A stretch of 64,000 nucleotides of DNA, taken from NCBI GenBank assembly GCA_026419775.2, contig JAOPGA020001434.1, forward strand, positions 1 through 64,000. Direction: 5' to 3'. Made by a program: the position numbers and the translations under genes. Position 1 is the first letter of the stretch. The number at the start of each line of letters is the position of its first letter. The notes under the pieces are model-generated. The model had not been told where the DNA came from and did not search any database. It worked only from the letters and a program-made list of their open reading frames with translations. Source of the stretch: Acrasis kona. Its lineage: Eukaryota; Heterolobosea; Eutetramitea; Acrasida; Acrasidae. Below are positions 1 to 64,000 of this stretch, piece by piece.

Positions 1-2898
1 AGAATGAGTTAGACGAAGGTCCGAGACGGTCTCACCGTTAATATCAACAGTAGTTGCGATACTGTCCTCTTGTTGATCCCCAGTCAATGTTGTTGGTACT
101 CTTCTTTTTCTCACAATGGTTGAAGAAATGATGGGTGTACTCTTGGTCTGTTTGAGGTTGCCTGGGGTGTCATCGTCTATCTGCAAATTCCCTTCTTTCA
201 AACTAGAAGCTTCGTTAGGTCCATCACCAGCGTCATTGTCATCGTCATCGTCATCAATGATCACCTTCCTCATTCTTTGGTTTGCTCCAGTGTGCATGGC
301 CACAGTATCCAAGGCGTCACAGTCCTCATGGGTTTCTTCGGGACCATCAGACAATGAATAATTGTCAAACCCACCAAGCTGTTCATCATCGCGGTCATAA
401 CCGCTACCATTGTCCTCGTCATCACTGTCTTGATGTTCCATCTCTAAAGCCCTCTCAAGAGCTCTTGTCCTTGTACGTTGGGCGGGCTGCCTGGATGATG
501 GCACTTGATCGGTTTCGAGTTCAACAAGGCCTCCTCTTGCCTTCTTCATTCTATATTGCGGCTTCCGACCAGGCTTGAACAACGCGTTTGTAATTGGAAG
601 TGGAAGATGCGGTGCCTTCGTTAATTTTGGATTGTTGTAGTGGTGCAACCAGTTCAATAATTTAAAAGGATCATTCGATGGGAAATCAGACTTGGTATTG
701 TTCTTGTATAAATGTAGAGCAATAGCGTAGATATGACCACACGCTTTTCCGCCTTGGTAGTTATAGTCAGGACAATCACACATTACAAGTAGGGAGAATA
801 TTGTATATGTGTAGTCTGATGGCTCTGAATACAAATAGAACACGCCGGCTCTTGATGTGGATGTTCTCAAACTATAAGCTCCATTTGACTGAAGTTCCTT
901 CAAAATGTCCTTCGCCTTCTCCAACCGCTTTGTCGCTTGTATCTCTGTCTTTGTTGCTCTATTGTGTTTTTCAAAGCGGACTTCAAAAGACTTTTCGTCC
1001 ATAAACTGGGTCACAAGGGTCACCGCATCATCTATCCTTGTTGTTTTAATTCCGTTGAGCAACCTTCCCCACTTTCTAAAAATACATTAATTTATCCAAA
1101 ATAAATAAACCAACCTGAAACGAGCTTCGGACATGTTATTTGTGTAGAACATCCCATAACTACACATTCTATTGATAGAGGTCCATCGGTGATAAAATGG
1201 AACTCCATATTGTTCATCATGCCAGGTACTTTGAAAATAATTACCGACAAACATGGGGTATTTGACTTCTAGTTCATCAAAATATTCAAGGTATTGCTCT
1301 TCGGTTTTGCATGCAACCATACTTCTTACAATATCTAGGACAACATTTATATCCTCTACCTCATGCAGCTCTTTATTACTTGATGCTTTCAACCACCTTT
1401 GCACAGATTGAAGCACGTGGAACACACATATTAGGAACTCAAACATGTCCGACATGGCCAACTTCTCAGCGGCTCCATCATCAATCATAAAAGTAGGTTC
1501 CCATTCACCTTCTATAAACTTTTCTTCGGTTAAGAGATAATTTTTAATAGTTTGTAGGATCCTCTTCAGTCGCTCACCAGTCACATCGGATGTTAATGAT
1601 ATAAAAGGAACGCATGTACGCCTAGTTTTATCATGATGCGTAGTGAACACTTGGATTGGAATGGAGTGGTCCTTGTTGTCATCTTTCGAACCATCAACAA
1701 CAGCCCAGCAGAACTTATAAACTGAGTCGAGCCCTACTATTGTTTGGACAAACTTTTTGCACTTTAGGAGTTCATCTCGAGCGATAAATAGGAACTCAAA
1801 GTCGGTTGGAGTCATTTCAGTTACAGAGCGATTGTCAACATTAGAAATAAAAATATATCTTCCGTTAGACTCATTTGCAAACTTTTCAGCATGATGAATC
1901 GCTTTATTAAATTGTTCCTTTGAGCCTCCACTTTTCACCCTCAAATGATACTTCATGTTTGAAAGCTGTCGAGAGTGGATGTCATAACGGGTATCCATAG
2001 AGCTTGAAGCAGTCCGGTTGTACTTCTTACGGATCTTGCTCTTGGCCTTTGTGTTTGAAAGGTCAAGGTACTCTTTCTTGATCTGTGACTTGACATAACG
2101 AGATACCGGGAGTTGTCCAAGCTTTGGATGAAAGAGTGACACATGAGTACCTTTCCCAAACACATGACATGTGTAAAATAGCTTTGAATCTTTCCTCTCA
2201 ACAAACATATCTATTTTGATCGAAGCGGTACACCCTTTCTTTACCACACAGAGTGTATCTTGACATGATTTTGTGTACTCGGTGCAGAGCAAATGTATAC
2301 CGTCTCCTTTTGGTGTGGGGAAATCTCTTGCTTGGCCTCCTCGCATGGTAGATACTGGCTTACTCTGATTCTTTTCGTTCAGCAGCCTGTTGATTGCGGC
2401 AGGAATATATAGAGTCTTCCATCTCCAGCGACTTTGACAGAAAGGGTGGTTGTCAAACAAATGTGGTGTGTCCTCTGCAGAGCAAATAAATAATGCTACT
2501 TCATTTTGGTCTACGGGGAATCTTTGGATACTTTGTTGCTTTCTGTACTTAATGAGTGCATCATTGTTTATGTACGCTCCATGGTGACCCTTATCCTTTG
2601 TGCATGGTCCTTTCTTTGCATCGCTGTTGCACCAGCACCTATCATCGACAGCCCATTGAATACCACTGTCAAACTCTGAATCGGACGAATGCGAGTCATC
2701 TTCAGATTGCGAATGCTGAGGGCCTTTTGTTTCCTTGTCAAAAGATGAGTCAATTTCATCGCTACTGATTTGTGGTGCTGCATCTTGAGGAGAGCGGTAC
2801 TCTGTTTCGGAGCTTTCAGAGCCAGATTGTGTGTTGTTTTGTGGTGGGGACCCGAAATAGGGATTCTTTTTAGAGTGCCTTTGTTTTTTTTGTTTCAT
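1..2898 (-). CDS. MULE-type transposase with SWIM zinc finger, C-terminus beyond left edge
   Basis: This is a Mutator-like (MULE) DDE transposase. Two exons are read on the minus strand: 2898-1115 and 1075-1, joined over a 39-nt GT-AG intron (1076-1114). The frame stays open across the junction and on to the window edge. The first exon has an acidic, Ser-rich N-terminus and a Cys/His-rich FLYWCH-like segment near residues 205-256. It then holds the transposase core: LDSVYKF gives the first Asp (residue 391), MIDDGAAEK the second (473-474), CVFH the C/H motif (491-494), and NNMSEARFR a candidate Glu (591). Exon 2 carries a clear SWIM finger (CDCPDY, then ACGH) near 780-725, then a basic GRKP stretch and an acidic tail. 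No internal stop is seen, so the element may be recently active. Terminal inverted repeats were not identified. Confidence 0.87.
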
Positions 2899-3399
2899 GT
2901 TTGTGCTTCAACAACACATTATTCCGCGTTTTTATAGTTGTAGAGTGTATCGTTAGCGGTTATCGTTAGTTCGCTTCATCCATCTGCGCTGACATTCATG
3001 TTTTTAGTAACTTATTACAACTCAAACAATTCAAGAGGCCAAATACCAAATCAATGGAAAGAAGATGAACTTTAGTAATTTCACTTTCGATACGATTATA
3101 AGACACAAGAGGCACTAATATTTATGATGGCAGTTTAAATTCATTCATTATTAATTCGGAACAGACTGATAACTCAATAAGACAATAAAACACAATGCTT
3201 ATCACTTTATTGCGCTGAGCGAATGTAATTTAACATAATAAAAAAATATTAATTTTGATGATCATGATTAAATTCCGATGGAATGCGATCATGAAAATCT
3301 TGAGATGCGGCATATACCATTCGAAAGAGCGTACAAAACTGTGTTAGTCATATTAAAAAATGGTCCTCACATAAGTTATTCGGTGATCTGTATACCTTG
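2899..3399. other. Intergenic, no gene seen
   Basis: This is AT-rich sequence upstream of the MULE transposase start. No open frame with recognisable composition was found on either strand. It presumably holds the element's 5' flank and terminal region. Confidence 0.5.
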
Positions 3400-3454
3400 T
3401 TGTACATTTCAGATAATTATTTGTACATTTCAGAAAACCTTTGTACATTTCAGA
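3400..3454. repeat. Three tandem copies of a 14-bp motif
   Basis: The motif TTGTACATTTCAGA occurs at 3400, 3421 and 3441, a spacing of 20-21 bp. The array lies exactly where the minus-strand integrase fragment loses its reading frame, so it may mark a breakpoint or an element end. Confidence 0.8.
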
Positions 3455-4034
3455 TATCCGCGGTACAGGGTGGCATGAAAGTGCAATCCATATACAGATC
3501 TTTATACGGACCCTCACTAATGTGCATTTTGAGCGGGACAGCCCAGTTTTGTGGAGCAGAGTGACCACCACGACCGTGTTTTGAGCAGCTGAAGCATGTT
3601 TTCAGGTGCATTTTAACATTATCATTAATGTTATCCCAGAAATAAGTCTTTCTGATCTCATACACCGTGCTTTCAACACGACGATGGCCTACAGACTCAT
3701 GCGCTCTCATGATGATATCTGGTCTTTCCGAAACACGAGGATAAACAAACCAGTAGAGAGTGGTGACCTTCTCCTCACTTATTGGTCGCTGTTGAAGGTT
3801 TTGCAACACAGCTTGAGGATCCAAGAGCTCATCATGAGTGGGTGCAACTGCCACTCCAACAACTTCACTTTTCGGAAGACCTATTAATAGATGGTCCTTC
3901 TCCGAATCCCACTGACACCTTCTCTTTGTTGTCTTCGCTTTGGAACCTCTACCAAGAANACTCTCGCAGTACCGCTTCAGCTCCTTGCCAAGATCTTTAT
4001 GATATGATTTATTATTTTCAAAATAATAATACAA
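3450..4034 (-). pseudogene. Retroviral-type integrase fragment (H2C2 zinc finger and start of core)
   Basis: The reading frame shows an integrase zinc-binding domain: HESVGH supplies two His and CFSC two Cys, about 30 residues apart, with KTYFWDN between them as in Gypsy/Ginger-type integrases. It is followed by KDLYMDCT, which matches the start of the catalytic core with its first Asp. The frame then stops in the tandem repeats at 3400-3454, so the rest of the catalytic core is missing. No reverse transcriptase or capsid gene is nearby, so this is a truncated remnant. It could come from an LTR retrotransposon, a Ginger element or a Maverick; the fragment is too short to decide. One ambiguous base lies at 3959. 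Confidence 0.6.
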
Positions 4035-5307
4035 GTGGTCATATGACGTCTTGCTAGTGTGTCAGAACCTGGTCTCAAACATACACAAGAAAGTTTTTGA
4101 ATTTAACAGTTTATTTTACCTCGCGGATTATTGTAATGTTATTTCCCCTTTTAGTCCCCGAGGATTCCGGTCGGATTTTTTTGAGAGGATTCCTGTGAGG
4201 TAACACTTGTATTATCGAAATGCATTGCATGATTACTTTCCACCTTTTCATTGACGACTCTGTTGCTGCCTCATATGTCTTCAAAGTTTCCAATTCAAAA
4301 GTTGACCGACACTTTACAAGGAATCAAATCTTGTTTGAACATTGTCCATTGATAATAACCCTCAACTAGCAGTGATTTATATCAAACAAATCGCTGTGTC
4401 AAAATCAGGGCATCTTATAGCATTGTGATACATCAATAAATAGTGATTCAGAAAGTGGGGTTCTATGCCTGACTTTGGAAGGAATAATCACTTTAGTTTG
4501 AGCATGAGATCTCAAATTTTACGAGCTGATTGTAGTGATGCGGCCTTCTAAATTTTTGAAGCATCATTTATATTTGTTGCTGGTGTTATAGTGGCAGCCG
4601 ATGTAATCTTTTACAAGTTTTTGATTGTATTTGGTGACCAAATAAACGGTATACACTGTCAATAGATCATAGTGTGTATCGGTGAAACAACCCACTTGAC
4701 ATTATTTTTGAAGTTGACCATTACTACAAATTTCACTTTTTGGGTAAGAAGATATGAGCGTTAACCGCACCCCAGAGCGTACGACACCAATGCGGTAGTC
4801 AATCGATAAACTCTGGAGCAATTCAAACCAATGCGGTCTTGCAATGATGCGGTTGAGCTTCCAAAAAAGAAGAAGAGGACAACAAACCAAACCTTTGAAA
4901 ATCATGTTAGATTCTTTCGAAATCTTTTAATCGACAAGAGATAGTATTATTGCATCATAACCCAACCCAATATAATGAATTGTTAAATTATCCGTTACTG
5001 AAAAAAAGGTATGAAAAACTCACAGCAGTTCTAACCTTGTAACAGGCTAAGATTTAAAAATAAGAGGTTTATATTGGAAGAAACAATTTGCAAAGACATG
5101 AACTGGAGGCAGCAACAGCAGGCATTAACAAAACAAACATCAATTGTTGTGGTCAAGTAAAATGATTGATGAACGCAAGTCCAAGTATTCAAGCTAAAAC
5201 ACAAGACACAGAGCGCTTCTCACCTAAGACGTGAGGATTTAGGCCGTAGGGAAACATATGTAAAGATCCATCCATATGGCTGTCAATAAGGCAGTTCCAA
5301 TAAAGCC
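4035..5307. other. Intergenic, no gene seen
   Basis: This is AT-rich sequence with only short frames of unconvincing composition on both strands. No protein family, RNA gene or clear repeat could be recognised here. Confidence 0.5.
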
Positions 5308-5952
5308 ATGTTGTCCAGTGATGATGCGTTGGAGTTCATTAAAGAATTACTTTTAAGTCGANTAAGGGACAGGGAGAATGTATATGAGTCGCGGATAGCA
5401 GCAGCTTCCACATCCGCAAAGCTAAAATCATACCTCAAAACAGCACAAAACATCTATATGAAAAATGTTAAAGAGGTCCAAATAAGAGTGTTTGAAGTAC
5501 CTAGCGTATCGCAGCCTGATAAGATACATTTTGTAAATCTCAATAAAATGTCTTGTACNTGTTTGCGTTGTAGACGCAACAATCGCTTCTGTACGTTAAA
5601 GTTTGCCTGTTCGCTTTTTGTAGTAAACCAAAAAAAGATTGCACTTTCACCATTCTGGTTGAAGGATCCATATTGGATAATAAGATTTATTACAAAAGAA
5701 TTTTGTCCCGCCATAACAAACAATGAATCCTTAGCCTATCCAACCATCAACTTCACACTTGCACATGCATCAGCAGCCGACAACAATTGCACTCCAGTAG
5801 ACACTGTAGCAATAAAAATCGAGCAACCTTTTGATACAATGAGTTGTATAAAACCTTGTTCTATTTTTATAATTAGTATTGTAAATATGAGTAAACCAAA
5901 ACCAAAATGCTGCATTGTGAAGGTCAAGCCATTTCAAACGGAACTAGTATAA
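5308..5952 (+). pseudogene. Possible MULE C-terminal remnant with degenerate SWIM finger
   Basis: This 214-codon frame contains two ambiguous bases (5362, 5559). Its middle, VNLNKMSCxC then LRCRRNNRFC, follows the order of a SWIM finger (CxC, then C and His). The residue expected to be the final His reads Leu, so metal binding would be lost. Upstream there is a Lys-rich stretch, as usually precedes SWIM in MULE transposases. No DDE core can be seen. Other explanations, including chance similarity, remain possible. Confidence 0.3.
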
Positions 5953-6425
5953 AAGAAGTCCTTGACACATGGTGCGCTTTATGCATGTTACAAACACAAC
6001 AGGATGTCATTAAAGAAAAAAATAGAGGAGTACAAAAATTTATCTGAACAGGTATTTGTTGTTGCTGTACATTTCTAATGCTTTAGTGCAAAACTACAAC
6101 TAACAAACGTTCCTTATCAATAATCAAATATCTTAGGTGCAAACAAGTTCAACAATGAGTCAATAATCACATGGTGGCATGTATTTAATGAGATTTTTTC
6201 AAAAGTAGCCCTAAGATGTTCAACTGCTTTTCAAAAATTAAAATACTAAAATGTCACAGTAGATACTTTGGAGTGTTTGAAGCAGATTACAAGGACAAAA
6301 TAAAGCAAAGAAGTACAAAAGGTAAGTAATTTGTTATTATTAGATGTTGTCTAATAATAAATCCATGTGAGTTAGAAGAATATTATTCTTTATTTGATAC
6401 TGATATTCATCCCAAAATTAGTGCA

Positions 6426-7133
6426 CCTATATCTGATATGGCCGATATTTTGATTTTTGTAAATTTTGGAGTTGACACATCAGTCACTCCAAGAGATAAA
6501 TGGCAGTTACATACTTGGGGAAAACTTTCAGAAGTAGAGAGACTAAATTACATTTACAGTGTAATAACTCAGTATGGCTATCTATCAGTAATTTAATGCT
6601 CTAGATCTGGTAAAGCCAAAGTAATACCAAACTCAATGCTATCAACCAGTCCTTACAAGTACAAAGATATGGAAGGGACAACAGTACTGCGAGATTGGTC
6701 AAAACAAAAAATAGAAGGGCCAGACTATTTACCAAAATTCTGATTATGCTGAATTTTGTCCATGACAGATACAACTCCCACTATAAAGCATACCATGATT
6801 GTAATTTCCACTTTCCTAGGAAATTAAGTACAACTAGAAAGCACTTTATTAAAAAGTATGGTGTTATTGTGGAATATTGGATATTGCTTTCCATTTCTGC
6901 AAAAAACAGATAGAAGAATAATTGCTGGCTTTTACAACCAAGTAAATATCATGTTAAAGGTTGAACGTAGATATGTGCTGTCTGCAAATATAGTAGAAAA
7001 GTCGCTTGTTGATAAAAACAATAATAACAAACAAGCAGCCAATGAAGGAGAGGAACAAGACAATGGTATTCCAGGTACTCCTGATTATGACGATAGTGAT
7101 AAGGATGATGACACTGTTCAGGATTCTCTATAA
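6426..7133 (+). pseudogene. Decayed coding remnant, family unknown
   Basis: Coding-like stretches follow one another with stops and frame changes. One segment (about 6426-6595) contains DKWQLHTWGKLSEVERL. A second (about 6597-6730) contains RSGKAKVIPNS. A final one (6858-7133) ends in an acidic tail rich in Asp and Asn. Composition and dispersed stops suggest a dead gene, probably part of a mobile element. I do not recognise the family. Confidence 0.3.
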
Positions 7134-8069
7134 TAAATCTGATTAAATATAATCGCTTGTCAATTTAAATGTTATAATAAATTGCCCGCTTATTCTCTTG
7201 TTTGTCATTGGATGGTGTAACATTTAAATTTCAACATCTCTTTGAAATGTTTTAACAGGAATATAAGCAAAGGTAATACCTGATTCAATTAAACATACTA
7301 ACGTAATATAGATCGGTATACTTTCGTTTGCTCCTCAATGTATGTATTATCACATTTAATTCAAACTAAAACTAATAGTTGCAACATTATTGTTGAGAAT
7401 GTAGGAGATGTCCTGACAAAGAAGTTTGTAGGAAGAGCATACAATATCTCAACCTATGGCAAGGTTTATTTGTATAAAGCCGTAGCCTAATTAAAGTGTT
7501 TGGACACACCCTATGTCAATGTAATTAATTGGTACAGATTTACTGAAACTCTAAGAAGTGTCACGCAATCCATCTCCACTATCTTTTAAATCACTCAAGA
7601 ACATTCTTCCCATCAGAGCAGGAACAAGACGTGTGATCTATCATTTATACAGGGATTGATACTAGTACCAAAAGATTGGCTCCAAAAGTAAGAATCAATC
7701 CAAAACCAATGTTGTACTCAAAGATTTCTTTGCTTTCAAATATGAACGACCCATCACTCTCAAAGGTTACACATACTCTTTTTGCACTTGGTTCAATAGG
7801 GTTATTATTCATAATACTCTCCAAGTCATATTCAAACATATTGTGTTGATTGTTATCTGGTTGAGAGTCCTTATCCATGTAGTTATCAGGTCCTTGAAAG
7901 TCATCCTTGTAATTGTCGTCCTTCTATGCTTTTTTATTTACAGTTTTATTAATGAGACAACTCAGTTTCCCCCCTCCTTTCTCCTTTCACCTGACGGAAA
8001 TAGTAAAATAAAAAGGAAAGGAACGCTTCCGCGATTTTTCCACAATATTTATTTAAAGTACAACCATGA
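7134..8069. other. Intergenic; one doubtful short minus-strand frame
   Basis: This is AT-rich sequence. The only frame worth noting is 7878-7645 on the minus strand (77 codons, starting MDKDSQPDNN). It matches no known family and has no supporting context. Nothing else is supported. Confidence 0.4.
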
Positions 8070-8258
8070 TACAGCATCAACCGCGACACCAACAACCTCA
8101 GCAGTAATTCTGGCTACCATGTCAACAACAACCACAACAACCCTGATTACAGCACCAACCGCGACAACAGCCTCGGCAACTATGGCACCAACCGTCTCAA
8201 TGGGAGTAACAACGCTGTTATCAAAGCCTATTTTTTAAAAGAATATATGCAAGTTTAG
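8070..8258 (+). pseudogene. Asn-rich coding-like fragment with internal repeat
   Basis: A 62-codon open stretch ends at a TAG (8256-8258). In this frame it is rich in Asn, Ser and Gly. It contains two related units, one beginning YSINRDTNNL and one YSTNRDNSLG, about 75 bp apart. Such Asn-rich repeats are common in protist proteins. There is no start codon in frame, so it is either the last exon of an unseen gene or a fragment. In another frame the same DNA reads as a Thr/Ala-rich string, so it may be only low-complexity sequence. Confidence 0.3.
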
Positions 8259-8338
8259 TTTTTGATCTGGAAATTTGAAGTTGTGAAGGATTTTTAATCT
8301 GTAAAAAATAGTAAAGAAACTCTTTAATAACACTTTTG

Positions 8339-9697
8339 CTATGCCTCTTCTGGGACCTCATTTAAACAATATTCAAATTTTGCAGTATCTGGAATGTTGT
8401 CACTTTGCAGTACACAATCTAACCATTCCGTGCGTACAAGAGGAATACCTTTGTTCCTCAATCGATGGTACACCATATACCTGGGTAAAGCAAAATTTGC
8501 TTTACATGCTGCTTTCCATGTTACGTCACTACACACCGCCACGGAAAAAGCATCATTAGCGCGGGGCTTGGTAATGTTTTTAGATAGGCTATGAATAGCA
8601 TGTATGCTTTTAGAACCAATACATTTCATGATAGACTCCTTGTCTTCAAACTTACCAATCATGAAAATCTTCCCGTAATTGCACCTGTTAATTTCTCCAT
8701 TTGCAACAGCAGTTTTATAGCAGAGATTAACAATACGCTCATGCAAGGGGCAGACCAAGGAAACTCTATTCCCGCTTTCAATGTCCAAATTTTTGTGTCG
8801 TAAAATTCTGAATCTTGCACGTAACATGTCGCAATGTCCTAAATCATACTCTAACTTCAGGTCTGTGAATAATAAATTACAACCCTTGCAATTGTCGGTT
8901 TTGAAAACGAACAACAACCCTCCAACGTCTTCGGCATCATTATCGTCTGTGTGTTCCCTACATACAGAGTTTCGAATGTTGATGAATAGGTTAGGCAGAG
9001 GAAAAGGGTATACTTTTTGGACACTTGGGGGCATTGCTGCCATGGCTTCCTCTATAGTTTTTAGTGTCACTGGGTCATTTTTCTTCAAATGTGTTATAAT
9101 TAGGTCACATAATTGATGTAAAGAAGAAAATGCCTTGTCAGCAAACCGAGATTTTTTTAGTTTACTGAAGTGCCCAGACAAACACCACTTTCCAGTATAA
9201 TGTTGTTTTGAGATTCCTACATGAACACAAATGTTGCCTCGGGTTGCGTCAAAATCCTCGTCCGTAAATAAATCACTATCTCCAATTTCACACCAAACAT
9301 TTAGGAATTCATCTCCACAACGTTTGTTTACATATTGCGGCCGAAGGTCAATAAGTTTTGTATTTGACTCACCACTGGTAATTGTTACAGTATGCCTTTC
9401 TTTTGAGATAGTCTGCCAGGGTTTGTCACAATTTACCTTAAAAACCCTAGATCTTTGTACTTCTGCTGGAAAATCCACAGATAGTACAGTGTGCGATGTA
9501 CTTTCAGCAATATTAGTGTTGGAATTGACGTTCAAAGGTTCGGGTACGTTAGTGTTGGAATTTTCGTTCAAAGGATTATTTTTTAATTGTTTTTTTGCTC
9601 GGTATTCCTTCATGTAATCGGGGTTTTGATCGCGAAATTTTTTGTTGGTAATCTTTCTTCTCTTTGTCTTGGCGAGCTGACTCTTTGGCTTTCCCAT
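8339..9697 (-). CDS. 2OG-Fe(II) dioxygenase (TET/JBP-like core) fused to a C-terminal BRCT domain
   Basis: This intact 452-residue frame was not assigned by overall similarity; domain calls rest on motifs. Residues 1-40 are strongly basic, and residues 45-62 hold two near-identical copies of a short Asn-rich unit. Residues 245-315 carry the double-stranded beta-helix signature: REHTDD gives HxD (His249, Asp251), a second His follows 52 residues later (His301), and GNRVSLV gives the 2-oxoglutarate-binding Arg311. GGLLFVF and the CKGC segment lie between, as in TET/JBP and transposon-associated 2OGFeDO enzymes. Residues 342-432 resemble a BRCT domain, ending in the typical GIPLVRTEWLDCVL with its W-x-x-C. 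The inferred role is oxidation of a nucleic-acid base or a protein, targeted to DNA-damage or replication complexes. It lies last in a same-strand trio within transposon debris. Confidence 0.6.
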   Translation of the reverse strand: MGKPKSQLAKTKRRKITNKKFRDQNPDYMKEYRAKKQLKNNPLNENSNTNVPEPLNVNSNTNIAESTSHTVLSVDFPAEVQRSRVFKVNCDKPWQTISKERHTVTITSGESNTKLIDLRPQYVNKRCGDEFLNVWCEIGDSDLFTDEDFDATRGNICVHVGISKQHYTGKWCLSGHFSKLKKSRFADKAFSSLHQLCDLIITHLKKNDPVTLKTIEEAMAAMPPSVQKVYPFPLPNLFINIRNSVCREHTDDNDAEDVGGLLFVFKTDNCKGCNLLFTDLKLEYDLGHCDMLRARFRILRHKNLDIESGNRVSLVCPLHERIVNLCYKTAVANGEINRCNYGKIFMIGKFEDKESIMKCIGSKSIHAIHSLSKNITKPRANDAFSVAVCSDVTWKAACKANFALPRYMVYHRLRNKGIPLVRTEWLDCVLQSDNIPDTAKFEYCLNEVPEEA

Positions 9698-9954
9698 CTT
9701 ACAAATTTTTCAACAAACAAAAATGTAAAGTGGGTGAAAACCCATGAGGACAGGTACATGAGACAATTTGATAAAAAAATCTATCAGTACACACTGCAAC
9801 AAAATACCTTTGATAATTTTTCTCTTAAAAAATGCAATCAATGATCATTTTTTCTGAAAGTGATAAATAGGTATCTTACACTGACTTGTCAAATCCTTCA
9901 TGGACAAATGATTTGCTTTCAAAGAGATTTACACAATCTGTAATAAAGAACATT

Positions 9955-10434
9955 TTATTCACGCTGTTGCTTCTTTCCTTTCGTCACTCTCCTCCTTTTT
10001 GCTACTCTTCGCTGTCTTGCTGCTCTTCTTATTTCTTTTCTTGCCAGGTCTGCAAAGGTCTCAAATTCATCTCCAGACATGTCTGATGAAGTGTAATAAT
10101 CACAGAAGTCATCATCCAAAAAGGCACTTGGAATAAAATCAGATTCTACCAAGTCTATAGCTGAAAGCATATAGTCACCCTCCATGCCTGATTCTGTGCT
10201 TGATGAATCGTCCTGTGAGCTGGATGGTTTTTGCACCGTGTCATCTGACTCTTGCACAATGATATCTGGGTCCTGATCAATATTGTCTAAAATTAGTTTG
10301 GTGTGATTTGCAACTGTTTCAGTGCCTTCCAGATGTAATGGTGCTGATTGCAAAGTAGGTAGCTTTATTTTGAAGAATTGATGGAGTGTATACTGGTTGG
10401 ATTCAGCGGCGTCTATTATTTTGTTACTAATAAC
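9955..10434 (-). CDS. Acidic protein with PIP box and basic tail, probably spliced
   Basis: The frame is open from 10434 to the stop at 9955. It has no in-frame start codon upstream of 10353, so the conserved part probably begins at a splice acceptor (TTATTAG, just before 10434). Near the start is QYTLHQFF (10395-10372), a complete PCNA-interacting motif (Q-x-x-L-x-x-F-F). The middle is acidic and rich in Ser and Asp. The last 30 residues are Arg/Lys-rich (RRAARQRRVAKRRR), which would suit nuclear targeting or nucleic-acid binding. The protein family is not recognised. Its place between the Gly-Arg protein and the dioxygenase-BRCT gene, on the same strand, suggests one element or one multi-exon unit. 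The donor exon could not be fixed. Confidence 0.45.
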   Translation of the reverse strand, partial: VISNKIIDAAESNQYTLHQFFKIKLPTLQSAPLHLEGTETVANHTKLILDNIDQDPDIIVQESDDTVQKPSSSQDDSSSTESGMEGDYMLSAIDLVESDFIPSAFLDDDFCDYYTSSDMSGDEFETFADLARKEIRRAARQRRVAKRRRVTKGKKQQRE

Positions 10435-10461
10435 CTAATAAGCATTAAATCAAAGTAATAT

Positions 10462-10831
10462 TTATCTTAAGTTAGAACCACTTTGTGGAGGACCTTGTGG
10501 AGGCTCTAGCATGAAACTACCAGTAAACTGTGCTACTGGATCTCCATCGCTCGTTCTCTTGGTTCCCCTTCCTCTTCCTCTTCCTCGTCCTCTTCCTCTG
10601 CCTCTGCCTGGGTTTACATTATTTGCAGCCTCTCTAGCATTACGAGTTGGTATTTGATATCGCTGCTGCTGTTGAGGTTGGACAAAAGGAGGTAGACCCT
10701 TTAACACATACAACAAAACAAACAAAAACGTATAAATAAATAGAAAGTTGATTTTTTAATAGTATTTTTAATCATTTTTGATTGTTCCAGACCATTGGAA
10801 TGAGGTTCAATTTAATTCTTGAAGAACTCAT
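10462..10831 (-). CDS. Small Gly-Arg-repeat protein, two exons
   Basis: Exon 1 (10831-10793) encodes MSSSRIKLNLIPM. A 94-nt intron (10792-10699, GTCTGG to TTAAAG) leads in phase 0 to exon 2 (10698-10462), for 91 residues in all. Exon 2 is Gln-rich, then has about eight Gly-Arg pairs and a hydrophilic end. The same exon 1 end, splice junctions and first three codons of exon 2 occur in an inverted copy at 16193-16344. This supports the gene model, because both splice borders are conserved while the intron has diverged. RGG/GR tracts usually bind RNA or DNA; the function is otherwise unknown. It probably belongs to a mobile element. Confidence 0.45.
10690..10823. repeat. Left arm of a diverged inverted repeat (partner 16210-16332)
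   Basis: Positions 10782-10823 match the reverse complement of 16210-16251 exactly over 42 bp. Positions 10690-10720 match the reverse complement of 16302-16332 with one difference in 31 bp. The spacer between the blocks differs (61 versus 50 bp) and is unrelated. The conserved blocks correspond to exon ends of the Gly-Arg gene and the spacer to its intron, so this is a duplicated gene segment, not a simple terminal inverted repeat. Confidence 0.85.
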
Positions 10832-11603
10832 CACTGAACTACACTGGCGAGAAACCGAACACAACTAGTTAGTTTTGGTGTATTCAATGATTTAATTGTC
10901 GCGACAAGTGTTGTTCAACAACGTCGTTGGTACTTTGCCTCGATTAATCATATCTATAGAAGAGATTTGATTGACTCTGACCTTGATCGAGTGTAGTTAC
11001 TTATTAACTACAACCGTCATGTTTGAGATTGTACGTATCAAGGAAAAATAATTGTGCTACATTGTCCTTGACCTTGACAAAATGAAGGCCGACAAGTCAT
11101 CCGCTTTGGAGATGTTACAACTTGTCAAACAAAGTTATACAATAATACTATCTAGTAGCGTCGCATTGGTTGTTCTGGATATAACCTCGAATTTTGACTG
11201 TCTTTTTGATTGCAGCCTGGCTATTGAGATCGATTCTGTTCATATCTATTCTAATTTAAATTTTGATTGGATTTGTCATACAATATGGTGGAGCATACAT
11301 TGTGCGTTTCCTGTGGCAATATCTTCGCTGGCAGAGAGACTCTACACCGTCAACCGTGAATGTATTTATTACAACAGACTGTCACAACAACCGATGTTTT
11401 GGACTTTGGCAGGCGAAAGGATGAATTTGGGACGTTGATGAATTATTCAANTCGGGAGAGCAAGCGGTAACGTGATCCACACTCCTTTTGTAAATCAGAA
11501 CCAACACGAATTCAAACGATTTGAATTTGTGTTGAAATAGAAGGAGGCAAGCGGTCAACATCGCGATCTAATGTTATACATTTGAAATCTTCCGCTCGTC
11601 TTA
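10832..11603. other. Intergenic, no gene supported
   Basis: This is 5' flank of the Gly-Arg gene followed by AT-rich sequence. A 128-codon plus-strand frame at 11052-11438 has unconvincing composition and no recognisable motif. An ambiguous base lies at 11451. Confidence 0.45.
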
Positions 11604-12635
11604 TTGAAAACGATAACATCTATCAAAAAGAGATCCACGCCGCAAGAAATGGAAAATATAAAATTGAATGCTACTAAACGGAGGACCGCTTGTCAAATAT
11701 ATGATGAGAGTTTAACGAGCGTGAAATTTTCATGTGATGGTCCCAAGCAGATTCAGAACATTAAGTATACACATAAAGACACAAGAAATGAATCTGCACA
11801 AATAAGTCGAACAAAAAGCATTCTTTCCTGATATTGTTCAAGTTGCTAATACAATTGATGACCAATTTGCATTATTATACACATATGACAGTTTGGTTGC
11901 AATGCAATCTGCGGTTCTGTGGTTTTTGGATGCCACATTCAATATATGGGAGGGGTGTGTCACTTCATTGGTTTTCAAAAATCCGTTCATTAATAACAAT
12001 GAACTTCAAGTAGGATTTGTATATCTCCACCAGGTATTTCTTATTACTTAGCTTAAAAACTACGGAGAGGAGTCAATGGTATACAGTAATCGAGAACAAA
12101 ATTTCCCACTAGCAGTGTCGTGCGGAATTACCTTCCTTGAAGCCGAAATGTTGGAGAGATGTGCACTCAACATTGTAGACCGCAGCCATGTACAGCGTGG
12201 TAGCAGTGGAAATTATTACAAGCTACATAAAGAAGAGGATGATGATAAAGTTCAGTATGTTTATTATAATACTGAGAATCTATCAGATCTTGAATGTTCT
12301 TGTGATCACTTCAAAGCGTTTCTATTATGTGTCCATATTGTTGCCGTCGCAGATTTAACAAAGCGGTATGGCTATTTAAGAAGGTATAAGTCCATCACCA
12401 ACTAGTGATATCACCAACGAGTGATCAAATCTGGGATGTTCTTAACAAGAAATCTAGGTTGAGGTGTGGACGAAAAAAGAATGAAAGTCGATTAAAGTCT
12501 TGGCAAGAACCATCAACAATCAAACCAAAAAGTATGACAGAGTACATTGGCCGTATAAACAATTTAAGTTATGTTGTGCATAGCGACAACGAAAGCGATG
12601 GTAGCATGGATAGTTCGGATGAGTCCGATGCTTGA
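11604..12635 (+). pseudogene. MULE transposase remnant with internal deletion
   Basis: Three coding blocks in different frames add up to a broken MULE transposase. The first (11604-11831) is a Lys-rich N-terminal part. After a frame change, 11824-12052 contains WFLDATFNI, the first catalytic Asp motif, and ends at YLHQ. The block 12076-12405 holds a SWIM finger (LECSCDHF, then LLCVHIV). The last block (12405-12635) is hydrophilic with a basic RCGRKKNE motif, as usual after SWIM. The stretch that should carry the second Asp and the Glu is absent, so the gene lost its core. Near the last frame change a 16-bp tandem duplication (about 12389-12420) is visible. Confidence 0.6.
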
Positions 12636-13231
12636 TTGAATTTTGAACTCAAACAACCTAGAGAGATACAAAACCATCACACTGTAGGATGGAAACCATA
12701 CAGGCATAAATTGTGTCCTTATCGGCAGAATGACAGCATTTGTTTTACTTACTGCTGGATATTTGGTTATTATTTTTGGTCTGGTGGCATTTTTCAGGCA
12801 CGACCGCCGATGTTGGATTTGAATCGTTGTTATTATTTAGGAGAGGCTTGGCGGCGGAAGTTGCAGGCTCCGCCGATGTCAGATTTGATTTGCTCTTATT
12901 CTTGAGCAAGGGATGAGATCAGTATAACTCAAATGAATGAATAAAATGCTCATCAAATTTCATAAATCACCGATAGAAGTAAGGATCTAAAGCACGTACA
13001 AGCAAGTATCTGCTCCTAATATTAAAATGTTATGAATTTGGTAGATAGACGAACGCGGCTAGGTTCAGGGTTAGAGATCGACAAGAGGGATAACTTGCGG
13101 AGGATGACGATAACAAAGAGGATGAGGATGTAGTTGAATTTGAGATCCCTGGACTGGATAATAAATATTGCAAGGACGATGAGGCTCACAAATATTTGTT
13201 TTAGTTGGTGATGGTTTATTGAATATTGATA
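12636..13231. other. Intergenic with short degenerate repeats
   Basis: Two related units of about 38 bp occur near 12801-12840 and 12867-12905, sharing CCGCCGATGT and then a T-rich part. An open acidic stretch near 13090-13203 could be a coding fragment. No gene can be supported. Confidence 0.4.
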
Positions 13232-14140
13232 TTACAAGGTAGTTAGTGTTCTTTCCGCACCACTTAACAAAACTTTGTAGTGTATCATCTTCCTACGTCC
13301 GTCAGGAATATGGTGAAGTGTTGGTGTGCTTGTTGTTATTAATTCTCTAGAGTCATTCGCTGCCCTCCAGGTTCTTCTTCTAATGGGAGGTAAATCGGTT
13401 GGTAGTTTGTAAAGTGCTGATATCACAATCAAAACGGAAGGAGACGGCCACAGCGTGCACATCAAAGCATTACGATAGGATTATTTGGAGCAATACATAC
13501 AATAAAAATACATTTATTCAACATTCATCTCCGTCATCATCATCTTGATAGTCGGGCTCTTGGTCGGAATAAAGCTCTAGAAACTTCTGTGCCCTTTTGA
13601 TAAATAACGGTTCATCCACTCCTTCAACATCAAGGTCGTCTATCAATTTTTGGTGAAAGAAGTGAACAATAGAATACCTGCTCCTGCCCTCCCATTTATC
13701 AACACAATGGTGAAGAGGACTCGAACGGAACAGGAATAAATCCCCAGCTTTGTAACTGAACCTGGCATTCAGGAGGAACACAGAACCTGCCGTCAGTGAA
13801 ATCACCGGTAGGCAATTCCGCTCAAGTTCGCTTTTAAAAGTAGGTTCTCTTTAGCGGTAAAGAATTCTGGGAAGTACAACAGCAGATCCTTTCCATCCGC
13901 ATCCTTGAAAATAGTTCTCTCACTATAGTCCTTGTAACTTTCGTGTGAGGCCATCTTTTAAATTAAGAAATGTAAATCAAAATACATACCTTTTTCTTAG
14001 GGACAGTCTTCTCAATAATGGTTTTCAACTTAACAGACGCAACCACCTCAGTCTTAAAATCTTTAAGTTCCTTCTTATAATGGCGGACAAGATCATTAAA
14101 CCTCCGATTATCATTCCTCTCCTCTTCTTTGGTTCTGGAG
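13232..14140 (-). pseudogene. Transposon-associated 2OG-Fe dioxygenase, frameshifted
   Basis: Minus-strand pieces form a broken gene. The segment at about 14110-13990 encodes a charged, coiled-coil-like stretch. A 35-nt intron (13989-13955, GTATGT to AAAAG) precedes 13954-13802, which contains ERTIFKDADGKDLLLYFP. After a one-base frame change, 13805-13518 contains AGDLFLFRSSPLHHC and GRSRYSIVHFF, which match the second iron-binding His and the 2-oxoglutarate-binding Arg of 2OGFeDO/TET-JBP-type enzymes. It ends in an acidic DDDDGDE tail. No HxD motif is evident, so the middle is probably deleted. A further coding-like frame (13465-13232) may be the continuation. The Ulp1-like protease remnant lies just upstream on the same strand. 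Confidence 0.5.
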
Positions 14141-14527
14141 TCTCATAACTACCATCTTCCGGTAGCGCACGTCGTTGAGAGCTGTTGTTGTTATTTGGCA
14201 AGTCACAGGGGCTACAGGTTCTGCTACTTGCCTGTGAAATGATGTTCGCTGCAGGTTCTGCTACTCACATCCTTGCCTCCACGTTGCGTTTGATTCACAG
14301 CTTTGTTGCTTTTCATTAAGTTTGTTCATCATCATGTTTGATACTTTTCGGTTGATTAAACGGACAACTTTAAGCGCTCATTGACATAACCTCTTACAAG
14401 GGCAAATACAGTGTGGCTATAATAGCGAAGGTTCTCACATCAATCAATACCAGGATAATGCTATAAATAATAATTAATTTGCCAGTTTGTATATAGAACA
14501 TAACTTCACAAACAATTTAAATGCAAA

Positions 14528-15720
14528 TCAATTTTTATGCTTTTTCTTTTTTGGCTCTCCGTCATGTGGTGTACTTTTTCGTTTCGAACTTTTTACCTCC
14601 TTTGCCAAACTATCCAAATCGTCATCCTTCGCAAAAGTGATCCGTTTTGGCAGAGCAGGCTTCTGTGGGTGTGAGCCAGGGGACTTGAGTGACTTGAACT
14701 TTGCGGGTGTCTTTTTGGTCGGAGTTTCTGGCACTGAGGGTGCATAATGATCAAAGTATTCATTATAATTGTTATTAATGATACCAATCACATCATTAAC
14801 ACTATCTGAATTATATTCGATTTGCACATTGTACAAATCAAAATTGATACCACTCTTGATGCTATCTTTGATAATAGATAAATTGATCAACAATCTTGGC
14901 CCACACGACCAATCATCAGGCTGCTCTGGCGTAGGTATATTTCGGTACTTGAATGTATAATCGGAACCACCATTCGTTTCATATTTGTATCGCTGTACAC
15001 AATACTCTGCAACCCGTTGCATGCTGTTTGTAGCGCATTGACACAGAGTGTTGATCGCGTAAACACTTACATTACTTTTCACTGTCTTTTATTTCCACCA
15101 ACACTAACGAATAGTGGCTAGGCTCTTTAACAACAAACAAAATTTTGTCAAACCGTCTTTTGTGCAGGAGGTTATCTGATGTGAACTAACGTGTGATGTC
15201 CGGAAACTCAAAAGTCATCTTGTCGTTAATGTACCTGCGGTAAGAGGATATATCAAACAACAATGTCTAAGGGTTATTATAAGTGATGTGATGTGTTGTA
15301 ACTTACCCGCATTTGTACTTGTTGGTTGACAGTGAACCATAAGCGACAGATTCCATCATATAACGAGTCGCCTAATTTTTTGTTGACATCAAGTGTGTTT
15401 AGATCCTCTCTTTTCAAAGCTAACGGTCCCACGGAATTGATGTCTGCTTCTTCACCTTCTTAGTGGATGTCCAAATTTCTCGGAAGAAACTACCTTGTGC
15501 AGATTCTTCTTTTAAGATCCTCCTTAACGCATCCAAATTTGCTATCAGCTTTGATGAGCTTATTGATAGGTCAAGTACATATGGATATTCTACAGCGAAG
15601 TCAAAGAGATTTCGCTTATTGTTGAATGTCCCATTGGATACGCACGCGACATGTTGTGTGTTTTGTAATCCTGTTACAAAAGAAACATCAGATCAAGCAA
15701 TAATTTGACGTCGCGGCACA
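14528..15720 (-). pseudogene. Ulp1-like (C48) cysteine protease, broken, transposon type
   Basis: Read on the minus strand, coding blocks run from an acceptor-like TTTTGTAACAG near 15670 down to the stop at 14528. One block (about 15430-15307) carries LKREDLNTL and LGDSLYDGICRLW, the start of a Ulp1 fold. An intron with GTAAGT (15306) and CCGCAG (15235) borders follows. Next come DKILFVVKEPSHYSLVLV with the catalytic His, and then PTPEQPDDWSCG with the Gln and catalytic Cys. The C-terminus is a basic, Lys-rich tail. Frames change at least three times and an in-frame TAG lies near 15200, so the gene is dead. Ulp1-like proteases of this kind are frequent cargo of KDZ/Plavaka-type and MULE transposons. 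Confidence 0.55.
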
Positions 15721-16192
15721 AACATTGTACTTCACAACTATATCCTACACTCTTTGGTGCAGATATTAGTATTTTTGCGGAAGGAGAATAAACAAATAAA
15801 TAGCGCTTTTGGCGTCAGAAGGTTTGTTAGTGAATACATGGTGGGACTACCGATTATAATAATAGAGGGCATACAACATTTCATTTAATTATAAAATGAA
15901 AAGAAAAGTGTATCGGAACATTGGACTGCTAGGTACTGCTACATAACATTCAGTTTTGATTGAAAATTCTACAGCCAATCACCGCTACCAATATTAAATG
16001 GAGTATCGATTAAGATGATNNATATCTTACTCAACACTGGACCTGGACAGACTTAATAATAGAATTTTGTTTGAACTCTACAGCAATTCTCTNAATTGTT
16101 AAAGTCAGGAACGCAGTGTACTTTGGAGCCACTTCTGAGTAGTTATAAGCTGTCTCCTTCGGCATTAGTATATGNCGGACCGTAGGAAGCTG
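15721..16192. other. Intergenic, no gene seen
   Basis: This is AT-rich sequence with ambiguous bases at 16020, 16021, 16093 and 16175. No coding or RNA feature can be supported. Confidence 0.5.
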
Positions 16193-16344
16193 ATGGTGGT
16201 GAGCATCCATTCAAGAATTAAATTGAACCTCATTCCAATGGTCTGGAACAAGCGAAATTTAATAAAAATAAAATAAAATATATAAATGTTATTTATTCTT
16301 ATGTTTTATTGTATGTGTTAAAGGGTCTACCTATGAATCCCAAA
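16193..16344 (+). pseudogene. Truncated inverted copy of the Gly-Arg protein gene
   Basis: This is the counterpart of the gene at 10462-10831 in opposite orientation. Exon 1 keeps RIKLNLIPM. The intron (about 16239-16322) keeps both borders but is otherwise diverged. Exon 2 starts with the same GLP and then reads only MNPK before a TGA. It therefore lacks the Gln-rich and Gly-Arg parts. It sits about 180 bp before the DDE transposase remnant, on the same strand. Confidence 0.6.
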
Positions 16345-16523
16345 TGATTTAGAACTTGAAACCAAATGATTAAAAACCCAAATACCTTATATCAAACCCA
16401 AATTTTAAAAATTCAAAATTATGTTTTTTTAGCATCAAAATCTCATAACTCTCTCAATAATGGTCCAAATTGAACATTTTCACAGCCAACTTGGAGGGGG
16501 GGAGTGGGTGGACCAGTCGGGGT

Positions 16524-16985
16524 CAACCCAAAAAGAAGAGACATACGTTAAAATATCACATTGTATGTAATATAAGTGACGGACGGATCATTGATGTTCA
16601 TGGGCCATTTTTAGGACGTTACCATGATATTACTTTAGCACGCTCATGATTTGAATTAAAAAATATACAACTTGACGAAGGAAAATTTATACTTGGTGAT
16701 AAAGGCTACATTGGACTAGAGAACTGCCTTACACCATCGCGTAGAAAAAGAGGAGGCCCAGATTTGACCCCGCTCCAGAATGATTACAACCAAGTACTTG
16801 GATCGGTTAGAATTGTTATTGAACAGGCAATCAGTCGTATAAAGAAGTTTGGGTGTCTGAGGCAAACATGGAGGAACGAACGTGGTCTCCACCCATTTGC
16901 CTTTTATTCATGCTCTATTATTGCTTCGCTAGAGATGAGAGAATCACCAGTGACAACAGCAGTAAATAAATTCCTACTTCTCTGA
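16524..16985 (+). pseudogene. DDE_Tnp_4-type transposase remnant (Harbinger/IS5-like)
   Basis: The C-terminal half of a Harbinger-type transposase is readable in one frame, interrupted by one TGA (16647-16649). It contains SDGRIIDVHGPFLG and RYHDITLA, then GDKGYIG with the second catalytic Asp, then RIVIEQAISRIK with the catalytic Glu and the usual basic helix. The first Asp would lie upstream and is not found. The stop and missing half show it is inactive. The array of ATTAATC motifs immediately downstream could be the subterminal binding region of the element. Confidence 0.7.
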
Positions 16986-17010
16986 TTAATTCTTACTTAC
17001 TCTTAATCGG

Positions 17011-17062
17011 ATTAATCTGATTAATCGCAATCAGGAGATTAATCAAATTAATCAAATTAATC
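17011..17062. repeat. ATTAATC array, 9-bp phased
   Basis: ATTAATC occurs at 17011, 17020, 17038, 17047 and 17056, spaced 9, 18, 9 and 9 bp. It begins 26 bp after the DDE transposase remnant. Such phased short repeats often lie inside transposon ends as transposase-binding sites. Confidence 0.7.
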
Positions 17063-17286
17063 AATTAATTACAACAAGTCTATTATTTTGTTTATGCAAG
17101 ATTGCTTTTCTTGTTTATTTGCCTCAGTCTCAAAAATTACATAATACGATACTTTCTGCCTATTTAGAGTGTTTGTGTTTTCTTCTTCATGTCGCACTAA
17201 CTCAAAGATGGGGAACTAGTTAGCTGAATAAACATACTCATAGTCTTACAACTCATATTCAACAAGATTTCAAAAAGCACAATTAA

Positions 17287-17820
17287 AGAGATGCTAATTG
17301 TGAACAAGGTGAATTTGAGTTCTCTTCTATAAAAAGAACTTCTCTGTATTGTTCAAATAGACACTTGGGGAACGCTACTCTTAATATTATTAAAAGTCAC
17401 GTTAGTAAATTATGTAGAATGATTGATGGAAAAGATGAATCCAATGACAATTTTGGTAAAATTACGAAAGAGCTTGGAAAACACAAGCCTTCTAATTTCA
17501 TTTTCGCAAAGTCTACTTTATATTACGACAAAGAGTCTGAGCAGCTCGCAGATTGGTTCTTTAATGATTATGCAGAAAAGAAAAACTTTAAAAAATATAT
17601 AACCATAACTGACAAATCTATTTCATTCAAGTTTCATGATTCATGGGCAATGGCCGATCTAGATCCGCATTGTATTTATATCGATAGTAGTAAACTGTCA
17701 TCATTAAGTGAAAGAAAACAAAAGCCATCGTTGGCATGTCCAGAGTGTGGTCAGAGATCAAGTGCAAACTGCGATGTAAATGGAGTAAAAAGGTGCAAAT
17801 TCTGCTGTAATTATTTCTGA
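17287..17820 (+). pseudogene. Unknown protein fragment with C-terminal zinc ribbon
   Basis: The frame is open from 17287 to a TGA at 17820 and lacks an ATG near its start; an AG-ending acceptor at about 17290 is possible. The body is hydrophilic and Lys-rich. The last 30 residues hold CPECGQ and CKFC, two CxxC pairs forming a zinc ribbon, after ADLDPHCIYID. The family is not recognised. The position between two transposon remnants suggests cargo of a mobile element. It could equally be the last exon of a larger, partly lost gene. Confidence 0.35.
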
Positions 17821-17874
17821 TTATTTGAAATGCACCAACACCAATCAAATACAGATTCAGTAGCAGATACTATA

Positions 17875-18327
17875 TAGATTCCAGTATGTAATGCTATTGG
17901 ACAAAACCTTGATAGAGACGGTTTTATTAATCTTTATGATCACAATAAAAAGACTGGTAAAGTTACACCTGTATCCGTTAGTGGAAAGAAAAGTCAACAA
18001 AGAAATGAAAAGATTATTAATATTGTCAATGATAAATCAAACCACGAATATACAGACAACAAACGAAAAAGAGCAGATGCTACTGAAATGATAGAGGTAC
18101 TTATAGAGCATAATGACGAGCCTAGTACTAAAAAAAAAACAACCGATAAGACTAAATTCAGTAACAACGGAAAGAAGTGGTCAATGTCTGACTTGGCCCT
18201 TGCAGATTCTCTATTCAGCGTCACTCTACATGAAAGTCAAAAAGAAGAAATAGAGAATAAATTGTTGTTAAGAAATGTTTGGGTCGCCATGTCTGGAATG
18301 TATTTTTGCAACCTTTTTGTGCAGTAA
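17875..18327 (+). pseudogene. Unknown Lys/Asn-rich coding fragment
   Basis: About 150 codons are open after a TAG at 17873-17875 that could instead be part of a splice acceptor (ACTATATAG). It includes DRDGFINLYDHNKKTGK, a central Lys-rich and Asp-rich part with likely nuclear signals (KRKRAD), and an end in LFVQ. No domain is recognised. It may continue the zinc-ribbon frame just upstream through an intron. Confidence 0.3.
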
Positions 18328-18566
18328 TGACGAGCTAGAACTTTTGAAGTGCTTTCAAGCACTTAGTTGGTACCATGAACGCCTCTTGTCAAAGTGCTGT
18401 TGAAATCTTCCCTATTAATTCTTGGTCAGAGATATCTAAGCTTGTATTATCCCTTATATACATCATTGCCGTATTCCATGATTGTTCTGTTGTAGTTTAG
18501 AGGTATTTGCATATTAATCCTTCCCTTAGCATACAAGAAGATTTGCAGATGCGCGATGTTATACAA

Positions 18567-19280
18567 CTACCTTTTATGATACCATTTAGATCTCTTGTAC
18601 GATGAATTTAATATAGTCACCTTGTGAGCCACCATGTGGGATGGTATAAGCACCAGTGTCACTAACAAAATCGGATTGTTGCGATCCTCTACCTTCAGCA
18701 TTTCGTTTGCTCCTAGGACAATCTTGTCAATTGTTTTTTCTCTGAAATTCATCAAAATGTAGTTTTCAACTTCTTTTTGGCGATCTTCAGTTAAGAATGC
18801 CCTTTTACTTGGAGTTTTAATGCAAGTGCGATGGTTAAACATCAAGTAACGATTAACGACGTCATTCTCCCATGGCTTTATCTTGCATTTGCATAATGTT
18901 GACAATGCTTTTTTATTTTCAGCTTTTGTGCGTATCCTTGCATGGTACTGGTACACGTCTGCACCGTCTTTGCTTGGTTGCTGCTTCAATTGAAAAATAA
19001 AACCATTCACTTGCAACTGACGCGCGGTGGGATGCGCAATAGGCAATACAATTCCTTCTTCATTTTGTACGTTGGATGCTTTTTGACGTGAATTTAACAT
19101 CAACTTTCTCCTTGGCGGTCTTGCTATGATACGGCCAAGTGGCTCAGGGTAGGGTAATTGGTTGTGGACCCGACAGTGCACCGAAAAAGCCAAACTGTGC
19201 TCCTTTGATAAAAGTAAGCTATTTTTTGTTGTGTTGTAACTATCCGGGTGACCTTTTTGGAATGATCTTTCAACCACCAA
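18567..19280 (-). pseudogene. MULE-like N-terminal fragment carrying captured dynein DNA
   Basis: The 237-codon frame starts at 19280. Residues 130-160 have a Cys/His arrangement (CKCK, then NHRTC) like the zinc-binding module at the N-terminus of MULE proteins. It is followed by a helical charged part (LTEDRQKEVENYI). No DDE core follows. The last 35 codons overlap a 64-bp segment that is dynein heavy-chain sequence read out of frame (18600-18663). It therefore looks like a truncated MULE derivative that took up host DNA. A short cellular gene of unknown role cannot be excluded. Confidence 0.4.
18600..18663 (-). other. 64-bp dynein heavy-chain gene fragment
   Basis: This segment matches 45760-45823 of the dynein heavy chain in this window with four differences. 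Read in the dynein frame all four are synonymous, encoding DTGAYTIPHGG then SQGDYIKFI. Similarity stops abruptly at both ends. The donor is therefore a related dynein gene or an older allele. Confidence 0.85.
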
Positions 19281-19286
19281 GATATC

Positions 19287-20695
19287 ATGTGGATTAGAAT
19301 CGCAATATCAGTATGTATTGTGGCTACAACAATTTACATCCTGCAATATGGTGCCACATTCCACACACCTCAATGTACATTATTAGGCTTCAATTGCCCA
19401 CCGAGCGTTGTTGTTGATGGCTTCACAACAGATAAGTATAGAGCACTAAGGGAGGTTTACCAAGAAATGTTTGATCAGGGGGAGGATCTCACTTCCTGCT
19501 TCGCTGTTTATGGTTTGTCTGTCTACAACTTACACTTTTTAATAATTTCAGAAAATGCGGAGTTAGTAGTTGATTTGTGTGGAGGAAATGTAACAACAGC
19601 CCTTGGAGAAAAGAACTTTCGAGATGTTGTTCAAAATGTGTTTTCCAGCACTAAAACTCTTGTCAAAATTACAGTAGCCATGCTTGTTGATCGCGGCCTT
19701 TTAGATTACCAAGAACCTGTTTCAAAGTACTGGCCAGAATTTGCACAAGGAAATAAGGGCCACGTCACAATCTCCGATCTCATGGGTCATGCAAGTGGAG
19801 TATCGGCCATTGATCAAAACATTCCATGGGACGTTATAGGAACAGATGACAAGTTGGACGAGTTAGGACGAATCCTCGCTCGCCAAAAACACAACTTTGA
19901 AGGTGTCAGAACCACAGGATATCATGCTTATTTGTAACGGATCAATTGTGAACGAAGTAGTCAGAAGGGTAGATCCAAAAAATCGCACCATCGCACAATT
20001 TGCGACGGACGAGATTATACAGCCGCTCGACGTCAGGTTCTACTTTGGACTTCCGGAGGACCTAGAACCCGAGTTGTACACTTACTTTTATGATCATCCA
20101 AAAATCAACATGGCACTAAGAATCATGCCACGAGTATTATTCTCGTTACCCTTTGTAGAATCGCTCAAGGAGGATCAGCCATTTTTTTGGTCAGTCTTGA
20201 CCGGAGATGCCTTCTCAACATTCATCATGGTTCATAAAATATTCGGCAAAGGTTCTCCGTTCAGTTACATCAATCCAACAGCTTTTTTTCATTCCAAGCA
20301 GTATAGAAGAGTGCAACATTTGGCCGGTATGAATGGATTCAGTCAAGCCATTGCCATTGCAAAGATAGGTCGCATCATGACGGAGGGAGTGATTGATGGG
20401 AGAGTATTTTTGAGCAAAGAAACAAGAGAGAAAGCACTGACGCCGCTGGAAAGCGAGTATTGATGTTGTAATGAAGAATAATTACACGAGGACTGTGGGG
20501 GGATTTGCAGTGGCAGAATTACAAAACGGAGAAAGCGTAAAGGGATGGGCTGGACTTGGCGGTAGCATTTTCTTATTTGACGATAAGAACAAGATCTCAT
20601 TTAGTTATGTACCAGGAGTGAAGGGTGGGACATTTGTTAGAATAGATCCGAGAGCTCGCTTACTCATGGATACATTTTATTCCTTGTCCAAATAA
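19287..20695 (+). CDS. Beta-lactamase-fold serine hydrolase/transesterase (LACTB/EstB-like)
   Basis: This is a serine hydrolase of the penicillin-binding/class C fold, not necessarily a drug-resistance enzyme. Residues 1-20 form a signal anchor. A 39-nt intron (19513-19551, GTTTGT to TTTCAG) restores AVYENAELVVDL. The SxxK nucleophile is in VFSSTKTLVK. A Tyr-x-Asn equivalent lies at the first frame change, after GYHAY. GWAGLGGS near the end replaces the KTG strand. Two single-base frame changes interrupt the gene, at about 19931-19937 and at 20460-20463. Each behaves as one extra T, and each lies next to or at a stop codon. Coding quality on both sides is high, so sequence error or very recent inactivation is likely. 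The stop overlaps an AATAAA. Confidence 0.8.
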
Positions 20696-20696
20696 A
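20691..20696 (+). terminator. AATAAA overlapping stop codon of the serine hydrolase
   Basis: The stop TAA (20693-20695) lies inside AATAAA, so the 3' UTR must be very short. Confidence 0.6.
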
Positions 20697-20843
20697 TTCT
20701 GTTAATTTTTAGAACCGAAGAGAATTTATGTTATCACTTCTTATATCGGATTGTAAAGCACCGGAGATTCCGACTCTAAAAATTCAATTGTGTTATTATA
20801 AATAGAACAGCGATGTGTCAAAGACGATAATAATAAGCAAAAA

Positions 20844-22268
20844 ATGGACAACACAACACTATCTACTGAGTACGGTATCACCAACAAGGCTCCAACAAAA
20901 GTAACACCAGAGTCTAATGAATCGGCAAAATCATTAGTGGAAAAGGACTTCGAAGACCATCACATCTTCTTCAATAACTATCGATTCCATAAGTAAGTAA
21001 TGATAATGATATCGATAGTAACTTTATAAGCCATTTGACGCACCATATCCTCGCTGCCTATTCTTTGGGTGCTGACAAAGACAGATTGGATCGGATCTAT
21101 TATTCACACAAAGTCGCTCAAAGATCAAAAGAGCCACCAAAGTATGAATTAACCTTAGGAAATTGGAGATGCCACCTAGGGGATGAACAGTAAGATATTT
21201 TTAAAATTAGAAACTAAATCTTTGCCAAGTGCTTATACTGACTTTGCAAACTTTTTCCTCGATCACATTCAGTCGCACGGTTGGAAGACGACCGTCACCA
21301 TGTTTGCATTCGACCCAACAATGTTTTTGAGACTTACTGCGGGAATTTTCCATCCTTTGATTCACCTTGGATACGGGCTTGAGTTCCAAAATGAAACTAT
21401 GGTCGCCGAAGGACTCGCCATGACCGCAGTCCACGAGACGTTGATTGATGGGTACATCAACTTCATCAAATTATCACCACCACAATCCGATAACACTTTA
21501 ATGAACATCTTTAATCAAATTGTAAACGACCCAGCCTTCGACCACATCACAAACGATAAGCCCGACAAGGCAGACGTTGTAGTCAAAGAACACAAGGACC
21601 TTCTCGAAAAGTACACGGACATGTGGTTCGTCTCTCCAGACAATTTAGATGAAAAGATGAAGGAGTTGTACACGTTCGTCGCCACAACGTACGCAGCCAC
21701 CGCCGTTAGACCCGACACAAAGGAAGTTAGATTGAACTTTGCATTGATGCACTGCCTAACAAGTGTTTACTTTTTAGAAATCTTCACACATCACACCGAA
21801 GAACACGTTATTTCTCTTCTACGTTGTTATTTATTGACCATGATCTATTTGTTCATTGCAGAGGGTAGACCTAAACTCAACGTAAATCTCGTAGAGTCTT
21901 ATCAATCATCGTCGACTAACGTCTCTGACTGGGACGAAATTTTGACCACGACCATCAACCTGGAGGATGAACACGCTGTAAAGGCCATCAGGGCATTGTA
22001 CCAAGCGCACTTGCTGTATGGCCACAGCGTCATTTTCCTAAATGCTGCTCAATTGACTGTTGATAACGTCAAGACCGTAAATGACTGGTACTTCTCTACC
22101 GGTTATGATGATGTTTGGCAGCCTCATGGTTTCGTCATGAACGTAAGGGACAAGGTGCTTGGAACCATTGATTCGTTGACCGGTTTGTCTGTTGAAACAA
22201 TCCAGCTGACTGCATTCAAAATGTTGGATGCTATCAACCCCAAGAGGTTATTATCATCTGCAGAATAA
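20844..22268 (+). CDS. Questin-oxidase-family protein (AflY-like)
   Basis: Three exons (20844-20992, 21031-21189, 21230-22268) give 448 residues with frame kept over introns of 38 and 40 nt. The family includes fungal enzymes of the Baeyer-Villiger type (questin oxidase, AflY). Family features are FNNYRFHNHLTHH near residue 50, where the first intron splits the motif, then LGDEHAYTDFANFF at the second junction, and HPLIHLGYGLEF with a paired His around residue 155. The rest is helical. The choice of the 40-nt over a 21-nt second intron rests on the family pattern and on intron size elsewhere in the window. The start has an A at -3. It follows the serine hydrolase by 148 bp and precedes an acyltransferase, suggesting joint action in specialised metabolism. 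Confidence 0.75.
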
Positions 22269-22274
22269 CTTTTT

Positions 22275-22280
22275 AATAAA
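22275..22280 (+). terminator. AATAAA after questin-oxidase-like gene
   Basis: It begins 7 nt after the stop codon. Confidence 0.55.
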
Positions 22281-22643
22281 ATGCTGTGTTACCAATAACC
22301 ATGAATATTTGGTTTCATGTAAAAGCTCCTACTTTCCATACAACTCCATCGCGCACAAACAAGTGATGGTGGATAATACATTCGATGAGCAGTCCGATAT
22401 TTCTTCTAGTTTATTTCCTTCATACTGGCCATGATTACCAAACTTCTGCAAACTATCAATCGTAAAATACATACATCCATACACACTTATGTTAATCAGG
22501 GTCAGTCTATTTTAAAAAAGTGCCAGATCAAAAAAAATGGGGAATTAATAATAATTTTGATTGGGCACATGTTTATTTTCGGTGTTTTACTGCGTTTATT
22601 TTTGGAAATTTCTATAAATAAATGAGGATATATACATAGATTT
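22281..22643. other. Intergenic, 5' flank of acyltransferase
   Basis: This is AT-rich with runs of A and T. No gene, repeat or RNA is recognised; it presumably holds the promoter of the following gene. Confidence 0.5.
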
Positions 22644-24176
22644 ATGTCAAATATCCAACAAAAACGTGAGAAAATGTTGATAACCGCAACCACGACATGC
22701 ATCATAATATTCGTGAGCATCGCCTTCTGGGTTTGGAGGAGGACAGTAAGAAAGGATAACAAAAACGACGATCAATATGCATGGAAGCTCCGATTGTCGC
22801 CCTCCGAACGCTATTACCTAAAGAATTGGGGCAGCTCCAAGCACGAAGGAACACACAACATCACCGCGACCATGCAGATAGACTTCAAGGACTCGGATCA
22901 AATTAACTACGAGAGCTTCAGAACAAATGTTGAATACGTACTCAGAGCTCTTCAGCTCAAGCACCCTCTCCTACAAGTTGGTCTATTGTATGATTGCGCG
23001 AGTACTTCTTTCAGCTGCTACAGAGATTGTTGGTACTTTGCCCGCAAGAAGGTTGTACCAAAAATTCAATTAGAAGACACAAACGACTCTTGGGAGGATG
23101 CACACAAGCACGCCATGAACAGGAGTTGGGAACTAGATGGACCATTCATGGGAGTAACCATAGCCAAAGGTGAATTCACAAAAGGAAAGCTTTACATTGT
23201 CTTCAGATTCCATCATGTAATCTGCGACGCGAGCTGCTGCAGTAACCTCGTGTCAGAATTCGCCCTAATTCTAAATGATCTTAAACATGGATCTGGACCC
23301 GAAAGCGAGTTGCCATGCACGTTCGAAGAACTAGAGAAAGAAGTCCCAAGCAGACCAGTTCCAAAGACAATCACAGAAGAGATTCCTCAACTAGCAATAA
23401 ACTTTTTATCAACTGTTTGGTTCGTCGTGAAAATGGGAATTGACTACATGCGATTCGGTTACATGAAAAATCCCATTCACTTCCCACTTAAGGACAAATT
23501 ACCAGCAAAGAGAAGTTCTGATTTTTTTAAGTTCTTGATCGACCAAAACACCACAAGATCGTTGTTGTCCATGTGCAAAGAGAGAAACGTATCTGCTACT
23601 AATCTAATTCATTCCGTTCTGTCCAAGGTGTCTTATGATTTGTTCGGTAATCGCACCGAGCAATACGTAATGCTACCGTTCACCGTCGATTTGAGAAAGA
23701 ACTGTGACACCAAAAGTACTAGCGAAGATTTTAGGTGCTTGTCATCTTCTGTTCAATATTTCATGAAGGTCGACCCTAATAATTGTAATGTCTGGGATAT
23801 GGTGAAAGACTCCAAAAAACAGTTTGAAGAAACAAAAGAGCAAAACTTCCACATCAATCTATATCAATCCATGTTACCAGTCTCTGTTGTTCCTCTAGAC
23901 GACAAAGATGGAGTGATGCCAGCAATGTTAGGAAACATTGGAAAGATTCAAAAGTTGAATGGAAAATGTTTTGACATGAAATTATTGAGTGCCACCCACT
24001 CTACTCATGGTATTTGCAACATGGTGTCAATCATTGCATATACCACTGACGACGAGTTGCACATGTGCTTTAGTTATAACAACGCGTTGAAAGAGGATGC
24101 AGTTCAAAGTTTTTATAAAAAGGTTGTAGAGGAAATGAACACTCTCATAAACCTAACTCAAGTAGCCTCTGCTTGA
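22644..24176 (+). CDS. Membrane-anchored HHxxxD acyltransferase (condensation-domain fold)
   Basis: This is a single-exon gene of 510 residues. Residues 11-32 form one transmembrane helix followed by RRTVRK, a likely signal anchor. The catalytic motif HHVICD (HHxxxD) is at about residues 191-196 within FRFHHVICDAS, as in condensation domains, wax-ester synthases and PapA5-type acyltransferases. A second structural motif of the fold, LPFTVDLRK, near residue 350 corresponds to the DFG-like region before the bridge. The C-terminal half continues the chloramphenicol-acetyltransferase-like fold. The substrate is unknown: an acyl-CoA or acyl carrier donor and an alcohol acceptor are expected. Its neighbours are the questin-oxidase-like and beta-lactamase-fold genes on the same strand. 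Confidence 0.7.
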   Translation: MSNIQQKREKMLITATTTCIIIFVSIAFWVWRRTVRKDNKNDDQYAWKLRLSPSERYYLKNWGSSKHEGTHNITATMQIDFKDSDQINYESFRTNVEYVLRALQLKHPLLQVGLLYDCASTSFSCYRDCWYFARKKVVPKIQLEDTNDSWEDAHKHAMNRSWELDGPFMGVTIAKGEFTKGKLYIVFRFHHVICDASCCSNLVSEFALILNDLKHGSGPESELPCTFEELEKEVPSRPVPKTITEEIPQLAINFLSTVWFVVKMGIDYMRFGYMKNPIHFPLKDKLPAKRSSDFFKFLIDQNTTRSLLSMCKERNVSATNLIHSVLSKVSYDLFGNRTEQYVMLPFTVDLRKNCDTKSTSEDFRCLSSSVQYFMKVDPNNCNVWDMVKDSKKQFEETKEQNFHINLYQSMLPVSVVPLDDKDGVMPAMLGNIGKIQKLNGKCFDMKLLSATHSTHGICNMVSIIAYTTDDELHMCFSYNNALKEDAVQSFYKKVVEEMNTLINLTQVASA

Positions 24177-24321
24177 ACATGTATAATATATAAATAAATA
24201 AGTTTTGTATAATTGAATTGGTTCTACTTTCTTCATCTTATCAGCGTTGGGTGGAACGTGACAATAAAATCACCTGGAATAATTTATTGTAAGCTTTTTC
24301 CAGTTCAATTATCAAAATCAA

Positions 24322-27120
24322 ATGATGGAACAAACACAGAGCTCACAAAGCGAGAATAGAGATGTTATATTATCGCCTCGAAAGTCTATAAGAGAGTTAT
24401 CACGGGAAACTATTAACACATTGGGTGCTTCTGTCAATGTTAACAGTATATCACACTGCGTTAAAGAGTTGATTGAAAACGCACTCGATGCTGGTGCATT
24501 ATCCATAGATGTCAAGCTCGAGTCATCTGGATTTACCTCGATACAAGTTGTAGATAACGGGTCGGGTGTTTCGCTCGCAGATCTAGAAGACATGTGCAAG
24601 AAGAATTGTACAAGCAAGCTAGATGAGGATGGAGTGGTTAGACATTATGGATTTAGAGGAGTTTTCTTAAGTTCAATTTGTGGAATGTGTGCGGACGGTG
24701 ACGTCGAGATTGTGACAAAAACAGCACAAGATACGGTTGGAACCAAAATAACACTGTCGAGCGAGGGTACAATCACCCATCGCTCATCCCAGCAATGTAA
24801 CATTGGAACCATTGTGACGGTCAAAAACATTTTTTCTCTTGTGCCCGTTCGAAGACAACACTCAAAGCAAACACTTACCAAAGAGGTGGCACTCGTCGAA
24901 TCCATTTTACACGAATACTCTGTTGTCAAGACAGATGTTAAATTCACGCTCCGAAACAATGAACAAAAAAGTGGATCGGGAGACTCAACCGTATTTACAA
25001 AGAACAGCACTAAAACAGTTCAGAGCAGCATCTGCACTGTATTCGGCATTAAGGTTTATGGCGGACTACAATGTTTAAAAGACAACGACGAAGATGTACA
25101 GATTGAAATGTTTATTCCTAAAATGGACCGAGTACAAGATGTGAAATCCAAGGATGCAAACAGGTTGTTCATCTTCCTCAACGAAAGACCAGTTGACTAT
25201 GCATCGCTGCAGAAAGTAATAAAAGGTTGCTACCAAAAATATCTGGGTAACAAGAACCTATTTGGTTACATTAGAATAAATATTGATCCTTCGTGTGTCG
25301 ATGTTAATCTCAATCCTGATAAGAGGCGCATTATTTTATCTAGAGCCTCTGAAAAATTAATTCTTGGAAGAATTGAGAAAAAACTAATTGCTGCTTACGA
25401 CAATAGTGTCCAAGAGGAAAAGGTGCCACCAGTTGACCCGAGTTCTCTTAAATCAAAAACAAACACCCAAACATCTTCCATCACCCAACAGTCTTTGGAA
25501 TCTGCATTCTCTACTCCACAAAAAAGCACCTCCACATCCTTCGAACATCACCGTAATAATGGTGCCACGACTCCAGGAGATCGTATCAGAAGAACGACTC
25601 CATTGTCACACGTACCCAATGACGTTCAAGTTGCCAACGAGTCTTCTGAACAACCAGCAACCCCTCCCAGAGTTCTCTTTTCTAGGACTGTGGTACAACC
25701 GTCAACTCCAGTCATCAAGTCATCTCCTAGAAACAATATTGACCCAATTATTGCCCAAAGGGTGTCACCAATCAAGTTTACAACAAATTATGTTAGCCAT
25801 AAAAAGTCATCAGACGGTGTAGTTGATGAGGATGAAGACGTTACCGTCAATGTATCATCAGAAAGCCACAAGAACACACAACCAGTGCAACCAAGTGAGG
25901 AGGATGTTAGATTTTTCAAAAGTAACATGTATCAACCAAAACAAAACAACAACCAGAACAACAGCCATCAAAATGAACAAAGAACTCAACCAAGTAAAAA
26001 GAGGAAGCAAAATGTTGAAGTTCTGGACATGAGCGACCATAATAAAAAAAGGAGAGTCGAGACCGAAACCGACGCCCAAGAGGAGCGAGAAGATGATGAC
26101 GGAGAAAAACTCATTACACCTGCTTCTTCGACGATATTGAGGCGATTTAATCGCATAAATAATAAACAAAAGAGCGAAGGGGATTGCGAAATGAGATTGT
26201 CTATTGATAAAACACCATATCCAATAAATAAATTGCATGTACTGGATGAAAAAGTACAATTGATTGGTTTGGTGCATGGCTCTGATTGTAAAAATAAAGT
26301 TCTTATGGTCAAATTGAACGACCGAGTGTTGGCTTTCCCAGTCTATGCTAGCGAGGTTAATATGGTTCATCAAGAATCTATGAAAAATTACAAGTTTGAC
26401 TTTGGCATCAAAGCTCTAGATGCTCCTCAAAACTTGTTGCGCGTGGCCAAAATTACTGATGAATTGAAACGCATTATTGTAAAATCAGAATATCATGACA
26501 TCTTTTTATGGAATGGCTTTGATGTCAATTGTGTGCAAGAGGTCAGTTCCAGTCAGTGTTCAAGTCAACAAACACCAGGAGCGAAAAGGGTTTATAAAAC
26601 AATAGAACTTCGAGGAATACTGAAAGAAGAATATCTTGATCCAGAAGATACAGATAACAAGCAGTATGGCATGACGGACTTTATTGAGTTATTAACAAAG
26701 ATATTGACCTACGAACGAAAATACTTGAACACACTGGTAGAGAAATATATTAAAATTAAAAAAATTGACGAATCTGGCTTGACACTTGATGATAGGAAGA
26801 AAATTAGACACGACATAATCAACAAATCGTTTTATATTTTAAGACCAAAATTGATCCAAGAATGTCTTCGGTCTCGTGCGGAGACGATTGTGAGTAAAAA
26901 GCACTCTGGTCATAATGACAGATGCTATGAACCAAAGCAGTGCGAAGAACTTATGAAGAAATGTGCTGGAAACACAAAGACGTTGATGGAAGAAATCTGC
27001 TCGGCTCATATAGATGGTGAACGTGAAATAAAGGGGAGAAATGACGTTTTGTTTCATCCTTTGCTATGTATCAATAAGAACATTAAAGAAAGCGAAAGCC
27101 AAGGGTCTCCGACATTTTAA
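24322..27120 (+). CDS. PMS1: PMS1-type MutL mismatch-repair protein with altered ATPase motif
   Basis: This 932-residue single-exon gene belongs to the eukaryotic MutL (PMS) family, which acts in DNA mismatch repair as a heterodimer with MLH1. The GHKL ATPase occupies residues 20-230: ELIENALDAGA (about 48-58, with the catalytic Glu and Asn), VDNGSGV (about 77) and HYGFRGVFL (about 108). The transducer domain follows and ends in VNLNPDKRRI. The usual GFRGEAL reads GFRGVFL, so the conserved Glu is missing. The middle (residues 360-620) is low-complexity and Gln/Asn/Ser-rich with basic clusters (KRKQ, KKRR) as nuclear signals. The C-terminal third is weakly conserved and no DQHAxxER endonuclease motif is seen, which fits PMS1/MLH3-like non-catalytic partners better than PMS2. 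The stop overlaps an AATAAA. Confidence 0.8.
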   Translation: MMEQTQSSQSENRDVILSPRKSIRELSRETINTLGASVNVNSISHCVKELIENALDAGALSIDVKLESSGFTSIQVVDNGSGVSLADLEDMCKKNCTSKLDEDGVVRHYGFRGVFLSSICGMCADGDVEIVTKTAQDTVGTKITLSSEGTITHRSSQQCNIGTIVTVKNIFSLVPVRRQHSKQTLTKEVALVESILHEYSVVKTDVKFTLRNNEQKSGSGDSTVFTKNSTKTVQSSICTVFGIKVYGGLQCLKDNDEDVQIEMFIPKMDRVQDVKSKDANRLFIFLNERPVDYASLQKVIKGCYQKYLGNKNLFGYIRINIDPSCVDVNLNPDKRRIILSRASEKLILGRIEKKLIAAYDNSVQEEKVPPVDPSSLKSKTNTQTSSITQQSLESAFSTPQKSTSTSFEHHRNNGATTPGDRIRRTTPLSHVPNDVQVANESSEQPATPPRVLFSRTVVQPSTPVIKSSPRNNIDPIIAQRVSPIKFTTNYVSHKKSSDGVVDEDEDVTVNVSSESHKNTQPVQPSEEDVRFFKSNMYQPKQNNNQNNSHQNEQRTQPSKKRKQNVEVLDMSDHNKKRRVETETDAQEEREDDDGEKLITPASSTILRRFNRINNKQKSEGDCEMRLSIDKTPYPINKLHVLDEKVQLIGLVHGSDCKNKVLMVKLNDRVLAFPVYASEVNMVHQESMKNYKFDFGIKALDAPQNLLRVAKITDELKRIIVKSEYHDIFLWNGFDVNCVQEVSSSQCSSQQTPGAKRVYKTIELRGILKEEYLDPEDTDNKQYGMTDFIELLTKILTYERKYLNTLVEKYIKIKKIDESGLTLDDRKKIRHDIINKSFYILRPKLIQECLRSRAETIVSKKHSGHNDRCYEPKQCEELMKKCAGNTKTLMEEICSAHIDGEREIKGRNDVLFHPLLCINKNIKESESQGSPTF

Positions 27121-27124
27121 TAAA
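27119..27124 (+). terminator. AATAAA overlapping stop codon of PMS1
   Basis: The last two bases of the stop TAA start the AATAAA hexamer. Confidence 0.6.
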
Positions 27125-27247
27125 ATTATGTAATTAATAAGCTCTTGTCGTTGCATGTGTACCGTAAATAAATTTCCATTACTGATTTGCGGAATAATAT
27201 ATCAAAAGTAAGTGGGTTACAATCATTAATTTTGTTGTGCACAAACC

Positions 27248-29263
27248 ATGAGATTCTTCAGCAGGTCAGAGTCCATGAAGAAGCCAACAAAGCCTAAATC
27301 AAATGCTCAATTGAAAACTAGAGCTTCAAGCGATGCAAGGATTGCATCCAATGTTACACATACACCACAAAAGGTGGAGCCATCTGTAGACATTAAAACT
27401 GAACATGAGAGCTCATCCGAAACCGCTACTTCAGAACTAACAGAATCAGTAATTGAAGTTGAATCCTCGAAGCCACTACTTAAAGAGACTTCAAACACAG
27501 AAAACGGAGGATTTGAAAGCCAAGAAGTTACTATGATGGTTATGGCACTTCGTGAAGGCAAACCGGAGAAGCTTCAAGAGCTATTAGAGACGCATACAAC
27601 AATCTATCTAAATCCAATAGAATCAGCTGACAACAGAACCGTAGTCCACATGTAAGTATTGTTTTATCTTCTTATATTCAATCAATAATTAAGAGCGTTC
27701 CAATATGGAATTCGGGAGATGGACGATAATATTGATGTGAGTGCTCTTTGTACAGTTTTAGGTTGGATTAGAAAGTACACGAACTTATTATCAAACGACC
27801 AATCAAACGATGAATCAAATGCGGAGACCGATGATAAAAAGTCAGACGAGATTTTTAAGAAACTTTTCACAGCAACTGACTCCAGCGGCCTCACACCGTT
27901 ACATTATCTAGCTTGTTACAACAAAATTTATTTGATTCTTGATAAACTTTTCGGAGGTGAAGTTAATAGCGGTATATTTCTGAGCTGCGAAGAGATTACT
28001 AAACTACTAAACAAAAAGAACGACGCATTCAATTCGAAACGTAAAGATTGGATTGACGAAAAGAGCACAAAGAGAAGATATTATCAAGCAGTAAGCGTAA
28101 GTGCTTATAAGGGGAGGATATCATTCCTTCAACTGTTTCAAAAACTGGGTATAGATATCAATGGCCAAAACGAAAATGATGAAACTGCTCTGCATTCAGC
28201 TTGCGCAGGAGGACACACCGAAATTTGTAACTATCTACTAAAAAGTGGAGCTTACGTAGATGCGTCGTTCTTCACTGCAACATGTCAGAATTGGACACCT
28301 TTAAGTGCTGCAATAATGAACGGTAGGGAGAACGTGGTTGAGCTACTGTTCTCCAAGAATGCTGACTACAATAGAAAATGCAAAAACAAGACCAAGTTCG
28401 GGAATTCGACACTGAACATGATTGCACTCTCAGCAATATCTGGTAATATCACGATATTGGAGATGCTTCGAAAGAAAAATGTACAGGTAGACAAACTTAC
28501 GCTATATTGGGCTTGCTACGGAGGCGATGTACAAATGATAAAATACCTACAAGAAGTACTAAACTTGTCCTTTTCTGAGCATAATCCCCAAGATTTAAAC
28601 AAAACAGCTCTACACGTGGCGGTGGAGAAGAAATGTGTAGAAGCAGCGGAATACATTTGCTCACATGCAGCCAAAATCTTGAATGAGATTGACACCAATG
28701 GTAACACTCCGCTCCACTATTTGACAATGCACGTAAGTGCTGATAAATCAAAAGAGACGCTAGCAATGATTGAGCTTTTAATGGAGAAAGGTGCTGATCC
28801 CAACATTAAAAATAAGCAAGGAAAAACTGCAAAAGATTTAATGAACCCAGAAGAACATTCAGAGCATTTAAGCATAATGGAAAAGAAATTGGAGGAGAGG
28901 AGCAATATGGAGTTGCAACTACCAGACTTGATAAGAATGCTACAAAGAAGGACAAACTCACTAGAGGCGCTCATACTCAAACAAAACATGGTGATAGAGG
29001 AGCAGGGCAAAAAAATAGAACAACAATCAGCAAACATTATCGAACTACAAAATCAAATCGCAGATGTAAAACTACAGCAACAACAAATACAACAACCCAT
29101 CGTGATGATCAATGCACCATCAATCGCAGAGGAACAATCACCACCACCTCCAAAGCAACCAAAAAAAGTCACATGGAACAACAACCTAGAACACATCAAA
29201 GAATACCAAGTAGATGAATCAGAATGGATTATAGAAAGTGATCAAGAAGAAGACATAACATAA
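27248..29263 (+). CDS. Ankyrin-repeat protein with C-terminal coiled coil
   Basis: Two exons (27248-27651, 27694-29263) joined over a 42-nt intron encode 657 residues. The N-terminal 90 residues are Ser/Glu-rich and probably disordered. Ankyrin repeats follow from about residue 110 to 420: TPLHYLACYNK, TALHSACAGGHTEICNYLL, TPLSAAIMNGRENVVELL, TALHVAVEKKCVEAAEYI and TPLHYLTMH. An insertion of about 50 residues lies between the first and second. The C-terminus (about 470-590) is a Gln/Glu-rich coiled coil. The protein is probably an adaptor; no enzymatic domain is seen. The gene is convergent with the Man1-like gene, with stop codons only 9 bp apart. Confidence 0.8.
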
Positions 29264-29271
29264 AAAATCTA

Positions 29272-29277
29272 TTTATT
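29272..29277 (-). terminator. AATAAA overlapping stop codon of the Man1-like gene
   Basis: The stop TAA (29275-29273) lies inside the hexamer on the minus strand. Its partner gene ends 9 bp away on the other strand. Confidence 0.6.
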
Positions 29278-31198
29278 CAATTGCTGCTGCTTCTGCTGCT
29301 GCTTGATTAAGTGTCAAAGGGGCATCTACGGGGGCATCACTCTGCTTCCATGTCCACATTAGATTATAATCCTCCACGTTGGTCTCCTCGCCCAATCGAG
29401 GATCCTCGCCACATGCGCTACAAACTTTGGGCCACAACTTGTCCACATCAATGTCCGAGAATTGTTCCTTCAAGTCGGCCTTCAACACCAATTGCTTGAG
29501 GCGACCCTTGTCCTTGATTCTGGTAATAACGATTCGAATCAAATCCTCCAAATCGAGTCTTTCTTGATCGTGCTTCTTCTTGAGCGCATTTCCAATCAAC
29601 ACCGCACATAGCAAAAGGAAACTTCCAATCAAAAAGTAAGCATTCTCGTAGCACTTACGTACCACCCTGCAATAGAATGGAATGGATGGATTGGTGGAGT
29701 AAATCACATCTTCCTTGCTGCTATCTGCATTTGGTTCGAAATCTAGTTCGAAATTCTTCGACGATGCTCTCAACAATTGAATGAACTTTTGGAAACTAGC
29801 GTTGAACGACTTTTCGTCCAATAATTGGCGCGATTCGTCGTGTACCACGCTCAAGAAGCGATCTGCTAGGAACGAGCGAACTTCGCTGATGGTCATGCCC
29901 TTGGCGTTGGGGTATGAAATGACCTTCTTGTCGTTGCTGAGCACGGTTGGTGGTTGGACTCCTGCCTTTTGACATTCGTACAATCCTCTTTGTGTGGATA
30001 ATTTGGTCTGCATCAATTCGGCCATCTTGACGGCCACCCTTTCGCTTCTCTTGTCCTTTACACAAATGGCGTTGCTCTTAATGTATCCGTCTTCACAGGC
30101 GATGAGCTTGCCTCCGTCACAATAACCATGTTCGGGGCATGGTTGGCAGTTGGGAATTTCACCCGATAGTAACGGTTCGCTGTTGCAGTAGGGACCGCCT
30201 GGTGGCGTGTTCTTTGGTCTTCCGTTAAGATATAGATACAGCGCGTATGCAACTAATCCCCATAACAGTAATGTTAATAACTTTAGGGGAATGCTGCTGT
30301 TCTCTGGTGCCTCTCCTTTTCGCAACGTATCTACTTGACTTGGGGTCAAACTCCTATTTAGTTGGACTTGTTGTTCTTCCTCTTCTTCGCTGCTTTCCTC
30401 CACAGGCTGTTGTACTATTGGTTGCTTTTTAACGGCTTGTGTTTTTTGAATTAATGTCGAAGGTTCGCTCTGGGTGGGTTGAGTGTATTGTGGGTTATGT
30501 TCGTTTAGTAGGGCGGGATTGACGAAGCCGTAACTCTTTCTTGATTTTGAGACGTCATTGTTTACTGGTGGGGCAACACTGTTTACTGGTGGGGCAACAT
30601 AATTTGATGGTGGGGCAACATAATTTGATGGTGGGGCAACATAATTTGATGATGGGGCAACATAATTTGATGATGGGGCAACGGTTTGCCTTCTTCTTAA
30701 CGTATCTTCCTGAGGCGCTACACTATCTGATAAAGTTTTTCTTCTGCGATCAGTTGCTTGGGGATCAACGCCGGTTATGACGAGGCCTTTTTTCGCTACA
30801 TCTGGCGCATTATTGGCCCTGAGTGCATCCGCGGCTAAAGACTGACGTGTGTTCCTTGTTGGAACGTTGACATATTCTTGTTTATTCTTTTTTGCTTCGG
30901 GCTCTTCTGCTTGGGAATCTTCACTTTCTGATTTATCGCCTCTCTCCGTGGTTACAGCAGCTGTGATCCTCCTTCTCTTTCTGGTGCTGGTGTTGGTACC
31001 AGACACACTAACAGATTTTCTTCCTCTTATTGGTGTAGTACTAACGATATCGGTTGGGGCTTTTCCTAGTACTTTCTCTTCATAAAGAGCTATGTAGTTG
31101 TTCTTTTGTTGCTTCGTAGTGGGAAGCGACACTCCATTTTGTGATAATTCGCTGCATAACTTCGCAATTGTCCAATTCTTGTAATCTTGTTCGGACAT
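29273..31198 (-). CDS. Man1/Src1-type inner nuclear membrane protein
   Basis: This 641-residue protein has the layout of the Heh2/Src1/Man1 family. Residues 1-45 fit a HeH/LEM helix-extension-helix (WTIAKLCSELSQNGVSLP), which binds chromatin factors. A basic, disordered nucleoplasmic part follows, with NLS-like KRRR and six copies of a seven-residue repeat (residues 172-214). Transmembrane helix 1 spans residues 303-323. The lumenal part begins with a Cys-rich module (NCQPCPEHGYC, then IACEDGYI). Helix 2 spans residues 518-538. The C-terminal part fits the MSC winged helix (DLEDLIRIVITRIKDKGRL). The expected role is anchoring chromatin and nuclear pores at the envelope. Confidence 0.8.
   Translation of the reverse strand: MSEQDYKNWTIAKLCSELSQNGVSLPTTKQQKNNYIALYEEKVLGKAPTDIVSTTPIRGRKSVSVSGTNTSTRKRRRITAAVTTERGDKSESEDSQAEEPEAKKNKQEYVNVPTRNTRQSLAADALRANNAPDVAKKGLVITGVDPQATDRRRKTLSDSVAPQEDTLRRRQTVAPSSNYVAPSSNYVAPPSNYVAPPSNYVAPPVNSVAPPVNNDVSKSRKSYGFVNPALLNEHNPQYTQPTQSEPSTLIQKTQAVKKQPIVQQPVEESSEEEEEQQVQLNRSLTPSQVDTLRKGEAPENSSIPLKLLTLLLWGLVAYALYLYLNGRPKNTPPGGPYCNSEPLLSGEIPNCQPCPEHGYCDGGKLIACEDGYIKSNAICVKDKRSERVAVKMAELMQTKLSTQRGLYECQKAGVQPPTVLSNDKKVISYPNAKGMTISEVRSFLADRFLSVVHDESRQLLDEKSFNASFQKFIQLLRASSKNFELDFEPNADSSKEDVIYSTNPSIPFYCRVVRKCYENAYFLIGSFLLLCAVLIGNALKKKHDQERLDLEDLIRIVITRIKDKGRLKQLVLKADLKEQFSDIDVDKLWPKVCSACGEDPRLGEETNVEDYNLMWTWKQSDAPVDAPLTLNQAAAEAAAIE
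30560..30685. repeat. Six tandem 21-bp units inside the Man1-like gene
   Basis: Exact 21-bp periodicity encodes a seven-residue unit of the form NYVAPPS. Units 1-2, 3-4 and 5-6 are pairwise most alike, pointing to stepwise duplication. Confidence 0.9.
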
Positions 31199-31669
31199 TG
31201 TTCAATTCAAAAACTTTGTTTGAAAAACTTTTAACGTTTCCCAAACTTTGTATCTGTTCAATAATCTTGTTGAAGGCGGGATCTCGCCATTGGTCAACAA
31301 CGTCCCAAACAAACCAGAAATAAGAACAGGAACAAAGCATTATAGACCTGAGGGTATTTTGGTTGAGAATCTAGAGGAATGTTTACGCCAATAGTATACA
31401 ATGGTGACGAGTGAAAAAATGCTGGAATTAAACATGTCACATTTGTTTTATTAGACTCCTGTCATCACAAAGTAATGGATATTACAGCATAATAATAAAT
31501 AGGAGCAGTGTACAATTTTTGAATCGCTTATAATTTATACTTTAGTGCGGTCTTTGCTAAAGTAATTGAAACGGAATAAACTTTATTAATTGACTCAAGT
31601 TGTAGTGGTGTTCTGCCTTCAAATTGTGGTTGTTTGATACTTTTCTGAACGATTATTACAATAATCAAA
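31199..31669. promoter_or_regulatory. Divergent intergenic region between Man1-like gene and ACAD11
   Basis: This 471-bp AT-rich region lies between two genes transcribed away from each other, so it must hold both promoters. A minus-strand frame overlapping the Man1 start (31340-31080) looks spurious. No specific element was recognised. Confidence 0.5.
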
Positions 31670-34084
31670 ATGGTAGCACCTGATGTCCCTTCCAACACCA
31701 AACCTGTCGCAGAGGCGCACAAGTTCGATGAGAAGGCACTATCAAAATGGATGGCTAGTAACGTAAAGGGGTTCAAGCTGTCACAAGAGACAGGTCCTTT
31801 ACAAGTATTCCAATTCACCCACGGTCAGAGCAATCCAACTTTCCTTCTTGTTTCTGGATCTGGTAAAAACACTAAAAAGTATGTTCTGCGTAAAAAACCA
31901 CCGGGCAAACTACTCCCATCTGCCCATGCCATCGAGAGAGAATACCATGTAATGTCCGCACTTGCTGGTTCACGTGTCCCTGTACCTCGTACATATGGAT
32001 TATGCGAACAGGACAACGTTATAGGAACACCCTTCTACATCATGCAGTACATTGAAGGAAGAATTTTCAAGGACATCGAACTACCCAAAATGCATCCTAC
32101 CCAGCGCTTCGCCATCTATGCAGCTATGAATAAAGTCTTGGCAGAGCTACATTCAGTAGATTTGGAAGCAACAGGGCTCAAGAGCTACGGTAAACCCGAA
32201 GGCTTTATTGCTCGTAACGCAAAGAGATGGGCTGACCAGTATGAGAAGAGTAAGACTGAGCTAATTCCTGATTTTGAGGATTTGAAAGACTCGTTAATCA
32301 AAAATACTCCAAACGACGAGGCATCAAACCAAGTATCTCTCATTCATGGAGACTTCCGTCTTGACAATATTATTTTCCATCCCACTGAGCCACGTGTCTT
32401 GGCTGTTCTTGATTGGGAGCTTAGTACTCTAGGTGCACCCATTTCTGACTTTGCGTACAATTGCCTACCATACTACTCCCCAAGTAGAGGTGGAGTTGCA
32501 GAATTAGCCGGTCAAGGTCTCAACGGATTGGATCTAGTTCAACTTGGCATACCAGAGCTTCGTACCTACAAAAACATGTATATTCAAAACTCTAGAAGAG
32601 CAGTCGGAACGTTAAATAACTGGGAGTTTTATGTGTCGTTAAGCTACTTCCGCCTCGCAGCAATCTCTCAAGGTGTCTATAAGAGAGCACTCCAAGGCAA
32701 CGCAAGTTCCTCACATGCCAACAAGTATGGAGATGTCTCCAAACTGTTAGCAAAACTGGGTTTGTCCGTTTACAGGAGCCAACTATCAACAAAAACAAGC
32801 GCTGCACTCATTGACATACAATCAGCAAAAGCCACCTTGGGAATGTTCAAATTGAGCGACAAGTTCTGGGATCTCCGCAGCAAACTATTAGACTTTATGG
32901 ATCAATACATTTATCCCAACGAGGCAGTATTTGAGGAACAACACTTGAAGGCAAGTTTAGAACAAGGCACCCGTTGGGTCGACAACATTCCCATCAGAGA
33001 ATTCATCAAGACGAAAGCAAAAGAAGCTGGTCTCTGGAATCTCTTCTTGACACAAAACAAAACACATCAACATTCTTACGGAGCAGGTCTCACTAATTTA
33101 GAGTATGCACCACTTTGTGAAATCATGGGAAGATCACCAATCTTGGCACCCGAAGCATTCAACTGCGCAGCACCAGATACCGGCAACATGGAAGTATTAA
33201 CGATTTACGGAACACAACAACAGCAAAAGACATGGTTGACTCCATTGTTACAAGGAGAAATTCGATCCTGTTTTGGAATGACCGAACCATTAGTGGCATC
33301 ATCGGACGCAACAAACATTGAAGCCAACATTGAACGAGTGGAGGATGGTTACATTATTAATGCACGCAAGTGGTGGACCAGCGGTGCCGGAGATCCTCGT
33401 TGTAAAGTATGCATCTTTATGGGCAAGACAGACCCAACCGCACCCAAACATCAACAACAAAGCATGCTGATCGTCCCCATGGATGCACCCGGAGTGAGAG
33501 TGGTGAGGGCCATGCATGTATTTGGAAATGACGATGCACCACATGGACATCCTGAAGTAGAGTTCAAGAACGTCAAAGTGCCACTGGAAAACATGTTGTT
33601 GGGAGAGGGAAGAGGATTCGAAATTGCACAGGGAAGATTAGGACCTGGTCGCATTCACCATTGCATGAGATTGATTGGAATGGCGGAGAGAGCGCTGGAC
33701 ATGATGTTGGTCAGAGTGCACGAGAGGTATGCACACGGGGCATTGTTGTTGAAGAAGGGTGCCATTTTGAAGGACATTGCGGACATGAGAATCGAAATCG
33801 AAAAAACGAGATTGTTGACTTTACAAGCCGCCGCCATGATGGACACTGTGGGCAACAAGCACGCTAAGCAACAAATCGCAATGATTAAGGTGGCAGCACC
33901 AAAGATGGCATTGAGCGTGATTGATAAGGCCATCCAATCGTTTGGTGGTATGGGTATTTCTCAAGACACCATCTTGGCTACATTGTGGACACATGCAAGA
34001 ACGTTGAGACTTGCTGATGGTCCAGATGAAGTCCATAGAGAGAGCATCGCTAATTTGGAATTGACCAGAACTTGTCGTTTGTAA
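31670..34084 (+). CDS. ACAD11: ACAD11-like acyl-CoA dehydrogenase with kinase-like (APH) domain
   Basis: This 804-residue single-exon gene has the full ACAD10/11 architecture. Residues 30-300 are an aminoglycoside-phosphotransferase-like kinase: [10 protein letters not shown] is the nucleotide loop, [11 protein letters not shown] the catalytic loop and LDWELSTLG the Mg-binding motif. Residues 390-804 are the acyl-CoA dehydrogenase: FGMTEP and WWTSG near the flavin and [10 protein letters not shown] in the helical part. Known ACAD11 proteins phosphorylate and dehydrate 4-hydroxyacyl-CoAs for beta-oxidation. The C-terminus reads TCRL; CRL is a permitted variant of the peroxisomal PTS1 tripeptide, in line with peroxisomal ACAD11 in animals. 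Its stop codon overlaps an AATAAA and lies 10 bp from that of NUB1. Confidence 0.9.
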
Positions 34085-34088
34085 TAAA
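34083..34088 (+). terminator. AATAAA overlapping stop codon of ACAD11
   Basis: The hexamer starts at the second base of the stop TAA (34082-34084). Confidence 0.65.
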
Positions 34089-34094
34089 AAACTT

Positions 34095-35829
34095 TTACAT
34101 TTTATTAAACGATTCACAAATTTCTCTTTCTTGTTTCAAATCAGAATCATACAAATCATGACTAGACACATTGTCCCTAAAAGCATCTGCAATTTCATCT
34201 TCTCCCTCTTCTTCATCGTCGTCATGAGAAGAAGCACTATCGTCGTCGCTGTCGCCGCTACCAGTAGACATGTCATCTTCATCACGACTGGATACTTGAT
34301 CATCGTACAAATCCATTGGAATTTGTTCTTGTTGCTGCGTGGTAGTGGTAGCGGTGGAATCATCGAGTACATCAGGAGTGGCCATTAGAATATGAAGAGG
34401 ATGTTTTGCTTCCAACAAGGCCTCTAGTGCCTTGGCTTCATTTTCAGAGTACAACAACAACACAAATCTAACTACATTTGTATGAAATCCCATACAAGAC
34501 AAATCTTTTATTTTTGATACTTGCTTCACCCTACCGCTCATCACAAACTTTCTCGCCTTTTCTTCCAACAATGACCTATTGGAAGTGAGCAACACCACTG
34601 CTTGTTCCACATTGTTATTACACTCCCGAAGCGCTTCGACCATGACCGCAAGGGTCCACGCTTCGTTCTCTTGTTCATTGTTGAACATTTCTTGTAATTG
34701 AATGGCCGCATCCGCATTCACCAATTCCAAATTATTTTTGATCTTTCCCATTCTATACCTTTGTTTTCTCTTTTCGTGGTGTTTTTTCGATTCCGACTTT
34801 TGTAGGGCCTTCTTATCTCGTTGTTCGATCATGTACGATATGGATCGATCCAAATTATTTCCGGTGAAGCGCAACGTACGTTCTGATTCGACTCGATCGA
34901 ATCCCATCGAAATTAATGCGTCCTTGTAAGATTGATTTGGAATGAGTCGATTGATTTCCTTGTTGCATTCTTCAAAAAGTATTTTTGATTGTTCGAGTTG
35001 ACCGGTGAGATGTGCGACCGCTGCTTGTAAGACGTGTAGACGAGCGTAGAGGAGACGTTCTTGAGCGATGGGTCCTTTGATGCGAACCAGCCTCTCTAGA
35101 TTGGGTCCATGTGCATTGACGAGACAACGTTCGGCGAGTGCGAGTCTTTGTTTGGCGCTGAACAGTAGATCGGCATCGGAGATGTGGTACATGCACCAGA
35201 CCATGTCTACATTTAAGAAGGCATAATTGTCGACCATGTTTAGTATTTTCGTGTCGAGCTTCCTGAATTCTTCGTCTGCAAGGTTAAATATTTCTAATGC
35301 TTGCTTGTGCTGCTTGTTTTTCATTTCTTTTTGTCCCATTTGATGTAGCGTCATTCCCATGATTAGTGAGATGCGATGTGCTTCTGGAAGTTCGAATTGA
35401 CGTCCGTTTTGGTCCGTGAGATCGAAATGGTACTTTTCGTATGCACTGGTTCCTCCATCTTTGCGGCTTGCTATTCTCTCGGCGGCATCTCGAAGCGATT
35501 TTATTCTTTTTGCTTTATTCTCTTCTTCTTGCATTTTTAACTTGATTTGTTCTTGATCTTGATTTAATTGTGCTACTGGTTCGGCTTCTTTTGGTTTGCG
35601 AAGAACGAGCACTTTGGATGATGTTTTCACATTTTGGTTCTGCAATGTCTGACCGTCGTCTTTTAAAAACTTCCCACCTGCCAAGAGTCTCATCTCATCG
35701 ATGGGTATTTTTGAATGCACTTTCGATGAGTTGCTTGAGTTCCTGGGTTGTGATAGTTGGCGGTACAGTAAGTTCGGTAGAAAAGGTTCCTTTTTGCTCT
35801 TTTATGAAGAGAACGAGGGGCTCTGACAT
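34095..35829 (-). CDS. NUB1: NUB1-like NEDD8/ubiquitin adaptor (UBL-UBA protein)
   Basis: NUB1 family proteins deliver NEDD8- or ubiquitin-like-modified proteins to the proteasome. The start is placed at 35829 (MSEPLVLF), because a ubiquitin-like domain begins there (TTQELKQLIE) and continues in the next frame (IPIDEMRLLAGGKFL). The frame change lies at or before an A5 run (35712-35708) and behaves as one extra base. The merged domain then has ubiquitin length. The middle is the helical NUB1 region (QALEIFNLADEEF, NVDMVWCMYH). Two or three UBA-like modules follow (DALISMGFDRVESERTLRF, LSCMGFHTNVVRF). The C-terminus is very acidic. A sequencing error is the most likely cause of the break. Confidence 0.82.
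34101..34106 (-). terminator. AATAAA inside the last codons of NUB1
   Basis: The hexamer forms the Asn-Lys codons just before the final Met and stop of NUB1. Confidence 0.55.
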
Positions 35830-35965
35830 TTTTTATTGTTTCTACTTGGGAACTTCAAAAATATGTGATCAACTTCATCGAAGATTTATTGTAAGCAGAA
35901 TCTTGTACACTTGGGCACTAGTATTCTACCCTATAGAACGGACGTACAATTCTTTAGAAATATAC

Positions 35966-35971
35966 TTTATT
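35966..35971 (-). terminator. AATAAA overlapping stop codon of the cap methyltransferase
   Basis: The stop TAA (35969-35967) lies inside the hexamer. Confidence 0.6.
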
Positions 35972-37191
35972 GCTCGTCTTCATTATTTGGTTTTGTATCT
36001 TGGTCGCCCCATCTAACTGGCATGGGGTGGCTCAACAATCTACCACTATTTGAGCACCCAGCAGATACACTTTCAGAAAAATCACTTAACAACCATGCAA
36101 CTTCTTCATCTGGCGTGTTGTCGTCAACATCACCAGACCACACTAAATAATTATACAATATAAAAATCTCAGCATTGCAATCATAGCAATGATCGATACC
36201 ATCAGCCTCAACGTCATGATGATAAAAAGTAACTCTTGTAACATTGTTGAAGTAGAACATTTGATCTTGATACTTTAAACAATCCCATACCTTCGTATTA
36301 CATTGATTTACAAAATCTTTATTATTAATATCCTCCAAAGTCATTTTCTTAGAGCGAGCTTCCATAATGGCATTTGATGGGCATGCATCAGGAACCAACC
36401 TTGTTTCAGTCGTTGATGCAGGACCCCAAACGGGAAGATATACCTTACCAGAGAGATACTTCTTACTTTGATATGAAGTAACATAGGGTAATCTGAATTT
36501 CAACATACTACGATGGGGCACCATAATGTTATGCCATCTCATTTGGTCGTCTTGATCCTTGTTGACAGACTCTTCGACTTTTTCATTTGACATGATTTGC
36601 CAATTGGATGTCCTTATATCGCTTATAAAAAGCACCCCCTGGCCCCTATATTTCAGTGCCATTTCATCAGTAAAGTATTCTTGTACGATTGTAATCTTGT
36701 CTGATGATTTGGTGTGAAAATCACGAGGATCGACAAGTATAAAAGATAAATGTGGAAACAATGTCGACAAAAAGTTTATGTGAGTTCCTGGAGCAGCTCC
36801 AGCGTATACTACTGTATCACACGCATCGCTATAGTTAACTAAAAATTCAATCTCTGACATCAAAAGCTTCCTTTGCCCCCAATGCATCACGGATTTTACT
36901 TGATCTTTCCTTGACCTGTATTCGGACCGTGGATCATCATCACTCAAGGTCCTTAAACTTTGCGTGAAGTAGTCTTCGCTTATTATTAACATTTGGTAGA
37001 TACAATAGTGCTTGTTCAAGATGTGGATTGCTGCTAGAGTTTGGCCAGGTTGGTTCATTATCTATGCGTCGTCTCTTTTTTTCATTGCTGTTGTTGTCGT
37101 CGTCGAGTGGGCGTTTGAGGTTATGTGAATCGTCTTCGTGTTCTCTGAATTTGATGTGCATGCTTGTTACAAAATTATCAGAAACTTTCAA
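35967..37191 (-). CDS. Poxvirus-VP39-like cap 2'-O-methyltransferase, N-terminal frame change
   Basis: The main frame (37058-35967) contains a methyltransferase of the family known from poxviruses and other large DNA viruses as the cap 2'-O-methyltransferase/poly(A) polymerase regulatory subunit. Seen motifs are GQRKLLMSEIEF, the S-adenosylmethionine loop AGAAPGTHINF (about 36810-36778), FILVDPRDF and VLFISDIR, then KFRLPY. A different frame upstream (37191-36940) encodes a hydrophilic N-terminus with a nuclear-type basic cluster (EKKRRR) and joins the main frame if one base is skipped near 36942. A frame without that joint, starting at 37058, is also open. This is a host-located gene flanked by ordinary genes; viral origin is inference from the family. 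The stop overlaps an AATAAA. Confidence 0.72.
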
Positions 37192-37380
37192 TTTTTCAGA
37201 TAAAGATGACTATGCCTCGAAATGTCTACCTCACACTAACGTATCTTCAATCCAACTACCATCATCAGAGTAGATGCAAAGTCATGTCTTGGAATGTTTA
37301 TTGAATTGAGTTATGTAGTGTTCTGCAATGTGGTACAGTTGGTCTACTATGCATTTCCTGGTCAAAATTAATGAGTACAT

Positions 37381-37806
37381 CACGTAATTAGGAGGCGATA
37401 CCATCAACTTCGAAGAGAAGGACACCGTCGAAGCATTATAAGAATTAGTACCATGAGGAATCTGCAGAGCAATTGACTATGAGGCATTTAGATACACAAA
37501 AACGTTATTACACAAAGGAGATAGGGCTAGAGCAGGTCAAAGCGAAACTATCAACAAATGCATTAAGACGGTTATGAAGTTCGCAACTTTGATATTAGAG
37601 CTGTGATGGAGAAGGAATAAATCTAACATGAGGTGGACAAGCACCTATTCAAATGCATTGGGAAGGTTTTACACAAAACAGAAAACCAGACCTCCATTCA
37701 TCGCATGGGTTCCAAATTGGGGACGTAGTGATAAGGAGAACGGAACGACGTTATCGAGACTTTTGTGCAAACAAAATTCCTCAAGCACCTAAATCACTTG
37801 CGCCGG
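37381..37806 (+). pseudogene. Decayed coding remnant, unrecognised
   Basis: Coding-like text runs in one frame with in-frame stops (near 37428, 37455, 37603). It includes RYTKTLLHKGDRARAGQS and INKCIKTVMKFATLIL. A later frame contains FQIGDVVIRRTERRYRDF and stops near 37824. The composition differs from the AT-rich flanks and resembles a soluble protein. No family is recognised. It fills part of an 860-bp gap between the cap methyltransferase and the lipase. Confidence 0.35.
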
Positions 37807-38052
37807 AATTCTCAACACTTAGTTAATTAGAATAGTCTGATAGATTAAATATTAAAAATTGTGTTTTAAATTGACTGGAATGTATCTTTGGATGTCAGCT
37901 AATATGGACTTGAAATGAATTGTAATCGGGAGTTGATGACAGGTGTTGTGTTACACATCCTATTTTGACGAAAAGCAACAAATCAAAGCTTTCATAAATC
38001 AAACAAAGTTCGCAAAGCAGGTCAAGTCTTTATTGGTGACTACTCCGGTATT

Positions 38053-39171
38053 ATGAGGTTGTTATTGCTGGTTGTCGCCCTTCTGGTTCTTTTTGCCATT
38101 TGTCATGCTCAAATGGATGATAAATTTTTAAGTGCATTGGAATTGGAAGACGAAGACTTGGATATCATCTCTCACAAGGAAACCACAACACGAACCTCGC
38201 TTTATGCCCGTTCTAAAACTGTCAAGAATGCCGTATCCTGTGTTGGAAAATATTGTGGGAGAGCTGGATCCGCTGTTGTGGGCGCAGTCAAAAAAGTAGC
38301 CACAGCAGTTGCGTTCAACAATTTAGTGTACTGTAAGCCACAGGCCACAGGTATCGATTACAGTGGTATCACGGAGTTGGAATTAAAACACATGCCAATT
38401 GCATATGAACTAGCAAAGTCAGTGTACGAATATGATCCCTCAAAGGGATTACCAAAGAGCCTTGGTGCTCTCAAATTTGTCCTTAGAAACACTGAAGGAA
38501 AATCTGGAATCGTTGATGTCCTTGAGTCTGATGATACATTGTACATTGTCGGTAGAGGAACACAAACACTTGAAGATGCAGTGGTCGACGTCAAGTCAAT
38601 AGCTGCCAAGCAGAGTGTACTGGGCGGAAAGATTAGCAAGGCATTCTATGATGCTGCTCAAAAGAGATCCGATGACATTGATGATCTCATCGACAGCGCT
38701 GTTGACCAAGGCAAAGTAATCATAGCTACTGGACATAGTCTTGGTGCGGTTACGTCAAGAATCAAACTATTGATGTATGCGGAGTCAAGACCAGGATTTG
38801 AAAATTATGAAAATGTTTATCATATCGGCTTTGGAACGCCTGCTTTTGGAGACCAGAGCTCTCAAGATTACATTGCGAAGAAATACGCCAAGTTCCACAT
38901 CATTGACGTCAAGGACCACATGAATGGAAGAGTTGATGTAGTCACTAGAACTTTCGGCAAGGCTACAAACCATGCAAAAGTTGTTCTTCACTTCCATGAA
39001 TGCCCAGGAACTGTTATAAATTACCTCAAGAGATTAAATCCTTTAAGTTTGTCGGAGCATGTTGTATCTCACTTTATGACTAACTATAACCTCTCCAACT
39101 CTGGATATAGATCAAAGCCAGCTATGCCAGTACCCGATCATGAAGGTCCTACTATCGATGATTTGGATTAA
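38053..39171 (+). CDS. Secreted class 3 lipase
   Basis: This 372-residue alpha/beta hydrolase is of the fungal-lipase (class 3) type. Residues 1-19 are a signal peptide ending in CHAQ. An acidic propeptide-like part follows, with a Gly/Ala-rich stretch near residue 85. The nucleophile elbow is GHSLGA with Ser at about residue 229. A likely catalytic Asp lies in GRVDVVTR and the His in the segment SEHVVSHF. The size is usual for the family plus an N-terminal extension. It probably acts outside the cell or in food vacuoles on acylglycerols. The stop overlaps an AATAAA. No intron. Confidence 0.85.
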   Translation: MRLLLLVVALLVLFAICHAQMDDKFLSALELEDEDLDIISHKETTTRTSLYARSKTVKNAVSCVGKYCGRAGSAVVGAVKKVATAVAFNNLVYCKPQATGIDYSGITELELKHMPIAYELAKSVYEYDPSKGLPKSLGALKFVLRNTEGKSGIVDVLESDDTLYIVGRGTQTLEDAVVDVKSIAAKQSVLGGKISKAFYDAAQKRSDDIDDLIDSAVDQGKVIIATGHSLGAVTSRIKLLMYAESRPGFENYENVYHIGFGTPAFGDQSSQDYIAKKYAKFHIIDVKDHMNGRVDVVTRTFGKATNHAKVVLHFHECPGTVINYLKRLNPLSLSEHVVSHFMTNYNLSNSGYRSKPAMPVPDHEGPTIDDLD

Positions 39172-39175
39172 TAAA
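39170..39175 (+). terminator. AATAAA overlapping stop codon of the lipase
   Basis: The last two bases of the stop TAA (39169-39171) start the hexamer. Confidence 0.6.
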
Positions 39176-39292
39176 CTTCAATATAAGGGTTGACTAGAAA
39201 ACAAACATGTTTACAATTTATTCTTTATATGAGGAAGATAAGATGTTGCTCGTTATATGTGCCCACAGACAAGAAATAATAAAAAGATTCTT

Positions 39293-42037
39293 TTACATCA
39301 ACAAGTAATCTAATTCAAATCTCACAAACCGTGCCATCAATAAACTCAATTCCGAGTAGACGTGCGAAGGATACACTCTATCAAAATCAATAATTACCGT
39401 AGGATCTCCAGAATCCGCATCTTCCAACTTGACTTGAAACCCAATATCCTTCTTTGCTTCGTCCAGCACTTTATTAACCATGCTAATGTTGTCGATCAAG
39501 GCATTCATTAGATTTTGATTGTTCATGTCCAGAATTTCCTTGTCCTTTGGTATGACCAATGTACTCCTTGCAGGTTGCGCGTCCATAGGTGAGACTGGTG
39601 ATGATTGGTCATCTCTTTGAGTGGATTTTGTTGTAATCTTCAAACCTCCAATTTCAAGACCAATGTGGATCAAAAGACTCGGCAACCAATAGAAACTAAA
39701 CGGTTGGTTCTTGTTGGTAAAGACTTGTTTTTCGATACCTCTCTCAAGACTCTTACTGATGCTATAAGTACTGATGAACTGACCGTCCTCAGTTTTAAGA
39801 TTATGATCAAGACCCATAACAAATGTTAAAAAGCCTTCGTAGAATGCAATCAAATGAGAAACAGGTTGACTGGTGACCTCTTGGTCCCTCCAATCATTAA
39901 TATATTGAAATTGAGCATGATGATTACGTACTCTTGCACGCATAAACACATAACTATAAACACTGGTGGAGTCATCGGCACCCGGTTGGAAATTTTCGTC
40001 TTCTTCTCTGTCTTGTTCCGTATAAACCTTTCCGTTCTTTTTAAACTGCTCCTGTCTATTCACGAGACGGTTCAATCTGATTTCGGTCATGACGCTATCA
40101 CGCACGTCGCTCAACACTTTTACTTTGGCAGTCACGCTCTTTTCCTTTACAATTTTTTCGAGAATTTGAATTGCTTTTTGATAAGGAACGTTAGATTCGT
40201 CAAATGGAATGAACTTTTTGTCCACACCCATGCTTTGTAAAGAACAATTGGGAACAGAATTTATTTTTTGATTCATTAACAAATCCTTTTCTTGGAAATT
40301 AACTTCGTACAGAGGGAAGAATGTTTGGTAAGATTTACTGTGGATGTGATGCGCAATGATGCCTTGTCCGAGCGTCTTCACGTCTAATTTCAAATTCTTC
40401 AAAATTTCCACTCTCTCTTGATTTTGCAATTCGTTCTTGACGTCCCAACTATAAACCTTGATGGGCACGTGCTGACTCTCTGATTGAGTGTTGTTGATGG
40501 TATCCACCACCGATCTCAAATTGGAGTTATTCACAAATGTGTCCGTGATGCGATCAAAGGTGACGGTCAAGAAATCTTGAACGATTAGATCGGTCAGGTA
40601 CTCTATAAATGATTTCACATCATCGATGGCGTGGCTCATTAAATTGGAAATTTTTTTGCGGAGTTGACTGGATCCCGCTCCACCAGTATAATAAGATCCG
40701 TGGAAACAACTCAAAAAGAAGGAAACGAAACCCTTGATGAAACCTTCATTTTCGCGATCTAGAGTTCCGTCGAACAACACTTGGATCACTCGCTTCACGT
40801 CGGGTAATGTGTTCAATACGTATTGTACATCTCGTTGTTCGCTCTTACATCCATTACTCGTGATTAATCGTTGCCTCATCATTTCTGATTCCCTGATCCA
40901 ATTCTTTTCGTTTAATTGTTGATACGTTTGCCATTTGTGCTTGGTCGGCGCTCCCACTTGACTTCCGTCCATTGTTCCGGTCTTCTCCACCATGAACCCA
41001 ATGTTTCCATTGCTGCGAAGAGCTTCCATGATTTCGTTTTGTACTTGATTTAACATTGTGATTGTACATTCGCGCGTGTTTCCTTTTCTCCACGTGGCGC
41101 CTTCGATTTTGTGATCGTTCCATGTTCCTTCGATGGTGTCGCCGTTCGGTTGATATAAGGTGCCGCGTCCCGTTCTGATTCCTGCCTTGTATGTTCCTTG
41201 GAAGATGGTTCCATCCTTGAACAAGTATGTTCCAAAGTCGTTCAGATAATCATCCTTCCAACCTCCATAGTAACGATCTCCGTTGCTAAACGTGGCAACG
41301 CCGAATCCTTCCTTTTTGTTGTCCTTAAAACTACCAAAGTACTTAAAATTACTCTTGACGTCATATAATTCTCCTTGTTTGTTTTTGTGAAAGTCATCAA
41401 TCTTTAATAGTTCAATGTTTTTTTTGTTTCTGTCTAGAGTGATGTGCCCCCAGTACTCCCACGTGCTGTGAGTAATTTTCCAAGGAATTTCGTCGCTGGG
41501 CATGTCATTCTTCCATTGCCCTATTGCTAAACTCTGTGTGCCCTTCTTATCGGTTGAGAAGATTAATTTACCGAAACCATGTCGCTTGTTCACGAAAAAA
41601 TCTCCCTCGTACATTGTTCCGTTGGGGTATTTGAGCTCACCACGTCCATTTTTGATACCATTCTGGTCGACGGTACCATTGTATTCAAACTTTCCAGGAA
41701 TGCCCTCGACTTCGTATGTAAAAACTTTGTGGTCCACGAACATGCTGTCGAAACCAGAGTTTGTTCTTTTCGGTTTTCCTTTTTCATCACCATCATCCCT
41801 TCCTTTGAAGGTTCTTGAAGTCTTTGGTTTTATAGACATGAAAACTGGTTTTTTTGGCTCATCCTTCTCCACACATGTTGTTGTCGAAGTTGTTGGTTGG
41901 TCTGATGGCAGTGTAAAAGTGCTAGATGGTGGTGTAGCATCGTCCTCTTCTGGCATCAAATCAGCGACTAAATCATTGTCTGTAACGTGAGACTTTCCCA
42001 GACCAGCGAAGATATTAGGGAAGCCCAGACGCTTCAT
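39293..42037 (-). CDS. MORN-repeat/VPS9 Rab guanine-nucleotide exchange factor (alsin-like)
   Basis: This 914-residue single-exon gene has an acidic, Pro/Thr-rich N-terminus. About seven MORN repeats follow between residues 115 and 330 (GRGELKYPNGTMYEG, GFGVATFSNGDRYYGG, GRGTLYQPNGDTIEG). A helical middle comes next, and a VPS9 domain around residues 590-780, identified by GADDSTSVYSYVFM and HHAQFQYINDW. VPS9 domains activate Rab5-type GTPases, and MORN repeats bind membranes or act in dimerisation; ALS2/alsin combines both. The expected role is endosomal trafficking. No DH-PH or RCC1 part of alsin is present. The gene is head-to-head with MOB1, with 65 bp between start codons. Confidence 0.75.
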   Translation of the reverse strand: MKRLGFPNIFAGLGKSHVTDNDLVADLMPEEDDATPPSSTFTLPSDQPTTSTTTCVEKDEPKKPVFMSIKPKTSRTFKGRDDGDEKGKPKRTNSGFDSMFVDHKVFTYEVEGIPGKFEYNGTVDQNGIKNGRGELKYPNGTMYEGDFFVNKRHGFGKLIFSTDKKGTQSLAIGQWKNDMPSDEIPWKITHSTWEYWGHITLDRNKKNIELLKIDDFHKNKQGELYDVKSNFKYFGSFKDNKKEGFGVATFSNGDRYYGGWKDDYLNDFGTYLFKDGTIFQGTYKAGIRTGRGTLYQPNGDTIEGTWNDHKIEGATWRKGNTRECTITMLNQVQNEIMEALRSNGNIGFMVEKTGTMDGSQVGAPTKHKWQTYQQLNEKNWIRESEMMRQRLITSNGCKSEQRDVQYVLNTLPDVKRVIQVLFDGTLDRENEGFIKGFVSFFLSCFHGSYYTGGAGSSQLRKKISNLMSHAIDDVKSFIEYLTDLIVQDFLTVTFDRITDTFVNNSNLRSVVDTINNTQSESQHVPIKVYSWDVKNELQNQERVEILKNLKLDVKTLGQGIIAHHIHSKSYQTFFPLYEVNFQEKDLLMNQKINSVPNCSLQSMGVDKKFIPFDESNVPYQKAIQILEKIVKEKSVTAKVKVLSDVRDSVMTEIRLNRLVNRQEQFKKNGKVYTEQDREEDENFQPGADDSTSVYSYVFMRARVRNHHAQFQYINDWRDQEVTSQPVSHLIAFYEGFLTFVMGLDHNLKTEDGQFISTYSISKSLERGIEKQVFTNKNQPFSFYWLPSLLIHIGLEIGGLKITTKSTQRDDQSSPVSPMDAQPARSTLVIPKDKEILDMNNQNLMNALIDNISMVNKVLDEAKKDIGFQVKLEDADSGDPTVIIDFDRVYPSHVYSELSLLMARFVRFELDYLLM

Positions 42038-42102
42038 ATTTTTGTAAAGGTTGACTGCTCAAATCCCGATATTACATTATCAAGAAAGCATACCAAAAAG
42101 AG
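42038..42102. promoter_or_regulatory. 65-bp bidirectional promoter region
   Basis: It separates the start codons of the divergent MORN-VPS9 gene and MOB1 (taking the first Met). Both promoters must lie here or inside the coding regions. Confidence 0.5.
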
Positions 42103-42884
42103 GTGCTACAGTCACGTCAGACGCAGTTGACCAATCAACAGTCTAAAATGTTCAAGCCAAAGTCAAACACCATCAAGAGAGGTGACGATGATGGTAGAAG
42201 GAGGCTACGCTCTGTGATGGGAAGTAATGTTAGTTCATTAGGGGTTGCTGGTCTACAACAAGCAGTAAAACTTCCTAAAGGAGAAGACAAAAACGAGTGG
42301 TACGCAGTCAACATTGTTGATTTTATAAACGGCGTGACTGCGTTGTATGATCCTTTAAGGGAGTCCTGTACAGAAAGCACGTGCCCAGTGATGAACGCTG
42401 GTAAACAGTTTGAGTACTTATGGATGGACAAAGACTCAGCTGACTACAAGAAACCTGTGGCAGTGCCTGCAGTAACATATATTAACCTTCTTATGAATTG
42501 GATTGACGATCAAATTAACGACGACGCAGTGTTCCCAACCGACCCGGAGAAGCCTTTCCCAAAGAACTTTGAGAAGACTGTTAAAAATATTTTCAAAAGA
42601 CTATTTCGTGTTTATGCCCACATTTACTGTGCTCACTTTGAACAGGTAAAGTCCATGGGACAAGAAGCCCATTTAAACGTAAGTATTACTTTGTTTTCGT
42701 CAAACTCACCTAATTCAAGACAAGCTTTAAACATTTGTACGCTTTATTTGAACAACAACAATACTAATCTTTTAGCATGTACTTTGTGTTCGAATTTGAT
42801 CTTATTCCGTCGAAAGAGCTTGTCGCTTTAAAAGATGCAATCGGTACAATATTAGGAGAATCATATGCATCCAAGATAAAATAA
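42103..42884 (+). CDS. MOB1: MOB1 kinase activator with a 17-nt microexon
   Basis: Exons 42103-42678, 42720-42736 and 42776-42884 give 233 residues. MOB1 is the co-activator of NDR/LATS kinases in Hippo/mitotic-exit signalling. Conserved parts are NEWYAVNIVDFIN, the zinc-site segment CTESTCPVM, YEYLW-like FEYLWMDKD, and YAHIYCAHF. The 17-nt middle exon encodes SFKH, completing the family motif HLNTSFKHF and leading into MYFVFEFDLIP. Reading through without splicing destroys this motif, so the microexon is well supported. Introns are 41 and 39 nt with GTAAGT and GTACGC donors. A Met at 42148 (MFKPKSN) is an alternative start. The stop overlaps an AATAAA. Confidence 0.92.
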
Positions 42885-42885
42885 A
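42880..42885 (+). terminator. AATAAA overlapping stop codon of MOB1
   Basis: The stop TAA (42882-42884) lies inside the hexamer. Confidence 0.6.
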
Positions 42886-43086
42886 AAGAACTCTGTCTAC
42901 CACTTTAATTCAGTTTTTGATTAGGTTACTTTTTGTATCTACATCAACTCAAGATCATTTGTAATGCTGGATAGCATTTTTAATTACTATCTATTCAAAT
43001 CCATTTCATGTTATGCATTTCTGTCTTTGTTCTTCCTCGCCATTCATTACAATTCATTGGCCAACCTTGAACTTCAAACTTTCACA

Positions 43087-44727
43087 ATGAGCGAGTTGTT
43101 TTTGTCCCTCACGCAAGGCACAGTGTTCAACAGCAAACGCTTCAAAGAGGACATTAACACTTTTAAGCATGGAGACGTGTCAAAAGTTGGTGATATTTCA
43201 AGTGAAGATGGCAAATCATCGTCCTTCATTCCAGCTCAAAGTTTAGATTTTTTTGGAACAATGTCAAAAAAAGACAATAAAAGCAAGAAGAAAGAGCAAC
43301 AAGATGTAGTCCAAAAGAAGGAAGAAAACGAAGATGTTGTATTAGGTGATTTCACAGATGCAAATGAAGAACAGCTCAACGACAAGGAGTTGCGCCAAAA
43401 GTACAAGATTTACATAAACAAGGGCACAGAGCCACCCAAACCCTTCACTGCCTTCGATCAACTACAATCAGAGCCCCACAACTTTAGAGATTACCTCATC
43501 AACAACATACCCTATCGCGACACTCCGCCCACACCTGTCCAAATGCAAGCTATACCTGCAATGCTCCAAAAGAGAGACACACTGGTCGCAGCGGAGACAG
43601 GCAGTGGTAAGACAGCCGCCTATACATTACCAGCCCTAGCGCTCTTGCATGAACCACGCAAGGAAGGTTTCAGGTGTATAGTCATTGCACCCACCAGAGT
43701 ATTAGCAGAACAAATCCACAGACAGTTCATGCTCTTCTCCAAAGGCAAGGATTGGCGCATCAGAGACATTGCATCAGGATCAGTATCCAAGGACGCACTT
43801 GCATCAAAAAGGAACGACGTTCTCATAGCAACGCCCATGAAGCTGATTAGCGTCGTGGCCGACCTTCCACTAAGTCACCTCCAGATGGTCATCTTTGATG
43901 AAGCAGATCGTCTCTTCGACATGGGTTTCGCAGAACAAGTTGACAACCTATTGGCCTCCATCCAAGAAAGGGCCGCACAAAACTTTACGAAACATTTATT
44001 CAGCGCAACCATACCATTGAGCGTAGAACAATTAGCAGATTCCATCCTAAACGTTCGTCCGCTACACATATCAATTGGTGTCAAGAATGCAGGTGCCTCG
44101 ACCATCGATCAAAAACTTTTATTCGCAGGAGATGAGTCGGGAAAGATTATCGCTCTCAAAGAACGCATCGCTCAGGGATTAAAACCTCCAGTGTTGATTT
44201 TTGTACAAAGCATTGAAAGAGCCAAGCAATTATATCAAGAATTACTTTTAGACAAATCGTACAAGGTTGATTACATTCACGGAAAGAGAAGCGATGTTGC
44301 CACGAAAACATCTCTACGAGATTTTCGGTTGGGAAAAACATGGGCGTTAATTTGTACGGATGTGATGGCCAGAGGGTTGGATTTCTTGGGGGTGAGCTGC
44401 GTGATTAATTATGATTTCCCCGTCAGCATGATATCGTACGTGCATCGTATTGGTAGGACCGGCAGAGCAGGAAAGAGAGGAGAGGCGGTAACGTTCTTCA
44501 CTCATGAGGATTTGCCGCTGTTGAGAAATATTGCAGAGGTGATGAACAAGACTGGATGTGATGTGCCAGAGTGGATATTTAAGAGAATCAAAAAAGTAAG
44601 CAACAAGACGTTGAGCGACACGGCGGTACATAATGCCATGAAGGCGTCACAGCTTCAGAAGCAGCAGGGAACCAAGAGAAAGTACAAGGGTGGTGCTGAT
44701 AAAAAAAACAAGAAAATAAAAAAATAG
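43087..44727 (+). CDS. DDX52: DEAD-box RNA helicase DDX52/Rok1
   Basis: This 546-residue protein is counted from the Met at 43087. The frame is open from 42964, but the extra 41 residues are hydrophobic and unlike the family, and MSELFLSLTQGTVFN matches the usual N-terminus. Helicase motifs are complete: TPVQMQAIPAML (Q motif), AAETGSGKT (I), APTRVLAEQ (Ia), DEAD in VIFDEADRLFD (II), SAT in FSATIP (III), IFVQS (IV), TDVMARGLDF (V) and HRIGRTGRAG (VI). The C-terminus is Lys-rich. Rok1/DDX52 acts in the nucleolus in 18S rRNA maturation. The gene is convergent with the dynein heavy chain, with stops 10 bp apart. An AATAAA (44715-44720) lies within the last codons. Confidence 0.9.
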   Translation: MSELFLSLTQGTVFNSKRFKEDINTFKHGDVSKVGDISSEDGKSSSFIPAQSLDFFGTMSKKDNKSKKKEQQDVVQKKEENEDVVLGDFTDANEEQLNDKELRQKYKIYINKGTEPPKPFTAFDQLQSEPHNFRDYLINNIPYRDTPPTPVQMQAIPAMLQKRDTLVAAETGSGKTAAYTLPALALLHEPRKEGFRCIVIAPTRVLAEQIHRQFMLFSKGKDWRIRDIASGSVSKDALASKRNDVLIATPMKLISVVADLPLSHLQMVIFDEADRLFDMGFAEQVDNLLASIQERAAQNFTKHLFSATIPLSVEQLADSILNVRPLHISIGVKNAGASTIDQKLLFAGDESGKIIALKERIAQGLKPPVLIFVQSIERAKQLYQELLLDKSYKVDYIHGKRSDVATKTSLRDFRLGKTWALICTDVMARGLDFLGVSCVINYDFPVSMISYVHRIGRTGRAGKRGEAVTFFTHEDLPLLRNIAEVMNKTGCDVPEWIFKRIKKVSNKTLSDTAVHNAMKASQLQKQQGTKRKYKGGADKKNKKIKK

Positions 44728-44737
44728 TTATTTACAT

Positions 44738-47700
44738 TTAATTGTCCAATTGACACAACAAGGCAGCTCCTTGTAGTACCCAATGTGTTGGTGGTTTATC
44801 TGTGGGCAACTCTACCGCAATCACAAAATTTGTGCTCTGTCCCAAAGAAGACAGGGTTCCCTTCCTCACGCTCGTCTTGTACAATGGACACTCGTAAACA
44901 TCATCGGCAACTTTATGGTTCTTCTCTGGCAAAAAGTGAACCATTGGTAGCGGCGAGTTCATTTCTCCAGGATTGGCCTCAATCACGGTGCGCTTCACTG
45001 CATCCCATCTGGCTCCATCCATGTACATTCCATACACATAAACTCCATCCTCTGGTGCTTGTTCGACATCCACCGCATCAGGATCCAACACCACGAATCT
45101 GAACGATAATTCATCGATGGGTTCCTTGTATCGCCTAGCAAATGTCTGTAAAACACCAGTCATGAATCCTTGTGGGAAGAAGAATCCACTTATCCAATAA
45201 CTACTCGGCACTCCATTCTTCAACCAATTGCGCATAAACAGCACTCTCTTCTTCAAATCCTCTATCCATAGCCCTAGTGGTTTCAAGCTAGGATAAGCCA
45301 CCTCTGCCCACAGCTCCGGCACTTGATTATTCAACAAGCTAACAAACATTTTTTCCAGCTCCGCGCTCAATATAACCAATCCAGCAATAGCTTTGACCAG
45401 TTCCTCCAATGTGCTCCTCATCACAATCAACAATCGATTGAACCTCAACATTTCGTGACTTAGCACGGTCGATAGCGAGTGCATGGATCCATTTTCTAAT
45501 CGAGTGAAGGTTGTAGGACCCGCTTCGCTCTTATCCAGTAGCGCAGGTAATTGTGCCAATATCTTTTGCACGATGCCACTGACTACATCTTGGTCGCTGG
45601 CTACATTTCCTCCACCTCCCTTGCTAGCACCTGTAGCTGCTCTCGGCTGTACGCTCACCACTGTTCCCATCATTCTGCTCGTCTCCTGCATCTGGAACAC
45701 TATGTTAGCATTCTCGTGCATGGAGAAGATGCTGGGATCGTCGTTGTACGGCAGGCACTCGATGAATTTAATATAGTCGCCTTGCGAGCCACCGTGTGGG
45801 ATGGTATAAGCACCGGTGTCACTCGGAGCGAAAGAAAAGTCTTGTTTTAGGATGTCGGATTCAAAGTAACGCTGTAGAATGGATATCAAGGTGCGTCGAT
45901 CCCATGGATCAGTGACTCTACCTCCATAAACAATCTCACCGATAACATACTTGAGCGAGTCCCATGGAATGGTGCTTTGTTCCTCCAAGAACATTTTGAG
46001 CCATTGTTGAGCCACGCTCAAATCAGAGTCATTGAATTCGTATTGAATGGTCCATCCTAGCGGTCCAAACTTTTTACGTTCTTGAATGGTAGCGTGGAAT
46101 AGCGATAATCCGAACAATAGCTTTTTGAAAGCTAATGCCTTGGAGCATTCGGGGAACATTTCTTCTTGAATAGGTTTGTTGATGGCTGGTTGTGATGGTT
46201 GTGGATGATCTTCGTCTGCATCTACAACTGTATTGGGTGTTGTGGTGGAGTCAGCGTTGTCCATCGAGTGATTGTTACCGACATCAAACCTTTCAATGTA
46301 ACTAGGTTCGATAGCTCTGTAAGTGCGCGTTAGATTGGCTTGTATTCCTTTTGGAGGTTCGTTGGTCAACTTGACCGAATTTTGTAATATCGGAATGGGG
46401 AAATCTTTACTGGGCATGGATGTCAACCATAATCTAAAATCAGGTGCCAATACAGCCGTAGGCGAGCTGAATTCAGCTATAATCTTTTCTAGCTCAGGCA
46501 TGAAGCTCACGTACAGGTGACAGTTTTGTAACAAGACCCACGTTCGTTCGTTCTTGCGTCCCTTTTCAATCAAACGCTTCGCCACCACATCTTGACCCTG
46601 ACCCAACGATCTAATCTCCAAATTGATTTTCATGTTGGCGGCGAACTTTTGTAACATGTCCGTAGGATCTGCTCCCTGCGACAAGATGAACACGATGGGA
46701 GTGGAAGCACTCGCATCTCTGAGTGCCAAATCCAAATCCAGAGCAGGAGATCTGGTGAATTGATCTCCTAGTTCTGTCCTCACGAACTCCGTCACTCCAA
46801 ATAATAATTTCTCTTCGCAGAAGCACTTGAGAAGCAATAATCGATGGAATGGTTTGATTTTAGAGTCATAGTCGAGCGGTAATGGTTTCTTGAAGGCTTC
46901 TGGATCAGCAAAGAAGTTTTCCCATGCATTTCTCTCCAACATGACGTCATCTACGAATTTTGGAATAATCTTGTAGTGATCGATCAAGCACAATAGGATC
47001 CATTGTTGTTCGTTTAGCCATGGCGCCAATACATTGTTATCGATGGCTGTGCCTGCACCCACCATCAACGTGGATGCATCACGCGTCAATAACGCCCATT
47101 CAATCTCTGTAATATCGCCGCTGTTCCTTAATATTTGGGTGCAGATCAAGAAGGAGAAGATTCCCTTGTCCTTTTCGAACAGACCCCTACACACATTGTT
47201 GTAGACGCTATCGGTGATGTTATTGGTGAGTTCGATCAATAATTGATCCTGCGACACGCCAATGTTATCTGATGCAGTCACATCGATGCACTTGTTGAAT
47301 AGTTTCTTAAAGTACTCCAGCGAGTATTGATACATGGGATCAATCTTTGCTAAATCAGCCATCACAAAGTATAAAATACTACCGCGGATGGCTATGCTCC
47401 TGAATTGCTCTCTGGACTGATTGAGCGACTTCTCAGCAATTTCAGTTTGTTGAACGCGCTTAATGACCATGTTGGCAGTGAATTTACTATTATCTAATTG
47501 TTCGATGATGACCGTGTCGTCTAGAATGGAAGTGCCGCTCGTCTTGCTCAAACTATTCAAAATCAAAGCCTCCACTTCGCTCAATGTCTTGCTATCCTCT
47601 GCTACTCTCAACACCAACGAATCCTTCTCCTCTTCCAATTCCTTTTTTAATTTTCTAACCACGTCTCCGAGCAACTGATCCTCTAAGCCCTTGGCAGTGA

Positions 47701-50700
47701 CCGTAAAGTTAATCAACGTTACCTTGTTACAGATATCGGGCAAGTAGTGAGGATTAGCTAATTTAGTGGTCATGTAGAACCTGAATTTTGGATTGTAATC
47801 AACGAGCGATGTTCCCATCTTGATGACGAGACGTCCTTGACTACGGAACACTTGTTTGCTTAGTACTGGTTCTAAACTAGGATCAATCACTTCGCTAACG
47901 TCCTCCATCAACACTGGAGTACCTATGCGAATGGCTCCCTCTAGAATCTTACCATAATTCGAGTCGGATTGTTTGAGCACCTTGAGACCATTTGGTTTCT
48001 CTAATTTCTTGATCCACATGTTTGCTTGTCCCTGTGGATCGATCAACAATGGCCATCGACGACTTAATGTGACCAGGATTGCATTTTGTATGGATTGTAG
48101 ATCGGTGGGTAACCCTTCAATGTTCCAATCTCTAATTTGCACGGCGTCGCTCACTACCTTTTCGATATTGCAATCTTCGCTGAGCGATACTCCCTTTTCA
48201 CGAATGGCGTGGCTCCATTCCTCGAACAATTCTTTACGATAGCTAGCTACGAATGCTCCATAGTAAACAATCATTGCGGATGCCAAGAAGATGTTTCCTG
48301 GTAGATTACTAATTTGTTTATCTAGCTCAGCTACGCTTAATGTCCACCTGTTGTATTCATCAGCTAGCGATACGGTTAATTTTTGAGCCGTTTTTAATCT
48401 ACGCTCCGATTGTTCTGTTTTTTGTTGTAGTTCCACCGCTTCATCGTTCGTATCCTTCATGTGAATGTTCAATGTTACCAAATTCTCTTCCACCACTCTC
48501 AATTCTTCTTGTTTGGCCTTTAATATGAGTTCCATTTCGTCCAAATCGCTCTTTGCCTTTTTTAATGATTCGTGTAGCGGTTCCACTAGTCGAGTCACTT
48601 CAAAGTAACTCACCATTGCTCTCACCCATTGACACAAGCTACCAGCGGCTAATGAAGTGGATGCTACGGTGCTTGGTTGGAAATGTACATTCTTTGTGTT
48701 GACGTAATCCTTCTTGAGCTTATCCACAGTTCTTTGGTTCAAATCCTTCAAGTTGAATTCCTTACATCGACTCACAAAATCAGCACCGCTCATAATAATC
48801 TTTGCGTTTTGCCACGAAGTATCCTTTTCGTTGAACAGAGTGAGAACGGCAGCTAATGTGACCTTAACTGGTTCCTTTGGTTCGTTGTATTTTTTAATTT
48901 CTGCAATTTCTGCTTTTGATACCGAATCAAGTGCCTTTTTAGCTGCTTCAAGCGTAGGTTCGACATCAGCTAACTTCTCAGCGGCTTCCCTTGCAATGGC
49001 ATCGGCCTTCTTTGCCTTTTCCGATACAATTTGTTCCTCTTGGGCGATACGCTCTCTCTTGTCTTTTGCTTCTTGTTGACCCTTTGCTACTTCCCTCATG
49101 ATTCGTTCCACATCGATGCTCTTTTGTTTCAAAACGGGTTGTAGTGATTCCAATTCCTTTTGCATCTCATCTACGGTTTGGTTGGTCGATCGTAAGATAT
49201 CCAAACCCTTCGCTAATCGATCACGTGATTCGTTTAATTCATGCCTCTTCTTTTCTAATAGCTCTTCGTAGAAGATGATAAATGATAAATAGCTAGCTGG
49301 CGTGATATAGTAATGACGCTTGAATTCATTCAAGAATCGCTGAGTAATCTCTGCAGCTGATCCATGAATATACACTGCCAATTCGATCAATGATTGTTTG
49401 GTCTGATCGCTTCCCACATTTATTTTATTGAACTTGCGCTCGGCGACGCTCTTGAGAGCTTCCTTTGGCCACTCGTCGAACCAATCAATGGTGCAGCAAT
49501 TCACCAGCGATGGGAACATTCTGATGCGATTACGGAATGCATCGCCCACGGGACTCATGCACAACACAATGTGCAAATTGCTCTTGACTCGTTGAATAAA
49601 GAAATCATAAATCAAATCGCGAGAGTTGTTGATATTAGCTTCTGCAGCAGCTGGTCTCAATTCGTTAATGATTTTATCCTTATCTTCTTGTGCGAACAAG
49701 TTGGGGACTTCTCCAGAGTTGAGCAGATTGTTGATGTCTTCCAAAAAGGTTTCGTCGATAATTTGCGAGTCGCTGAATAAGAACAAAACGGGAGCACCTT
49801 CTACTCCTGCCTTTCTCATCAAATTTTGTAGATCCGTTCTAAAATCGCTCAGCTTGTATCCCTTCTTGAGACAAATTTCAAAAGTGGAGAAACCAGCAAT
49901 AAAGGCAGCTAATCGAGTTAATGATTGTTTACCACAACCACCAACACCCACCAAGAGCGCATTACCCTTTGGTTGGCTAATGATCCTCACGATTCTCGAC
50001 ACGTGTTTCGCTGCATCTGGGAAGAAGACCAAATCAAGTTCAGCGCCCGAATGTTCCATGTTGTATAACATGAGCTGTTCGTCTAGTGCAGGCGGTAACA
50101 TTTCAATGTTGGGCATTTCTTCGTAACGATCTTTATTCAATATGGAACCAAACATGACTGGTTTGGAACCGAATAAATCTTCGCTGCTCCAATTACTCAC
50201 GCCCTTGAAATACCTTCTGAGCAATTCAATCACAATGTCTGCAAAGTGGGATCGATCGGTGTGATTGATGAGACGATCGTGGAACGAACGCATGCTCTCG
50301 TGTACCCATAGCTTGGTGATGCCATGAATCGTTTTGATGGCTTCTGGTTTCACCTGTAACATGCCCTGAAACACTTTGCTCAAATCACGTAAATTAAATG
50401 TATAGTGAGCACATGCAGGGATGGGTTTGAATTGATCCAATGTTCGATTGAACAAATCAACTGCAATCTTTACCAACGTCTTACTGACGCTTTGTATCTC
50501 TTCGTTAAAGTTTGTCAAGAATCCGCTCAATATGCAATGGAAGATCCTAAACATGCTATCTTCCGATAGATCAGGTACGTTGAGCACGTGGAATAGACGC
50601 AATAGACGAGGCGTTGTTGGATTGCGTCCACCACCAGGCGGTCCGCATGCGGCCACCACGGTAACGTCCTCCACCCTCTTCCATGGGAAATTAGCTCTGT

Positions 50701-53700
50701 CCTTCACGTCGTAGAATCCATTGTAGCTCAATAATTGACGAAGCAATTCGATGGGTGGTTGTGCACCGAACTGTTCCAATTGGGGCATGTTCAAATCATC
50801 AATGAACAGCACCACCTTCTTACCAGGTGGTGCCCTCAATACGCCCTTGCGCGGTACCAATTTGGTCTCGATCATTTCTTGTGTTCTGGAGCTATTGGTT
50901 TGTGCAGAGAATTGAATGGTGATGAGTTCCAATCCCATGCTCTCTGCATCTTGAGCTAACGTATTGGCCACGATGGACGTCTTTCCTACGCCAGTCTTTC
51001 CATTGAATAGAATTGGTTTTTCAATCTTGATTAACGTTCTCAACATGTAGCTAGATCGTACCGTATCTACGGTAGGCACCATGATTTGAGAGAAGGGTAT
51101 GGATGGATTATAAACAAATTCAGGTACCATTCTCGACCACTCCACAAACGTATTGGTATCAAAATCAATACAAAAGTCATAAACGCTACCGTGTAGCGGC
51201 ATGTTACAAACGTTGCGTAATTGATCTCTGCAGTGCTTATCGAATTCTTGTCGATTCTCTTTTACAATGTTACCGCCAATGCTCCACACGAAGGAAAAGG
51301 TGAATAGATTTTGTAACATTGTTTTCATATAAGGATCTTCTCTGCCCGTTAATTGAGCATGATTGGGCATCACCGCAACGAACAAATCACACAAACAAGT
51401 CACCAATGCCAAATCAACGGTCTCCACATCCTCCTTGCAATGATTTCTGATAAACAACAACGAATTGGTAATGTACTCGTCGAATAGCGTCTGGACGAAT
51501 TCCTTATGAGAAGTGAGCAAGTGCAATTTGAGTATCCATGATTTGACAAATGGTGCCCAGCCCAAATCCTCTGGATCGATATAAACCATGCCGCATCGAC
51601 TCACTGTAGCAGGAGATGCGACGCTCAAGTCCTGCACTTCGAATACGAAACTAATCTTATCGTTTAGTTGAATCCTCTCGGCGTTATCCAAACACAATAG
51701 CTTCGAATCATCCAATACTGAATTCATGCTTTCGATCCATAAGGTATCGACTGGTCCATCAAACACCAACCATTTACGATCTGCGCTAGTGTCCCTTACT
51801 GCCTTTCTAACAAAGTATGGAATCAAACCATCGAACCACTCGGTAGTATTGACGTCCAATACGCCATATAATTCGCCATAAGTAATGCTCTTTGGATTGA
51901 GCGCATATTGTTGCACTGCATGGAATGGTGTTTTTGTCTTTTCTTTGGACAGTGCATTCATGCTGCTGGCCAATACGTCCCTAGCGCTCGTTTTGCCACC
52001 ACCAGTGGGTCCGACCAACATGACGCCGTGTCTAACGATCAATGTATCGTATAATTGAATAATCTTGTTGACAAAGCAAGGAACGATTTGTAGATTAAAC
52101 TCTTGAGTGATTTTCTTTTCGAGCATGATCATGAGCTCTCCGTAATCTTGTTTGGGGACGCATACATTAGGGAACAAATCGGAAACGATGGCTTCGAACA
52201 GCGACACGTCCTCCTTGACGAACTTTGGAATGTTGGAATCTCTCATGGCTCTCATCAATGTGATTTCTTCTTGTACGTCTGGATTGGCTCTCTTTAACTC
52301 ACCAGCCATCACCAACACTGATTTCATTGCTCTCATTCCAAAATCGTAGTGATCTTGCGATGATAATTGCTCGTTTGATAATTTATAGAGCTGCGTCATT
52401 TTTCTGGACAAGTCCTTTGCTTTTTCGTATCCTTCGCTGAATAACGTGACTTCGGCAATCAAGCGATAATCAGGCATCATGACTGCTACTGGACGGAACA
52501 GTGCCTTGAGGTTATCCGGTAATTCTGTTCTACCTGCATAACCTGGATTCATGGTGATGAACACGCCGCATGTCTTGATGATTTTGAGAGGTTTATCGTC
52601 CTCTAGACAAAACATGGATGCGTCGTTGGCTTTGAGAGCATTTTGAATCAATAACAACTGAGTGGCAATCACGCTCAACACTTCGACGTTGATTCGATTG
52701 AATTCATCGAAACATGCCCACGCACCGGTCTGTACGATTCCACTGAAGAATTTGGTCATCATGTTATAAGTGACGCCTTCGCTACAATTGTAGACCACGC
52801 ATTGAAGAGCCAAAGCTTTTGCCAAATCCTTCACCGTTTCAGTCTTGCCGGTACCAGCAGGACCCGAAGGCGATCCTCCTAATTTCATATGAAGAGCACC
52901 GGTTAGCGTCATGTAGACGCGATCGGTGAGCGGAGTGATGACCAGACGAGATTGAATACCACCATATTCGAATCCATAGGTAAATTCAGAGTTACTCTGA
53001 CGCACCATGCAATTATTCTCCCAATAGTAACGTAGTTGCTTCAACCATCCGAAATCAGTCACGCTGCTCACGCCATCTGCAATCATTTGTTCCACTACAT
53101 CTCTTGCGTGTACTTCGATGATGATGAGCGTCTGAATCACCTTGCGTTGCGTGGAAGTTAATTCGGAGCGAGTCATGGCTGCCAATTCGTTTAATTGATG
53201 CTTGGAAGTTTCCAAAAACATTTGCATCTCCTTGATGGGATTGGCACTGGTCAAACACCTCGTTACCTCTCTACACCAAAAGATTTGATTCACGGTCCAC
53301 ACTACCTGAGCAACCGTTGTTTTGATGAATTCATCTCTGGGCATATTCTCGTAGTCCTTTACTCCTTGTTTGGTCAATTCCTTTAGCGTTCTGACCATAT
53401 TATCCTCCACTTCCTTCAACCATTCATGAACGATGGGTCTTGCCTTCATGGTGGTGGACGTGAACGTGACCTTCTCTCCCTCACGCGATATCATGGCCTT
53501 GATGGCACCGGTGGGTTCGATCTGAAGGCTCTTGATGCCTTCGAAACACTTTTGCAAGTGAGGCTGGACAGCTTGAGGATCTTTTGTTTTCGATAAAATG
53601 TCCAACAAGTCATCGTTGGATAAAAAGTAGAACCTAGCGAATGCATTTCTCTTTTCTTGTAAGTAATCCTCCAACGATTTTTCAATCTTTTCCAAATGAC

Positions 53701-56700
53701 CATTGTGTTGTTTGAACTTGTCGTAGATACCAGGAGTGTTCGTGATCAACAAGTGCACCAATTTACTCTCCGATGCCTTCTTCATGGTTTCTTTAAAGAA
53801 GCGATCTACGCTCGTGAACAGCTTGTGATCGTCCTTTAGTTCCGATTGAATGTCGGGTGCACTAAACACTGATTCCAAATACAACCACTTTCTTTGACAA
53901 GTGATCATTTCCTTTATGGTATCGTGAATCAATTTCAGTTCCTCCTCCCACTTTTCTACTTGTTGCTTGATGGCAGCAACGTATCGACTGGATAGAATGG
54001 TGCTCACCGTGATTCGATCGTCCTCCAATTGAGTGATAATGTCGTCGACGCTACCAATAATGTTCATCACTTCTTTATGGGATACAATATCGAACGTAGT
54101 CGTATCCCAGTGATCCTTTATTGTTTTTAACAATTCTTCCAAGCTAGCTTCGTTACTAGCTTGCTGAGAGATTTCTTCGATTCCCCTTCTCTTCTCCGGA
54201 TCCAACACGTTGAGTTCGAACAGGACGCTTAGTTCGAATTTACCATTTTCGTTCGACAAGTTACGATCGATGATGCCATCCAATAGACGCCAATGGCGTG
54301 GTTTGAGCGCATTATTTTTCAAATCGGTGATGACCGGCAATATGTTCCTCCATTCGTCCACCATTTTATTTAGTTTGGGCACCACGGGGTTATCGTTGAT
54401 TTCCTTTTGTACCTGTAAGCATATCAGAGTGTAATAATCGATTTGGCTCTTGATGGTATCGGTCACAATGTTTTCGAACATTGTTGTTCTCCAGTCGTGT
54501 ACCAGATCGGTCCATTGTTGTAAGCTGCTCCATAACTTTAATTTGAGATGAACTTCGTGTTCCGCTTGTTCGATTTCGTCGATGCTCTCTGGTGTGATTT
54601 TGAACATTTCTTGGTAATTTGCCAATTCTTTGCTACGACGTGCTGCATCGTCCATGCTGTTCTTTAGGTCGGTCAGGTACTTGATCACGGTGGGTACGTC
54701 TGCATGAACGTCGTTGATCATTGGATCTCTGCTCTTTTGTTGAATGTCCTGTACCTCTGCTCTCAAATCTTCGAATTTACGATCCAAGTCGACCGAGAAT
54801 TTGTTGATGCGATCTTCTTTGCTTTCCTCTGCTAACGAAATGCTCGTCCTTAATGTGGAAATGGTTTGTACCGTTCCGTTGGAGAATTCGTCCTTATCCT
54901 TGAGAGGCACGTTTACCTTCTCGTCCTCCATTAGTTTGTAAATTTCGCTCACATTCTTGAAGCGTGCTTCAATGTTTTCGAGATCGGCACTGATTTTATC
55001 GACGAATTGTAAATAGGCTACGAATTCTTCGACGCTCGAAGGTGGAGATTGTAACTTTGTGACTGCGTTTCGTAAGTCTCTGTAAAGTGCAATGTTCTTT
55101 TCGCGCGCTAGAACGGGTAGTACTTGATGTATGGCTTGTAGGCAGCTGTTGGGAGATGGCAAGAATAATTGTTTGAGTTTGGATGTATCGACGAAGAAGA
55201 TTCCCTTGTATTTGGAAGTGCGCATCTTTTCGACGAGTTCATTTTGTTGTTTGTATTTTTGCATTTCGTTTCGGAAAAAGTCTAGTGGATAATCTCCATT
55301 TTGAAGTTGCTCAATGTTGACGCGCTTGTTTTCGATGAAAATGTTTTTGAGATGGTCGAATGTATTGGCATATGTTTCTACGTCCCTGAATGCAGCTGAT
55401 AAAGTCTCGCGGATGGCCTTCACTAAATCTTCATAGGATTCTTCTCTTGTAATCCAAAGTTTTACGTCTGGTCCATCACCTAGAACTACTTCCTCTCCTC
55501 GGTCGTTCAGTACTGGTTCGAGGTACTCTTCAAATTCCTTCTTCTTCAAAAGTCTCTTAATCTTGATTGCATCAAAGAATCCAGTGATGACCTTCTCTAC
55601 TCTCTTCTCGAATGAATTCTTAGATGGCATTATCACTAGAATTTCATCTCTTAGGAGTACTTCTGTACGGAACAGCGGTATTACTTCATTGTCCTCTGTT
55701 GATAAAAGTCCAATGTTGCTTACGGTCTCGACTTCCATGTTCTTGTCAATGTTCTCCGATAGGAATCGCACTTTCTTCAAAATGCTATCCACAGATGATG
55801 AGTTGAGGGATATCAACGAGTCAACAATGAGATAATCGACAAGACGTATGACTGTCGCATGTTAGATTTTGTAAAGTGTACAAATAACTTACAATTCATG
55901 AGTCTCTTGCACTCGCTCCTCTTCTTTGACAATTCAGTGTAGCTCATTTGATATGGTTGGTCGCTAAATCCTTTCAAAGCATTTTTGATGGTTCGGGTTC
56001 CAAACTTCGCACTAGAAACACCAATGTTGTTGTTTGAATCACCAGCATCCACCACATTGATTTCGCTAATATCTTTAAACTTGTCTCCGAACCCAGCTGC
56101 AATCATTGAATTCTTACAGGCCTCAGATACAATTTCTGTAATCTTCTCGCAGATTTTATCCAACTTTTCAGATATTTCTTGTTTTTGCTGATCTTGTATG
56201 TTTGAAAAGTCCTCAACTTGCAGGATCTGACCATTGTTGTCCCTATATAAATTAAACTTTGTAATTTCCAAGCACAGGAATCTAATCTCTCTAAGAGGTT
56301 TGGTCAATGTTCCGTTCAAAATATACAACCGCTTGGTAAGACTATTGATAGCCTTTTGAGCTCTCTTTTTGATAACTCTTTTTTTGACAAAGTAAAAAGC
56401 TTTCCAAACTCTAAACTTTTTGAAGAAGTTGATCTTGAGAATATTTTGAAAAATGTCATGTTCTTTGATCCACTGCTCAAGTGGTGTCAAATCTATTTTT
56501 GTCAAGAAAATATCTTAAATAAACAGCTTACCAGTCTCTCTATTCATGATGTGTGTTACTCCTGCTGAGCTTAGTGTGTAATAATCTTCGCTTCTAATAT
56601 CACCATGTCCAACAATTTCTAGATTGTATGGATTATAAGGTGCGACTTCATCTTCTGTTACTCTGTTCAAATAAACGAACTCATTCGGTAGAGTTTCGCC

Positions 56701-57219
56701 TTTTCTCAACCTGGCTATAAACCAAAAAGGGTTCCTTCTCTTATTTACTGAACTTGATTCGCCGTTGGACTTTTGAATCAAATCTAATTTGGGCAACGCT
56801 GCTTTAACATTCTCAACTGTAGGTTCTACTGGTCTACCGAATGTTATATTGACCTTTTTATTCTCTTCGAAGCTGGTTTGTAGCTGCTGTTTAGTTGATA
56901 AAATTTTTGAGAGCTCTGGGTCGTTTGGTCTCTGTCTTTTTTGGGGTGGCATAAGTTCTTCTTTCCTCGTATTTGTTTTCGGTCGACCATTATCCAAGGA
57001 GGATGCAGGTGGATGTGGTATAAGCGATTTTGGTGTTTGAGGTTCTCCGCGATTAGCGATAGATATAAATGAGTTTTTCCCCACCCCATTGCTCCTACTA
57101 GGTGCATTTCCCATTTGATACATTCTACCTAACATGTTGCTCTGCAAGTTAGATTTTTCGGATAGATCAGATAATTCCTCAGGAGAGAGGACTGCTCTAT
57201 CTTTCCTCTTCTTGTCCAT
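44738..57219 (-). CDS. Single-headed axonemal dynein heavy chain
   Basis: Three exons (57219-56532, 56492-55893, 55851-44738) with introns of 39 and 41 nt encode 4133 residues, the usual length for inner-arm single-headed dyneins. The first exons contain NPYNLEIVGHGDI, THIMNRETD and LTPLEQW, then FFKKFRVWKAF across the first junction, the typical N-terminus of DNAH1/3/6/7-type chains. P-loops: GPAGTGKT (AAA1, about residue 1425), GPTGGGKT (AAA2, about 1709), GKTGVGKT (AAA3, about 2046) and GVGGCGKQ (AAA4, about 2396). A stalk coiled coil lies roughly at 2650-3000, then AAA5, AAA6 and the C-terminal domain. It powers ciliary beating, so the organism makes a motile flagellum. An N-terminal disordered extension of about 140 residues precedes the conserved part. 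The exact subtype cannot be fixed by eye. Confidence 0.95.
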
Positions 57220-57331
57220 TGTTGAACTTTCAAGATGTTGAATTCAATGACGCGAGTACTGAATGATAATTTTACAAAAAATAAATGGCGGTTATATTAG
57301 TTGAGTTCGATGCTCCTCAAGTATAAAAGTA

Positions 57332-59360
57332 TTAATTTATTATTGTACATTTTTTGTATCTCATTTTTGAACCAGAATCTAAAGTACCTGCATCTTTACC
57401 GATGTACCAAACTTCTTCTGTTCCATCAGCAGTTATAAATTTAGTTGTACCATTATCAAAAAGTATTTCTTTTGTGCCCTCAGGATAGTGCTTTTCTATC
57501 TGCCTGTTAGCGAATACGTAAATCTGTAATCCGTTAGGGTATGTTGTATGGGTGGTATTACTACCGGCATAATAATAGATTTCGAACTTGTTATAGTTCA
57601 TCCGTACATCACCATTGCTAAAGTACACTATGACTCTGCCATCTGTCATTGTCTTTTTTACAGTTCCGTCCTTATATTTTGTCTCACACATACCGCTGCT
57701 GTACCTCAACTCTATTTTACCTTGACCTAATTCTGTCCTTGAGATAATTATTCCTTCATCAGTGTTATAGTCACGGGTCATCCAGTTCTCATGACTCCCC
57801 GGAACGTTGTATTCTTTGTATTTATTTCTTAAATTTTTTATGTATATTGATAAGCCAGTATCAGGTATAGGAGGAGAAGAAACTATTTGCTTTGGCTCTA
57901 CGTCGTTAACTGGTGATTTGTCTCTTCGCTGATTAGCGTCAAAATGTCTTATGACTTTAATATTTGGTTGTTTGTTAGATTTGTTTACATTATACACTTG
58001 CTCGTCCTCATCTTCCTCGCTGGAGCTATACTCATCTTCAGAGTGTTTGATCTTATTCTCGCTAAATTGTCTTTCTACTCTTTCTAGCTCGGATTGCCTT
58101 CTAACCTCTTCTAGTTCGCTATTTTTTTGAGTCAGTTCGGCTATCTTCTTTTTCAGTGACTCTCTTTCAGTCTCCCATGCTTTCTTCTTGTTCTTAAATT
58201 CCATCATCAAATCCTTTTTCTCATTCTTTAATACCTCGTTTTCTTTTTCGATTTCCTTCCTATTTATCGATTGCAGATTTGCTTTTGAGTTTCTCTCCAA
58301 TACCCTCCTCTCCCTCTTTATCTTCGCTATTTCGTTTTCCTTGTATTGCTCGAACTTTTCGATATCTAGAGCCTTTTGACGTTGAAACTCTGCTCTTTCT
58401 CCAGCTAAACTTTGCTTCTCTGCTTGCACTTCATCCCACATTCTCTTGATCTTTTCATTTTCTGAATTATAATACTTAATGTGTTTATCAAGTTGTTCTA
58501 TTTTTTCTTTATGTTCCTCTTGTTCTGTCTTTTTTAGCTTTATTCTTTTCGATCTTTTCTTTTTTTTTGATTTTATCCTGCTTCTCTTTTTCTTCTGCTG
58601 AAAAGTATTTTTGATAAACAGCAGATTGGACCTTGGGATTATCAAATCTCTTTCTACCAACACGAAGTATGTTTGTTGACTGCTGTACCTCGTTCTCCTT
58701 GTCGTCCAAAGTGAATACTCTACTTGATTGTGTTGGAGGTCTTTGAATTTCCGTTTCGACTGTTTTGGAAGAATAAATATTTGGGTTGTACGAGTTTTTC
58801 TGAACAGTCATTGATTGCCAACCTTCGTCAGATTCTGATCCAGAGTCACTTTCTTGATCATCTTTATCATGATCATCATCTTGATCGGGTTCATCTTGTT
58901 TAAATGTGTCGTCAACCTCGTTTTCCTCAATTTCTTCTGATTGTTCATCATCCTCTGCATCGTCTTGGTCGTCATCGGATTCGAAGAGAGAATCAACACT
59001 TGGTAGAGGTTTCACAATTCCAGAGTGGAATCTGACTACTGGGCTTTTAGCTACTTCCTCATTGTTATCGTCCTCATCCACAGTGAATACACGAGATTTT
59101 CTGGGTGCGACGACTATAGGTGTTGGTTCTTCAAATGACTTTTTCGATTTCGGTGGTGATATAGTTGTTTCCGATGGCTTTGTGAACGACCAATCCATTA
59201 CTTTCGATAGGTCCCTCGGACCATTACCCACACGCGCAAAGGGTGGTAAAGGTTCCTTCTTAACTCTAGGTGCAGGTTGCTCCCCAGGTTTAGATATTTT
59301 AGCCTGTAAATTGCCCCACCTTGCCCCTCTCTTCAAGAAAGGTTTTGCGTCGTCAGACAT
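57332..59360 (-). CDS. CENPJ: SAS-4/CPAP (CENPJ) centriole assembly protein
   Basis: Two overlapping frames make one gene. The upstream frame (59360-58509) is acidic and disordered, starting MSDDAKPFLKRGARWG. The downstream one (ending at 57332) has a long coiled coil (KHIKYYNSENEKIKRM) and the diagnostic TCP/G-box domain at the C-terminus. That domain is made of short beta repeats: KYKDGTVKKTMTDGR, YFSNGDV, TTYPNGLQIYVF and TADGTEEVWY. The frames join if one base is skipped in an A6 run (58535-58530), which leaves a continuous coiled coil, so a homopolymer error is likely. SAS-4/CPAP builds centriolar microtubules through its TCP domain, fitting the axonemal dynein next door. An AATAAA (57342-57337) lies just before the stop. 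Confidence 0.83.
57337..57342 (-). terminator. AATAAA within the last codons of SAS-4
   Basis: The hexamer ends two bases before the stop codon on the minus strand. Confidence 0.5.
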
Positions 59361-59427
59361 TTGTGCAACAATATACTTTGGCGCCTAAATTGTGCGCAAA
59401 AAAAACAAGTTGATAAAGTAATACAAT

Positions 59428-59433
59428 TTTATT
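59428..59433 (-). terminator. AATAAA abutting stop codon of RAB4
   Basis: The hexamer shares its first A with the last base of the stop TAA. Confidence 0.6.
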
Positions 59434-60248
59434 TAACATCCACACCCTGTCGGTGTTGTCGAATCTGAACTGCCGCCAAGAACTCTATCGATATTTCTCT
59501 CTTCCTCTGTATGTGTAATCCCTTCTGCCATAATGTTAACGAAGCAAAAATTAAAATTAATTCGTACCAGAATCCATCTTGAACACAATTGATTTTGTTA
59601 ACTTTAAAAACACTTCCTCAATGTTTTCCCCTGTTAGCGCACTGGTTTCAAAAAACATGCAAGAATGTTTTTGGGCCATTTCGGCGGCTTCTAAAAACGA
59701 TACTTGCCTCCTTGTTGGATCTCCTGTTGAATTTCTTGAATTATCCACTGTGTCTTTTTTGTTTCCGACTATTGCGGCACACATATCTTTGCCCTTGATT
59801 GATAATGTTCTTGCATCGTCCAACCACTGTATTATATTTTTGTAACTCTCTACGTTTGTGACATCGTATACTATAATTGCACCTGCTGCTCCTCTGTAGT
59901 AACTTCTGGTCACAGACCGGTATCTCTCCTGACCCGCCTAAACATGTTAATAAATGGATGTTTGTTGCTCTTACTGTATCCCATATTTGTAGTTTAACCT
60001 TCCTTCCAGCAACGTCAACGATTTGTGCTCCAAATTCAACTCCGATTGTAGTGGTTTGATCGTCCGTGTCTAGAACTTTACTTTAAAATTGTTGAATATC
60101 ATTGATCTTACGTCTCCCTTCAAGGAACTGCCTAAGCATGCAACTTTTACCAGTTCCCGAATCACCTATGATGACTAGCTTCAAACAGATGCTAATGGAC
60201 TTAATAACGGTGTTATAGGTGGAACACTTACTCTACGTGTCCTGACAT
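59433..60248 (-). CDS. RAB4: Rab4-type small GTPase, five exons
   Basis: Exons 60248-60232, 60191-60112, 60069-59975, 59937-59568 and 59524-59433 give 217 residues, the length of Rab4. Introns are 40, 42, 37 and 43 nt. GTPase motifs: GDSGTGKS (P-loop), TTIGVEFG (switch I), [11 protein letters not shown] (split by intron 3, switch II), GNKKD and [17 protein letters not shown] and LEAAEMAQ are Rab4-like. The C-terminus is GCGC, ending in a CxC-type geranylgeranylation motif that only appears after the last splice. Rab4 governs fast recycling from early endosomes. The 17-nt first exon (MSGHV) rests on phase and on the short distance to the P-loop. Stop and AATAAA overlap by one base. Confidence 0.92.
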
Positions 60249-60480
60249 TTGTTTGGAAGAGAACTCCGTTTTGTTGTAATTATGGAGAAATCACAACTGT
60301 ATAATCCGCATTGTCAATAGTGCAATACTCAAATAGACATACTTGCAAATAAGCATAATGATAACTTGTTAAAGTGCGAGTTCTTGAAAGTGCGCAGCAC
60401 AAACATTTAGCATAAGATGTATTTTAATGAAGTTTAAGAACATGCTGATACTTTGACGTTATATGTTTTATGTGCTATAA

Positions 60481-60486
60481 TTTATT
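60481..60486 (-). terminator. AATAAA directly after stop codon of the snapin-like gene
   Basis: The hexamer follows the stop TAA (60489-60487) without a gap. Confidence 0.6.
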
Positions 60487-61075
60487 TTACTCTTCTTGTT
60501 TTGTTTCTTCTTCTATGGGCTTTTGTTCCTCGACATTTGTTTCAGGTGCATCATTTATATTCTTCTCCACTTCGGTGACACCCACCTCTTCGTTTGGGTC
60601 TGGTTTGCTTTCATCCTTAACAACTTCTGTTACGGCATTTTTTTCCTCAACAACTGGCTTTACTTCATTTACATCGGTGTTGTTTCCCTGTTTCAATTTC
60701 TCTTGACGGACTTGTCTTAACTTAACCATCTCTGGATACTTTTCAATGTCAGAGTGTTATGATCGATTTACATACTTTGTTCTGTGCCATCTTGTTCAAC
60801 CTCCCAAGTCGATCATTTATATTGTTTAGAGTACTCGCAACTGCTACAATCTTTTTTCTTGATTCAACTAATTTTTTCAAGTATGCAGACACATCAACAA
60901 ATTCGGCCTCAGTCAGGCAGCTTGTGAGTACCTTCGACATTGCTTCTATACGATCTGCAAGGTCAGCTTGGGCTAATTGTACATCATGTATTCTCTTCTC
61001 ATATTCCCCTGCAAATGGTTCGAATATATGCAAAAGTCCTGTGGTCAAGGACTTCTCTGGTTGTTCGGTGGTCAT
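60487..61075 (-). CDS. SNAPIN: Snapin-like BLOC-1/BORC subunit
   Basis: Exons 61075-60776 and 60738-60487, joined over a 37-nt intron (GTATGT to GAAAAG), give 183 residues. The first 105 residues are helical with the snapin pattern: GLLHIFEPFAGEYE, VQLAQADLADRIEAM, VSAYLKKLVESRKKI and NDRLGRLNKMAQN. After the splice, KYPEMVKLRQVRQEKL continues the helix, and the last 55 residues are a Glu/Val-rich disordered tail absent from animal snapin. Snapin belongs to the BLOC-1 and BORC complexes in lysosome positioning and vesicle docking. The similarity is of a short coiled-coil protein, so the assignment is likely but not certain. Confidence 0.7.
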
Positions 61076-61133
61076 GGATCAATCAATAATTACAATCAAA
61101 TTGTCAACTTGCAGAAAACGCCGCAACCCGCAC
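61076..61133. promoter_or_regulatory. Minimal divergent promoter between snapin-like gene and NAA60
   Basis: Only 58 bp separate the snapin ATG from the preferred NAA60 ATG (61134). If the upstream Met of NAA60 (61074) is used, the two start codons overlap in one CATG palindrome. Confidence 0.45.
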
Positions 61134-62246
61134 ATGAGCAAAGTGCAATCGAGTCAGAGTCGGGGATATCAACACATAAAAAGCAAAACGAAGGAAAAAC
61201 AACTTCTTTCATCCCCCTTGTTACCTCCTCAAACATCGCATCCAGATCAACATGACAATCGTGACGTTATAGAGGAGGATACAGGGTACGTTTTTCGCAC
61301 CATTCGCTCGGAAGATTTGCAGCCATTAAGAGTACTACAACTAGAACTCTTCCCAGTTAAATATACAAAACAATTTTATTTGAATCTGCTCGACAGAGCC
61401 AAAACGTACTCGGTACTAACCATAGATCGATGTACAGGAAAAGTCATAGGCGTGTGCTCGGCAAGAGTCTACGAGGAGGTCGAGTTTAGTTGGTGCGGGT
61501 TTAATAAGAAGAGTATGGTGATGGGATATATCATGACTCTCGGGGTTTGCCCTTCACACAGAAGAAGAGGACTAGCCAGTAAAATGCTGGACATGTTGGA
61601 GCGGAGAATGTTACTAGAGCCATACAATGTTACCCGGCTCACCCTACATTGTAAAGTTGACAACAATCAGGCGTTGAGCTTTTACAAAACTCTTGGGTTC
61701 CACGTTTCTCAAAAAATAAAAAACTATTATGACTTTAATGGGAGGTACGAAGATGCATACCAACTCGTTCGGGATGCCATCCTCGAGGAGCACGCTTGTA
61801 CAAATGTAACTATTGAAGCTCAAAATACAGATGCAGATAATGTAATTGTACCCAGTTTCATTTCTCAATCTTATTTGGCACAAATTATTCTAGAGCCAGT
61901 GTCCTACATGACTTCTTCTGTAGCCAGAAAGACATTCCGTATTTTAGATTTTTGTAGAAATATATGGACACCTGGTAGCAACAGGTACTATATTCCAAAT
62001 GAGTCTGCGCCAAATAGTGTTATTGGTGGTTTAATACTTGCTTTCCAGAGGTTTTTAATGACAAGGGACGTCGAGGACGAGCATGGTGACAAAAACATTG
62101 ATAAGAAGGGTAATCAACTTTGGACAAGCGTCAGCACTGCAAAAAAGAGATCGTTGAGTCAGCAATCTGGTGATCTTGTAAATCAACATGATGGCGTTAT
62201 ACTACACATGGTTGTTGACGATAATAGAAATGTTGGACATCTTTAA
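61134..62246 (+). CDS. NAA60: NAA60-like GNAT N-terminal acetyltransferase
   Basis: This 370-residue protein is counted from MSKVQSSQ; the frame is open further upstream, with another Met at 61074 that overlaps the snapin start. The GNAT fold runs through the middle: FRTIRSEDLQPLRVLQ, ELFPVKYTKQFYLNLL, IMTLGVCPSHRRRGLASKML (acetyl-CoA loop RRRGLA), LHCKVDNNQALSFYKTLGF and NYYDFNGRYEDAYQL. This order and the FPVKY motif are those of NAA60/HAT4, the Golgi-side N-terminal acetyltransferase of membrane proteins. The C-terminal 160 residues include amphipathic, Phe-rich segments (RKTFRILDFCRNIW), which may attach it to membranes as in animal NAA60. Confidence 0.85.
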   Translation: MSKVQSSQSRGYQHIKSKTKEKQLLSSPLLPPQTSHPDQHDNRDVIEEDTGYVFRTIRSEDLQPLRVLQLELFPVKYTKQFYLNLLDRAKTYSVLTIDRCTGKVIGVCSARVYEEVEFSWCGFNKKSMVMGYIMTLGVCPSHRRRGLASKMLDMLERRMLLEPYNVTRLTLHCKVDNNQALSFYKTLGFHVSQKIKNYYDFNGRYEDAYQLVRDAILEEHACTNVTIEAQNTDADNVIVPSFISQSYLAQIILEPVSYMTSSVARKTFRILDFCRNIWTPGSNRYYIPNESAPNSVIGGLILAFQRFLMTRDVEDEHGDKNIDKKGNQLWTSVSTAKKRSLSQQSGDLVNQHDGVILHMVVDDNRNVGHL

Positions 62247-62328
62247 AAGGGCCTCCATCCGATGCATTATTGTATTATTAAACTGTATTAATGTATTTTA
62301 TTAACTTGCTTTTACAAAAATCAACATC

Positions 62329-63096
62329 ATGGGTTCAACCTCTTCAAGGGAGTCTGCACCAATAGGTGACATTTCTCAATATGAATTTAACTATACAAGA
62401 ACAACAACCAATTCAGAACTGTCGATAGGAAATAGAGAAATAATAAATCTAAATGCCAAGACTAGTTCAGGGTGTCATACCATTGAAAAGGGAGCGATAA
62501 TAATAAATACTCACTACATCTTCGAGCACAAAGAACTAGAAAACTACATTTACGATAAACTTATACAACGCAATTTTTTGAAGATGGAGAACAAAAAGTC
62601 GAAAAAATTTGTCACGAGCGGAAGCGACAGTGGGCGGTCAATCACAATACATTCTCAAGATTTACGTAAAGAAATTAGATGTTCCGAGAGGACATCTTTA
62701 AGCGAGAAGGACAAAGCAACATTTAACCTGGTGGAGACGGAGGTGCTGGAACTAAACAACAACAAGATTGAACAACAACACTGCAAACTAAAAATAGTAT
62801 TCGAAGAATCTCTTGCAAGAGAATTTCTTGACAAAAACGAACCATTCTGTCTGAGCTACAACAAGGACGGAAAAAAGACAAATGCACTCACGATAATGAC
62901 ATCTGTTGAAAAAGGAGACGTCATAATTGACTGCGCGCACTTGCCAAAGGATTCCGATTTGGAAATCGTTGTTGGCGTATACGACTGCCTATCAATGGGA
63001 GAATGTAACGAAAAACAATTTTGTGCACCTTACAAAACAGGACAAGATCTCATGGTGCTGTCGCTCAACAAGGAAAGACAATTGACATGTAGTTAA
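62329..63096 (+). CDS. Unknown protein, putatively N-myristoylated
   Basis: This 255-residue frame does not match a family I know. The N-terminus MGSTSSRES has Gly2 and Ser6, a plausible N-myristoylation signal. The body is hydrophilic and mixed alpha/beta, with a basic stretch (MENKKSKKF) near residue 86. Towards the C-terminus it has beta-strand-like text (DLEIVVGVYDCLSM), and six Cys occur in the last 75 residues. The ending DLMVLSLNKERQLTCS is compact. It lies 82 bp after NAA60 on the same strand, and its stop is 13 bp from that of the histidine kinase. A membrane-peripheral signalling or structural role is possible but unproven. Confidence 0.6.
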   Translation: MGSTSSRESAPIGDISQYEFNYTRTTTNSELSIGNREIINLNAKTSSGCHTIEKGAIIINTHYIFEHKELENYIYDKLIQRNFLKMENKKSKKFVTSGSDSGRSITIHSQDLRKEIRCSERTSLSEKDKATFNLVETEVLELNNNKIEQQHCKLKIVFEESLAREFLDKNEPFCLSYNKDGKKTNALTIMTSVEKGDVIIDCAHLPKDSDLEIVVGVYDCLSMGECNEKQFCAPYKTGQDLMVLSLNKERQLTCS

Positions 63097-63109
63097 AATA
63101 ATATTTTTT

Positions 63110-64000
63110 TTAATTCATTATCGTTTCGATGATATCATAAATCTCTTTTTTCTGATAAGGCTTCGGTATGTAGAAATCCATACCAGACTCCAAAGCCCTA
63201 TGCATGTGTTCCTCTCTTGCGTTTCCTGATAATCCAACAATGGGCATCGGCGACAAATTCCTTGCAATTTCCATCTGACGAATGTTTTTACAAGCATCAT
63301 GTCCGTTCATGTTGGGCATTTCCAAATCCATAAAACACAAGTCAAATTTGTCTCCAAATTGTTTAAACAGTTCGACGGCCTCCAAACCATCATTTGCAAC
63401 TTTGTAAGTATGTCCCTCGTTCTTTACAATATTTACCAAAACCTTCTGGTTGATTAAATTGTCCTCTACAATGAGAATATAAGCGCTTATTTTACGTATC
63501 GGTATAGACACAACGGTGGTCTTGTGGTCGTTTATGAACACGCTCTTCTTTTCCTTTACAGGAACCACTGCAGCTAATTCGGCATTGATGGGCACCTTCT
63601 CGCACCTTAGAGCAAAGCAGAAACAAGTGCCCTTGTTCTTTACGCTATCGGCGGTGATGCTTCCGCCCATCAGTTCTATCAAGTTCTTACTAATAAACAG
63701 TCCTAGCCCACTACCACCGTATTCGCTATAGGTACGATGGTTGGCTTGCACGAACCGATTGAATATTCTCTCTAGTTCGTGTGGTTCCATGCCGACGCCT
63801 GTATCAGCCACGGTAACCTTTAGCGACACGTTATCAGTGTCCTTTGTGATGGGATCGTCCATCACGTGAAGAGAAATGGTGACTTTGCCATGAGATTGTG
63901 TGAATTTGATGGCGTTGCTGATCAAGTTGATCAACACTTGACTCACCCTACCAGCATCACCCATCACCATGATGTCCGCTTGTTTATCAATGTCAATATC
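63110..64000 (-). CDS. Hybrid histidine kinase, C-terminal part (HATPase plus receiver)
   Basis: The frame is open to the right edge, so the sensor and dimerisation domains lie outside. Seen first is the HATPase domain: INLISNAIKFT (N box), DTGVGMEP (G1), an F-box region (FNRFVQANHRTYSEYGGS) and GSGLGLFIS (G2). After a linker of about 40 residues comes a receiver domain: ILIVEDNLINQ with the acidic pair, FMDLEMPNMNG with the phospho-acceptor Asp, GLSGNA and YIPKPYQ with the conserved Lys. This is a complete output end of a hybrid two-component kinase, as found in amoebae, fungi and plants. Both ATP-binding and receiver residues appear intact. Confidence 0.93.
   Translation of the reverse strand, partial: DIDIDKQADIMVMGDAGRVSQVLINLISNAIKFTQSHGKVTISLHVMDDPITKDTDNVSLKVTVADTGVGMEPHELERIFNRFVQANHRTYSEYGGSGLGLFISKNLIELMGGSITADSVKNKGTCFCFALRCEKVPINAELAAVVPVKEKKSVFINDHKTTVVSIPIRKISAYILIVEDNLINQKVLVNIVKNEGHTYKVANDGLEAVELFKQFGDKFDLCFMDLEMPNMNGHDACKNIRQMEIARNLSPMPIVGLSGNAREEHMHRALESGMDFYIPKPYQKKEIYDIIETIMN

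Follow-up and report, generated by a model that had tools for sequence, protein, structure and literature searches.

The window analysed here is a stretch of 64,000 nucleotides from Acrasis kona (Heterolobosea, Discoba). An uninterrupted frame of 452 amino acids, opening with ATG, occupies 8339..9697 on the minus strand. The first-pass annotation had described an open frame with an HxD motif (H249, D251), a second histidine (H301) and an arginine (R311), all of which were found in place; the strand was missing from that description, and the plus-strand reading of 8339..9697 has many stops in frame 1. The features of the locus are as follows.

7954..8055, no strand assigned: terminal sequence of the host MULE, starting GAGACAACTCAG at 7954, shared with other elements
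8339..9697, minus strand: gene for a TET/JBP-like oxygenase with a BRCT-like tail, intact 452-aa frame (stop codon 8339-8341)
8342..8707, minus strand: BRCT-like tail, residues 331-452 (profile comparisons)
8708..9430, minus strand: oxygenase half, residues 90-330 (profile comparisons)
8765..8767, minus strand: R311, predicted 2-oxoglutarate-binding arginine (translation, alignment of copies)
8795..8797, minus strand: H301, predicted third iron ligand (translation, alignment of copies)
8945..8953, minus strand: H249-x-D251, predicted iron ligands (translation, alignment of copies)
9584..9691, minus strand: basic N-terminal stretch, residues 3-38, like the N-terminus of the TET/JBP-like subfamily at loci L045 and L046
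9908..10685, minus strand: MULE remnant, 79.6% identical to the stretch that follows the transposase frame on contig C495 (nucleotide match)

The translation also places W425-x-x-C428 in the tail. When the window protein was searched as a single sequence, no match was obtained in Pfam, NCBIfam, the PDB sequences or a collection of 5.8 billion proteins, and no record identical to the window copy was found; the tail alone likewise matched no Pfam family. Profiles built from its family did give matches.

The genome (G000; 37.35 Mb, 1021 contigs) was searched with matches counted as pieces, not genes. The family is a repeat, with at least 94 matching pieces (E 0.001 or better; 93 of 108 candidates scored). 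Open frames of at least 420 aa without a stop inside the match were present at 13 loci besides the window (contig C563 not counted), and the copy on C269, 96% identical to that of the window, contains six stops. An alignment of 17 rows was built from the window and 16 of 20 regions, four split regions (L013, L025, L026 and L027) being excluded. Across these rows, which are 19-54% identical to the window protein, H249, D251 and H301 never vary and R311 is kept in at least 90%, a conservation of the annotated catalytic residues beyond chance; in the 12-row alignment A5 the 2-oxoglutarate arginine is invariant as well. Repeats are given as 16.8% of a 44-Mb genome in the A. kona genome paper (PMC11589745), the main text of which contained none of the terms BRCT, Tet, methyl or dioxygenase in a term search.

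Profile A1 had no match in the protein set. From 3694 candidates, with a limit of E 0.01, the trimmed profile A5 (12 rows) recovered two proteins, both from A. kona. The last 307 residues of one, P0001, are identical to locus L023, and the protein matched no Pfam family. Although P0001 belongs to the dioxygenase family, its public record calls it atpA1, apparently a misnomer. The other, P0002 (AKO1_004471), is a full-length relative, 41-42% identical, with the same two-part architecture as the window protein and the catalytic residues kept as H283, D285, H335 and R345; its UniRef record names only the BRCT part (BRCT domain-containing protein). No single genomic stretch matches the whole of P0002, near-identical pieces of which lie on C15, C366, C461 and C563.

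Two sets of copies are noted separately. L017 (3682-6311) and L018 (3564-6193) are 2630-bp units, 99.85% identical with differing flanks, each carrying a 550-aa family member; this reads as recent mobilisation, and no terminal inverted repeat was seen when the unit edges were inspected. L005 (370-1697) and L006 (1101-1766), both closely related to the window copy, correspond to window positions 8939-10277 and 8289-8954, respectively; the two matches overlap by 16 bases on the window, and the loci may be one copy split by an insertion.

For the oxygenase half, the Pfam family Tet_JBP (PF12851) was used to collect related proteins of the same genome, in which it gave 56 matches, 19 of them above the curated cut-off. 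An alignment of the family oxygenase (A3, 15 rows) was compared by hhalign with one of 11 Tet_JBP-type proteins from the genome (A4; seven over and four under the Pfam cut-off). The two aligned over 206 columns at a probability of 97.9%, with HxD, H and R in register, against 2.5% for the best of 40 column shuffles and 0.43% for reversed sequences. In a small frame set, the A3 HMM detected eight of 13 Tet_JBP-type loci (L029-L036, L045-L049); the A4 HMM detected 15 of 21 family loci in the same set, some of these matches falling in the N-terminal stretch, and did not match the window frame at 1e-3. Single members matched Pfam Tet_JBP in two of 15 cases (best 0.0017), and P0002 alone did not match it.

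Against PDB sequences, the top two of nine matches of the oxygenase profile were NgTet1, the Naegleria Tet-like dioxygenase (4lt5, 5cg8), at weak E-values of 0.32 and 0.47. NgTet1 is also heterolobosean, and its HxD, H and arginine region stand in register with the family, the match extending over only some 70 core positions of the profile. NgTet1 is not known to be transposon cargo or to have a BRCT tail. Other matches with similarly weak E-values, to arfaptin and CPSF for the same profile and to integrin alpha-L in a separate search, do not span the region of the iron-site motif and were set aside as chance. In Pfam, CDC45 was matched by two of 17 members (best 0.00065), and further weak matches occurred on relatives. 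The family profiles support the assignment of a TET/JBP-like oxygenase half to the predicted product of the window gene.

The basic N-terminal stretch resembles that of a Tet_JBP-like subfamily at L045 (528-1511, plus) and L046 (279-1262, minus), as judged by eye from translations; window residues 3-44 have a genome match on C299, the contig of L046. The BRCT-like tail was not found in L045 or L046.

The tail was examined with two profiles, A2 (13 family tails) and A6, which was built once P0002 had been found and combines a piece of that protein with seven nearer tails. With A2, five BRCT proteins by name headed the list of 12 PDB sequences (E 0.088-0.45); the remaining seven were not BRCT proteins. 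With A6, Mdb1 (6.6e-4) and two Rhp9 sequences (8.3e-4 and 8.4e-4) led, and seven of the eight matches listed were BRCT proteins; Chs5 and Rad4, also among them, hold BRCT domains. The leading matches are to the BRCT domains of Mdb1 and Rhp9/Crb2, which are DNA-damage-response proteins whose BRCT is not known to be joined to an oxygenase. For P0002 alone, Pfam gave BRCT_2 (7.6e-5, below the curated cut-off), with positions 7-85 of its 86 covered; of 13 tails taken singly, one matched Pfam BRCT, at 0.009. Comparison by hhalign with 10 BRCT domains of the genome (from seven of the eight loci of the genome BRCT search, bounds set by eye) gave probabilities of 75%, 83% and 90% over only 31-36 columns, the best of 40 shuffles giving 11.5%.

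In the small frame set, the tail HMM matched a multi-BRCT protein of A. kona, L037, at 3.2e-6 and none of L038-L044 at 1e-3, that is, one of the eight BRCT-search loci. It matched 20 of 21 family loci, all but L026; 13 of these had built the HMM, and of the other eight, seven matched. None of the 13 Tet_JBP-type loci was matched, so the tail marks the window subfamily among the loci compared. The fusion of an oxygenase to a BRCT-like domain is well supported by these profiles. The first-pass annotation had called the two parts a TET/JBP-like 2OG-Fe(II) dioxygenase and a BRCT domain; the former call is upheld by the profile match to Tet_JBP proteins of the same genome, with NgTet1 at the top, though weak, in the PDB, and the latter by the match of A6 to BRCT structures and of P0002 to BRCT_2, under the curated cut-off.

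BRCT domains that bind phosphopeptides have S or T before the first glycine; they form one class only, and many BRCT domains lack the residue. The residue at this position is I or L, not S/T, in all eight rows of A6. Given that many BRCT domains do without S/T, this bears on function and not on membership, and it makes phosphate-independent docking by the tail, if the tail docks, more likely.

A separate observation concerns L051 (277-657, minus) and L052 (300-680, plus), which hold near-identical 127-aa frames with a BRCT match. Together with other BRCT matches of like length they suggest a small repeated BRCT protein; as a possible donor of the tail, it was not matched by the tail HMM at 1e-3.

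The gene lies beside a sharp sequence boundary at 7954 (GAGACAACTCAG), which recurs in C283 and C495 with other flanks. The end sequence occurs at 13 places including the window, four others starting at exactly the same base; in C23 it starts one base after and in C193 one base before, and C158 and C250 have a weaker 50-base match that starts eight bases earlier. C283 aligns with the window in two blocks, the gene's 3' part (97.4% identical) and the end sequence (98.0%), with an unaligned stretch between them; the match ends at 7954. The order on C495 is transposase, another TET/JBP-like gene (under the Pfam cut-off) and the same end sequence as in the window, the transposase frame matching Pfam MULE and FLYWCH. 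When this transposase was compared with window positions 1-20000 by tBLASTn, nothing was found at 0.01; in the window the host MULE thus either lacks a transposase half or has one that is too diverged, and what is present there is one end and remnants. The genome gave 21 MULE matches on 19 contigs; on seven of the 19, a match to TET/JBP or to the family lies no more than about 3.1 kb away (a raw count). That the gene is cargo of a MULE DNA transposon is supported by this arrangement; the annotation had guessed at transposon debris and element cargo, and the gene does have MULE remnants on one side and, on the other, a terminal sequence common to other elements. A part in changing chromatin or DNA modification, which the annotation also raised, is putative.

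The MULE is interrupted by another element, whose inverted repeats (10690-10823 and 16210-16332) are 79% identical. This nested element contains a SWIM zinc-finger match (12076-12405, plus) and a frame at 14528-15082 (minus), and no target-site duplication was evident for 10690-16332. Positions 13521-13850 (minus) were matched at 1.1e-28 (small set) by the HMM of Tet_JBP proteins from the same genome and in Pfam only weakly, by 2OG-FeII_Oxy_3 (0.0094); the nested element may carry a TET/JBP gene of its own.

Ratios of dN/dS were computed for 11 pairs of copies, two of which had usable divergence in both halves. For the oxygenase half they were 0.136 (L009-L010) and 0.190 (L022-L023), and for the tail 0.159 and 0.129, respectively, which shows both halves under purifying selection in these pairs. 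Silent sites were at or near saturation in pairs with the window, and silent change was absent from L017-L018. The recent pairs L019-L024 and L020-L021 had whole-frame ratios of 0.74 and 0.97, with no clear constraint.

Between the window copy and that on C269, transitions affected 16 of the 58 C/G sites that lie within CpG, 15 of 450 sites outside CpG and 2 of 84 within GpC. Transitions were CpG-biased in five of eight pairs (window with C269, window with C283, L020-L021, L019-L024 and L009-L011, of which L009 and L011 might be alleles), and the bias was without significance in the other three (L026-L027, L009-L010 and L022-L023). Such a pattern is consistent with copies that undergo CpG methylation and deamination. 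DNA methyltransferase (PF00145) gave 10 matches over the cut-off on six contigs of the genome; these genes and the CpG-biased decay in some pairs fit a putative anti-silencing role. In Naegleria gruberi, a relative of A. kona, 5mC is described as sparse and accumulating in repeats, in the available text of the report (PMC12344493); 5hmC was undetected there, a point against the reading favoured below.

We consider it probable that the gene product is a Fe(II)/2-oxoglutarate dioxygenase of the TET/JBP type ending in a BRCT-like domain, and that the gene is MULE cargo in A. kona, the enzyme serving to relieve silencing and the tail to dock it. The substrate of oxidation and the function of the BRCT-like domain are inferred. 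On transposon DNA the enzyme would oxidise 5-methylcytosine (or thymine), and silencing would thereby be relieved. The tail would dock the enzyme on a repair or replication partner, whereby oxidised bases would be replaced, or new insertions treated at once. A fuller form is possible but doubtful: a transposon-encoded demethylation device in which a MULE oxidase brings its own BRCT dock for the repair or replication machinery of the host; new insertions would have their oxidised 5mC cut out and replaced, countering silencing and CpG mutation in one step.

Several other explanations were weighed. The oxygenase half might be TET/JBP-like and the tail a lineage-specific alpha/beta domain resembling only the last part of a BRCT. 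The hhalign matches of 31-36 columns, which cover the tail end only, point that way, as do the PDB E-values of 0.088-0.45 from all 13 tails and the single Pfam BRCT match (0.009) among the 13 taken singly. However, P0002 covers nearly the whole of BRCT_2 (positions 7-85 of 86), seven of the eight A6 matches, led by that at 6.6e-4, are to BRCT proteins, and the tail HMM reaches the multi-BRCT protein L037 (3.2e-6, small frame set); we hold this explanation to be the least probable of those considered. It is also unlikely that the window copy is a dead transposon relic that owes its open frame solely to recent insertion. That explanation draws on the host MULE here, which is without recognisable transposase and has a nested element inside it, and also on the six stops in the 96% identical C269 copy, the lack of a protein record equal to the window copy and the unconstrained recent pairs (L019-L024, L020-L021). 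Yet the window frame is intact, 13 other loci keep open frames of at least 420 aa, and the two older pairs are under purifying selection in both halves.

Alternatively, the host could have co-opted the family, for control of its own genes or for oxidation of thymine or RNA. That many loci keep long intact frames would suit a host function, and NgTet1 is reported to be active on thymine, RNA being a substrate under discussion, in the available text of PMC12344493. The high copy number, the fragments, the near-identical copies with different flanks and the position of the gene inside MULE sequence argue against it, and takeover by the host is accordingly rated as rather improbable.

TET/JBP-type cargo has been described in other transposons, and Iyer (2014) reportedly described it in KDZ elements. 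Our literature search found no TET/JBP-BRCT protein and no TET-carrying MULE, which is not proof of absence, most subscription papers having been outside its reach. The available text of Kojima (2025; PMC12730594) reports TET/JBP genes in 11 lineages of DNA transposons (three fungal lineages); MuDR/MULE is not among the 11, and BRCT is absent from the main text. The A. kona family resembles the fungal elements described there in its TET/JBP-type oxygenase cargo, its many copies per genome and its related genes in different elements, and differs from them in its discoban amoeba host, its MULE and its BRCT-like tail (PMC12730594). On the MULE cargo reading, cargo of the fungal kind (PMC12730594) would now be known from a distant eukaryote, in a MULE and as several subfamilies in one genome, one of which would have acquired the kind of tail used in docking DNA-repair proteins. 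Whether transposons steer base oxidation towards their own DNA and link it to repair thereby becomes testable, and the gene would offer an oxidising enzyme fused, compactly and by nature, to a repair-type module.

Two further matches in the window were recorded. Positions 3450-4034 (minus) match the Integrase H2C2 zinc-binding family at 4.2e-12, a retroelement-like remnant beside the MULE remnants. The frame at 29273-31198 (minus) has a Man1-Src1p-C-terminal match at 6.7e-18 and likely encodes an inner nuclear membrane protein.
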